Positions 1-64,000 of a stretch of 64,000 nucleotides of DNA are shown piece by piece. Origin of the DNA: Quercus robur (Eukaryota > Streptophyta > Magnoliopsida > Fagales > Fagaceae). Within the stretch, counting starts at the first letter, position 1. Every line of letters begins with the position of its first letter. Below the pieces are notes generated by a model. That model searched no databases, was not told the origin of the DNA, and saw only the letters and a program-made list of their open reading frames with translations. Both the position numbers and the translations under genes were made by a program. The stretch covers positions 14,689,830-14,753,829 of the forward strand of contig NC_065538.1 of assembly GCF_932294415.1 (NCBI RefSeq), in the 5' to 3' direction.

Positions 1-1218
1 CATTTAAAAATAAATATTGTTGTCAATTTTTCTAGTTTATTAATAATTATATATACTCTTGGATCTTTATCAAATATTCTAAATTTTTAGCATTGAAATT
101 TGCGGGGGGGGGAAAAAACCCTCCAAACCACTCATTAGTGCACCCATACCCACCAATATGCCAATATGAATCACAGAAAAATCAAAGCGGACATATACTA
201 AATTTGCAAGACAATGAAGTTTAAGATTCTAACTTAATGAGGAATTCAAATCCATGTGAGTTTTAATGCTTATTAAAAAAAATTGTTGCCCTCTTAATAA
301 ACTATATATATAGAGTAGAACATATAATCTTTTTAATCAAACATGAATCATTCAAGATATTCATTGTTAGGACTTAGGAATGATCAATTTAATTGATCTG
401 ATTCTATTGAAGATAACAGTGCTGTGGATTTCACATTAATTTTTTTTCCTGACCAATAAGCAAATCAAAGAAAAAAAAAAGATGAAGAGAAGGAGAAATA
501 CATAGTACATACCTTGCTTTGGGGATTAAGGGAGCACCAATATCAATGAGAAGTATTTTATATGTGTTGTAGGAAAGTGCCTCACAAAATACAAATAATT
601 GAGAAAACCTTGCCGCGATACACATATCTTATTTATACTGAAGTAAGTCAGGTGATCTTAGTTTTGTACGTAATCTGCTATGAATACTAGTCCGAAAGCA
701 ATTAGGAGATAATTTTGCACTTGAAATAGGAAACAGATTTCCAAGACTTGCACGCACACCAAAACAATATCATGGCTTAGGATAAGTTAAAGCCACCGAC
801 TTTCACAATATGAATTACTATTATACAAAATTGTTTCAAACACAGATTGCCTTTGTTACATGGTGTTTATCTAAAAACTTAACAATACAAGCTTTTAGAT
901 AAACACGGTTCAAAGGGCTTATCATTATCCATTGAATTGCAAGGCTTTATCATTATCTTGTATTTGTCCCATTCTGTTAAAGATTCCCAACCTCCATTAC
1001 AAGGTTCTCTTTAATGTGTCGCAAGGGAGTTAGAGAACTGAACACAGTGGAAACTAAGATTGAAAGGAGAAAATTCCAAGTAGGACTACGATTAATCAAA
1101 TGCATCAAGATCCTTTGTACAAATATTGATAGTGTTTCATTCAAGACAAGTTATTACTTCTAATTGGGTCTAGTCAGATTTCAAGTTCTACTCTGGGGTA
1201 CTACTCTTCAAATTTGCT
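1..1218. repeat. 3' flank of tandem-duplicated DUF629 unit, copy A
   Basis: This stretch is collinear with about 41928-43118 beyond copy D; base 1 matches base 41928, so the duplicated block extends past the left edge of the window. From about 970 onward the same sequence also flanks copy B (from about 28938). Differences are scattered substitutions and small indels. A short foldback at about 856-911 matches a cleaner palindrome at 42757-42800. No coding sequence is seen here. Confidence 0.85.
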
Positions 1219-1719
1219 TCATTTCTCATCCAATTTGACACCCTGAGCTTGATAAAAATACTTCCAGTTAAAGTCATCAAAGTTGATGCGTCTAAGGGAC
1301 ATTTTTTCCATATTTCTCGCACTGCTTCCAGCTTTATTTAGCTCAGCAAGGTGCTTTTGTTTGGCCTCGTTCTCAATCTGCCTCTGATACTCCAAATGCT
1401 CTTCAAGCATTCTTTGTTCTTTCTCCTCCTCAGGTGTAAGTTTCCGTTCCTCTTGCTCCAATTCATCAGTAGTTACAGGACCAACAATCTCAGGATTAGT
1501 AGGATCATTTCCATCATGCCAGCTGGAAAAGAACAGAGGCACAGCACATGTGAAAACACATTGAAATTTATTTAAGCCTAGGGGAGTGGGAGCACATATG
1601 GCCACAAATTTACATGTGTTTTAATCAATGCAAATGTTGAAGTATGAACCAAAAAAAAAAAAAAACAAAACTTACATTTGCTCCACATTTTCCTGTTGCT
1701 CCTCACTACCTCCAGTTGC
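1219..1719 (-). pseudogene. DUF627/DUF629 gene copy A, exons 4 and 5 only
   Basis: On the minus strand, 1676-1719 is a 44-bp exon with GT/AG borders, nearly identical to exon 4 of copies B, C and D. 1219-1522 is the terminal exon, encoding the Glu/Lys-rich tail with EEHLEYQRQIENEAKQK and ending VKLDEK-stop. The acceptor used in the other copies reads CTG instead of CAG here, and one base is missing just after it. A CCAG 11 bases downstream (exon end at 1522) would keep the frame after exon 4. Exons 2-3 are not found and exon 1 survives only as a scrap at 13929-14022. The gene is therefore a relic, separated from its 5' part by an LTR element in intron 3. Confidence 0.85.
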
Positions 1720-2380
1720 CTACAATTAGCGAATTGTATATTTTTAGGACATTAGTTTGCATAATCGATTCTCTTTGTTTTGCGGGAACTGAGAATTCTC
1801 TGCAGATCTTATATCTTTATTTCTTTCTTTCTATTTCAAAAAGGTTTGTGTTTTATCAACTTTAATTAAACTCAATCTTAGCTGCTTTCTTGTATTTGGA
1901 TGCTTAATGTATTAGTCATATCCAATTATTGCATTCCTTACTAAAAAAATATATATTAAATTTAGTTACATTGCTGTGCAAATGTGAACTTTATATCCAA
2001 TTAATAGCTGCTGGGTTAATCTATTTCATTTAGAGTGTGTGCTCAATGTGTGTTGTATGTCATATGTATTAGATTGCTCAATTTATTGTCATTCATAGTT
2101 CAGATCCGTATATACTTCTATTCTACTAAACTTGATCCATGTTTTCCTAACTTGGCTACCTTAGAAATACCCATTTCATTTACACTATCTTTTGGTTTTG
2201 TTTCACCTTTTAACTCTATCTCCTCCATATCCAAAGTCTGTTAGCATCCAATTCAAGTACATTTGTCCAATTTTTTCCATCTTATGTTAATATTTAACAT
2301 GTTTAGATGCTCTTTTTTTCCCACTTTTAGTTCCTGCCCCTTCTGCATTTTTTTTTTGGAGAATTTATACGTATAGCTTT
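1720..2380 (-). other. Intron 3 remnant of copy A
   Basis: This non-coding stretch aligns with 29703-30365 of copy B, the intron between exons 4 and 3. It stops at the LTR start at 2381. The matching position in copy B is about 30365 and in copy D about 44107, so both paralogs give an uninterrupted reference for the insertion point. Confidence 0.8.
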
Positions 2381-3220
2381 TGTTAGGTTCTAAGTACTTA
2401 GGAACTAATGTATTAGAATTCTAATTTGTATTGTTGGCAAAACATGATCAAAACAGGCTTTTTGTCTTGTTTTAGACTTGCTCAAAGTATGTGTTTTATG
2501 TAAAGTTGGAATCGAGCTGCTACAGAATTCATTGTGCAATTCAGTTTGGCTCAATCGATCGAGAATTAGACTCGACTGATCGAAAGTCGAGCAGAATGTT
2601 TTTTCTGTAGAATTTCCAACTCAGCCCTAAGCCCATATGACGTGTAGGGTTTTATGTTTTGCCCTAGGTATAAAAGGGAAATTCTAGCCACGTTTTTAAG
2701 GTTGCTCTATTTTGTTGTGTGTGTGAATCTCTTGTGAGATTTGAGAGGTGATTGCCTTCACACATGCTTAGGATTATCAAGAAGGAGATTTCATTAAGAG
2801 TTTGATGATCATTCAGTTGCTGCACTAAAGAGCTTAAAGATACGCAAGCGGGAGTGCTTGTACTTGCTGGGAATCCAAGAAAGAAGAAGTCTGTGGTTTC
2901 GGAGTTGTCACGTGGTCGTGGTAGTAAGTTTTCTACATGAGGTAGCAATAGGATGTTAGTGGTCTAAGTCGCTATTGTAAAACTTCGATTCTTTCATAGT
3001 GGATTCAGTTTACCTTGAGGATAGCTAGGTTAAATCCTCCCCAGGTTTTTACCGGTGTGGTTTCCTAGGTCATCATATCTTTGTGTTATTTATATTCTGC
3101 ACTTTACATTGATATGATTATATGATTGTGTTAACCTAGATTTGAAATTTGGACTAAGTAATCACTTGGCTAATTAAGTAGGTTAATCCAATTGTATTTT
3201 AAGGGGTCTAAAAACAAACA
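2381..3220 (+). repeat. 5' LTR of element 1
   Basis: The LTR is about 840 bp, begins TGTTAGGTTC and ends AACAAACA directly before the primer-binding site. It contains a TATA-like GGTATAAAAGG near 2666 and GATCGATCGAG-type motifs near 2557. The start recurs at 8582, and the middle recurs at 12376-12690. Confidence 0.88.
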
Positions 3221-3222
3221 AG

Positions 3223-3234
3223 TGGTATCAGAGC
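3223..3234 (+). other. Primer-binding site (initiator tRNA-Met type)
   Basis: TGGTATCAGAGC sits 3 bases after the 5' LTR. It is the usual plant LTR-element primer site complementary to the 3' end of initiator tRNA-Met. Confidence 0.9.
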
Positions 3235-3295
3235 AGGTAGTTCTCTTGTTGTAGATCTTTTGATCTCTGAGCTGATTCTTGACATGTTGTCATGG

Positions 3296-4047
3296 AACAC
3301 GGACACTCTTTGGTTATTCCTCCTCACTTTGATGGAAATAATTATGCTTATTGGAAAGTAAGGATGAAAGCATTCCTGAAATCCATTGATGAGAGAGTTT
3401 GGAACTCCGTTGAGTTCGGATGAGAGAAGCCTACTACTCCTATGAGTGAGTGGATTATTGCTTAGAAAGAAGCAACAGCCTTCAATAGCAAAGCTATGAA
3501 TGCAATCTTTAATGCTGTTTCTATGGAGGAACTTAAGAGAATCTCTAATGTTGAGGTTGCTCACACTGCTTTGAATATCCTCCAATTTGTGCACAAAGGC
3601 ACAAAGGCTGTCAAAATTAATAAGTTGCAGTAATTAACATCTAGATTTGAGAGCATTAGGATGTTTGATCATGAATCCTTTGATGAGTTTTATGCTAAAC
3701 TTAATGACATTGTTAATTCTGCATACAACTTGGGTGAAATCTATGATCAACCTAAAATTGTTAGGAAGATTCTTAAATCTTTAATTGAAAATTTTAGACC
3801 CAAAGTGACTGCCATCACTGAGAGCAAGGATGTGGACTCCATCCTTGTTGATGAACTTGTAGGATCTTTTCAGTCCTATGAGTTGGACCTACCCAAAACT
3901 AGTAAATCCAAATCAATGGCTCTTAAATCAGTTGATGATGTTAATGTTGGTGGATTTGATGATGAGCTCTCTGTTACAGAGATTACTTACCTTGCCAAAA
4001 ACTTTAGGAATTTCCTTAGAAACAACAAACAAAAACTCTCCCCTTAA
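3296..4047 (+). pseudogene. gag N-terminal portion of element 1 (fossil)
   Basis: This region is similar to the first half of the open gag at 56903-58768. It shares HFDGNNYAYWKVRMK near the start and the FDEFYAKLNDIVNSA and GEIYDQPKIVRKI blocks typical of Copia-type plant gag. It is broken and not a working reading frame. The zinc-knuckle part of the same gag family lies elsewhere in the element on the other strand (7305-8024). Confidence 0.85.
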
Positions 4048-4105
4048 CTATAAAAATCCTCTACAAGTGTCCAAATGTACTCCCTCTTTTTGTGATAGAA
4101 TGTCA
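4036..4105. repeat. Left arm of about 70-bp inverted repeat in element 1
   Basis: This is a near-perfect reverse complement of 8084-8155. The shared sequence is the element's 3' leader, with its GGGGGAG purine motif and GTCACAAAAAGGGGG. The two arms bound the inverted internal block. Confidence 0.8.
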
Positions 4106-4113
4106 AAGGGAAA

Positions 4114-5400
4114 TTAGAATCCATCATCAAAAGAAGGCAGTGAAGGCGAACGTCTAAGATGCGCCAAATTTGCTTGCAAAGCACGGAGCTCATCAAGCAT
4201 GTCTACCAAAATCTGACCATGAGCCGCCTGAACGGTCATGACAGTCTCTAATGTACGACGAATGTCAAAGTCATCCGAGGTAGATGGTGGAGGAACAGCA
4301 GCAGCACCACCACCAATAGGATCAGGAGACGCCTCACTAGAAGTAGTACCTGTAGACGAAGGAGGGGGTGCAATACCAGAAGGCTCAACTTGATGGCGTT
4401 TAGAGCTCTCTCTCATCTGAGTAGCCCTTTGCCTAAGAAAAGTGGCACCTATGGGAGCAATAATGTATACAGGCTCAGAAGTGGGGAAGTCATCTAAACC
4501 TAAAAGCAACAAAATCCTCTAAATGAAAACAGGATGAAAAAAAGCCTGAGTGGTAGAGGAACTCCTATGAACTTCGTTCAAAGAATGAAGAAACAAATGA
4601 GGAAAACTAATAGGAGCATCCATAACAAGAGCATACAAAAATGCACATCGCTCCAAAGGAATGGTGTGCAGATGAGAGATAGGCCACAAGGAATAACACG
4701 CTATCCTAAAGAAAAGATAGGTAGTCTCAGTGAGCTCAGTAGAAGTGATCCAAGAATCAGAACCCCATCGGATAGAAGTACCAGTGATGTATGACATGAT
4801 GTCGTCTAGGGGAGGAGACTCATCATAAGGGTAAACAAGATGCTGGACCATAAGTACCCCAAGAGCATCAGCCACTACACTAGGAGTAATGGTGAACTCT
4901 ACACCTCGTATCCAACTCTTTACTAAAGTGTTGGAATCATAGACGTGAATAGAGAGGTTCGAGTAGAACTCTCTAATCAAGGTAGCTGGAGGAGGATAAT
5001 CTATATCCAAAAGTGGCAACCAGCCCCGACGCTTAAAGTTTGCCTTAATGGCAGGATCTAGCTCATCTAACAAAACCTTATGCTCAACCCAAATCTTTCT
5101 CTTAAGGTTTAGTGTCTCATAAAGCTCTCAGCTTTTCTCACTCGGAAACAAAATGCCCACAGAGGAAGGAGCAAAAGAAAAGGAGGATGTCCTGTGGGCT
5201 CTAGTCTTCCTGGGCATGGTACTAGGGTATGGACAAAGACACAAGAGAAAGAATAAAAACAACAACAACAACAATAACAACAACAACAACAACAAAAACA
5301 CCAAGGGTAGACTGCAAGTTAGCACAAAAAAATAGAAATAACAATCTATATGATGCATGAATAGATAAATGTCATGATGCATGCTCTAATGTAGTGATAA
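4114..5400 (-). pseudogene. Plant-transposon-type protein ORF of element 1 (fossil)
   Basis: On the minus strand this matches the open frame at 53811-54884. Shared landmarks are MPRKTRA at the start, VLDELDPAI, SWIRGVEFTITP, FFRIACYSLWPISH and FPHLFLHSLNEVHRSS. These resemble the domain annotated in plant genomes as putative plant transposon protein. It is broken. An (AAC)n tract near 5257-5296 overlaps its N-terminal leader. In this element it runs opposite to the LTRs; in element 2 it follows gag on the same strand. Confidence 0.75.
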
Positions 5401-5751
5401 CAAGTTCAATTTAAGTTTAGAATCACAAAATTGGCTTGAGCATAGAGTTTATAACAAAAAACCCCAAAATTTTGAAAAACCACTTGTTCAATTTGTACCA
5501 AATTGACCAATTGATCATCACATAAGTTAGAAAACAGTTTATAATGATCAAATTAATCAATTCAACAAGCCAATTTCATCAATTAAACTCAATTTGAACA
5601 AAATCCCCAAATCGGGTAGTTTTAAGCCCTAGAATTTTCAATTTCTCACAATACATCAAATTGATCAAATTAAACACCATAGATCATGTTTATAACATCC
5701 CCCAACAAAAACCCATTGATCAATTGCGAAAGAAAAGGCTTAATTCATCCC

Positions 5752-5789
<38 letters not shown>

Positions 5790-7304
5790 AAAATTTTGTA
5801 GGTTCAAAATTTCCTAAATAATGCATGATTTGATGCATGAAAAGTGAAAATTAATGCAAAAGGAAGGGTATAAAGGTCTTACCAGCCTTGGGAGAGAAAA
5901 AACTTGCAAAAAGAATGGTGGAAAACGACAAAAAATCAGATTGGAGCCTTGACCGAGTCGTATAGAGAGAGAGAAAGTTGAAAAACTTTTAAAAATCTGA
6001 GTTTGAACACGTGAAAATCAGTTTTTAAAAAATTCTCTACACGATTTTTGATCGATCAAAAAACAAATTCGATTGGTCGAAAATGCTTCAATTGATCCAA
6101 CAACAATCGAGCACCAATCGAAACAGACAGAGACTCATAATCATTTATAATCGCAATTTCGATCGGTCGAAATTCTAGAAAAATCAGTTTTTTTGAAAAA
6201 CAAAGCAAAATAATGCAGAAACTCGTCAAAGCATTGAATTTTATGAATCACATGCATAAGTATGAGATGAAATGCTTTTCAAAAACACATGTTTTGAACC
6301 CAGTTTTCCTAAAATTAAGATTTTCAATCCATCCTCTTAAAATCTCAAACTTGAAATATGTTTTGCATAAAACTCAAGGAATTTTCAAACTTGGTTGGTC
6401 AAAACAGAAACACCCACAATAACACGTACAAAATTTAGCAAAGAGTAACTTGTGTAGTGTGTGCAACTAGCAAAAGTTTGAGATACATGTGAGGTGATAT
6501 GTGAATAGAAATCAAACACAAAGTCTACAAAATTCATCACATAAAGTTTGAAAGAGACTATCACCTAAAGAGTTACATCATATAACTCCCACATCTCTTA
6601 GATCATAAGCTTACAATTATGTAAGTTTCTTGATTTACCTCATATTGTACACACAAATTTTAATTTAATAGAAAATTATTAAAATAGCTGGGATAATGTA
6701 CACACCAATTTTATTTGATTGATTAAACTTTAAGTCCAATAATGTACACACCAATTTTAAGCAATTTAACTGAGGCTAAACCTTATTTTCTTTTTGTGCA
6801 TGTGATACACTTTCTTGAATACAAAATCTTATGATATGCACTAAGGTGTTCATGATTGGCTAGTGAACAGTGGTGAGATGGTTATTTATGCCTTTCTCCA
6901 AATGTTCAAGTTTGACAGTCAAAGACATGTGACTTTAAGATCAAGACAAAGTGATCAAAAACTATAAACATCTTTCCCACACAACATGCACTACAAAGCT
7001 TCAACTAGTAAAGTGCAATAAATAAGTTCATTCAAGCTAAACAAGGTACAAAGACATGTTATGTGAAAATAAATTGACCAACCTTGTTTTCAATGCCAAG
7101 AAAATAAATGCAAAACACAATTTGTCCCTTTTTCTCTTTTTAAATTTTTTAAAATTTTTTTTTATAAAAAGAAAACAAAAACAACCTAGAATGAAATGCA
7201 TAAATGATATGCAATGCAAATCCTAGACACAAAGAAAACAAAAACCAAAGAACAATGGTTACAAATAGTAGAACAATGAAGCACAAGGACCATGTTAGAA
7301 AGAC
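5401..7304 (-). other. Non-coding internal spacer of element 1
   Basis: This AT-rich spacer between the two coding blocks matches 54960-56900 of element 2. It contains a poly-A run near 5752-5787 and GATCGATCAAA/GATCGGTCGAA motifs near 6050-6170. No coding sequence is supported. Confidence 0.7.
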
Positions 7305-8024
7305 TCAATTTGATTGAGCCTTTTGCATCCAAAACTTTTTAGATGCACCTCGAGCATTGGAGTTCTTATTCACATGAGAATGATTACCAACTCCAGGATT
7401 GAAATAAAGGTTTAGAACCTTTACCAATTCACCAATAAGTACCATAGGATCTTGTGTTTGAGGCACAGGTACTTTTGGTTTGTTTGCTCGCTTAGTAGCT
7501 TGCAGCTTGTAACGGTTTGAATGAATGTGCCTAGACTTTCCACAAAAATGACAAACCCATGCAAGCTTATCATGTGTTTTACCCTTAGGAGGGTTATGAG
7601 CCTTAGGTTTAGACTCATGAAGATCAACTCTAATCTTCCCAGGAGGTGTAACTTCTACAGATTTAGCCTCACTCACAGAGGGTTTGACAACCTCACTCAC
7701 ATGGGGTTCGGAAAAAGAAGAAGGAACAAAGTTTGTGGAATGAGGTGCAAGAATAGAGATGCTTTCTACAAAACCTAAGTCAGTTTTGTCAGAGGGAGGC
7801 TTTTGAACACTCAGCATGTGATCAAGTTTGGAGCTTGCAGACCTATCAGTTTGTTCTCTAGCAACAGATAGTTCATATTTCAAATTCTTATCTTTTTCAA
7901 GCAAAAACATGTTCTCAGTCTTCACATTATTCAAAAGTTCAGTAGCATTAAACAAATTCATAAGCAAAATTTTCTTATTAAGCTCAAGAGATGCAATTTT
8001 CTTTAAGCCTAATTCAACACTCAT
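7305..8024 (-). pseudogene. gag C-terminal portion of element 1 (fossil)
   Basis: On the minus strand this matches the C-terminal part of the open gag at 56903-58768. It includes the zinc-knuckle CHFCGKSRHIHSN and the conserved end VGNHSHVNKNSNARGASK. It lies opposite in orientation to the LTRs and to the N-terminal gag portion of the same element. Confidence 0.82.
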
Positions 8025-8083
8025 AGCATCCTTTGCAGCAACTTTGCAAAGTTTATTGTAGGCTTCTTGAAGATCTGCATTCC

Positions 8084-8155
8084 GTCACAAAAAGGGGGGA
8101 GTATATTTGGACACTTGTAGAGGATTTTTGTAGTTAGGGGGAGAGTTTTTGTTTG
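8084..8155. repeat. Right arm of about 70-bp inverted repeat in element 1
   Basis: This is the partner of 4036-4105. From here to the 3' LTR the sequence is in the same orientation as the LTRs and matches the 3' leader of element 2. Confidence 0.8.
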
Positions 8156-8569
8156 TTGGAGCTTGTGGAGTTTAGATTGTATCTAGGTGCTTCACTGTGT
8201 ATGTATCCTTTTTGGCTCTTGATGTATTGTTTTTGGGTTATTCATGTTAGGGGGAGATACATTGTTATCTATGTTTCTTGTTTCACTGCTCATTGATTTA
8301 TATTTATGAGTTATTCATGATATATGTCTCTGTTTTGTGTTTTGTGAAGTCAAGAATTTATTTTTGTTTTACTTGTATTTTCCACACATGCGTTTATGCG
8401 TTTGTTGAGTATTTCAGGAAATATAAAAATTGATTCAATCGTGCTGCTGTCTACATTTACAACTGATAGGTAGTAGCTAGGTTGGATTATTTTGTAATGG
8501 GCATTATTTTTGTAAAGGGTTTTTACTTGTAACTTTGAGCATTGTGTTTGTGTTTTGTCATGGATTGCC

Positions 8570-8581
8570 CAAGGGGGAGTT
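8570..8581 (+). other. Polypurine tract of element 1
   Basis: AAGGGGGAGTT immediately precedes the 3' LTR start, the usual place for the plus-strand primer. The same motif is found next to the 3' LTR of element 2. Confidence 0.7.
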
Positions 8582-8669
8582 TGTTAGGTTCTAAGTACTT
8601 AGAAACTAATGTATTAGAACTCTAATTTGTATTGTTGGCAAACCATGATCAACACAGGTTTTAGTCTTA
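8582..8669 (+). repeat. 3' LTR of element 1, left part
   Basis: TGTTAGGTTCTAAGTACTTA and the following bases repeat the first roughly 88 bp of the 5' LTR. The LTR sequence then stops and resumes at 12376, after foreign DNA. Confidence 0.85.
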
Positions 8670-8701
8670 TACAAGACTAAAAACCTGTGTTAATCATGGT
8701 T
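8641..8701. repeat. Palindrome at LTR/CACTA junction
   Basis: LTR bases 8641-8669 are followed two bases later by an almost exact reverse complement at 8672-8701 (AACCATGATCAACACAGG against CCTGTGTTAATCATGGTT). The stem is about 28 bp with a 2-base spacer. It marks the left junction between the LTR and the inserted DNA. Confidence 0.85.
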
Positions 8702-9166
8702 AAGAGCCAACCGTTGCCGATTAAGCTCAACGGCGACGCTTCGCATTCCTTCGAATCGACGACCATTCGACTTCCCGGCGACGTTTCGCATTCCTTTGAA
8801 CCGGCGACCAGTCGACTTCCTGGCGACGCTTCGCATTCCTTGGAACCGGCGACCATTCGACTTCCCAGCAACGCTTCGCATTCCTTGGAACCGGTGACCA
8901 TTCGACTTCCCGACGACGCTTCGCATTCCTTCGAACCGGCGACCATTCGACTTCCCGGCGACGCTTTGCATTCCTTTGAACTGGCGACCCTTCGCCTTCC
9001 TTCGAATCGACGACCGTTCACCTTCACAGCACTCTCGTTTCCGATTTCATTTTCCATTTCTGTCCCTCTGTGTTTTCCAAACACAATCTCCGACGGCTAC
9101 AGCATTAACGGCAATCAATCTACAGACTCATTTCGACGGCCAGATTGTAACCCTGACGTTGACTAA
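8696..9166 (+). CDS. Repeat-containing ORF over the minisatellite, function unknown
   Basis: An ATG frame of 156 codons contains six tandem copies of a 15-residue unit close to GDASHSFEPATIRLP, then a Ser/Phe-rich tail. All three forward frames and the minus strand are largely open because the unit is GC-rich and 45 bp long. Openness alone is therefore weak evidence of coding. The sequence is GC-rich against an AT-rich background, which fits a captured exon. No family is recognised. Confidence 0.3.
   Translation: MVKSQPLPIKLNGDASHSFESTTIRLPGDVSHSFEPATSRLPGDASHSLEPATIRLPSNASHSLEPVTIRLPDDASHSFEPATIRLPGDALHSFELATLRLPSNRRPFTFTALSFPISFSISVPLCFPNTISDGYSINGNQSTDSFRRPDCNPDVD
8732..9001. repeat. Minisatellite, 45-bp unit x 6
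   Basis: Six head-to-tail 45-bp units start at 8732, 8777, 8822, 8867, 8912 and 8957, each close to GGCGACGCTTCGCATTCCTT at its start and ending CGACTTCCC. Units differ by a few bases each. A partial degenerate unit follows to about 9027. Because 45 is a multiple of three, any frame through it yields a 15-residue repeat. Confidence 0.92.
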
Positions 9167-9756
9167 GGTACCACTTTTACTCTCTAGCTTCTGCTTCATT
9201 TGGTAGCTTCTGCTTTGTAATCCAAACAGCTTCTCTGCTATTTTTTGTTTTAAACTTTTTTTTTTTTTTTTGGGTATGGGAGTTTTGTCTAACACTTTGT
9301 AGACACTCACATTGTCATTGGTAGAGAGCTGTATACTGCTTCTTAACGATCAAGTTTAGCAGAAAAATATAATTTTTAGTTCCCTAATTAACACCAAATG
9401 ATAACATTTTGTAATTCCAATCAATTTGCCTTAAAACACAGTATTTGAAAATGTGAATATAACTTGGGCACACACTCAATAGCTTTTGAGTTTGTGGATC
9501 TTTATGAATTCATGTTTTTAAGGTTTTGAAACTCCGCCTACGTCATTGCCTAGTGTTCATTGCGGGTCCAAGAACCAAATAACACTGCGATTATTGGCGC
9601 TTCTCTTCTGGTACGACTTCTCGAATCATTAGCTATTTATTTGTTTTTGTTGAAAATAAAAAAATGAAAATGAAATCTTTGTTTATATATACAGTTGATT
9701 TGTTTGTAATTAGCTTGGATTTGCTTAATTGTAATGCTGGTTTGTACAGAGGACAC

Positions 9757-9803
9757 GTTCTGCCGTTTCGGCATTGAGAAGCTACTCATCAGCAAGAAAA
9801 GAG
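9757..9803 (+). pseudogene. Possible captured exon, mitochondrial presequence-like (PDH E1-beta?)
   Basis: Between an acceptor-like TTTGTACAG and a donor-like AG/GTAATG, this GC-rich patch encodes RTRSAVSALRSYSSARKE. That resembles the presequence end of plant mitochondrial pyruvate dehydrogenase E1-beta, where an intron is expected soon after. The identification rests on recall of a short motif. No catalytic part is present. Confidence 0.3.
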
Positions 9804-10190
9804 GTAATGGTGGATTTTTTTTATCAATTCTATGCTTTTCAGTTGGCTTTATTAGACTACTTTTAATACTCCTTGTTTGTTTGTGTTTGTGTTTTGGTTT
9901 TTTTATTTATTTATACCAGTGCTGAGCTTATATTTATATTATATATATGTATGATGTTTAAGTATGTCTCAATTATTTTACTGGGAGGCTGGGATATGAT
10001 TGAAATTCTTTGATGGGGGACCTCGTAAAAAAAAAGGTAAGAATTTGTAAGAAAAAAAAAGGGTTGTAGCCAGAACAGTGTACTACAGCTAAAAGATATA
10101 TATAAATAAATATGTTCATAGGACCACCTAAAAGATGAAGTGCGCACTACAGCTATAAAAAAAATATAGTTATGCATTGTGAAAATCCAC

Positions 10191-10457
10191 CTACATATCC
10201 TTTAACCAATAGTGATAAGCAATTTCAATGGCTCTTGGTACTGTTCTTTTGTTTAATAAACATAAAGCATAGATACCAATATGCTCCTTTGTGCCATGGT
10301 AATCTTTGTGGGGGCACAACATATCATTTACAATAATATTGTTGCCCAGAACTTTGTGAAGCTCAATCACACATTGGATGATTGAGATCATTAGAGGGAG
10401 AGAAAAATTAGTATGTTTTTCTCTATTGTAAGCTACTTTGTTAAGCACACTTTGCAT
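10191..10457 (-). other. Unassigned 88-codon ORF within CACTA-like element
   Basis: A minus-strand frame encodes a peptide with CPHKDYHGTKEHIGIYALC. It lacks a recognisable domain. It has an amino-acid mix more like a real exon than an AT-rich random frame. It could be a captured fragment or part of the transposon's own genes. Confidence 0.25.
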
Positions 10458-11052
10458 TAATGTTTCTTTCTCCTTCTAAAAAGATAGCCACAATTGAAAC
10501 TATATTCCTAATTCCCATGGCCTATGATTCAAAGAGGGCAAGTCCAATAATGTTACACACGTATTGAAACTCTTATTGGCTCAGTTAGATTGACCAACTT
10601 ATTTATATGCATCAGCACTAGCATATGCAATCATCTATTCTGATTCTCATTATGGGGAGTGATGAACTATAATAATAATCCACTAACATGCGCTTTACAT
10701 AATAAGGTTATGTTATTCTCATGTTAAGAGGAAAGGTAATAATGTTCTGCCACAAAGCTTTTTTGTCATCCTTGCTGATTTAGCTGGATTTTCATAATAT
10801 AAATTCATGGCCTTCCTTGATGAGGGAGCAAGGTAGATAAAGGCAATTGTATTTTATGCATTGTGATTGTTTGATTAATTAAAAGTTAAACTTTCTTTTA
10901 TCTCCAACTCTCTTTCTCTTTGGTGGCTAAAGAAATTGTGAGGAACAAGATGAAGATCACAAGTTAACTTTGGATTTTTTCTGAAAATTGTAAACTTAGC
11001 TTAAGCAAAGTAAGTATATTTTAGTTAAAAACTTATAAGCATTATAGTTGTG

Positions 11053-11385
11053 ATGTTGAAAATTTGTTTTGTAGTGGGTTGTTGTGTTACAATACCGGAC
11101 TTGGTGTTTAAGAAGAAGTTCGGTATTGTAAAAGGACTTGGCATGAGACCTTCCTCTTCTCTAATAACCACCGCCTCCTCTAATTCATCGGTGGAATATA
11201 TCCAACGGTTAGAAAATGAGATAATTGAGCTCAAAGGGGCAAGAGTTAGAGATCAAGAGGAGCGAGCTAAGGACCAAGATGCACGAACTAAGCAAGATGA
11301 GGTCCAAAAGAATATTCTTAACTTTTTGAGGAGCAAGGGTTATGATGATGCTCTTACTTATGGGGTTGGTTCAACTTCAAGTTAA
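11053..11385 (+). pseudogene. Coiled-coil C-terminal ORF, possibly CACTA-encoded
   Basis: A frame of 110 codons has a Ser-rich linker followed by a charged helix (YIQRLENEIIELKGARVRDQ and onward) and an end reading SKGYDDALTYGVGS. Short coiled-coil tails of this kind close the plant CACTA-associated transposase proteins, and the position just inside the subterminal repeats fits. The rest of a transposase is not seen. Confidence 0.35.
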
Positions 11386-11854
11386 AACACTTTTTGGTTA
11401 GTACTTTATTTGCTTTCAACAATTTATACATTAGAAGTTGTGATTTTAATTTATTGGTGTGGTTACTCTTAATGCATTATTAGAAATATTTTTTATAACA
11501 TAGTTAATGTTTTTACTTTACGGTTTTAACGAATTATTGTTTTTATATTTGTACAGATTTCTTATTGGTGGCTTTTAGGGGATTTACTTTTGGCATTACT
11601 TGAAGACATATGAGAACATCTTCCGTTAGTTCTAAAATAGGGTTTAGGTAGAGTTATTGTATGTATTGCAAACAATTATTGTATGGAAGGAGTTTGAATT
11701 AGATACTTGTTTTATTTTTTACTTGTGGAATATATGGATCTTCTTTTATAAATGTGTTATTGAAATAAATATGTTATTCAAATGTGAGGTTTTAATAATG
11801 TAATGACAGGTTACAGGTTAATATCAAAACCATGAAAAAAATAAAAACAGAAAA

Positions 11855-12375
11855 TAAGCTTTAGTGTCGAATTTTTTCGTCACAAATATAGCAACAAAAA
11901 AATTTTTTAGTGACGAAAATTTCGTCACTAAATATAGCAAAATTTTGTAAGAAATGGTTTTAGTGATGAAAATTTTCGTCACTATATGTGCCTGGATTTT
12001 CTTAAAAATAGTTTTAGTGACGAATTTTTTCGTCACTATATGTACCTGAACATAGTTTTAGTGACAAAATTATTTGTCACTAAATATGATTTAGTAAACT
12101 AAAGTGTTTTTAGTGACGAAATATTTTCGTCACTGAATAGTATTTTTAGTGAGGAAAACATTTAGTGACGAAATGTTTTCGTCACTAAAAGTTTTTTTTT
12201 TTTTTTTTTTTTAAATCAAATCAAACTTTTAGTGACGAAATTTTTTGTCACCAGGACTTTTAGTGACGGGGCTACAGTGACGAAATGAGTTTCGTCACTA
12301 AAGGTCCTTAGTGACGAAAAACTGGACTTTTAGTGACGAATTTTTTCGTCATTGAAAATACATTTTGTTGTAGTG
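11855..12375. repeat. CACTA subterminal palindromic repeats
   Basis: Roughly ten copies of TTTAGTGACGAAA and its complement TTTCGTCACTAAA occur in both orientations, many as back-to-back palindromes. A poly-T run interrupts them near 12191-12212. Such arrays are the transposase-binding regions of CACTA elements. Confidence 0.85.
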
Positions 12376-12690
12376 TGTTTTGGACTTGCTCAAAGCATGT
12401 ATTTTATGTAAAGTTGGAATCGAGCTGCTGCAGAATTTATTGTGCAATTCGGTCTAGCTCGATCGATCGAGAATTAGACTCGACCGATCGAAAGTCGAGC
12501 AGAATGATTTTTCTGCAGAATTTCCAACTTAGCCCTAAGCCCATATGATGTGTAGGGTTTTATGTTTTGCCCTAGGTATAAAAAGAAAAACCCTAGCCAC
12601 ATTTTTGAGGTTGCTCTATTTTGCTTTGTTTGTGAATCTCTTGTGAGATCTGAGAGGTAGTTGTCTTCACACATACGTAGGATTATGACA
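12376..12690 (+). repeat. 3' LTR of element 1, right part
   Basis: From GGACTTGCTCAAAGCATG on, this matches 5' LTR bases from about 2475 to 2780, including the TATA-like GGTATAAAAAG near 12577 and the GATCGATCGAG motif. Similarity ends near 12690, before the expected LTR end. Confidence 0.82.
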
Positions 12691-13928
12691 AATAGTATGA
12701 GAAAACTTCTTATCTTAGACACTCTTATTGATTTTCCCTCCCTTCAATTTTCTTTTGAATTTTAGAAAGTTTAACCTGTAGACAGTGATTTGTTTTGGCT
12801 TAGATACACTATTAGTTCCTAAAGTTTAGCTCGTGAGTGATTTTAGTCCCTAAAATTTAAAGTAATTGCTATTAGTCCTGAGATAACGTGGCCAAACTAT
12901 AAACTGACATGTCATCACTCTAAAAGGACTAAAATTGATTATTTCAAGATTCTTTTAAGAACTAAAAGAGATCACTTTAAGTTTGTTAAGTACTAAAAGT
13001 GATTGCCTTAAACTCTAGGGACTAAAATCACTCATAGGCTATTGTTAGGGACCACCAGAGTATTTTGGGTCAAAAAAATCAAATTTCTGGGATAAATAAA
13101 CTTGTCACAAATCTTCAAGTCAAATTTAAATTAATAAACAAAATTAAAACTTGAGCAACACCGACGAATTTATTTTAGTAATGAATGATAAACATTCCAA
13201 GACTCCAAAATATTATATCACTCTTATTTCCCTCTCTTCTAGTCAAATATTAGATAAAGCCTTAAAATTAGAACGCCATTGGTGCAAAAAAAATACTGTG
13301 TAATCAGGAAAAAAAGAAAGATAAAACAAATTAATAGATAGTGATGCCCCTGTAGATGAAGACGGTAAAGCAAATAAACCAACAAGACAAGCTGTGCAAA
13401 AAGTAAAGCTTTAACAAAACAAAAAAAGTTGTCATATCACTATATCAGAATCCATGAAATGAAAGCACAACAATAACAAGGTTGGAATTAAAAGATCAAT
13501 CATATATACCACACATCCATCGAGGTAAAATTTTGGCAATCCCAGACGCAAAAAGAAAAAAAAAAAAGAGTAACTTTAAGACAAACCCAGATGCAGAAAC
13601 ACATAAATTAGAAAACTTTTTAACTATGTAAACAAAAAACTTTTTAAACTAGGATGTTTTCTTCACCAAAAATATCCTAGTTTAAGTACCATCCATGCTG
13701 TGCCTTACTTGACCACCGTCAGATCATGTCCACCTTCAACATCAAATCTCAGCCGTTGATTCTATTATCTCATATCTCCAAGAAAAAAAAAATGATACCC
13801 ATTTTTTCTTCTTCTTTTAAGATAAGCCACAGCCGTTGATGCCAACTTTCTTTGAATATGTATTTGGACGGTCGTGATGTGGGTAGGTCTTTCTATAGAG
13901 TGCCACTATCCTAATCCAACGGCTGTGG
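12691..13928. other. Spacer with foldback MITE and repeated CCGTTG motifs
   Basis: About 12805-13060 is a foldback: GAGTGATTTTAGTCCCTAAA on the left is mirrored by GGGACTAAAATCACTC on the right, consistent with a short TIR element. Near 13760-13930 AGCCGTTGAT motifs recur, and CCACAGCCGTTG (about 13831) faces CAACGGCTGTGG (about 13918). No gene is seen. Confidence 0.6.
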
Positions 13929-14022
13929 TTTCCTCAACGCAATAACTCTCTCTTCGTAGTTTCTTTCTGTGTAATTCAATTTGGGACTGTGTGAGCCAAC
14001 ATTCGGGGTTGTTGTCCTTGTA
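13929..14022 (-). pseudogene. Exon-1 relic of DUF627/DUF629 copy A
   Basis: Read on the minus strand, this 94-bp patch encodes YKDNNPECWLTQSQIELHR, almost the same as residues 147-165 of copy B. It then jumps to sequence matching copy B residues of about 201-209 after an internal deletion. Nucleotide similarity to 32480-32535 and 32343-32375 is obvious. It lies in the right order and orientation to be the lost 5' part of copy A, whose exons 4-5 are at 1219-1719. Confidence 0.82.
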
Positions 14023-14605
14023 AATTTCAAAGCTATAGTAGAACCAAACTAAAACCAACCAATATATATTAATATAGTTAAATTATGTTCCATAAAAGTA
14101 AGTTGCCTCAGTGGTTACTTTTTTAAGTTACTGTTATCAAAACTAAACATAAACATAAAAAAGCCCTGCACGTCTCTTTTTCATTCAGCCGCCCTCCCCA
14201 TTCCCCATTTCCCCTCAATCCTTTTCCTTTTCCTTCTCTCATCCTCTCTTTTCAGTCGCCCCATCCCCTCTTTCCCTCTTCACTCATTCCTTATCTATTT
14301 CTTTAGCCACCATCTACATCTCTTAGATGAGAAGCCATTGGATTTTTGCTTGAATTTAGTTTGTTGGGTTTGTATTTCTAGTTTGTTCTTTGTTTCTTTT
14401 CTCTGGATCAATTTCCTTTTTTCTTTTTCTTTTTTCTTTGTTTGCCTTCTTAGAAAATAGATGTGATAAGGAAACCCTCTTTTTGCTTGGATTTAGTTTG
14501 CTGGGTTTTTATTTCTAGTAACCTTTTCCCGTGGCCTCGATATATGTTTGTGTGCGAATTCCTCCACACCATAGGCCCTAACTGAAAAAAAAAAAAAAAA
14601 AAAAA
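14023..14605. promoter_or_regulatory. Upstream region of the UGT gene
   Basis: This stretch is pyrimidine-rich (CCTTTTCCTTTTCCTTCTC near 14219), then has a duplicated TTGCTTGGATTTAGTTTG-type phrase (near 14347 and 14487). A run of about 20 A directly precedes the start codon. A TATA box or transcription start cannot be placed with confidence. Confidence 0.35.
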
Positions 14606-16024
14606 ATGGCCAGAGATCATCTCCACGTAGTTATGCTGCCTTGGTCAGCCTTTGGCCATCTTATACCGTTTTTTCAGCTCTCCATTGCCTTAGCTAAATC
14701 CGGAATTCACGTTTCCTTTGTATCAACCCCAAGAAACATCCAAAGACTCCCCAAAGTTCCTCCAAGTTTGGCAACTCTCATAACTCTGGTGGAGTTTCCA
14801 TTGCCCAAACTAGACAATGATCTCTTGCCCGAAGGTTCTGAGGCCACTGTAGACGTTCCAGTTGACAAAGTTGAGTACTTAAAGCTTGCATATGATCGCC
14901 TCCAATGCCCTGTTAACCAGTTCGTCGCTGAGCAATTACCGGACTGGATTATAGCTGATTTTTCTGCTCATTGGGCTGTTGAAATTTCCCAAAATCATAA
15001 TGTCGGGTTGGTGTACTTCTCTGTCTTCTCTGCTGCTACCATTGTTTTCTTTGGGAAGCCACCAAATTATTTTTACGTAGGTGACCAAAAGCAAGCTTGG
15101 CCATCACCAGAGAGTCTTACAACTCCGCCAGAGTGGCTTAGTTTTCCGTCCTCTGTTGCATTCCGAGGGTATGAAGCGGTTGGGTTTCATGTGGGTCTAT
15201 ATACAGAAAATGTTTCGGGGATAAGTGATGCTGCGAGGGTGACGAAAGTTCTCCGTGCATGTAAAGCAGTGGCTATTCGTAGTTGCAGGGAGTTTGAAGG
15301 TGAGTTCTTGAGTTTACACGAAAAATTGATGGGAAAGCCTGTGATTCCCATAGGTTTACTTCCTCCAGAAAGACATGTAAAGACCGAAGCGAATGATAGC
15401 TCATGGAAAATGATATTTGAATGGCTTGATAAACAAGAACCCAAGTCAGTTTTGTTTGTAGGGTTTGGCAGTGAGTGTCAGCTGAGCAAAGAACAGGTTT
15501 ATGAGATTGCTTATGGACTACAGCTTTCTCAAGTGCCATTTTTGTGGGCGTTGAGGAAACCTATTTGGGCTATTGACGATGAAGACTCTTTGCCATCGGG
15601 TTTTATTGACAACACGTCTGGCAGAGGAATGGTATGTATGGGATGGGTGCCTCAGAAGGAAATTCTAGCGCACCCATCAATTGGGGGATCATTGTTCCAC
15701 TCTGGGTGGGGATCTGCAATTGAGATGTTACAATTTGGTCATTGCCTTGTTGTGTTGCCATTTATCTATGACCAGCCTGTGAATGCAAGGGTTTTGGTAG
15801 AAAAGGATCTAGCTGTAGAAGTTGAACGAGAAGAGGACGGATCGTTTAGCAGGGATGGGATAGCCAAGGCTGTGAGACTGGCCATGGTGTTAGAAGAAGG
15901 AGATAAATTAAGAGTTCGTGCAAGAGATGCCGCTGCGATATTTGGAGATGAGAATTTGCATCAAGTATACTACATTGGTCACTTTGTTGAGTATTTAAAT
16001 CTTGGGGACAGTGACAAAATATGA
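14606..16024 (+). CDS. UGT91-like UDP-glycosyltransferase (GT1 family)
   Basis: An intronless 472-residue frame has the GT1 two-domain layout, close to the usual 460-475 residues. His18 in PWSAFGHLIPF is the expected catalytic base, and Asp118 in DWIIADF is a candidate partner. The sugar-donor PSPG box spans Trp347 to Gln390 (44 residues), starting WVPQKEILAHPSIGG and ending PFIYDQ. The final Gln is usual for glucose-type donors, but UGT91 enzymes also use UDP-rhamnose. The core HCGWNS is HSGWGS here, as in some UGT91 members. The closest recalled relatives are the putative UDP-rhamnose:rhamnosyltransferases and soyasaponin rhamnosyltransferases, which extend sugar chains on flavonoids or triterpenes in the cytosol. 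The substrate cannot be read from sequence. The ATG directly after the A-run gives the family's normal N-terminus. Confidence 0.93.
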   Translation: MARDHLHVVMLPWSAFGHLIPFFQLSIALAKSGIHVSFVSTPRNIQRLPKVPPSLATLITLVEFPLPKLDNDLLPEGSEATVDVPVDKVEYLKLAYDRLQCPVNQFVAEQLPDWIIADFSAHWAVEISQNHNVGLVYFSVFSAATIVFFGKPPNYFYVGDQKQAWPSPESLTTPPEWLSFPSSVAFRGYEAVGFHVGLYTENVSGISDAARVTKVLRACKAVAIRSCREFEGEFLSLHEKLMGKPVIPIGLLPPERHVKTEANDSSWKMIFEWLDKQEPKSVLFVGFGSECQLSKEQVYEIAYGLQLSQVPFLWALRKPIWAIDDEDSLPSGFIDNTSGRGMVCMGWVPQKEILAHPSIGGSLFHSGWGSAIEMLQFGHCLVVLPFIYDQPVNARVLVEKDLAVEVEREEDGSFSRDGIAKAVRLAMVLEEGDKLRVRARDAAAIFGDENLHQVYYIGHFVEYLNLGDSDKI

Positions 16025-17339
16025 GTGATTATGGATTACCACATTCATGGAAAGGAGGAGGTTTTTTTTTTTTTTTTTTTTTTTGGGAATAAAAAATGAG
16101 GTCTTCAATGAGGACTTATCAGTCTCATGCCACATGACAGTATTAGAAATACCACGTGTATAGCCAAAGTCTTGATGAAGTTATCGTTATGTATGCAACA
16201 CATTCATTAAAACGCAACCATTCGAACCACACAACTCTTGTCAAAGTAGCATGTGAAGTCTTATCACCAAGTCACATCTATGGTGGAGTGTTATTCTTGT
16301 TTATTTGGAGGGTGGAGTGTTTTACCAAATTGATGTTCTAGATTTGGTAAAATATTATCCGTCTAGATCGAAACGAAACCTTGGCAGTTTCCATTGTCAA
16401 TCATGTCCAGTTCTGCAATTTGAGATTTATGTATTGATTTCAAATTTTTCATGTTTTTTTTAAATGTTGTTGTACTACTCTTCCAATAGTCATGACTGCT
16501 TACAATTGTAATAGTGCTAAGAGGGATTTGGTGTTTTGAGATGCACACAAGGTTAGAATCACCCCCACCCCCCCCCCCCCCCCCCCCCCCCCCGCCCCCT
16601 TCTCTTTTCCCTCAAACATAGGTATGGGATTTTTAAAGCACCTGATTAGGGCTTGTGCAATGAAAAATCTTGTAAGTTGTAACCCATTGGTGTTGTTAAA
16701 ATTAAATTGACAAGATAGTTTATTTCAAGATTAAGACTTTATTTTTGTAATTAATAGCATATAGAATGTCATGTCATTTAATATATTATATAACGTAACA
16801 CTAAATACACTTTTAATTTCTTATTTTTAATTAGTCATTCTTTTTAATTAAATAAAAAATAATTTTGAATAAATAGTAATAATTAATACTAACTAATAGA
16901 TAAGAAAGAGAAATATTCTTTTGTTTTGTGTCAAAAGGTCATGTGAGTGTTTGAGTAAAACCAGATATAAGAAAAGAGAAGTCTTTCCAGAGAGAGAGAC
17001 AGACAAAGAAATATGTTAAATCATAAATGTTCTTCTAGAAGGTCGACTGCTGAACTGTTGTGGATTTTTTTTATTGTAATAATCAATTATAAACTAACTG
17101 TACTGTATTAGTATTTTGAATTGCTGTTAAGAGGGGTCTGACTTTGACCGAGATTATGTAATGAAATGAAGATCTTTTTGAACAAATTGAATTGAAATTC
17201 TCAAAATCTTTCTGAGCAGTAGAAGTGCTTCCCATGCTCTTTTCTTTCTTTTTTTTCTTTTTCTTTTTCTTTTTTTCATTATGATTTTTCTTGCTTTAAT
17301 TCAATAACACACCTACGGTCTAGCACGCCTGCTTTGATG
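16025..17339. other. 3' flank of UGT and AT-rich spacer
   Basis: Poly-T (16063-16084) and a long poly-C tract (16568-16593) are the only striking features. No coding sequence is supported. Confidence 0.6.
16568..16593. repeat. Poly-C tract (about 26 C)
   Basis: An uninterrupted C run is preceded by ACCCCCA and followed by GCCCCC. Long C/G homopolymers are rare in plant DNA and error-prone in sequencing, so the exact length is uncertain. Confidence 0.85.
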
Positions 17340-17470
17340 GCTTCTAGTCGTTGGACTAATTTGACATTTTTTTTTTTTTTAAGTGATAGGACCATTTTAT
17401 AATGAGTCCTAAGGCCTAGTTCTTTAGCCGGCCTGTGTGTCTATCAATATGATCAGAAGCAGTATTATTA

Positions 17471-19135
17471 GTAGCCCGTTTGGTTCCACTTTTTCAGCCC
17501 AAAACGGGCGTTTTCAAAAAAGCCAGGCCTGTCTCTGCGTTTGGTAAGTTCAAAACGCAACTTTTTTATAAAAGTTGCGTTTTGAACTTTTAGAAAAGCT
17601 GAAGACAAAACGCGCATAGAAAATGGACCTTCAGCGGTCCATAATCCAAAACGCGCTATGCGCGTTTTGTATATTACCGTTGCAATAACCAAAAAGACCG
17701 AAATACCCATCAGTTCTCTCACGCCCTCATCTCTCATCTGTGTCTTTTTTCTTCGTCTTCTTCCTCTTCGTCTTCCTCTGCTTCTTCACCGGTCTACCCC
17801 CACAATCAACAAAACCCATTTCAACCTTTGATATTCCGAACACAGAATGAACAAAACCAAACCAAAAATAACTCAAAATCAACACAAAAACAACTGAAAA
17901 TCAACTCAAATCCGGAAAACCCATCCCAAACCCAACTCAAAATCAACCCAAAATCCATAGAAAAAAAAAACCCAAAATCCCAAAATCCTTAAATCCTTAT
18001 GTTTCAATCATCTTCATCTTCATCTTCATCTTCATCATCATCATCATCATCATCTTCTTCTCTGGAGTGTGAAAAAAAAAGAATAAAGGATGAGTTCTGG
18101 CGATGGTTCCGATGTGTTCCAATTTGAAGTGCTAAGAGGAAAAAAAAAAAAAGAAAAAAAGAAGAAGAAGCAAAGCTGTGTTCTGGACCGAACTGCTAAG
18201 AGGAAAAAAAAAAAAAAAAAAGAAGAAGAAGAAGAAGCAGAGCTGTGTTCTGGACCGAACTGCTAAGAGGAAAAAAAAAAGAAGAAGAAGAAGAAGAAGA
18301 AGAAGTAGAGCTGTGTTATGGACCGAACTGCTAAGAGGGAAAAAAAAAAATGAAAAAAAGAAGAAGAAGCAGAGCAGCTCTGGGCCGAAGTGCTAAGAGG
18401 CAAAAGAAAAAAAAGAAAAGAAAGAGAGATGGGAATGTTCTGGACTGATAGAGAAAAGAAGGAAAAAGGAAAAGAAAAGAGTGTGAAAAGAGTGTGGTTA
18501 CGTGGGTGGATGAGAAAAAAAGAGGAGAAAAAAAAAAAAAAAAAGGAAGTAGAGCCACGTGTGTGGAGAGAAAAAAAAGAGAGAAAAAAGAAATTATATC
18601 ATAATATTTTCACAATATTTTTACAATAAATTTTAAGGTAGGCTATTATTAGCTAATATTGGTGAGAAAAAAATAATTTTTTTAGAAAGAGAAAAAAATA
18701 ATTTTAATAGTATGTTAAAATTAAAATTACTATCAATTTTTATTACAATATTTTTACAATACTTTCACAATAAATCTTAAGTGGTAGGTTATTATTAGCT
18801 AATATTGGTAAGAAAAAAATAATTTTTTTAGAAAGAGAAAAATTGATTTAAGTATGATGAAGTAATTGATTTAAGTATGAAACAAACTCACATAAAAAAA
18901 AAAAAAGTATGAAATAAATTCCCTTATATATACATTGTCATTTTTGGTCATTTACTCCTCAAAAAGCCATTTTTATAAGTGCTAGCCAAACACTCAGCTT
19001 TTTCATTATGCACTTTTTAACAGCTTTTACCAAACACTCAGCTTTTTGAAACTCCACTTTTTCATTATGCACTTTTACAAAACTCCACTTTTTCATTATG
19101 CACTTTTTCAAAAAGCTGAACCAAACTCACCCTAG
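17471..19135. mobile_element. TIR element (hAT-like ends), non-autonomous
   Basis: The left end TAGCCCGTTTGGTTCCAC is mirrored by a right end that reads TAGGGTGAGTTTGGTTCAGC on the other strand, with CTTTTT-rich continuations. The paralogous spacer lacks this block between GTATTATTAG and GATTTAATA. The interior holds a CTT/CAT microsatellite (18010-18063), a purine-rich tandem repeat and a duplicated block of about 100 bp (18600-18690, 18735-18840). No transposase is seen. An exact target duplication could not be fixed by eye. Confidence 0.65.
18129..18400. repeat. Tandem repeat, about 65-bp unit, purine-rich
   Basis: GTGTTCTGGACCGAACTGCTAAGAGG followed by A-rich and GAA-rich runs repeats about four to five times with variable poly-A/GAA length. 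Open frames across it are Lys/Arg homopolymers and do not look like genes. Confidence 0.8.
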
Positions 19136-19957
19136 CTCTTGTATATAGGATTTAATAGAACACTCGACAAGGATATGAGCACTACATAATTAGCCCAAAA
19201 AACAAAATCCATCAAACAGAAAGAGAGATATTCTTTCTTTTTATGGTAAGATCCGTCTTTTTATTAATAGCCAATAAAAAAACAATACACACACCCGAAA
19301 GAAATTTACAGAGAAAAACTTGAGGCTGTTAAGTAGTGATCTGTGGTGGATTTTTATTTTTTATTTTTTATTTATTTTTAATATAAAAATAATTTTGGTC
19401 TACATTGATCAATTTTGGTCATGTTCGGGCTATTTCGGTCTTAGAGTAATGTTTTAGAATTCTTATGAATGTTTAAAGACTCTATAACAATCTCATGTAT
19501 AATTGCAAATCACATAAAGGAATATGATGCTTGAGGGTATCTAGATTCATATTCAACCCCAATTTTGTAGTAATATGAATTCCTTTCAAAACAGGTGGGC
19601 ATCTACATTCCTATCTTTGGAAAAAGTTGCATTTTTTTATTTATTATAAATTAATAATTTTACCTATTCCTCCTAACATTTACAAAGTAGAAATTTAAAA
19701 AAAAAAAAAATTGTCCTTATCTCTTTTTAGAAATATGATTAAGAATTATTTGTGTGTGTATGTGTGTGGTGTTTCTCTTTTTTAGAATCTCCTTTTTGGG
19801 ATTAAGTTAGATGCTAAAAGAAAATAAATTATTTTTATTAACAAAGATGATGTTTTGATTGCCATGAAGAACAAGAGTTTAAAAAATTATTTATGTATTA
19901 TACATGTCATTGAAGAATGTTAGAATTTAATTTTAGTGAATTTTCTGTGATTTATGG

Positions 19958-19959
<2 letters not shown>

Positions 19960-19991
<32 letters not shown>

Positions 19992-20007
19992 ATATATATA
20001 TATATAT
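19960..20007. repeat. (TA)n microsatellite
   Basis: About 22 TA dinucleotides with one C interruption. The paralogous spacer has a much shorter run (near 36335-36350), so the array expanded or contracted after duplication. Confidence 0.9.
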
Positions 20008-20758
20008 TATTTATGAGAAGATTAAAATACAGACTTGATATTGTGTTTATAAGAATGTCATATTTTTTAGATTCTTAGTAGATTCCGAATTAAACCAAAC
20101 ATTGGAATATTTATATTCTCAAGCATCTAGATTACTAGGCATTATATTTTGAGGAATTTGGATGCAGAGTAATGTAGATTCCGCCAAACCAAAGGTCCCT
20201 TTGATTTTTTTCCTCTTTTTATTAATTTCATTTACTCTCTTTCATGTTAATGAGAGTTTATATTTGTAGGTTAAAAAAAAGAGAGAAAGTTTGAGAACAC
20301 AATAAGCCTTGACTCGTGTAGTCAACGTGTCTACAACATTGGACGCATATTTTTTGTACTTTCTTTTATCATCTCTTCTGCTCATTTTTGGAGGGAAATT
20401 GAGAGAATAGATGAAAAAAAAAGCGTTTTGAATTGAAGAATATTATGGAGTAGTGAAAACAACAACTTATGAGTTTGTCCAAAAAAAAAAAAAAAAGGTG
20501 AATAAAAGAAAATGCAAATGAAGAGATCCTAACTACTTACGAGTTATGAGCTTGCCTCTAGACAAAAAATAAAATTAAAAATTAAACTATGAAAAAAAGA
20601 ATTAATCCAGATTCTTATGTGAGGGAGCTAATTGACCCAAATTCACAATGTTGGAGAGTGGATTTAATTGATCAAATTTTCATTCCTTTGAAGCTAGTCA
20701 AATTAAAAGCATCCCTTTGAGTTCAAATTGAAGGAAAAATAGCCTTTTATGAGAAGAT

Positions 20759-23386
20759 TGTTGAGGACTCTTTTTTCGGCCCACATGGCATTACTTCATT
20801 GGCAACCCATGCCACATCAACATATTATGATGTTTTGGGGTAAATCTCTTTAAAGTCCAAAATAAGCTCATATCTCATTCAACTACATGGATTGGGCTCA
20901 CATGGCCCTTGAGATCCTTACTTCAAGAGGCGGATTTATGGTCCAATTTCCTTTTCTTCAATTGGGATCATAACCCATGATACCATTGACATCAATATAT
21001 AGATGGGGCTTAAGCAATGAATCAAAGCTCATGGCCCATATTACCTCTCTTACACTCATGGCAAGTGGCTTTTTCAACAAGAGCCCATATTTACACAAAA
21101 TGACAACAAAACCCGAGGTACGTCATCTCATCTTCGGCTTATGATCCAAACTCATAAGTCTCTTTGGGGAAACTTTGGGAGTCGTGATTTGGAGGGCTAA
21201 GAGGTGTGTTCAGTAAAGCTCCAGCAGTTTAAAGTTGATAAAAAGAGACATGTTGCTTGGCGTGTCTTCTCCAACTCCCTAAACTCTGATGAGTCCGTGT
21301 GTAACGGGTAACATATGGTAAGCATCTCTTATCACATAGCACTTTAGATGATAAAATTCTCTATTGCTCTTTTCCTAAAACTTAATATTCATCATGTGAT
21401 AAATACTCAATATCTTCAGCCATCTAACTGCTGAGAAAATAACTGTTCATTCAATCCCTAGCTGTTGCTATCCAAATTTAGAAACTTCATCATATTATTC
21501 TACATAATCCCATTACTACTTTCAACTAAAATCCAACTCAAACACATGGCCCAATCTGATTGGCTATCTTTAATCTCCAACTATATACAAAATATTCATG
21601 ATACCTCTAATACTCAGTTGCTGTCTGCCACAATTAGACTATATATTTCTCTGTCAGCTGCTAGAGCAAAGCATTAAATACTCTTCTTGCTCACCAAGAT
21701 TAAGTCATAACACAATGAGACCTTAACTAGATCTCTAAAACTTTATTAACTTTCAACCAATCCTTCTATTACTTACTAAAAACATGTTGTAATGGAACCT
21801 TGGACCAAAAACACGAACACTCGAAAAAGGAAACATTTCCACCAAAGCCCCAGCAGTGTATTCAGCACTTGACACCTGGCTAGAAGTGATATCATCAGCA
21901 TTTTAATGCTCAAATCCCATCAACCTAACATCTGACCCCATCTGCTTCTGCCCCAAACAACAGCTGTCTTATGACAATTGTGACAACTGTCTCATGAATA
22001 CCTTAAAGCTAAACATACCATTTCTGCTACATTTTTGTCTGATATTATTTACTAAAATAACCCCTTAAACTTAGCTCCAAAGAGGACCCTTCATCAACAC
22101 CTCAAGGTGGGGGGACACCAATGGAGAAGAACAACTCTCTCATAAAAATTCTCTATTCTCTCTCCCTCTAATAATCTTCTAAAACTCTTAATGAAGTTTT
22201 AATCTTCTGAGTTTTTTAGTTTCCAAATTAGGAACTAAACTCTTTAGCCCTTAGCTCATAAATTCCCTTCGTAAGCCCTCATACATCCTCCAGCAGAAAA
22301 TCCCAGCAGCTTTGCCAAACACACTACAACACTATTACCCCTCTTATACTCATTCTCTCACTCTCCATATTCAGAAAATACACCTATCTTACTACTTCTA
22401 TCTCCAAATACCTAAACACATCTCCATACTCTTCTCTTACAAGATCTTTCCTCTTGGAAAGCCATCTTTACAACTTCTCCAGTGGTTATAATCTCACATT
22501 TTTACTATCTTTAACCTCTATATCTCTCATACTTCCATATATCATACATATCACAAATACTATATCCCACAAAACATCTATATCTTTTACCATCTCCACA
22601 CTTCTCAAGAGATATCAAACACTCATACTAAAAGCCCTTCTCATGGAAGGCATGAACTTCTATTATTAAAACCCTTCTCCTAGAAGGCACCAAGATCTTT
22701 TATCAAAGCCCTTCTCTCAGAAAGCACAACTACTTCTTACAAAAGCCCTTCCCTCAGAAGGCATAAATTACATCTTACAAAAGCCCTTCCCAGTGAAGGC
22801 AACACTATTCATTACTTCACAACAATCAAAAGAGTATTGTCAAAGGGGAAACACATTTAAGTGCATGATATGAGGGTCAAGTTTAAGCAGCCCCTACACA
22901 CAACTAGACATACTCTCTCTCCCTCTAGTTGCACCCATTTTTCCCTTTCAATAACGAAATTATCATGGCAAACTTTCTCTCTACCGCTGGAGTCATTTTG
23001 CTGGAATCCTATCAGCTCACTGTTGTTGCACGACTGGGGCTATAAACCATCAGAGATAAGTGACTCTGCTTCCATATTTTTAAATTTACATCTTTGAGTA
23101 CATGATTACTTTACCTCTAAATAAATACTACTTTATTTCAATTGTTATTACAACTACTAATTAAATTTATCATATCAAATGCATATTGTATATTTATTCA
23201 ACCATTATCGTGATTCTTAGACTTTGGCTTTAACGGTTTTGTAGGCTTAAAAATATGCCGGTAGCCATTGGACCTTGTGGCCCAATGTTGAGTTCCGGAG
23301 GCTACTCCCCAAAAAATCCCAGGCCTACTAAGGTCATCCCTCCAATGAACCACACATGGCTGGGCAACTAAAAAAAGCCCCGAACA
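20759..23386. mobile_element. Solo LTR, 2.6 kb, with 5-bp target duplication
   Basis: The block starts TGTTGAGGACTC and ends CCCCGAACA, and is flanked by AAGAT at 20754-20758 and again at 23387-23391. The paralogous spacer is uninterrupted at the matching site (about 37125-37135). TG...CA ends, a 5-bp duplication and no internal coding region fit a lone long terminal repeat of a large-LTR retrotransposon, left after recombination. It contains degenerate AAGCCCTTCTC-type repeats at about 22635-22800. No gene is supported. Confidence 0.75.
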
Positions 23387-23509
23387 AAGATTAACCTTTT
23401 CATTTATAACCAATAAAAATAAACATTACAACAATCCAACTTTAAAGAGAAAATCCCGTAGCCATTTGTGGCAGATGTGTTTAGAAAAAAAAAAAAAAAT
23501 TGAGCCTTT

Positions 23510-23762
23510 TATGTCCATTTCGGTCTATTTCCGTCTACAACAATCTATTCGGTCCATTTCAATATATTTTGGTCTATTCAGTGTACTTTGGTCTATTTCG
23601 ATCCAATTTGGTCCATTCAGTCTATTTTAGTCGACTTCAATCCATTTGGTCTACTTTGGTCTATTTAGTTCACCTCCGTCCAATTCTGTCCACTTTCGTA
23701 CATTCAATCTACTTCAGTCCATTTTGGTCTATTGCGGTCCATTTAGTCCACTTTAGTATATT
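23510..23762. repeat. Degenerate GGTCYATTT short-period repeat
   Basis: About 25 imperfect copies of a 10-11-bp phrase such as TTTGGTCCATTTCGGTCTA occur in succession. The same array is in the paralogous spacer at 38285-38490, so it predates the duplication. Confidence 0.8.
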
Positions 23763-24033
23763 AAAAAAAAAAATACTAAAAAAGTATTTGCAAATGACCA
23801 AACATAGCTGTCAAAAAAGTATTTAAATTTAAAATTAATCGTGTTACATTGGCAAATTATAACTAGACTATGATTTTCTAAAGATTTTTTAAGAAAATAT
23901 CTTTTCTACAAAATTATTGTTTAATTGATTAACATACGACATATCAATCAGTATTTGGTTTAGTTCGGTCACTTGTTTTGGCTATTAAGAAATCAAATTT
24001 AGTTGTTTCCATCATTTGAGAAGGCTATTTATT

Positions 24034-24320
24034 CACTACAAGAAACTTGGCTATTTTCAACGGTTAAAACCGTCGAAAAAAGTATTAAAAACTGTTGAAA
24101 AAAATATTTTCAATGGTTGGAATGACTGTAGAGAACCATTATTAAAAACCATGTTGAGAACATTTTTCTACGGCCTATGCAACCGTTGAAAAAAGTATTA
24201 CACATTTATTATCAGTTAATAACCGTCGAAATATATACACATAAATGTAGATTAAAGTATGCTTATTACTTTTATCTACAGGCACCCAACCATTGAAATA
24301 AGTATTTTCTTGTTAAAAAA
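24034..24320 (+). mobile_element. CACTA element, left terminus with subterminal repeats
   Basis: CACTACAAGAAA at 24034 begins exactly where similarity to the paralogous spacer ends (after CTATTTATT). It is followed by several AACCGTCGAAAA / TTTTCAACGGTT motifs in both orientations, the normal subterminal layout of a CACTA element. A matching right end was not found, so the extent is unknown. The gene fragments at 25171-28342 could lie inside it. Confidence 0.65.
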
Positions 24321-25170
24321 AAAAAAAATTGGATGCACTCTTTAACATTAATCAAAATTTAATAACTTGAAACAAACTGTAAAAATCAATACAACTCAAC
24401 TACTCTGCCGACTACCCTTTACTCTCTTAAATTTACATTGTTCGTCTACCTTTCAAAATAGAAGATTCTTATAACCTTTAACCTTCAAGACCAATTCATT
24501 GAAAATTTTAAAAACATAGTGACTCACATCTGCCATCCAAACATCTATAGCCGGGTCCTCTTCAATGCGCATGAGATCCCATTAATCACTAAGTTCTTTT
24601 GATGCCTGCAAAAAGTGTCGTCCATTAGTCATTGTTATAAGTGCCAAACCTAAATAAAAAGCCAAATAAGGGTAGTTCATTTTAGGAAGAAAATGCACCT
24701 ACCTAAAAAATTAAATAAATAAAACCAGCACAAAAAAAAGTCACATATTAGCAATTTACAAATGTATAGATGCAAACTTGGTAAGTGAAAGTGAATCATT
24801 GGACTGAACTATCAACATTTTAAAGGAGGTAATTTATTCTATTAACATTTCCAAAATTCAAATTCAAATTCAAATAAGAAAACACTTAAAATTGAATAAA
24901 CTCATTTCTTAAAATTAAAACTGACCATATCAGAACTAGCTAAAACTAAAAGAAATGCAATAAACAAAAACAAATAACTGTGCACATGCTATAAATAGAA
25001 ACTGAACGTAACTAATTTGGAACAAAGTGATGTAAGCCATGGGAACATAAATCTGAAACCAATTTCCTGTTTGGATAAAAGAGGTTATTTATGTCGTATG
25101 CTGTTTTAAGAGGCATGAAGTAGAATCATCCTGCATTTCATCTGAAAATTGCAAGATAGTAATTGCTTAC
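24321..25170. other. AT-rich stretch, possible CACTA interior
   Basis: On the minus strand near 24500-24610 there is a short patch reading WDLMRIEEDPAIDVWMADVSH, exon-like in composition but of unassigned family. Otherwise no coding sequence is seen. Confidence 0.3.
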
Positions 25171-25980
25171 AAGAATTTGCCTTCTCTTGGTTAAGTCTGT
25201 AGGTGGCCATCGCTGAAAAGTGAGGGAATTAATAAGTATGCCGTGATTGTTTTGTCTCACATTTAGCAATTAGTTAGAAATTGCATATTCTATAAGATGA
25301 AGTAGATACAAAAACATGTGTTAGCAAAATTCATCGCCAACCTAATTGCTTCCAAGAAGAGAGTATCATGCAACTTTATTAGATTGAAATAATATGAAAT
25401 AGGACCAACAAGGACTCTTCCTGCATACATTGCAAAATTCCCTGAACACAGGAAAAATTATGTCATCACCCATGACAATTTCTGCATGTCTTCTGACCAA
25501 AGCAATCCACTGAGATCAACATAAAGAAAGTTCATAATAGGAAATTATAGGAATCAATAACTAGAAAAATAAATTGTTTGTCCAATTGAAAATTAAAAAC
25601 AATTATGATGATATATGGTCTGCCTTGTCTTGTTCTAGAAAACAAGCATTGCTTGGAAGTAATATTAGGACTCAATTTCTAGTTTTTGGCTGTTGATAGT
25701 GCAAGACTATAAGGGAGGGAAAAGAAAAGTGCCTTTGTCTTACTTTGGTGAGGGCAATTTTTTGAGTAGCATCCAGACAACACCTAAGCTAGTGTATTGG
25801 ACAAGGTCAGGCCATTCATTTTAAAAGAGGACGTCCATAACTGAATCAGAAATTTAGTAAATGATTGAGAAAGTATTTGAATCAACAATGTGACCTAAAT
25901 GGGGTAGCATTTCTGAGGCACAACTTTGATACAAAATGTACACTTTCATCTAACAAATTTGCATCTAGAAATTAAGTTAT

Positions 25981-26002
25981 GGGGGTGGGGGTGGGGGTGG
26001 GG
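25981..26002 (+). repeat. G-quadruplex-type tract
   Basis: Three GGGGGT units followed by GGGG give four G runs with single-T loops, an ideal intramolecular G4 pattern. It lies between exon-like pieces of the GT14 fragment. Confidence 0.85.
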
Positions 26003-26539
26003 AGAAGAGGGATGAATAACATTCCATGCAATTTTCCTATGTCTTTATTGTCACAAGTGGTAAGAACTATGAACTATTTTTTTTTTGGATGGGAAGAACT
26101 ATAAACTAAATTGAAAGCAAAGATATAAATAACTAAATTTTAGGGGAAGATATAAAACCTGGGATCCTTTTTGCCATTTCTCCTCTGGTATTGCAGGTGA
26201 CATCTTTGGATCCTAGCGATCTTCATTGATGTTAATAAAGCTAACACAGTCACACAGAGTACATAAAACTCACTAACTCAGCTTAATTTTATTCTTTCTT
26301 CCATATTTGCAAAAGACATCAAAGTATTGGTTTACGAATTGATATAAGAAAGGCAACTATTTATTCTAGTTTTCATGGACCCAAAACTGCTCTTATGACT
26401 ACCTGTCCACAAAACTTTTTTGGAGAAGACATCACAGCGTTGTAGATGTAACTGAAGCCGTACAATGGTATACAATTGTAACACGAGATTAATAAAAATA
26501 AAAAATCACTAATGAAAAATGTCAATTAATTTTTGTTGT

Positions 26540-27345
26540 GAAAATTGGTTGTTAACACAAGGTTAAATAAGAGAGAGAAGAAAATATGACATAAGGAATT
26601 TACGTGGTTCAGCAATATGCATACGTTTATCGGAGGTGATAGAATAAAATTTCACTATAACTGTGGAGATTACAACAATGACTTGAACACATTCTCACAC
26701 AAACCCAAACCCCAAATTTACCCTTGGTTCTCTCACATAAATAGAGAACACCCCATTGTATTTAAACAAAAGTTGCAAGACACTAACTTCCTACACTCTG
26801 GTGCACACACACAGAAGAAGTTCTAATTGCTATCTCCGTAGCTCACATGCATTGCTCTCATTTGCTCCACCTCTATTTATAGCCAAACCTTTAGCCGAAG
26901 TATCACCTACATGAAACATATCAAGTCAACAAAAATGGCCAGCATTTATTGCCAATGAAGTCATACATTTCGGCTAGCATGTATTTGGCAACTTCAGGTG
27001 TAGTTCCTTGCCCTTTCTTAACAATTCAGGAATGCCAATGGAGTCATACATTTTGGACAAAAGGTGAAGTATGTATGCATGTCAATAATGCAAGACTTCT
27101 ATCAACAAAGAAGTCAATAAATTTGGCCATGAGTCCATGCAACATTTAATGTAACTTCTTGCATTTCTTCAGGTAAGAAATCATAGAAATCATGCAACTT
27201 CCTGATGGTTTGTTGACTAATGTCAAGCCATCAATTTTGACAATTCAAGCCATTCCAACAATTTTGCATCAAGTAAATGCAATAATAGTCAACAAGGAAA
27301 ACTTATAAGCTGGTCAATCATTTCAAAAGAAAAAATCAATAAATT
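26540..27345. mobile_element. Possible LTR-type insertion within the GT14 fragment
   Basis: This stretch interrupts the glycosyltransferase fragment. It begins near TGTTAACACAAGGTTAAATA and contains TTTACGTGGTTCAGCAAT, a phrase common near the transcription start of plant Copia-type LTRs. It could be a solo LTR of about 0.8 kb. Ends and target duplication were not established. Confidence 0.3.
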
Positions 27346-27870
27346 ATTGGATAGAAACTACATGAAGAGCATAGCACAAACAGAATCATTAGCAATGTAG
27401 CATCCAACACGCAGCAGTTCATAAAATTGGAATTAATCTATCAGAGAGAAGAATAAATCTCTGATTGGCTGGATCTTCAAGTGCTTTTTCAAGTAATAAC
27501 CACTCTGCCATTATCATACTTGATTCTCCTCGGACTACCTGCCATATCCATATCAATTAAAGTATGAGCATATTAATTTTGGAACCAAATCATTGCATGC
27601 AACTAATCTGTTTGGATGACAAGAAAATACAGGGGAAAAAAAGAAAGAATTTATGTTCAACTTAGGCTGATAAAGATAAAATTTTTCAAGTTAGAGTCAT
27701 AAGATTCAAACCTTGTTTTCTAAAATTTTCCATCATTTTCTTGGCAGACAAATTGAGGGTAAGCGAAAATCAAATATAAATATGAACTAGTTCTAGTCGT
27801 TTATCAAAGTAAATTAGCTAGAGGCATATATACCTGAATGCTATTGATTAACTGTCGGCATATATAGTCC

Positions 27871-28342
27871 TTTATATGGTACATGATAACGATTTGTATA
27901 AGGTTTAAATGGTTTAGGTTCACCCTGCAACAAAATCACCATTATTTCATAAACCAAATTATTACAACTCTTTGCAAAAGCATCTGTCACCACACTAAGG
28001 ATATTATAACCAAGTACTGTATGCTTTTGAACAAAAAAATTAGTTAGTTATATTAAAGAGAAATAGCAAGCACCAAGCTTTGCACACAAAATACAAGCAG
28101 TCAAGAATGATCAAACCAGAGATATACAAGTCTGTCAAGAAGAATCCAAAGCTGGCATAGATGCATACCAATTCAGGAACAAAATCGATCTCATGATTCC
28201 CCGCAGTCCATATCCAAGGTTGATAAGCAGCATCTCTCTCTATGAACCTTCCCCATGTATCCCACCTGTTGTTTTCATGTAATGGATAATCATCTGCATA
28301 AGAGAGGTCTCCAACAAACAATACTGTTTGCCCTTTTGTTGG
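27871..28342 (-). pseudogene. Purple acid phosphatase fragment (two exons)
   Basis: Minus-strand piece 28169-28342 encodes the metallophosphatase core: [15 protein letters not shown], then [20 protein letters not shown] and TAGNHEIDF. It keeps the metal-binding GDLSYAD and GNHE motifs and ends at a GTATGC donor. The next piece, 27871-27924, after a TTGCAG acceptor, encodes GEPKPFKPYTNRYHVPYK and is followed by a stop. The N-terminal fibronectin-like part and the later histidine motifs are absent, so it is not a working enzyme. Plant purple acid phosphatases are secreted or vacuolar phosphate-scavenging enzymes. It lies next to, and on the same strand as, an unrelated glycosyltransferase fragment, which suggests both were carried here. 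Confidence 0.82.
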
Positions 28343-28494
28343 GTTTAATTATTACAACATGATTATCATCGCATACATTTGGTGCAATGGTCACTCCACA
28401 AGTAAAGGTTGAAGTTCAAGTTTCCAAGGAGTTTTATACGCATATAAATAACTACTACTACCCACTGTTATCTAAACTCCCTTTAGCCACTATA

Positions 28495-28895
28495 AGAGCA
28501 TCTCTAGTAGATTAGACAAATTTTTGTACTGTTTGAAGAATGAACAGTGATTTTTACATTTTAGCTACCCACTTTTTCAAATACACTTTCCAACAAATTC
28601 TCTATCCCATTCTTTATCTTATTTAAATATTATTTCTTCATTCATTATTTATTCTTTTTTTAACAACTACATATCTTCCAACATTTTTTTCTTCAATACT
28701 TGATTATTATAATAGAAAAAAAAAAAAAAAAAAACATTTGAAGAATGAACAATAGCTGATCAGACTTGATGAGCTACTGTTCATGAGCCAAAAAAAATTT
28801 CCGGGTATAAAGAGTCCATTGGATACATATTTTGTGGATTTACTCTTTACTATAGAGAGGATTTTATGTTTAACTCTCCTATTGAAGATGCTCTA
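28495..28895. mobile_element. MITE with AGAGCATC termini
   Basis: The left AGAGCATCTCTAGTAGA and the right end, which reads AGAGCATCTTCAATAGGAGA on the other strand, make short terminal inverted repeats around about 400 bp of AT-rich DNA. The interior has a repeated TTGAAGAATGAACA phrase and no ORF. These are hAT-type MITE ends. The target duplication is unclear. Confidence 0.6.
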
Positions 28896-29192
28896 AAGCA
28901 TATGAAGTGCAAAAAAAAAAAAAAAAAAAAAAAACTTACAACCTATGAAAGATTTCCAACCTCCATTACTAGGTTCTTTTTAATGTCAGATGCCAGTCGC
29001 ATGGGAGTTAGAGAACCGAACACAGTGCAAACTAAGATTGAAAGGAGAAAATTCCAAGACTAAGATTAATCACATGCATCAAGATCCTTTGTACAAATAT
29101 TGATGGTGTTTCATTCAAGACAATTTATTACTTCTAATTGGGTCTAGTCAGATTTCAAGTTCTGCTCTGGGGTACTACTCTTCAAATTTCCT

Positions 29193-32100
29193 TCATTTCT
29201 CATCCAATTTGACACCCTGAGCTTGATAAAAATACTTCCATTTAAAGTCATCAAAGTTGATGCGTCTAAGGGACATTTTTTCCATATTTCCCGCACTGCT
29301 TCCAGCTTTATTTAGCTCAGCAAGGCGCTTTTGTTTGGCCTCATTCTCAATCTGCCTCTGATACTCCAAATGCTCTTCAAGCATTCTTTGCTCTTTCTCC
29401 TCCTCAGGTGTAAGTTTCCGTTCCTCTTGCTCCAATTCATCAGTGGTTACAGGACCAACAATCTCAGGATAAATAGGATCATTTCCATCATGCGCAGCTG
29501 GAGAAGAACTGAGGCACAGCACATGTGAAAACACATTGAAATTTATTTAAGCCTAAGGGAGTGGGAGCACATACGGCCACAAATTTACATGTGTTTTAAT
29601 CATGCAAAAGTTGAAGTATGAACCAAAAAAAAAAAAAAAAACAAAAACAAAAACTTACATTTGCTCCACATTTTCCTGTTGCTCCTCGCTACCTCCAGTT
29701 GCCTACAATAAGCGAATTGTATAGTTTTAGGACATTAGTTTGCATAATCGATTCTCTTTGTTTTGTGGGAACTGGCAACTCTCTGCAGATCTTATATTTT
29801 TATTTCTTTCTTTCTGTTTCAAAAAGGTTTGTGTTTTATCAATTTTAATTAAACTCGATCTTAGCTGCTTTCTTGTATTTGGATTCTTAATGTATTGGTC
29901 ATATCCAATTATTGCATTCCTTACTAAAAAAAATATGTATTAAATTTAGTTCCATTGCTGTGCAAATGTAAAGTTTATATCCAATTAATAGCTGCTGTGT
30001 TAATCTATTTCAGTATGAGAGTGTGCTCAATGTGCGCTGTATGTCATATGTATTAGATTGCTCAATTTATTGTCATTCATAGTTCAGATCCTTACATACT
30101 TCTGTTCTACTAAACTTGATCTACTTTTTCCTAACTTGGCTACCTCAGAAATACCCACTTCATTTACACTATCTTTTGGTTTTGTTTCACCTTTTAACTC
30201 TATCTCCTCCATATCCAAAGTCTGTTAGCATCCAATTCAACTACATTTGTCCAATTTTTTCCATCTTATTTTAATATTTAACATGTTTAGATGCTCTTAT
30301 TTTCCCACTTTTAGTTCCTGCCCCTTCTGCATTTTTTTCTGGAGAATTTATACATGTGTAGCTTTAGACAACTGAAACTACCATAAAAAAGAAACAAAAC
30401 AATAACCATCATACAAGACCTTTAATTCCTTGGGCCTTCTTTTATCCTTTTTCTTCTTTTTATCCTTTGATTTTCTCTGTCCTTGTCTTGCATTACCACC
30501 TCCTTTGTCAGTCTTTTTCTTGTCATCAAGTTCAAATTCTGATAAGAATGCTTCTTCAACAGCCTCATACTTCTTTTTTGCATCTTTGTTGGCCGGATCT
30601 TCCAGTCGTACCTACAAAAGGGGAATAGTACACCGAAAACATCAAATCATAGACGGGTAGGAAGGTAACTACATGAATACCTTCAACAAAACAGCACAGA
30701 GAATTCAACACAAACCCGCATGAATGACTTCAGCAGGGGCACCAAAATTGATCGGTAATCACAAGCAGTTACCGTATCAATTTTCTTAGCTGTCTGCTGC
30801 ATAGCAATAGTAGTTGTCCTGATTATAGCATCACATTTGCAAATCTGCAACAACAAACATACTGAGATTCAATCAACCTGTGGAATATAGCAGTTCATCA
30901 AGCAACATCTTTAATATTTCTCACCCCACTACACTGAGAGACATTCGATTTCACATCAAACAATTTGAAAATTTGACATGTTTATAAATTTGGCTATACC
31001 ATACCTTTGCTGCCGTCTCACCAATCAGCCTTTTAATCTCCAATTTTATTTCATTGTCCACATGATGTCCTACCAAAATTTTCCATATGATGTCTGACTC
31101 AAAATTCTCATCATTTGTGTTCTTAATCTGTCTCTCCCGCTTTGACAAGAGAGGCTCATAACTCAATGGTTCATTCCCAAACTCTTCCCTTCTCTTATCT
31201 TCTTCAGCACATATACTATCCAAATTCTGACATTCCTTAAAGTCTCTAAAGCACTCTATTTTTTTCTCACAAATATTCTGCATCTGGTGAAATTCAGCCT
31301 CGTAGATCTTGAAAAACTCTTTCCCTTGACTTCTACAAGTTTCTATCAAATTTTTCCACTGCTTCAATTGCTCCCCAATATTAGTACCTCCCTTCAATAA
31401 CCAATCCACAATAGCATCTTTATGTTCATCATCATTTAGTTCGATTTCATCAACAGCACTAGAAGTAACAGCAGCTCCATCATTTGGCACAACAAGCTGT
31501 CCACTCAACATTCTCTTGTCAAATTCAACAAAAGAGAAGTCCTCATTAAAAACAAGCTTCTCACATGGCTCACCTCTAACCTCATCATTCACAAGACTCT
31601 TGCAGAGCCCGTGTAACCCACAAATATTGCCAAGATTATCCAAGAACTCAAACACACGATTAAGCTCTGAGATGTCAAGAAAGCACGCCGAGAGCAGAGT
31701 GCGGTTCATACAATGTTCCTTAAGCAACTGTTCTGGGATTCGCTTCTTCAGCATATCCATTATCACGAACATTAACCCTTGAAGATGGCTCCGAACGAAA
31801 CATCTAATGCTCAAGAACTGGTCTAATAGTGCTCGGATTTTATTAATGATCGCTTCACGTTCTATATCGATGCAATAAGGCCATTTTTGTTTCAAGAAAA
31901 CTTCATCTCCACCCTCTTTTCTTGACAAATCTTCCATCATTTTCACAGCGGCGACCACATCCACGGGTCTCCATTTTATTGATTTAACGGAGTCATGGAT
32001 TGAATCAGATACAATTTTCGGCTCTACAGACCGTAACTCATCAGATAAAGTCCCTAAATGCACACTCTTCAGATGCTCTGCATTCAATTTTACGTCAAAA

Positions 32101-32969
32101 AACCTCTCGCCACAACAACAACACGTCCAAAACTTCCAATTCTTCGCCGCCTTCACGTGCTCCACCGCCTGCATCACCACCGCCACAGCCTGCGGTGATT
32201 TTTTCTTATCAAAATGCAGTTTAAGGCTTTTGATTCGAATCCTCAACAAATCCTTCTTTAGCTCCATACTCATCGTGTCATTCCAGTAATCCTTGACACG
32301 GGTCACCACAGTTTCATCGTTCAACACTTTCTTGAGGTTCTTCCTCAACGCAATAGCTTTCTCTTCGATCTCTTCCTTTCTTCCTTGTAGTTCTTGAATC
32401 TCATTCTTTATGATTTCCAAAAATTTAGTGTCAATGAAATACTTGCTTTTCAATCTGAGGAGCCTGAGTTTCATTCTGTGTAATTCACTTTGGGACTGTG
32501 TGAGCCAACTTTCGGGGTTGTTGTCCTTGTATTGGATGGCTAAACCGGTATCAGATGCTTCAATCACGGCTTCTAAGCCGGCATTGGCGTCGTTTCTGGC
32601 TAATGCCATTAGTGCGGAAGCGTGGAAGAACCAGAAAGAGAGGGAGTCTTGACATAACTGCACCGCTCGCTTAGATGAGTTGACGGATCTCTTGATATGT
32701 TCGAGCATCTCGGGGCGGTAATTGTCGATGATGGTGGCTAAATGCGAGATTTTTAAGTGGATGAAGCTGAGGGTGCCGTGTGCAAGAGCGGAGTTTGGGT
32801 GGCGGGATAGGGTGGACTTGACAAGTTTGAGGGCTTCGGTTGGGTGCCCATTGTAAAGTTCATCAATGGCGCCATTGACTTCTTTGGTGATGGTGAGTGA
32901 TCGATCATCAACATCAGACGGTGGAGGGTGAGAAGGAGAGGCAGTTGCATTGCGTTTCTTGCTTCTCAT
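29193..32969 (-). CDS. DUF627/DUF629 protein, copy B (ubiquitin-hydrolase-related, no peptidase domain)
   Basis: Five exons on the minus strand: 31005-32969, 30716-30844, 30420-30611, 29659-29702 and 29193-29508, all with GT-AG introns and a continuous frame of 881 residues. Residues of about 30-140 are the TPR-like DUF627 region, with NGHPTEALKLVKSTLSRHPN. DUF629 follows and includes a C2H2-like finger (Cys283, Cys286, His299, His304). The end is Lys-rich (exon 3) and Glu-rich coiled-coil (exon 5, EEHLEYQRQIENEAKQK), stopping at VKLDEK. Full-length plant relatives continue into a ubiquitin C-terminal hydrolase domain of about 1600 residues in total; this gene ends before it. It may act as a binding or regulatory form, but its role is unknown. 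Copies A, C and D are neighbours in tandem. Confidence 0.88.
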
Positions 32970-33469
32970 TTTGGAGGGAAAAAGAGAATAGTGAGAATGG
33001 TTTGAATGTAAATGGAAAATAAGGAATTAATAACTAATAAGCAATCACAAAATGGGCCTCATGCACTCACATTTGTTTCCACAATGTCAAGGAAAATAGG
33101 TGCCCGTTGGTTACATGTGTTTAAACATTTGTTTTTAGTTTTTAAATAACATTACACATATTTTCATATATTTTTTCACTCACACATACTTTCATAAAAT
33201 ATAAACAACGTTATTAGAACAATGTTATTGAACGGTTAGTAGATGTCTTTAGCCATTAAGGAATATTAATCGTCATTGATTCAATAGATTTATAACATTT
33301 TTTTTTTCAAACATTTTAATGTTCTAATTGGATTGAGTTCTTATCGATCATTTGATTGAATATCTTGGAAGGCTTTTTAAAATTGATAAAAATAATACAT
33401 AGTTTTTTCTATTTTTAAACATTAATTATTATAAAATTTTGGGTTATTATTATTATTATTATTTTTATA
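32970..33469. promoter_or_regulatory. Upstream region of copy B
   Basis: This is the 5' flank of copy B, starting with a purine-rich leader (TTTGGAGGGAAAAAGAG on the plus strand) shared with copy D. It becomes AT-rich beyond about 33100, with an (ATT)n run near 33443-33465. No core promoter element can be placed with confidence. Unlike the copy A unit, there is no UGT gene or relic here. Confidence 0.4.
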
Positions 33470-33520
33470 ATAGGGATGGAGTCTTTTTATAAATGTGGTA
33501 GGACCATTTTGTAATGAGTT

Positions 33521-35497
33521 CTAAGAGAATTAGTACCTGACATGCTATATGCCATATGTTGCCTTATTTTAGCATCCAAGCACAAAAAATGTCATTACCC
33601 AGTCTTCTACTCCTAAAATAATTTGCAATTATGCTATAGTACCATTGTAAATTTACAATGGTACTGTAGCAATGTTCTAAAACCGAATAATATTTTTTTA
33701 TTCTCACCTACAAATATCTGCCTCTTTCTTTCTCTTTATTGTCTCATCTTCTCTTTCTCTTGACAAAACATAGCTTCTTGGTCTCACATCTCTCTTACGG
33801 TGGTTCATTATTTTCTGGTGTGGTCGTGGGTCCAGTGTTATCTGGTGGTTTGGCGGCATGGTCTTGGTGGTGTGGGTTGCTTTTTGATTTGCTTTTAGTG
33901 GGTTTTTGTTTTGGATTATTCTGGTTTGTTGATGGGTTGATAGGTGGTTGATTGGGTGGGTAGAGATCGGCGTGGTCGAGATTGGCGTGGGTTTTGATCG
34001 AGTGGTTCGTGCAACGGTGGAGATCGGCGTGGGTCATGGCGAGGTTGTGCACAAGGTTGTCAGACCCAAACCAGACCGGGTGGTCCGACTGGTTAACTAA
34101 AAATTGGACTGAAATCTAGCTTTTTAAACATAGAGAACCGTATTTTTTTAAAAATTCTATGAACCCTTTAACACCGCAGTGCACCGGTTCTGCATGAACT
34201 GGGTGGTCCAACTGCGATTCAAGCATGTTTGTTAATTAAGAAAAATCAGAGAAGTGTGCTTACCATGTTTAGAACCTAGGCATGGTTAGAGTTGGAGCTA
34301 GAGTCTAACCACTCAGCTAAGCTTGCAAGTTGATGCTCAACAATTTTATTGTTTTTTAAAAAAAATACTTGAAATAAACTTAACACAATTTTTTTTTTTT
34401 TTTTTAAATAAAGACAACTTAACACAATTCTATTCTATTCAATTAAATTATCCATCTCTTAAAAGGAATATAAAAAAAAAATTATAATTAAAATCCTTCA
34501 AAGATATTCAACTTTGCTTTAAAAATTAATCATAAATTTTAATGTTTTCATGGTTATTATTTTATTTTATTAACTTTCTTATTTAATTTGTGAATATATG
34601 CTTGAAAATCATTAAATTTCCCTCACATATATAGATATATTAGTCAATTTTGCTAGTTTTATAAATTTAATATCTATATTTGGGTTTTAATTAATTATTA
34701 AAGTAATTATGACGTCATCGCGGTTCAACCTTAGTCAAACCTTGGTCCGACCTTGAAAACCTTGAACTTCTCCTTCTACCAGTTCTTTGAACGGTCCAGG
34801 TCTAAAAATTATGGTCGTGCGTGGTTGAGATGAGCATGGTCACGGCGTGGCGAGATCGGGTGGGTCATGGCAAAGGTGAATGGGTTTTGATTGTGCATGG
34901 GTTCCAATGGGGGTTTGAGGTGGATTCTGATTCTAATGGGGTTTTGATTTTAATTTTTTGCTATAAATTTTGGGTGGGTTTTGATTTTTTGCTATGGATT
35001 TCTGATGTATTGGATTCCAATTTTGGATTCCGCTTTGTTGGACTTTGGTTAGATTTTGGACTCCGCTTGGTTAGACTTTGGATTTTGGATTCACATTTGT
35101 TGGTTTGGGTTGGTGTGGTGGTGATTGTGGTGGATGGTGTTTGGTCACTATGGGTTTGTTATTGTTATGTTCATCTTTGCTTACTGTGTTGGTTTGATTT
35201 GAAATGATTCTTGGTAGTGGGTGGTGTGACTATGTTGCTTAACAAAGTTGGGTGGTGTGACTGGGAAGCTGAACGGTAGTGGTGGTGGTGGGTGGTTGAG
35301 AGAGAGAGAGAGAGAAACAGAGATTAGAGAGAGAAGTGAGAATATTTGTTATATTATTTTACATTATTTTAATGTGTAGTATGCTAAAATAAAAGTTAGG
35401 ATGTTAAATGTGTTGGAAAAGGGTATGGTATATATGATAAAGTAGCTTTTGAGATGGTAAAATGGATTTTTTTGTAGAAATCAGATGTGAATGCTCT
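33521..35497. mobile_element. 2-kb insertion in spacer 2 with nested TIR element
   Basis: Spacer copy 1 runs directly from GAGTCCTAAG into GCCTAGTTCTTTAGCC; spacer copy 2 has about 1.98 kb between the same words, flanked by TCTAAG and TCTAAAG. GT-rich text such as GATCGGCGTGGGTCATGGCG recurs on both sides of an inner block (about 34060-34806). The inner block starts TCAGACCCAAACCAGACC and ends GAACGGTCCAGGTCTAA, imperfect inverted ends of a smaller transposon. No gene is seen. The superfamily is undetermined. Confidence 0.55.
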
Positions 35498-37231
35498 AAA
35501 GCCTAGTTCTTTAGCCAGCCTATGTGTCTATCAAAATAATAAGAAGCAATGTATTATTAGGATTTAATAGGACACTTGAAAAGGATATGAGCACTACATA
35601 ATTAGCCCAAAAAACAAAATCCATCAAATAGAAAGAGAGATTCTTTCTTTTTATGGGAAGAACCATCTTTTCGTTAATAGCCAATAAAAAACAATACAAC
35701 ACCAGAAATTTAAAGAGAAAAACTTGTGGCTATTAAGTAGTGATCTGTGGCAGTTTTTTTAAATTTTTATTTTTTATAAGTAATTTTGGTCCATTTTGGT
35801 TTACATTGATCAATTTTGGTCAAGTTCGGGCTATATCTGGTCTTGGGTAATGTTTTAGAATTCCTAAGAATGTTTAAAGACTCCATAAGAATCTCATGTA
35901 TGATTGCAAATTGCATAAAGGAATATGATGCTTGAGGGTATCTAGATTCATATTCAACCTCAATTTTGTAGTAACATGAATTACTTTCGAAACAGGTGGG
36001 TATTTATATTTCTATGCTCAGAAAAAGTTGCATTTTATTTTTAAACCATTTACAAAGTCGAAATAAATAATTAAAAAAAAAATTTGTCCTTATCTCTTTT
36101 TAGCAATATGATTAAGAAATAGTTTATATGTGTGTGTGTATGTAGTGTTTCTCTTTTTTAGAATCTCCTATTTGGTATTAAGTTAGATGCTAAAAGAAAA
36201 GAAATTATTTTTATTAACAAAGATGATGTTGTGCTTGCCATGAAGAGCAAGAATTTTAAAAAATTATTTATGTATTATACATGTCATTAAAGAATGTTAG
36301 AATTTAATTTTAGTGAATTTTCCATGATTTATAGTTATATATATATATTATTTATGAGAAGATTGAAAAAAAGACTAGATATTGTGTTTACAAATCTAAT
36401 TTGATATTGTGTTTATAAGAATGTCATATTTTTTAGATTCTTAGTAGATTCCGAACTAACCCAAACTTTGGAATGTTTATATTCTCAAGCATCTAGATTA
36501 CTAGGCATCATATTTTGAGGAATTTGGATGCAAATTTATGTAGATTCCGCCAAACCAAAAGTCCCTTTGATTTTTTCCTCTTTTTATTACTCTCATTTAC
36601 TCTCTTTCATGTTAATGAGAGTTTATATTTGTAGGTTAAAAATAAGAGAAAGTCTAAAAACACAATAAGCCTTGTCTTGTGTAGTTAACGTGTGTACAAC
36701 ATTGGACGCGTATTTCTTGAACTTTCTTTTATCATCTCTTCTGCTCATTTTTGGAGGGAAATTGAGAGAATAGAGGGAAAAAAATGTTTTGAATTGAATA
36801 ATATTATGGAGTAGTGAAAACATCTACTTATAAGTTTGCCTCAAAAAAAAAAAAAGGTGAATAAATGAAAATGGAAATGAAGAGATCCTAACTACTTACG
36901 AGTTATGAGTTTGCCTCTAGACAAAAAATAAAATTAAAAATTAAAAATTAAACTGTAAAAAAAAGAATTAATCCAGATTCTTATGTGAGGGAGCTAATTG
37001 ACCCAAATTCACAATGTTGGAGAGCGGATTTAATTGATCAAATTTTCATTCCTTTGAAGCTAGTCAGATTAAAAGCATCCCTTTGAGTTCAAATTGAAGG
37101 AAACATAGCCTTTTATGAGAAGATCAACCTTCTCATTTATAACCAATTAAAAAAAAAACATTACTACAACCCAACTTTAAAGAGAAAACCCCGTAGCCAT
37201 TTGTGGCAGATTTGTTTCTAAAAAAAAAAAA

Positions 37232-37445
37232 GGCGAAACTACATTATTGGTCCCTGAAGTTTACCCTGTGTACGCAATTGGTCCCTCAAGTTTGAAGCGA
37301 GCACAATTAGTCCCTTAAGTTTTAAAACTGAGTTGTATTGGTTCTTTTACTAACTGCTGCTAATGGTGTTACTTACGTGGCTAATGAAACAATAACTTGA
37401 CTTTTTTTTAATGACATAGCATGTTTTTAATTAAAAATTAAAAAA
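37232..37445 (+). repeat. Left TIR of Pack-MULE
   Basis: It starts GGCGAAACTACATTATTGG and includes TTAGTCCCTTAAGTTTTAAA and GTGTTACTTACGTGGCTAA, all mirrored in the right TIR. Confidence 0.85.
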
Positions 37446-37771
37446 AAAAAAGTTTCCACGTTAGATGAAATTTAAAATCATATTAACTGGCTCACATTTC
37501 TCATAAATTAATTAAATTTTTAAAATTACACTTTAATATTTAGGTAACACTAGTTTACACTAAGCCATTACCATTCCATCACTCTTTCTCACTCTCTCAT
37601 TCAATTCTGGCTCACATTTCTGAAGAACAATATAGTGCGCATTATGCACCCCCCCTCCCTTTTCTCTTGTCTTCATTCCAATTCTCTCTAGCTATTTCCT
37701 CAGAGAATCCCAAACCTTAGATCTCAACCTCAACCTCAAAACCTTCTTTATTTCTGTGAGCTCGAGTGGTT

Positions 37772-38008
37772 ATGGCAGCTCAGTTGGCTCGGCTTCTGGT
37801 TTATTTCTTGATCGCGACGTGGCTTGCAGTCGAGAACGAGTATATTGCTTTGGCTTTGACGATGCTGTTGTTGAGGCTAATTCACCGCTTCTCAGACGAA
37901 GCAGCGAAGGCGCTCAAGTTTTTGCCGTCGGAGACAAACGACAGTGCCGGAGTGTCACCACTTCTCCTTTCTCTCTCGTTGTGGGTTTTTACAATAGGTA
38001 GAAAATAA
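37772..38008 (+). CDS. Captured exon-like ORF in Pack-MULE, membrane-type, unknown family
   Basis: The ATG at 37772 opens 78 codons: MAAQLARLLVYFLIATWLAV, then a second hydrophobic stretch YIALALTMLLLRLI and a third near the end (LLLSLSLWVFTIG). The region is GC-richer than its surroundings and is preceded by a CT-rich leader, as in a captured first exon with its 5' UTR. A donor-like ATAG/GTAGAA lies near 37997. No family is recognised. Whether it is expressed is unknown. Confidence 0.45.
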   Translation: MAAQLARLLVYFLIATWLAVENEYIALALTMLLLRLIHRFSDEAAKALKFLPSETNDSAGVSPLLLSLSLWVFTIGRK

Positions 38009-38053
38009 AATTTTTAATTCAGTACTGGTGAATATTTTTTCTCTAAATTTAGT

Positions 38054-38267
38054 TTCTAATTTTTTAATTAAAAACATTCCACATCATTAAAAAAAATGTC
38101 AAGTCATTGTTCCGTTAGCCACGTAAGTAACACCTTTAACAATAGTTAGTAAAAGGACTAATACAACTCAGTTTTAAAACTTAAGGGACTAATTGTACTC
38201 GCTTCAAACTTGAGAGATCAATTATGCACACAAGGTAAATTTCAAGGATCAATAGTGTAGTTTCGCC
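38054..38267 (-). repeat. Right TIR of Pack-MULE
   Basis: Its reverse complement matches 37232-37445 with scattered substitutions. The terminal AGTTTCGCC is exact. Confidence 0.85.
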
Positions 38268-38785
38268 AAAAAAAAAACCCTTTTAGGTCCATTTCGGTCT
38301 ACAATGGTCCATTTGGTCCATTTTAGTCAATTCAGTTCACTTTAGTCTATTTTGATTCCATTTGGTCCATTCAGTCTATTCCAGCCCATGCCAGTTCAGT
38401 CGACCTCGGTTTATTTGGTCTATTTAGTTCACTTCGGTCCACTTTAGTCCATTTTGATCTATTGCAGTCCATTCAGTCCACTTTAGTACATTTAAAAAAA
38501 TAGTAGGAACTAATTGTCATACAAAAATTTGCAGATGACCAAACATAGTTGTCAAAAAATTATTTAAATTTAAAACTAACCTTGTTACATTGGAAAATTA
38601 TAACTAGACTATGATTTTCTAAAGATTTTTTTTAAAAAATATATTTTTCTACAACATTATTGATTAATCAATTATCATATGACATATCAATCAGTATTTG
38701 GTTTAGTTCGGTCACTTGTTTTGGCTATTAGGAAATAAAATTTAGTTGTTTCCATCGTTTGAGAAGGCTATTTATTGCAAGAATG

Positions 38786-39027
38786 TAAGCCTGAGGATTT
38801 TTCATGCCAAGATTACTATGATATGTTTTATAGCACACAAGCTGGTAGATTAAGGTGTACCAGTAGTAATACCAAGTCATTCATTGATTGAGCTAGGATA
38901 AACTGTGTTCTTAATTTTGGGATGGCTATTGGTAGAGTGGCAGATGAAGTAGGGATATTGAAGGGGTTGTGTACGTGGTGGCAGCTACGAACTCATTGTT
39001 TGGAAAGTCTATTTTTTCATTTCCAGC
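38786..39027. other. Spacer between duplicated blocks
   Basis: This short unique stretch lies between spacer copy 2 and copy C. One 60-codon frame has no family signal. It corresponds in position to the CACTA and captured-gene region (24034-28342) that sits between spacer copy 1 and copy B. Confidence 0.4.
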
Positions 39028-39155
39028 TAAGATTAATCACATGCATTAAAATCCTTTCTACAAACATTGATGGTGTTTCATTCAAGACAATTTATTACTT
39101 CTAATTGGGTCTAGTCAGATTCAAGTTCTCTGGGGTGCTACTCTTCAAATTTGCT

Positions 39156-39642
39156 TCATTTCTCTTCCGATTTGGCACCCTGAGCTTGATGAAAATATTT
39201 CCAGTTAAAGTTATTAAAGCTGATGTGACGAAGGGACGTTTGTTCCATATTTCCTTCACTGCTTCCAGCTTTATTTAGCTCAGCAAGGCGCTTTTGTTCG
39301 GCCTTATTTTCAATCTGCCTCTGATACTCCAAAGGCTCTTTCTCCTCCTCAGGCCTAAGTTTCTGTTTTTCTTGTCCCAGTTCATCAGTGATTACAGGGC
39401 CAACAATCTCTGGATTAGGAGGATTATCTCCGCCATGTTCAGCTGGAAGGGAACTGAAGCACAAAACAGGTGAAAAATCATTGTAGCTTTATTTAAGTCT
39501 AGGTATTGGGGGCACATATGGCCAAAAAATTGACAGATTTTCGCATATTTTAGTCAATGGAAATGTTTAAGTAGGAACAAAAACAATTAATGACTTACAT
39601 TTGCTCCGCATTTTCCTGTCGCTCTTTGCTACTTCCGGTTGC
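39156..39642 (-). pseudogene. DUF627/DUF629 gene copy C, exons 4 and 5 only
   Basis: Exon 4 (39599-39642, 44 bp) and exon 5 (39156-39453) keep splice signals and an open frame to the same stop as copies A, B and D (QAQG then K-EEK-stop). Exon 5 is 298 bp, 18 bp shorter than in B and D: six residues of the EQRMLEEH stretch are missing in frame. Similarity to the array begins near 39028 and ends shortly upstream of exon 4. Exons 1-3 are absent, so this is a 3' scrap of a fourth copy. Confidence 0.85.
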
Positions 39643-41927
39643 CTACAATAAGCAATAATTGAAATACCTTAATAGAAAAATAGAATGTAATTAAAAAAAA
39701 AAAAAGAAAAAAAAAAAGATAGTTCTTCTCACATAAATCTCTTAATTTAATTAATGGTAATTGAATTTCTTGTATATAAAACCAAAAAAAAAAAAAAAAA
39801 TCCATAAATTAAAAGTATATAGACCTGCTAGGCTACCACAATCAAGGTAATATAAAAAATAATTAAATAAATGTACATCAAGATAAAGAGGAAGCGAAAA
39901 TTATATTGCAATGTAAATGTAAAAATTTACATATTAATTACCTGATGTACGCATTTTAATGTTGCCATAAATGAGAAAATAATCTGCACAATCAATTAAG
40001 AACACTTCAATAAATTATATAAAAAATTAAGATGAATTGAATTATCTAAAAAAAATTAAAAACCATAGAATTCAGGTAATAATTCAACTACATTAATAGT
40101 AAAATGGAAACACAATAAAATAAAATAAAAACCTACTTCTTCTCACCGAAAAGCTGAAATTTTCCTTATGTAGTACTTCACCTAATTTTAGTATTTTTAT
40201 TGATTGAAATAGAGTTGTAGTTGAGTTTTATTTCAACTCAATTTCTATTAGATTCAAACTTAGATGCTTATTTAATTCTAATCTATGTTTTCTTATGTGG
40301 ATTATCATAACAAAAAGGTTGTTTTTGTTTGTGATACAAAGATGTTTAAAAAAACTTCAATCTTATTTTATTTGCACTCCTAAAAAGTTGTTAAGGATAA
40401 AAAGAGTGATGGTATCAAAAAATTATTTATAAAATGAATAGATGAAGAATTTGAATTGCAATCAAATTAATATTTTTATTTCCTTAAAAATAATAAGAGA
40501 AGAAGATAAGAACAAAAATAATATTTATTTATTTAAAATCTGTCTCTATATAGATAGAGAGAGGGATGTATATATATATATATATATATATAGCCTTTGA
40601 ATGACTATTAAATTATCGTTAAAGATGTCCTTCTTATGCTCAAGTTTAAAGTAATTGATGTCAGATCTACGCATATTGTACATAGTTTATTCACAGACCA
40701 GTAAGGCAATAACATATTATATATAGCAAGCTCATTGTACCTCTCTTGATGAAAAATAAAAAGTTAAATGAAATAAAAGAAAGAAGAAGAAGAACTTCAA
40801 TGCCTAGGAGTAGAGCCAGAAATTTTTGTTTGGAAGGTCAAGTTGTGATACTAATATATTTATCAAGACAACTTCACACACGTATGTACACACATTTTTG
40901 TTTTGTTTTGTTGTTTTTTATTATATACACACATATACATACTTTTTTTTTTCCGATAATTTATATATATGCACACTCCAAAAAAAAAAAAAGCTTAGTA
41001 TTTTCTTTGAAAATTATGTTTGATGGTGATCTTTCATAAAATAAAATTTATTTTTACCTTTTTTTATAGTGAAATTATTAAAAAGTTTCATTTTCAATAC
41101 AAGTTATCAAATTTTACACTAAAGTAAGAAAAAAAATTATAATTGAACTAATGAAATTTCTAAAAACATGAATGATTCAAAATTGGAGAAATAAGTTATG
41201 CTCCAAACATATTTGAATTTTGCTCTAACCTATTATGTGGCATTTAAAGAGACATTTTATGTGTAGTTTTGACAAGATTTTTTTTATGAGTTAATGACTT
41301 GACACCGCAACATAACAAGTTAAAAAAGATATATCCAAATATGTTTGGTACCAAACTAGTAGGAGTCTCGTGCTTGCACGGTTTTGGTCATAAATTTTTC
41401 TATATAGTAATTTTTTGAGAAACAATAACTAAATGAATCATTATTCCTTAATTTTAGTATTCTCATATATATACACACACATATAACCAAATGAATGATT
41501 ATTGTTATAATAACTTGTAATGAACTGCTTCTAAAATGCTTAATTCTATATATTATTCATTTTATTTTATATCTCTAATTAAAATGATTAGTAAAAGGTT
41601 CCTATTTTTATATATATTTATAATACCATATAATTACAATTGAAAACAGTAAGCAAAGAGAGACTCACATTAAAATCGAACAGGAATTGAAAATAAAGCT
41701 AATAGTAAAATCCAAAAGTTAAAAATAATATTATTATAAAAAAAAGTACATGTGTTATATAAACAAACCAAAACATCAAAATAATATTAACATATAACAA
41801 AAGAAGAGATCAAAAGTAGATTAATATCTAAGCAGTAAATTAGTATCAACATAAAATTACCAAAGCAATCACCATAGCATATAAAGAGCACCAAATTTAC
41901 AAATTATAAGCTATCCAAATTTCTAAG
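39643..41927. other. AT-rich spacer, no gene seen
   Basis: A-rich runs, a (TA)n array (about 40568-40592) and short repeats only. No exon-like sequence or TE terminus could be supported. Confidence 0.6.
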
Positions 41928-43118
41928 CATTTAAAAATAAATATTGTTGTCAATTTTTCTTGTTTATTAATAATTATATATACTTTTGGATCTTTATCAA
42001 ATATTCTAAATTTTTAGCATTGAAATTTGCGGGGAAAAAAAACCCTCCAAACCACTCATTGGTGCACCCGTACCCACCAATATGCCAATATGAATCAACA
42101 GAAAAATCAAAGCTGACACATTCTAAATTTGCAAGACATTGAAGTTTAAGATTCTAACTTAATGAGGAATTCAAATCCATGTGAGTTTGAATGCTTATTA
42201 AAAAAAATTGGTGCACTCTTAATAAACTATATATATAGTAGAACATATAATTTTTTTAATCAAACGTGAATCATTCAGGATATTCATTGTTAGGAATGCT
42301 CAATTAAATTGATCAGATTCCATTGAAGATAACAGTACTGTGAATTTGACATACATTAAATTTCTTTTCTGACCAATAAGCAAATCAAAGAAAAAAAAAA
42401 AATGAAGGGAAGGAGAAATATATACCTTACTTTGGGGATTAAGGGAGCAACAATATCAATGAGAAGTATTTTTAGTGCCTAACCGAAAGTCTATAATTCA
42501 ATTTTATAAATGTTAGAGGAAAGCGCCTCACAAATAAAAAAAATTTAGAGAAAACCTTTATATAACCTGCTATGAATACTAGTCCGAAAGCAATTAGGAG
42601 ATAGTGTTGCAATTGAAATAGGAAATAGATTTCCAGGACTTGCACGCCACACCAAAACAAAATCATGGCTTAGGATAAGTTAAAGCCACGACTTTCACAA
42701 TATAAATTACTATTAAATAAAATTGTTTCAAACACAGATTGCTTTTGTTACACGGTGTTTATCTAAAAACTTATATTGATAAGTTTTTAGATAAACACGG
42801 TTCAAAGGACTTATCATTATCCATTGAATTGCAAGAGTTTATCATTATCTTGTATCTGTCCCATTCTGTCAAAGATTCCCAACCTCCATTACAAGGTTCT
42901 CTTTAATGTCAGATGCCAGTCGCATGGGTGTTAGAAAACCGAACACAGTGCAAACTGAGATTGAAAGGAGAAAATTCCAACTAAGACTAAGATTAATCAC
43001 ATGCATCAAGATCTTTTGTACAAATATTGATGGTGTTTCATTCAAGACAATTTATTACTTCTAATTGGGTCTAGTCAGATTCAAGTTCTACTCTGGGGTA
43101 CTACTCTTCAAATTTGCT
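41928..43118. repeat. 3' flank of copy D, duplicated at 1-1218
   Basis: Collinear with 1-1218 with small indels. It contains a near-perfect palindrome at 42757-42800 (GTGTTTATCTAAAAACTTA and its inverse), degraded in copy A. Confidence 0.85.
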
Positions 43119-46100
43119 TCATTTCTCATCCAATTTGACACCCTGAGCTTGATAAAAATACTTCCAGTTAAAGTCATCAAAGTTAATGCGCCTAAGGCAC
43201 TTTTTTTCCATATTTCCTGCACTGCTTCCAGCTTTATTTAGCTCCGCAAGGCGCTTTTGTTTGGCCTCATTCTCAACGTGCCTCTGGTCCTCCAAATGCT
43301 CTTCAAGCATTCTTTGCTCTTTCTCCTCCTCAGGCATAAGTTTCGGTTTGTCTTGCCCCAGTTCATCAATGATTACAGGACCAAAAATCTCTGGATTAGG
43401 AGGGTTATCTCCGCCATGCTCAGCAGGAAAGGATCTGAAGCACAAAACAGGTGAAAAATCATTGTAGCTTTATTTAAGTCTAGGTAATGGGAGCACATAT
43501 GGCAAAAAAATTTACAGATTTTCACATATTTAGTCAATGGAAATGTTAAAGGAGTAACAAAAACAAAGACTTACATTTGCTCCACATTTTCCTGATGCTC
43601 TTTGCTACCTCCAGTTGCCTAAAATAAACAAATTGTATATTTTTGGGACATTAGATTGCATAATAGATTCTCCAAATTTTTTGTGAACTAGGATCTCTAT
43701 GCAGACTTTATATCTTTCTTTCTTTCTGAGAAATTGCAAAGTTTATATCCAATTAGCTAGCTTCTGTGATAATCTGTTTCAGTAAGTGCGAGTGTTTAAT
43801 ATCTTTTATATGTCATATGTATTAGATTGCTCATATATTTTTTGTTTCTTTCAGAGTTCAGATCCTTAAATACTACTATTCTAGTAAACTTGAGCCACAT
43901 TTTCCTAAATTGGATACCTCTGAAATACCTCATTTACACTAACTTGGCACCTCTATATCTTAAGCCTTTGGCATCCAATTCAAGTATATTTGTCCAAAAT
44001 TCGGCTATCTTATGTTAATATTTAACTTGTTAGATGCTCTTATTGTCACACATTTAGTTCCTCCCCCTTCTCCATTTTTTCTGGTGAATTTATACATGTG
44101 TAGCTTTAGACAACTGTAACAACCATACAAAATAAACAAAACAATAACTAGTATACAAGACCTGTAATTCCTTTGGCTTTCTTTTATTCTTTTTCTTCAT
44201 TTTTTCCTTTGATTTTCCCTTCCCTTGTCTTGCATCACCACATCCTTTGTCAGTGGTGATCTTCTTGTCATCAAGATCAGGTTCTGATAACAATGCTTTT
44301 GCTGCAGCCTTAGACTTCTCTTCCGCATCTTTTTTAGCCAGTTCATCCAGGCGTTCCTATAAAAGGGGAATAGTTTACCATAAACATCAGATCATAGACG
44401 GGCAAGATAACTATATGAGAACCTTCAATAAAACAGCACGGAGAATCCAACACAAACCAGAATGAATGACTTCAGCAGGGGCACCATAATTGATCGGTAG
44501 TCATAAGCAGTTACCGCTTCAATTTTCTTTCCCGTCTGCTGCATAGCAATAGTAGTTGTCCTGATTATACCATCAAATTTGTAAAGCTGCAACAATAAAC
44601 ATACTGAAATTCAATCATCCTATGGAACGAAACAGTTCATCAAGCAACATATCTAATATCAAACACAACACTACACCTATGGACATTGGATTTCACTTCA
44701 AGCATGAAATTTATCATGTTCATAAATTTGACTATATCATACCTTTTCATTTATCTCACTAATATGCTTCTTGATCTCTAATTTTATTTCATTGTCCTCG
44801 TGATTTTCTTCCAAAATATACCATATGATATCCGACTCAAAATTCTCATCGTTTGTGTTCTTAGTCTGCCTCTCCCGTTCTGACAAGAGAGACTCGCAAC
44901 TCAATGGTTTGTGCCTAAACTCTTCCCTTCTTTTATCTTCTTCAACGCATATACTATCCAAATTCTGAAATACCTTAATGTATCTCAAATACAGTATTTT
45001 TTTCTCAAGAATGTTCTGCATCCGGTGAAATTCAGCCTCATAGATCTTGAAAAAATCTTTCCCTTGACTTCTACTTGTTTCTCTCAAATTTGCCCACTGC
45101 TTCAATTGCTCCCCAATATTAATATTAGTACTTCCCTTCAATAACCAATCCACAATAGCATCTTTACACTCATCATCATTTAATACGATTTCAGCATTAG
45201 CACTAGAAGTAACAGCGGCTCCATCATTCGGCACAAGAAGCTCTCCATGCAACATTCTCTTGTCAAAAACTACACAAGAGAAGTCCTCATTGAATACAAT
45301 CTTCTCATGACAAGCAACACAAGACTCACCTCTAATCTTATCCTTTGCAAGACTCGAGCAGAGCCCGTATAACCCACAAATATGAGCGAGATCATCCAAG
45401 AACTTGAACACACGATTAAGCTCTGAGATGTCAAGAAAGCATGCTGAGAGCAGAGTGCGGTTCATCCAATGTTCCTTAAGCAGCTTTTCCGGGATTCGCT
45501 TCTTAAGCATTTCCATTATCAAGTCCATGAACACTAAAAGATGACTTGAAACAAAAAATCTAACCCTCAAGAACAGGCGTAACCTTGCTCGAATTTCATT
45601 AATGACCTTGTCACGCCTGCTATCTTTGCAATAAGGCCATTCTTTCTGGTTCATGAAAACTGTAGACTCATTTAGGCCTTCATCTCCACGCCTGTTTCTT
45701 GACAAATCTTCCATCATTTTCTTAGCGGCGATCACGTCCACAGGTCCCCACTTTCTTGATTCAACGGTGTCATGGACTGAATCAAATTCAATTTCCGGCA
45801 TGAATGATTGTGATTCATCGGAGAAAGTCCCTAAATGCACACTCTTGATATGCTCCCTATTCAATTCGACGTCAAAAGACCTCTCATTGCAACAACAACA
45901 CTTCCAAAACTTCCAATTCTTCACCACCTTCACATACTCCACTGCCTGCATCAACACTGCCATTGCCGCCGGTGAGTTATTCTTAGCAAAATGCAGTTTA
46001 AGGTCTTCGATTCGAATCCTCAACAAATCCTTCTTTTGCTCCATACTCATCCCGTGGTTCCAATAGTCCTTGACTCGTGTCGCCACCACCGTGTCAACAT

Positions 46101-46779
46101 CAGCCGCAACTTTCTTTACGTTCTTGAGCTTTCTTTTGTTATCTGACGAGGCCAATTCTTGCGTTTTGAAGTTCTTCCTCGCCGAAACAGCTCTCAGTTC
46201 GATCTCTTCCTTTCTGTCTTGTAGTTCTTGAATCTCATTCGTTATGCTTCCCAAATATTTAGTGTCTATGAGATACACGCTTCTCAATTTGAAGAGTCTG
46301 AGGTTCTTTCTGATTAAATCAATTTCGTCCTCCCCGTGAACAGTGGGGTTTTCGATGGATAAACTGGTATCACACGCTTGGATCACAGCTTCGAAGCCAG
46401 CATTGGCGTCGTTGTAGGCTAATTTGACGAGTGCAATGACGTATGAGTACCAGAAGGAGAGAGAGATGGGGCATAACTCGACTGCTCGCTTGGAAGAGTT
46501 GACGGAACTCTTGGCAATTTTGAGCTTTTTGTGGTCGGGAGTGGCAGTAGAGTTGAGGCTTTTGTCGAGAAGGTAGCTGAGTGTGTTATGAGCAAGCGCA
46601 GAGTTTGGGTGGCGAGATAGGATGTCCTTGACAAGACTCAAGGCTTCGGTGGGGTTCCCATTGTAGAATTCGTTCATGGCGTGATCAACTTCTTCGGTGA
46701 TGTTGGGTGATTGATCATCAACATCGGACGGTGGAGGTTGAGAGGGAGATGGGGTTGCGTTGCGTTTCATGCTGCTCAT
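43119..46779 (-). CDS. DUF627/DUF629 protein, copy D (ubiquitin-hydrolase-related, no peptidase domain)
   Basis: Five exons on the minus strand: 44743-46779, 44458-44586, 44162-44356, 43575-43618 and 43119-43434, with GT-AG introns and an open frame of 906 residues. Exons 2, 4 and 5 have exactly the same lengths as in copy B (129, 44, 316 bp). The DUF627 TPR-like part is near residues 30-140. The C2H2-like finger is Cys294, Cys297, His310, His315. A Lys-rich segment precedes the Glu-rich coiled coil and the VKLDEK end. Compared with copy B it has an insertion rich in Lys and Ala near residues 205-228 and several small indels, so the two have diverged clearly. The ubiquitin hydrolase domain of full-length relatives is absent, as in B. 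Confidence 0.88.
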
Positions 46780-48703
46780 TTTGGAGGGAAATGGAGAACA
46801 GAGAAAAGGGTGGCTTGAATTTAATTGCTTTTATGAAGAAAACTTGAAATGGGTGAGAAACCAAAAAAGGGAAAAAGGGAGTTAAGCAAATACAGAAATA
46901 TTATTAGCCAATATTTATGCCTGCCTCAATTTAAGCGTGTTGTATAACTAAGCATTTTTTTTTTTTGAGAATCTATAACTAAGCATTTTGTTCGATTAAG
47001 CATACGGAATTATTGAGTAATACCTCAATAAGATAATGGTTCTTGTACTAATATAAAGTATAAACTCTAAATTTTGGACAATGGATAACCTCTTACTTCA
47101 ACTATTGGTTTTTTATCTACAACAATCAAGTTTTAGTCCCAAATTTTTGAAGTTAACTATGGGTCCCCAACAAACTAATCAAGGTCAATCACGTGTATGT
47201 ATTCATTTCCATTTTAGTCTATTTGGAGTCATATTCTCCGTTATTTTCTTAATTGACCCATTCAGTTTTACTACTACTACGAACAAAACTATCTTGTCCT
47301 TCATTCTTGTAGAGCATTTCAAGATCTTGTTTCATAATGAACATAGGTTCTGTGGTGCCCAAACCCAGTGGTGTTTCTTTCAAGGACGAAGAATTTGAGC
47401 TCCTAATTTATTTGTTGGTGGGTTTCCTTGTGTTCCTACTGGTTATTGCCTCAAACGTTGCCTTGACAGCATAAACCCCTCGCCTTTGTGGTCATTAGCC
47501 CAATTCTCACCTACCCTCTCATTTTCCCTCTACTCCAAGTATTGCAATCTCTTTCAACTCTCTCCCTTTCTATGTGTTTGCCAACCCCCTCTCCATTCGT
47601 CCCATCTTCTCTCCCTTAGTGGGGATCCAAATTATTACTTTTGCACCAGTTCCCACGTAATTCCATTTCTGCCTAAAATCCCAAGAAAAATTATTTATTC
47701 TAAGGATTCTCTTGAAATTTATTCCTGATGCCAAATAGCATTCTGTAGTGAACTTCCCAAAAGCACTAATTGTGCTTGAGGAACTGACCTTAATTTGACC
47801 ATCCCCTCATCGGCCTCCCCTGTAGGTGTGCTAGTTGAAATTGGACCTACCCGACCTAGATATAGTAAGTTTCACCCGAGCACCAACCTTGCACTCTTGC
47901 ACTTATGTCATTGGGCTTGGCCTATCCCTATAGTGTTGGGCTAGTTTCAATTTCCTGGGACAACCTTGGGCTTTGGTTACCTAGGCCAATCTTGGTTATT
48001 TGGGCCCAAGTCCCTACAGGTTCTATGCTTGTTTTATCCAAAATCGGCAAATATTTGGGCGTCCTATTGTTAAGATGGTATGGGTTCTGGAGTTAATTAG
48101 CTCTAGACTAAATAGCACTTTCTTCTCTTACAAGAGCATGGTGAGTTCATGGGTTTCTATTCATAAATAAAGTAAGTAAAAAATATGCCACCATAGCCAG
48201 ATTTGTCTTGTTTTATGAACAAAAGGGAGCTAAAGGACTTTGGGAGGCTTTGAACACTGTGGTGGTGGTCAGTTTTAACAAGAAGATGTAAAAATGTCTT
48301 GTGCTTAAGCTAAATTAAAATTTAAAAAAAAAAAATATATATATATATATATATATGTTATGCTGAAAATGGGCTATAGGATTCTGAAGGCTACATTCCG
48401 ATTTTCTTTATAGAATGGAAGAATTGCATGGTTATTGTTCTCTAGATTAACTTATGGGGCTCTATTGTGGTTTTCTTTTTAAATTTTTACTAACATAGCT
48501 AATTTATTTTTTATTTTTAACTGGTTGTATCAACTGTTAGTTGAATTATTTGTCAACGAGATGTATAGGGCTATGGAATTATGTAACATTGTAAACATTG
48601 ATGAATAAAAGAGAGGGTTTATGAGCCCTAACCCTGTAAGTCCACACGTGTAGAGTAAATTGTTTAACACTTATAGCACAAACCCATTTTTGACATATTG
48701 GTC
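46780..48703. other. Upstream of copy D and spacer, no gene seen
   Basis: The first 20-30 bases match the purine-rich leader of copy B. Beyond that, several short open frames (such as 47081-47398) show no family signal. An (AT)n run lies at about 48331-48356. Confidence 0.55.
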
Positions 48704-48711
48704 CTAGTATC
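48704..48711. repeat. hAT target-site duplication, left
   Basis: CTAGTATC, repeated exactly at 61762-61769. Eight bases is the hAT length. Confidence 0.92.
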
Positions 48712-49134
48712 TAGGGATGGCCTTGGGTAGGGTATGGATCGGGTATACCCATATCCGACCCGAAAAGTTTACCCATGGATGATACCCGATTATCAATACC
48801 CGTTAATATCCATACCCGAATCTTATCTGAATATATTATCCATGGATATCCATACCCTACCCGGAACCCATTTAATTTTTTTTTTTTTTTAATTCAAAAC
48901 ATTTTAACATAAAAACTAACCAATCTTGAAAAAGAAAAAACTAATCAATAAAAAAATTTTATTGATTAGTTTGTATCTGCTTCTTTCTTCTTCTTCTTCT
49001 TTTTTTTTTTTTTTTTGGAGATAAAGATAGAAATTTTATTAGATAAAAAATAAAATAAAGAAGCAACATTTTCCTCTGCCTCTTCAGTTGTTTGTCAAGC
49101 AAATGGCAACTCCTAAAATAAATTTTACAAAATC

Positions 49135-49335
49135 AAGGTCAATGTAACAGTAACGAAAGTCACTTTCAGGCTTTTTAATGTAAAATATTTCCATTGGATG
49201 AAGCCTCCTTGGAACTTTCATAAGTGGTGCATCAAAATAACTTTGAAAATTTCCAGCCTCAAGAGTAGCACTCATTACAACTAGCTTCAGATCAGGTCTA
49301 TTTGTCAAAATAACTCTGAAAATCTTCAGTTGTTT
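49135..49335 (-). pseudogene. DEAH-box RNA helicase fragment inside hAT
   Basis: The minus strand encodes NRPDLKLVVMSATLEAGNFQ and APLMKVPRRLHPMEIFYIK, the motif III (SAT) neighbourhood of PRP43/PRP22-type DEAH helicases used in splicing and ribosome assembly. The ATP-binding and DEAH motifs upstream and the helicase C-domain are absent. A direct repeat of about 40 bp (TGTTTGTCAAGCAAATG at 49088 and 49329) brackets it. Confidence 0.82.
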
Positions 49336-50532
49336 GTCAAGCAAATGCCAACTCCTAAAATAAATCACAAAATACTACTATTTCCATGGTAGTGAAGATC
49401 AGTATGTAACATTGTATTCCCATCATGAACTCTAACAATGCAGGACCTGTTAAAACAAACATAAATAATATTAAAACATGTTATTTATGAAGCAGCACGG
49501 AGGCAAAAATAAGCACAGTAAGAATCTTTGTTGGCATCCTTTAAGACCACAGAGAGGCATAGGAGCTTAATGCTTGTCGTACAACATGTTAAATAAGATT
49601 GATCCACTTGGGGGACAATGCAGAGCTATGTTTAAAATATAATTTTATATGTAACTTTAGTTCTTCAACACAATTGATTACAATAAATTACATTTGTTAA
49701 AATTGATAGAGTCAAGCTTTAACAGAGAAAAGAAAATCAGCACAATTACGCTTGAGTTACAATAATTGCCCCAGATTCTTCTTCTAGTGACTAGGCAGAA
49801 TTATTTTAGGTGAGATTTTATGCTTAGCTAGACAAGCATCTGGTCTGGTCTTTTTAAAGCCTTTAAAGGTGTAGCCTATTTTTAAATCCTAATCAAATTA
49901 AAGAAAAAAGCACTTCATAGTGTCCAATTTAAAGAAGTTTATTGAAAAAAGAAATAGAAAAGTTTACGAAATTTTCCAGTGGCAATTGTAGCTCATCGTA
50001 ATAATATGAGGCAAACCTAACACTTCCTATCATTGCTTGTCTTATTTTGTACATAATCAGGTATTTGATTTTTTAATCAAATGCCTAAACCATCAAAAAC
50101 TTCAGCTTTTGAATGAACTCTAACATACATCTCCAATATTCATCTATTGCCCCAATTCATAAGTTTGGCCTGAATATTTAATGGCAATATCAACAATATA
50201 AAGTAGTTAAACATGGGGTAAAATTGAATCCTAATACAACTATATCAATAGGACAACATAATGGAATTCTTACTATTTAGATGAGCTAAAAAAAAAATTG
50301 AATCCTAACATCGATCTATCTATATTCAAGTGGTAGTTCAAAGCTCCATACCAAAACTCATCACAAATAAACTGCCATTCACGTGCTACACTGCCCTCGC
50401 AATCAGTTACCTCTAGCTAAACACTATCTAGCTACTTTTTCATGATGGGAACACGGATCAAGTTTTGCCTAGAAGCAGCTTACAAGGATGAAAGAAGAAC
50501 CTGGCCTAGAACTGAACTCATCAGGTGTGCAG

Positions 50533-50899
50533 AAGCAAGAGCTTGGATTATACTTAATCTCTTAGACAAGGACGAACTATTCAAGCTGTCAAAGGAGGAA
50601 ATTGAGACCATTTGCAGTTTGACTGAAGGTATCTACTGTACATGCTGTACAGGCTAAGTTTATTAGCATCTCTACAGTACTACTATAACTTTGAAGTTCT
50701 ATTTGGATTCTGTATGTAAATTTCCTTTCTTGATAATTTTCTTTTACAGGGTATTCAGGATCAGACATGAAAAACCTAGTGAAGGATTCTTCTATGGGTC
50801 CACTTAGAGAGGCTCTTAGACAAGGCATAGTGAAGGATGCTTCTATGAAAAACCTAGTGAAGGATGCTTCTATGGGTCCACTCAGGATGCTTCTATAAT
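50533..50899 (+). pseudogene. Spastin/FIGL-type AAA ATPase fragment inside hAT
   Basis: Two exon pieces on the plus strand: 50533-50628 (LLDKDELFKLSKEEIETICS) with a GTATCT donor, and 50750-50899 after TTTTACAG, encoding TEGYSGSDMKNLVKDSSMGP and LREALRQGI. This is the sensor-2 region of plant MIT/AAA spastin-like ATPases (microtubule-severing or membrane-remodelling type). The second exon carries an internal tandem duplication of MKNLVKDASMGPLR and then stops. Walker motifs are absent. The rest of the gene is not present. Confidence 0.75.
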
Positions 50900-52427
50900 A
50901 TTCAACCCCAAAAAGTTTACCATTATGGCATTCCACTCAGACTTTCATTACTAGAAAGAACTCTTAAAAAAAAAAGCAGCAAAGAATACACAAACACACA
51001 CAGTGATACAACACAATCAACATATAAACAGAAAATTCACAATACCCAAATATTGTTTCATATTCACACACACAAACACAAATCATTTCATGAAAATCTT
51101 ACAATTACACCTCTCTCTACTTAGCATATCATTCTAACTCTACCTAAACTAAAGTACCAGTTTCCAAACATAGACCAAAATCAAGGATAATCAAGGATAA
51201 TAATACCTATCCATTAGTCTGAAAGCTCCATGGCATGACTTTCCTCCAGTTCATCTTCTTCATAATCATCAAGAACGTTTTGAATGGTAGCATCTTTTAG
51301 TACACTTTTAAGTTCGCTCCATAACCAATTCTGCCCACACATCAATGCTTCTAAGGTATCATGATGAAGACGGCTACGATGTGGACTCAACAATCTCCCA
51401 CTAGTGCTAAAAGCCGACTCCGAGGCAATTGTTGTCATAGAAATAGCCAAAATATCCCTTCCAATGCGCTGCAAGGTAGGATACTTACTAGCATTACGCT
51501 TCCACCAACCCAAAACATCAAATTGTTCAGTTCTAGGTGCCACTTTCTCACTAGTATAAAGTTCAAAATCTGATATAATATCCCTACTCCTTTGGCCTAT
51601 GTTAGTAGTCGCATTACTAACAAACAAATCATAGTCCCTCATTGTATCATCATGTTCATGTGCAGCACTTGATGTAGATGTAGAAGATGAAGTTTGAGAA
51701 TAAATGACTCCTCTATCATTGTTTTCTAAGTCATACTCCACAAACAACTCAAAAAGAAGGTTCTTAATCTTGTCAATTTCTTCATTAGCCTTACTACCGT
51801 ACATTTTATTAAAATAAAAGGTCAATAACATCAATTTATATCTTGGATCTAAAACAATAGCCAAACTCATGATATCATGAACGTCACTCCAATATTTATC
51901 AAACTTAGCTAACATCTTTGCTGCCATTTTCTTAACCAACTTATCTTCACTTGAAAGCTACTGATTTAATTCCAACTTCAACCGGAAGACTGAAGGAAAA
52001 TAATGATTAGCTGTAGGGTAGGCAGTACCAGAAAGCAACTCAGTAACTTTATGAAAGTAACCCAACTTCTCGCAAACAATTTGTGCTACCTCCCAATCCC
52101 TATTAGTTGGAGCAAACTGATACTGAGGCTCACAACACAGTAAATGTGGAAAAACATCTTTATAAATCAAGGCAGTTGAAAGCATCAAATATGTAGAGTT
52201 CCAACGAGTCCTACAATCAAGTACTAATTCCTTAGTACTTGCACTATGTGATTGGCGAGATATTTTTTCAAAAATTTCTGTTCTTTTTGGTGATTGTGTC
52301 CAAAAATATATACTACTTCGAACCTTTTCAATACCATCACCAATTACATTCAAGCCCTCTTGAACAACCAAATTCAGAATATGTGATGCACAATGCACAT
52401 GCAACAATTTTCCACCTAAAATAATTG

Positions 52428-53279
52428 TGATAGTTTTTAGACCCCTTAAACAATTGATTTAACCTAGGTAATTAGCCAAGTTGTTACTTAGTCCAATTAA
52501 ACAAGTCTACGTTATCACAATAATAAAGATCAAATCATGCAAAGCAGCAAAAAAAAAATAACACACGATATGATCACCTAGGAAAACAAACCGGTAAAAA
52601 CCTGGGAAGAATTTGACCTAGCTATCCTCAAGGTAAACTTGAATCCACTATCTTGAAAGAATCGAAGTTCATACAATAAGACTTACAAGCCCCCACGCTT
52701 GACTTCTTATTGCTACCAACCAGTAGAACTTACTGACACGACCACGTGCAAGCTCCGAATCCACGGACTCCTTCTTTCTTGGATTCACCACCAGATACAA
52801 GCACACCCGCTTGTGTTTTCTTTAAACTTCAATGGCAGCAACTGAATTGATCATCAAGGTGTAGATAAATCTTCTCCTTGAAAACCCTAAGTTTGTGTAA
52901 AGGAAAACTCGTCTAGATCTCACAAGAGATTTACACAAACCGCAATTATGAGCAACACTAAAATGTGGTTAGGGTTTGCCTTTTATACTTATGACAAATA
53001 AGAAACCCTAAAAACGTTTTAAAACACTTAGGGCTGAGTTGGACGAATCTGCAGAAAATCATTCTGCCCGAGTTTCGATCAATCGAGCCTGTCTTTCGAT
53101 CGATCGAGCCAGGCCGAAAGGCACAATGCTTCCTGCTTTAACTCGATTCCAACTTTACATAAAATCACAACTTTGAGCTAGACTAAAACACTTCTAAACA
53201 AATTTTTTTTATCATGGTTTGCCAACAATACAAATTAGAGTTCTAAATACATAAAATCCTAAAACTTTAAAACTTGACA
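52428..53279 (-). repeat. 3' LTR of element 2
   Basis: About 852 bp. It contains a TATA-like TATAAAAGG (minus strand, near 52980) and CGATCGATCGA motifs near 53096. It pairs with 58840-59692. Confidence 0.9.
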
Positions 53280-53291
53280 AACTCCCCCTTT
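53279..53291 (-). other. Polypurine tract of element 2
   Basis: The minus strand reads AAAGGGGGAGTTT directly upstream of the 3' LTR, as in element 1. Confidence 0.75.
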
Positions 53292-53810
53292 GGCAATCTG
53301 TGACAAAACACAACTAGAAGCTCAAAGTTTACAAAATAAAAAGCCCTTTTCAAACTAATGCTCATAAAACAAATTCAATCCTAACTACTATCCATCAGTT
53401 GCAAGTGTAGACAGCAGAACAATTGAATCAACCTGTATTTTTCCTGAAACATTAAACAAAATGCATAACCGCATGTGTGGAAACAATACAAGTAAACAAA
53501 ATAACTTCTTAATTTCAAACAACACACAATAGAGACACATATCAATGAATAACTCATAAATATAAATCAATAAGCAGTTTGAAACAAGAAACATATAAAG
53601 TACCAACAAAACATAAAACTCCCCCTAACATGAATATCACATCAAAAACATGGCAAGAGCTAAAAATGTAAAGTACAAAGTAAAGCACCTAGATATAATC
53701 TAAACTCCACAAGCTCCAACCAAAAACATATACTCCCCCTAAAAGCAAAAATTCTACAAAGTACTCCCCCTTTTTGTGACGGAATGCCAAAGGGCAAACA
53801 GAATCCATCA

Positions 53811-54884
53811 TCAAAAGGGAGGTGGTCTAAACTGCGCCAACTCCGCACGCAAGGCACGAATCTGATCAAGCATGTCCACCAAAATCTGTCCATGAGCCGC
53901 CTGAACGGTCAAGACATGATCCAACGTGCGACGAATGTCTGAATCATCCGAAGCAGTCGGTGGAGGAACATCATCATCTGTAGCAGCACCTGATGTCTCA
54001 GCAGCATCAACACCTGTAGAAGAGGGAGGAGGGGGAACACCACTAGATGACGCACCTCTAGGATAAGAAGGAGCAACTGTCAAGTAAGCAGCCCTCTGAC
54101 GAAGAAAGGTGGCACCAATGGGAGCAACAACATGAACAGGCTCACCAGATGGAAAACCATCTAAACCTAAAAAGAGCAAAATCCTATGAATTAAAATAGG
54201 ATGAATTAGCGCACGCCCTACAGCAGAACTCCTATGAACCTCGTTCAAAGAATGAAGGAACAAGTGAGGAAAACTGATAGACGCTCTAGAAACAAAGGCA
54301 TACAAAAACACACATCGCTCTGAAGGAATGGTGTGGAAGTGAGAAATAGGCCATAACGAATAACACGCTATCCTAAAGAAGAGATAGGCAGTCTCGGTAA
54401 GCTCAGCGGACGTGATCCGAGGATCAGAACCCCACTGGATCGATGACCCAGTGATGTATGACATGACAACATCTAATGAGGGTAACTCATCATAGGGATA
54501 GTCAGGCTCCCGAACAACCGGAACCCCAAGAGCCTCAGCCACTACCCGAGGGGTAATGGTGAACTCAACACCTCGTATCCAACTCCTAACAAGAGTGTTG
54601 GAATCATAGACGTGGCAAGAGAGGTTCGAGAAGAACTCTCTAATCAGGACGGTCGGGGGTGAATGATCTATCTCTAAGAGAGGCAGCCAACCTCTAGACT
54701 TAAAATTGGCCCTAATGGCCGGATCAAGCTCATCTAAGACCACAGCTCGCTCAGCCCAAATCTTACGCTTATGGTTCAAATTCTCAAAGGCCTCTCGACA
54801 CTTATCATTCCTAAACTCCTCAACGCTAGAGGGAGACACAGAAGAAGTGGAAGGGGTCCTATTGGCTCTAGTTTTCCTAGGCAT
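53811..54884 (-). CDS. Plant-transposon-type protein of LTR element 2 (fossil element)
   Basis: An open frame of 357 residues from MPRKTRANRT. The middle holds LDELDPAI, SWIRGVEFTITPRV, FFRIACYSLWPISH and FPHLFLHSLNEVHRSS, which match the domain labelled putative plant transposon protein in plant annotation. The C-terminus is Pro/Ser-rich and then helical (VLTVQAAHGQILVDMLDQIR). Its biochemical role is not known. It lies downstream of gag where pol would normally be. Confidence 0.7.
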   Translation of the reverse strand: MPRKTRANRTPSTSSVSPSSVEEFRNDKCREAFENLNHKRKIWAERAVVLDELDPAIRANFKSRGWLPLLEIDHSPPTVLIREFFSNLSCHVYDSNTLVRSWIRGVEFTITPRVVAEALGVPVVREPDYPYDELPSLDVVMSYITGSSIQWGSDPRITSAELTETAYLFFRIACYSLWPISHFHTIPSERCVFLYAFVSRASISFPHLFLHSLNEVHRSSAVGRALIHPILIHRILLFLGLDGFPSGEPVHVVAPIGATFLRQRAAYLTVAPSYPRGASSSGVPPPPSSTGVDAAETSGAATDDDVPPPTASDDSDIRRTLDHVLTVQAAHGQILVDMLDQIRALRAELAQFRPPPF

Positions 54885-54959
54885 GGTGCTAAGATAAAGA
54901 CCAAAATACAAAGCAAAAGAACAAAACACAAAACTAAGGGCAGACTGCAAGTTAGCACA

Positions 54960-56902
54960 AAAAAAATAGAATAAAAATCTATATGATGCATGAACAAATT
55001 AAATGGTATGATGCATGTTCTAATGCACTGAATTAAGTCCAAAAAGTTCAAATTCACAAAATTGGCTTGAACATAGAGGTATTAACACAAGAACCCCAAA
55101 AATTTGGAAAACCACTTGATCAATTTGACAAATATTGACGAATTGATCATTACACATGATAGAATTAAAAAATTAATGACCAAATACATCAATTTGACAA
55201 GCCAATTTCATCAATTTAACCCAATTAGACAAAAATCCCCAATTCGGATCAAATTCAAACCCTAGAATTTCCAATTTTTCAAAAACCACAAAATTGATCA
55301 AATTAAACTACAAGAATCATCATTATAGCATCCTTGAACAAAAACCCATTGATCAATTTCACCAAAACCGGTTTGAATCATCAAAAACCCCAATATAATG
55401 AAAGTGCCAAAAATACCCATAATAATGCATGAAAAATGCATGAAAACATGAAATAAAATGCAAAAGGAAGGGCAAAAGAGACTTACCGGCCTTCAAGGAC
55501 AAAAACCTTGCAAAAATCTTGGAGGAAAACGACAAAAAATTGATGGTGGAGCCTTAGCCAAGTCGGAGAGGGAGAAAAGTTGAAAAACTTTTTGAAAAAG
55601 TCCGTTTGAAAAAGACAATCTGATCTTTTAAAAAAACATGTTTCACGAGTTTCGATCGATCAAAAAACAGCCTCGATTGATCGAAACAGACAGAGACTCT
55701 ATAAAAACAATTTGAAACAAGTTCGATCGATCAAAAATCAGTTTCGATCGATCGAAACAGACAGAGACTCTCTCTAACAAATTTCAAAATTTTCGATCGA
55801 TCGAAAAACAGAATGGATCGATCGAAATGGGCAGAGGCTCACCAAATTTGAGGAAAAACACAGATTTTTGGAAAAAGTTAGAATCAACTCAAAGCATTGA
55901 AATTGAAGAACAAAATGCATAAGTATGAGATGATATGATTTTCAAAACAAGAATTTTAAGCCCAAATTCCCCAAAACAAAATTTCTTGCATTCTCCACAA
56001 ATTTTCAAGCAAGAAATTAATTTTGCACAAAATTCAAAGTATTTGCAAAACTTGGTTGGTCAGACCATAAACACACACAATAACATGTACAAAGTTTAGC
56101 AAAGAGTAACTTGTGTAATGTGTGCAACTAGCAAAAACTTGAGATACATGTGAGGTGATATGTGAATAACAATCAATCATAAAGTCTACAAAATTCATCA
56201 CAAAGAATTTAAAAGAGACTATCACCTAAAGAGTTACATCATATAACTCCCACATCTCCTAGATCATAAGCTTGCAATCATGTAAGTTTCTTGTATTTAT
56301 GCCTCATAATATACATACCAATTTTAAGTCATGTGAGTTTGGCATCAAGCCTAATAGTACACACCAATTTTAAGTATAAAGCAATTTAAACCGAGGCTTC
56401 ACCTTATGTTCTTTTTGTGCATGTGCTACACTTTCTCGAGCACAAAATCTTATGATATGCACTAAGGTGTTCATGATTGGCTAGTGAACAGTGGTGAGAT
56501 GGTTATTTATGCCTTTCTCCAAAAGTTCGAGTCCAACATTTAAAAACAAGTGACTTCAAGATTAAGACATAATAATCAAAAACCATAAACATCTTTCCCA
56601 CACAACATGCACTACAAAGCTTCAACTAGTAAAGTGTAATAAAGAAGCTCATCAAAGCTAAATAAGGTACAAAAGACATGTTATGTGAAAATAAATTGAC
56701 CAACCTTGTTCTTAAAAACAAAGAAGAATAGTACAAAACAAAATTTGCTTCCTTTTTCTTATATTAAAAAAAACACCTAGAATGAAATGCATGAATGTTA
56801 TGCAATGCAAATCCTAGAAAAATAAGAAAAACAAAAACACAACCAAAGAACAATGGTCACCAAGGGTAGAGCAATGAAGCACAAGGACCATGTCAGAAAG
56901 AC
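54960..56902 (-). other. Non-coding spacer of LTR element 2
   Basis: AT-rich, matches 5401-7304. It contains several TCGATCGATCAAA/GATCGATCGAAA motifs near 55650-55825, each followed by a CAGACAGAGACTC-type phrase, forming a short degenerate repeat. Confidence 0.7.
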
Positions 56903-58768
56903 TCAGTTAGTTCGAGTCTTTTGCATCCAAAACCTTTTAGATGCACCATGAGCATTGGAGTTCTTATTCACATGAGAATGATTACCAACTCTAGAATTGG
57001 AATAAAGGTTTAAAGCCTTTACCAAATCACCAATAAGTACCATAGGATCAAGTGCTTGAGGCACAGGTACTTTTGGTTTATTTGCTCTCTTAGCAGCTTG
57101 CAGCTTGTAACAGTTTGGACGGATGTGTCCAGACTTTCCACAAAAGTGACAAACCCATGCAGGCTTATCATGTGTCTTGTCCTTAGATAGGGTAGGCTTC
57201 TTAGACTTAGACTCTTTCAGATCAACCCTAATTTTCCTAGATGATGAACCTTCTAAGGGTTTAACAACCTCACTCACAGGGGGTTTGACAGTTTCACTCA
57301 CTATCTCACTCATGGAAGGTTCAGAAGAAGAAGATAAAGGAACAAACTTTGTGGAATGGGGAGCAAACACAGAGATGCTTTCAACATAACCTAAACCAGT
57401 TTTGTTAGAATAAGACTTTTGAACACTCAGCATTTGATCAAGTTTAGAACTAGCAGATCTAGCAACAGATAAATCAAGTTCCAAAGATTTAACTTTATCA
57501 AGCAAAAGCATATTTTCAGTTTTCACATTGTTCAAAAGTTCATTAGCATCAAACAGATTAACAAACAAATTCTTCTTTTCAAGCTCAAGAGATTCAATTT
57601 TCTTCAGGCCAAGTTCAACATTCATAGCATCCTTTGCAGCAACTTTGCAAAGTTTATTATAGGCCTCTTGAAGATCTGCATCTTCAGAGAGTTCCCCATC
57701 AGAAGGGTTCTCTTCAACAGATATGCTCTCATCGACTACAGCAGTAGCGGTAAAAGCAATGAAGTTTCCATCCTCATCACAATCAGAATCATTATCAGAA
57801 ACTTCACCATCACTAAGGGTTACAGCCATAGCCTTACCCTTAGACTTCAAATAGGTTGGACATTCAAATTTCATGTATCCACACCCTTGGCATCCAAAAC
57901 ACTGAGAGCCCAAAGAATTATTGGAAGATTGACCTACTTTTTCTCTAGGTTTATCATTATTGTTAACCTTAGTGGAATCATGCTTCCTAAAATTTATAGG
58001 TTCAACAGTGTTTGTGCCTCTTGCCTTTCTGTTACTATTCCTCAGAAAGTTTCTAAAGTTCTTGGCAAGATATGCAATCTCTGTAGCAGAGAGCTCATCA
58101 TCAAATCGACCACCTTCAACATCATCAACTGACTTAAGAGCGATTGATTTGAATTTGGTAGTTTTGGGTAGATCCAACTCATAAGATTGAAGAGATCCTA
58201 CAAGTCCATCAACAGGGATGGAGTCCACATCCTTGCTTTCAGTAATGGCAGTCACCTTGGGTCTAAAGTCTTCAGTCAAAGATCTAAAAATCTTCCTAAC
58301 AATTTTAGGTTGATCATAGATTTCACCCAAGTTAAAAGCAGAATTAACAATATCATTCAATTTAGCATAGAATTCATCAAAAGATTCATCATCAGACATC
58401 CTAATGCTTCCAAATTTAGAAGTTAATTGCTGCAATTTGTTGATTTTGACAATCTTTGTGCCTTCATGCACAGTCTGGAGGATATTCCAAGCAGTATGAG
58501 CAACCTCAACATTAGAGATTCTCTTAAATTCCTCCATAGAAACAGCGTTAAAGATCGCATTCATAGCCTTGCTATTAAACGCAGCTGCTTCTTTTTGAGA
58601 AGTTTCCCACTCACTAACAGGAGTAGTAGGTTTCTCCCATCCGTATTCAACAGAGTTCCACACCCTCTCATCAATGGATTTCAGGAATACTTTCATCCTT
58701 ACTTTCCAATAAGCATAATTATTCCCATCAAAGTGAGGAGGAATAACTATAGAGTGTCCGTGTTCCAT
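56903..58768 (-). CDS. gag of LTR element 2 (fossil element)
   Basis: An open frame of about 621 residues from MEHGHSIVIPPHFDGNNYAY. The first 230 residues are the Copia-type gag capsid-like region (WKVRMKVFLKSIDERVWN, FDEFYAKLNDIVNSAFN). A coiled coil follows in the middle (about residues 380-470), and the CCHC zinc knuckle CHFCGKSGHIRPNC is near residue 550. It stops after FWMQKTRTN with no pol in the same or a neighbouring frame. The first ATG in the family context is at 58768. Confidence 0.85.
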   Translation of the reverse strand: MEHGHSIVIPPHFDGNNYAYWKVRMKVFLKSIDERVWNSVEYGWEKPTTPVSEWETSQKEAAAFNSKAMNAIFNAVSMEEFKRISNVEVAHTAWNILQTVHEGTKIVKINKLQQLTSKFGSIRMSDDESFDEFYAKLNDIVNSAFNLGEIYDQPKIVRKIFRSLTEDFRPKVTAITESKDVDSIPVDGLVGSLQSYELDLPKTTKFKSIALKSVDDVEGGRFDDELSATEIAYLAKNFRNFLRNSNRKARGTNTVEPINFRKHDSTKVNNNDKPREKVGQSSNNSLGSQCFGCQGCGYMKFECPTYLKSKGKAMAVTLSDGEVSDNDSDCDEDGNFIAFTATAVVDESISVEENPSDGELSEDADLQEAYNKLCKVAAKDAMNVELGLKKIESLELEKKNLFVNLFDANELLNNVKTENMLLLDKVKSLELDLSVARSASSKLDQMLSVQKSYSNKTGLGYVESISVFAPHSTKFVPLSSSSEPSMSEIVSETVKPPVSEVVKPLEGSSSRKIRVDLKESKSKKPTLSKDKTHDKPAWVCHFCGKSGHIRPNCYKLQAAKRANKPKVPVPQALDPMVLIGDLVKALNLYSNSRVGNHSHVNKNSNAHGASKRFWMQKTRTN

Positions 58769-58826
58769 GACAACAGGGGTCAAGGACCAGTTCAGTGATC
58801 AAAGGATCAACAACAAAAGAGCTACC

Positions 58827-58838
58827 CGCTCTGATACC
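58827..58838 (-). other. Primer-binding site of element 2
   Basis: The minus strand reads TGGTATCAGAGC next to the 5' LTR, identical to element 1. Confidence 0.9.
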
Positions 58839-58839
58839 A

Positions 58840-59692
58840 CTGATAGTTTTTAGACCCCTTAAACAATTAATTTAACCTAGGTAATTAGCCAAGTTGTTAC
58901 TTAGTCCAACTAAACAAGTCTAGGTTATGACAATAATAAAGATCAAATTATGCAAAGTAGTGGAAAATAAATAACACAAGATATGATTACCCAGGAAACC
59001 AAACCGGTAAAAACCTGGGGAGGATTTGACCTAGCTATCCTCAAGGTAAACTCGAATCCACTATCTTGAAAGAATCGAAATTCATACAATAAGACTTACA
59101 AGACCCCACGCTCGACTTCTTATTGCTACCAACCAGTAGAACTTACTGACACGACCACGTGCAAGCTCCGAATCTACGGACTCCTTTTTTCTTGGATTCA
59201 CCACCAGATACAAGCACACCTACTTGTGTTTTCTTTAAGGTTCAATGGCAGCAACTAAATTGATCATCAAGGCGTAGATAAATCTTCTCCTTAAAAACCT
59301 TAAGTTTGTGTAAAGGAAAACTCCTCTAGATCTCACAAGAGATTTACACAAACTGCAATTATGAGCAACACTAAAACGTGGCTAGGGTTTGCCTTTTATA
59401 CTTAGGACAAATAAGAAACCCTAAAAACGTTCTAAAACACTTAGGGCTGAGTTGGACGAATCTGCAGAAAATCATTCTGCCCGAGCTTCGATTGATCGAG
59501 CCTGTCTTTCGATCGATCGAGCCAGGCCGAAAGGCACAATGCTTCCTGCTTTAACTCGATTCTAACTTTACATAAAATCACAACTTTGAGCTAGACTAAA
59601 ACACTTCTAAACACATTGTTTTGATCATGGTTTGCCAACAATACAAATTAGAGTTCTAAATACATAAAATCCTAAAACTTTAGAACCTAAAA
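58840..59692 (-). repeat. 5' LTR of element 2
   Basis: About 853 bp. It aligns end to end with 52428-53279 with scattered substitutions. Confidence 0.9.
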
Positions 59693-60721
59693 AATTGAAC
59701 TAGCTTGAAGCTTATCCGAAACAAGTTTCATCATGCCATCATTGTTGCTAGCATTATCTACAGTTATGGCAGATAACTTCAAATCAATGTTCCAATCAGA
59801 AAGACACTCCAAAAGGATTTTAGAAAGAGAATACTTATCATGTGGAGATGGCATACGAATAAACCTAAAAAAAATAAACACAAATATGATTAACTAAAGA
59901 AAGAAAAAAGTTAATAAGCTTGCCTAAGAATCTAAAAACTAGTACAACAAAATGACTCAAATAAAAAAAATACTTTATAACTTGGCTTTCCAAAGTCCAA
60001 GAGTCACTTATATAATGCGCTATGATTACCATGAATGACCTCTTACTGTTGTTTGTAGTCCACAAGTCCGTTGTGATTGCAACTTTACTTGCATTCTTGT
60101 CAATTTATACCATAGTCTTCTGCTTCTTTTCATTATAAATTTTTTTGACATCTCGCTTCAATGTGTTTCTTCCTACTATCTTAAAATTTGACCGAAGAAC
60201 ACCAACAAAATCCCGAAACCCAACATGATCAACAATTGCAAGAGGGTACTCATGCAAAATTACCATTCACACAAGGTCCCTCCTCAAAGCCTTTTGATCC
60301 TCTTCATTAAAAACACTAGGACTTGAGATCCCTTTACTTCTTGCCTTATTGTGTTGTTTGACAAGAACTTGCTTCCTAATATCTGTTCCTTCCCTCGGAG
60401 GACTTGATTCCTTCGGAGCACTTGGAAAACTTTTTGCTATGTGCAATTTTAGATGAGTCGTCCCTGATGTACTTGCTCCAGCCATAAGTCTTCCACAGTA
60501 GTTGCATTAGGCCTTAACTTTCCCATCAATATTCTTCTTCTTAAAATGATTCCATACACCTGAAGTTTTTCTTCTTTTAGTGCCTTGTTGTTGTGGATTC
60601 TCAACCGGAATGGACTCAACTTCCTCTCCAAACAACGATTGTGATTCTGATGTCGTGCTAGTTGGGGGCCTTGGGGTTGGGGTTGAGGCAGAGGATGTGG
60701 TAGACATGTAGGCAACTGCAA

Positions 60722-61761
60722 AGAGAGAGAGAAAGATTAGTTAAATATACATGGGTCCTTCAATCATTTCATTATTAAATATACTATGAATGTAAGGTTA
60801 ATTTGTGGTTTATCGAAAATTGCACAATAGCATTAAAGTGGTCCAATTTGATTTCTTTTCAAATGTGTACAGAGTACAGACTATTAGTGTTTAAAGAAAG
60901 GTTCAGCCATGAAACAAGAAATTGAGAACACCTTAATGCAGTCAAAAACCAAGTCTTACATGCTCCGTTTGTGCAAAAACTTGGACAGATTCACTCCTCT
61001 CTATAAATAGACATATACCATATAGAATCAAACACCTTAATGCAATCAAAAACCAAATCTAGCACATACCCAGTTGATAAAATTCAATCAAAAACCAAAT
61101 TTGAAACATACCCAGCTGAATTCAAACACACACCCAGACGATAAATTCAACAAGACAACACAAGTAAACAACATGCAAAGAACAAAAAACTCACCAGTTG
61201 ACAAATTTAGTCTAGAAAAGGAAACAAAAGCTAATTATCAACTGAATCCTCCCAAAACGTCAAACCCAGATACCCACAGAAAAGAATTTTCTTTTGAAGC
61301 CAAACTAGCAAAAGAGGGAAAAAGAATGAGTCATTTACCTGAGAAAAGAAAGTGGTAGGAAGACCCAGTTGATTCGCATAGAACAAGGAATGAGAATCAA
61401 GCAAAAAATCGATGCCAAAACCAATAACTGTGGGTATATGCAAGAGACAGAACCTTCCCAAAACGTCAAACCCAGAAACCAATAGAGCAGAAGTGGTGAG
61501 GAGAGACAAAGAGAGAGAGTGACGGTGAGGACTGAGGAGAGGCAAAGAGAGTGTGAGACTGAGTGACGATGAGAAAGGTTTAGGGTTTTTTTTTTTTTTT
61601 TACGGGTCGGGTTTGGATAATATCCATACCCTGCCCGAAAAATTCGGGTAATATCCATACCCTACCCGATTAAGCTCTACCCATTAAGAACCGAGTATTA
61701 CTCGAAACATTTGGATCGGGTAGGGTTGGAATCCATTACTCAATGGGTGTGGCCATCCCTA
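60722..61761. other. Right subterminal region of hAT element
   Basis: From 61590 onward, repeated CATACCC(T)(A/G)CCCG motifs and their inverses lead to the terminus GGCCATCCCTA. Earlier parts are AT-rich with a direct repeat (CACCTTAATGCAATCAAAAACCAA-type phrases near 60931 and 61031). No gene is seen. Confidence 0.65.
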
Positions 61762-61769
61762 CTAGTATC
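61762..61769. repeat. hAT target-site duplication, right
   Basis: CTAGTATC, matching 48704-48711. Confidence 0.92.
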
Positions 61770-62141
61770 ATAGGCGACCAAAGGGCAGCCTCCTAGTTAC
61801 TAGATCAACATGCTACAATAATTCCATAAACACTTAGCAAAGATATGGCAAACAAATAAAGTAGCCCTATATTCGGATTTGATAATACCATTACTTTGAC
61901 TACTAATGTTTCTACAAAACAATCTAATAAGAGTGGGGGAAGGGACCGCTTTTAAGACTACTAAGGTCTTTCTTTCCTCCTTTTATTAGAGTTTAGGTCT
62001 TTCCCTCTTCTCTTCCACGTGTGTATCAAATGATGGAATTTATGTGTAAACTATGAAAGGAACAAATGCATAAGGTCATCTAAAATTTAAAGTGTGTTTG
62101 ACATCAGTTTTTAACTTTTATATACAATTTTTTTAAGAGGG

Positions 62142-62325
62142 ATGCTACGTCCATAATATTTTTATAACATTTTCACAACAAATCATAGGTGGTTAGTATT
62201 ATTGGTTCAAATTTGAATCTAACACTAAGATTACTTTTTTGCCCTAACAATAGTAACCAGTAACAATCTACCACTTAAGATTTGTTGTAAAAATGTTGTG
62301 AAAATGTTGTGGACATATCATTTAT
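62142..62325. mobile_element. MITE, about 184 bp
   Basis: The left ATTTTTATAACATTTTCACA and the inverse of the right end (ACATTTTTACAACAAATC, TGTCCACAACATTTTCACAA) form TIRs of about 43 bp that are nearly the whole arm. It is non-coding. Similar phrases at 18600-18640 and 18740-18780 suggest relatives in the window. Confidence 0.7.
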
Positions 62326-63170
62326 CTTTTTTAAAACTTTGCTTTTTCCCATTTTTTTCTCACTTTTTTCAAGATATAAGTATATTTTAGCATATTTCCA
62401 GCAAAAAAAATTTCAAGAAAAAGTTAGATAAACTGTTCACAAAATGACATTTAATGTAGCATACATAGTTAAGAAATAGGAATTCATTTACACAATTTAT
62501 TATTTTTATTATTTTTTTTAAGAAAGAATTCATATACACAATTTAAATTTGATGTCCGGTGATTGTCACATGATACACTTCGTAGATTCCAAACTTCTAC
62601 TTTTTGTGTGGGATTGGAATTCAATGCCAACGTACTCCAAACTTACGAGACAACTAAACAATGAATTATTGATCAAGAATAAGGTTGGTAGTGTTTTCCA
62701 AGATTTCTTTTCAAGCTACGTGCATGATTTATTCTTGCAAATTTTGATGCAAAATATAATTTTTTTTTATAGTACATGCTGACAAATAAAATTTGACCTT
62801 ATCAAAAGTTTGTAAATGGTGACCTAATCAAAAGTTCACTGATTTTTTTTCTTGATTGCTGATATGCTAAGATCTAAGGCATTTTGAACTCATAACTTTC
62901 TTTTGAATCCCATATCATTTGGCCAGTAAGCTTTATTATTATTTTTTTTAATGTTAAATTTCAGCCAATAAGCATTTGATTCTTATTTTCGTCTGATAAG
63001 TAATAACATGGGCGGAGCCAGGGAATCGAGAGGAGGCAACTGCCCCCCTGACTAATCCTAAAATGTCCTTTGCCACTTAAGAATGACCGGTAGTTTTAAA
63101 ACTTGCTCCTTCTGAAAAAAAATAAAAAAAACGCTTTGGTACTTGAAAAATAAGCACCAATCTCACTTTA

Positions 63171-63472
63171 AGAGGGGGTTTGGATCCACGTTCATGTCTC
63201 ACGTCCGCATTTTAGTTTCTTTTTTTTTTTTTGGTTGGCACGCGTTTCAGGAGGTTTGTGGTTACTGTTTATGAACTGTAGCCACAAATGTTGACTTTTC
63301 AATCATGAATGGTGCATCCGTGCACTGTTTACAGACCCACAAATATCACTTTTTAATAATTTTTTCATTAAAAATGGGTCCCATGGTACTATTCACACAT
63401 TTAAAAATTATTTTGCTACAGTATTTTCAGTTTTCAGTTTCAGCAAAATAAGTTCTATCCCAACATACCCTA
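63171..63472. mobile_element. Possible MITE with GGGTTTGGAT ends
   Basis: The left AGGGGGTTTGGATCCACG and the right end, which reads TAGGGTATGTTGGGATAG on the other strand, are imperfect inverted ends around about 300 bp without an ORF. No target duplication was fixed. Confidence 0.4.
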
Positions 63473-64000
63473 AATAGACTTTAGCCACTGTCACGCGTTT
63501 TACCACGCCACTGGTACTACTCTCACGGTAGTTTTTCACCATTGAGAACATAGAAAGAAATGCTTTCTCCTACAGATTTGTTAAAAGCTTTCAAGCTAGG
63601 CACTGAGATATATATAGTTATACTCTAAAATCTGAATACTTTTAGTTTGATTTATTTCTCAAATTTATTTGAAGGAATCAAATTATATGAAAAGTATATT
63701 TTTAGTTAATTAAGATTATTGAGTAGATTTTATAATTCTTTAAAAAGTATCTAATTAGTATATGTGTGTGAAGTTCATTTCTAGAAACTTGAACCTTGAT
63801 TCTTATCTTCTATACCCCACAAGCACTTATACTGTGGAGTGGTCATCACAATAATGGTGTATGGTGATGATAGAAATTAAGTTTGAAGATGGAGTTGTTT
63901 ACCATTGTTTATTTATTATTACATTAATATCAATATATATAGAGGCTTTTTCTTAAATATTTTCTTTTAATCTTGCCTCTGAATATATATATATATATAT

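Follow-up and report, generated by a model that had tools for sequence, protein, structure and literature searches.

Protease-less DUF629 genes in Quercus robur, a likely truncated and locally duplicated branch of a plant deubiquitinase family

Plant UBPs that combine TPR-like, DUF629 and peptidase C19 domains are described in survey passages for rice, as group G14 (Os09g37580, Os03g06950 and Os11g34690; PMC6249995), and for poplar, as group G16 (PtrUBP30-32; PMC8281628). Passages of two further surveys place AT5G61940 and AT1G52430 (PMC9146226) and AT1G65110 and AT3G47890 (PMC3485569) among the C2H2 zinc-finger genes. The passages of PMC6545605 on RNA chimeras at AT3G47890, and those of PMC12037411 on human USP53/USP54, in which plants are unmentioned, have no bearing on the genes described here. 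Pfam assigns no function to DUF629 or DUF627. The C2H2-like finger is taken here to be a defining feature of the plant DUF627-DUF629-peptidase C19 family, and AT1G65110 and AT3G47890 are assumed to be members of this DUF629 deubiquitinase family. Plant genomes commonly contain partial copies of multi-domain genes, and proteins with DUF627/DUF629 only are presumably annotated in other plants. A literature search, mostly at the level of listed titles, found no study on protease-less DUF629 proteins.

The window, which is the whole stretch of 64,000 nt analysed from contig NC_065538.1 of Quercus robur, contains two DUF629 genes, B (29193-32969) and D (43119-46779), and the fragmentary copies A and C (Table 1). 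These genes are likely to be a truncated, locally duplicated branch of the known plant family. Searches of prokaryote and virus collections with single D exons as protein queries, which reach close relatives only, gave 28 pattern matches for exon 1 in genome contigs, none of them confirmed, and one unconfirmed pattern match for exon 5 in viral contigs.

Gene structure and domain content of B and D

Both genes are on the minus strand and have five exons with no internal stops. The lengths of 881 aa for B and 906 aa for D given in the preliminary description are reproduced exactly by these models. The exon borders were set by hand at GT/AG sites, so that the presence of GT-AG at all eight introns is by construction. 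The evidence for the predicted models is the identity of the borders in both copies and the preservation of the frame across them. Homology between B and D ends 45-48 nt upstream of the ATG (32969-33014 in B and 46779-46827 in D), and beyond this point the two upstream sequences have no recognisable relation. At least one of the genes may therefore be without the ancestral promoter. Terminal inverted repeats, as a sign of transposon capture, were sought around B; the 14 short pairs found there (20-33 nt, 70-95% complementary) include none that is convincing.

Table 1. Exons of B and D and remnants of the other DUF629 copies in the window
Feature	Position	Strand	Content
B exon 1	31005..32969	-	TPR-like DUF627 region, C2H2-like finger, most of DUF629; 655 aa
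B exon 2	30716..30844	-	
B exon 3	30420..30611	-	Lys/Glu-rich linker
B exon 4	29659..29702	-	
B exon 5	29193..29508	-	linker, shared tail, stop; AATAAA 64 nt past stop
D exon 1	44743..46779	-	679 aa
D exon 2	44458..44586	-	
D exon 3	44162..44356	-	
D exon 4	43575..43618	-	
D exon 5	43119..43434	-	linker, shared tail, stop; 3' part A/B-like; AATAAA 63 nt past stop
Copy A, fragment	979..2380	-	exons 4-5, part of intron 3, 3' flank (vs B)
Exon 1 scrap	13954..14022	-	23 aa, matches B residues 147-169
Copy C, fragment	39027..39655	-	exons 4-5 and tail only; stop at 39156; AATAAA 60 nt past stop

DUF629 is matched by Pfam in both spliced proteins, with 217.9 bits in B (E 2.9e-64) and 223.3 bits in D (E 6.4e-66) against a cut-off of 23.1 bits. 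The TPR-like N-terminal region, DUF627, reaches 30.4 bits in D, above its cut-off of 27.6, and is borderline at 22.5 bits in B. The four residues of the C2H2-like finger in B (C283, C286, H299 and H304) are invariant in D, as judged from sequence only. The Lys/Glu-rich linker and the tail are seen in both proteins, and the linker presumably resembles that of full-length family members. The earlier statement that both proteins keep the TPR-like region, the finger and the linker holds for the finger and the linker, and for DUF627 in D, but the DUF627 score of B lies below the cut-off. A PDB sequence search with exon 1 of B returned nothing meaningful, its three rows having a best E of 1.1. In the structure predicted for the same exon from an alignment of two sequences, the mean pLDDT is 35.4 and residues 138-655 are below 50, so that DUF629 has no fold assignment from this model.

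Neither spliced protein contains a match to a peptidase family in Pfam up to E 0.1. The reading frames of part of the window were also scanned with Pfam (minus strand 1-1230, 16001-29200 and 33101-43100; plus strand 24001-29193), which covers the 13.2 kb downstream of B and the 10 kb downstream of D, and no C19/UCH match was found in the minus-strand stretches at E cut-offs of up to 1 or 0.1. The same minus-strand scan picked up fragments of two other enzymes, a metallophosphoesterase (E 1e-5) and a core-2/I-branching enzyme (E 1.1e-5, with a further match of E 0.0022 below its cut-off), which indicates that exon-sized pieces are detectable in such frames. A motif scan of the six frames of the window, with hand-written patterns and no positive control, found no Cys box and one His-box-like string at 13341-13376. 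A hidden peptidase downstream was rejected on the combined results for the proteins, the downstream minus-strand frames and the motifs. This agrees with the preliminary description, in which B and D end before the ubiquitin-hydrolase domain. As far as their predicted sequences go, B and D lack the peptidase C19 (UCH) domain and should not be filed as deubiquitinases; deubiquitinating activity is not expected of proteins with no catalytic domain.

These enzyme pieces are of exon size and are located 0.8-3.8 kb downstream of B, on the minus strand like B itself: a calcineurin-like phosphoesterase piece at 28082-28351 and core-2/I-branching enzyme pieces at 27425-27541 and 25423-25515 (the latter below cut-off), with coordinates derived from residue numbers.

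The shared ending and the mosaic 3' end of D

Copy A, which lies outside the interval named in the preliminary description, has lost the acceptor AG of exon 5, is missing one base that B, C and D have, and has an altered AATAAA. Its homology to B stops at 2380, at the start of a repeat (2379-4022). The scrap of exon 1 further along the window is perhaps the rest of copy A. A pair of direct repeats, 2468-2777 and 12376-12686, is 90% identical over 311 nt and may mark the two ends of an element by which copy A was split. Direct repeats are also found between and beside the DUF629 copies (19146-20758 with 35558-37124, and 23515-24033 with 38279-38776; 87% and 78% identity), which suggests that larger segments were duplicated. 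Elsewhere in the window there is an open, single-exon UDP-glycosyltransferase frame on the plus strand (14609-16024; Pfam UDPGT, E 8.7e-14). Two related regions of about 4 kb, 4074-8080 and 53758-57681, are 75% identical and look like retroelements.

The tail and an identical stop position are present in all four copies, as had been claimed from the sequence alone. An AATAAA follows the stop by 60-64 nt in B, C and D. D has a mosaic 3' end, C-like upstream of a switch near B coordinate 29409 and A/B-like downstream of it. At 76 informative sites, counted from the printed string after removal of columns in which at least one copy is gapped and of sites at which A and B disagree, D agrees with A/B at 11 of the 54 sites that precede the switch and at 21 of the 22 that follow it. 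None of 10000 permutations reached the maximum chi-square of 36.2. Around intron 4, the divergence between B and D is 0.24-0.29; it drops to 0.02-0.07 over the last part of exon 5 and the adjacent 3' flank. A and D differ by 2-12% in 100-nt bins between A 1399 and the edge of the window, apart from A 500-699, where they differ by 30-34%.

That the tails of B and D are nearly identical is explained better by exchange, through recombination or gene conversion, than by constraint on the tail itself. With an A/B-like 3' end in D, the endings of B and D are not independent. Copy C is D-like upstream and has its own diverged tail, so that the ending appears older than the exchange, and C is the more independent witness for it. 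The proposal that truncation came before the array is thus supported by the tail of C, but not by the agreement of B with D. Independent truncation of B and D was set aside in favour of a shared ending, with the identity of the two tails itself ascribed to recombination.

Selection and alternative readings

Between B and D, dN is 0.173 and dS is 0.326, a pairwise dN/dS of 0.53 (bootstrap 0.43-0.66; 0 of 2000 at or above 1) that is a joint value and cannot be apportioned to B or D. Exon 1 alone has a ratio of 0.51, also with none of 2000 bootstraps at or above 1, and for exons 2-5 the ratio is 0.62 and the bootstrap range extends to 1.04, with 66 of 2000 replicates at 1 or higher. For residues 149-224, exon 2 and exon 3 the ratios are 0.93, 1.15 and 0.83. 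Intron divergence is 0.15-0.22 in introns 1-3, to which dN is close, and 0.39 in intron 4; together with the three high ratios this suggests that constraint is weak. Third codon positions account for 180 of the 462 differences, slightly more than one third. All nine exon indels are in multiples of three, compared with one of the 12 in introns. Simulated neutral copies acquired 8-13 stops on average and none of 500 remained open in each of four settings, in a simulation that models no gene conversion and with whose outcome a recent loss of constraint is compatible.

The preliminary description had held a dN/dS near 1 in both copies to speak against functional genes. The pairwise ratio lies below 1, but as a single value for the two genes and with dN near intron divergence. 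On the reading adopted here, weak and relaxed constraint has maintained both frames. They would also be open if constraint had been lost recently, and the data may be compatible with decay.

The reading preferred here, at a probability of roughly 0.55, is that B and D, intact but truncated at the 3' end, are locally duplicated paralogs of plant TPR-DUF629-peptidase C19 proteins and act as non-catalytic binders. The protease part would already have been gone in the ancestor of the cluster; local duplication would have come next, with copies A and C reduced to fragments and the 3' ends of D and the A/B type exchanged. The proteins would be made and would work without catalysis. Their TPR-like helices and zinc finger might bind a substrate or a partner, perhaps one that a full-length deubiquitinase also binds, and B and D might thereby be competitors or adaptors. 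The gene structure, the absence of a peptidase in the stretches tested, the shared ending, the open frames and the recombinant 3' end of D are directly supported, and the role of adaptor or decoy is what we infer. A more specific form, in which protease-less DUF627/DUF629 proteins that are particular to this lineage and duplicate locally regulate a full-length plant deubiquitinase by competition for its substrates or partners, with gene conversion homogenising their common ending, is improbable. It is very improbable that the genes are misread and that transcripts splice past exon 5 to a peptidase exon further away, the last part of the tail being intron read-through; splicing into a peptidase domain was named in the preliminary description as a refutation of its proposal. 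A CAG/GT in coding sequence close to where the tail ends is a possible weak donor (unscored), but there is no peptidase match in the frames scanned downstream of either gene, no Cys box by motif in the window, and an AATAAA shortly past the stop in three of the four copies.

B and D might instead be relics of recent origin, copied from the 5' part of a deubiquitinase gene, whose frames remained open while constraint was weak and which now drift without function, like A and C but later. This is a serious though somewhat unlikely alternative. Two of the four copies are already fragments, with the splice acceptor of A lost, the upstream sequences are not common to B and D, dN lies near the divergence of introns 1-3, and the bootstraps for exons 2-5 extend past 1. 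Against this, neither of the two frames of 880-900 codons contains a stop, although 8-13 would be expected on average under neutrality, every exon indel preserves the frame, and the ratio for exon 1 stays below 1 in all bootstraps. A function outside ubiquitin biology, with the TPR and zinc-finger part in another scaffold role, is doubtful. B and D agree in their finger residues, and the survey passages class AT5G61940 and AT1G52430 (PMC9146226) and AT1G65110 and AT3G47890 (PMC3485569) as C2H2 zinc-finger genes, but these passages give class membership and expression values and no molecular function. If copies without the protease keep DUF629 and DUF627 under selection, the front half of the protein would act by itself and would be a tool to find binding partners. 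If B and D are relics, the locus is an ordinary case of partial gene duplication.

Comparison with the full-length family

The C2H2-like finger and the Lys/Glu-rich linker are assumed to be present also in the full-length UBPs of the rice G14 and poplar G16 type, and the genes AT5G61940 and AT1G52430 presumably belong to the same family as B and D. With the zinc-finger genes of PMC9146226, B and D have the C2H2-like finger in common, a likeness drawn from class membership as given in the survey passages. Like the rice G14 and poplar G16 UBPs, B and D carry DUF629, and the DUF627/TPR-like N-terminus is present in D and borderline in B. Unlike these UBPs, they are without the peptidase C19 domain and finish with a short shared tail.
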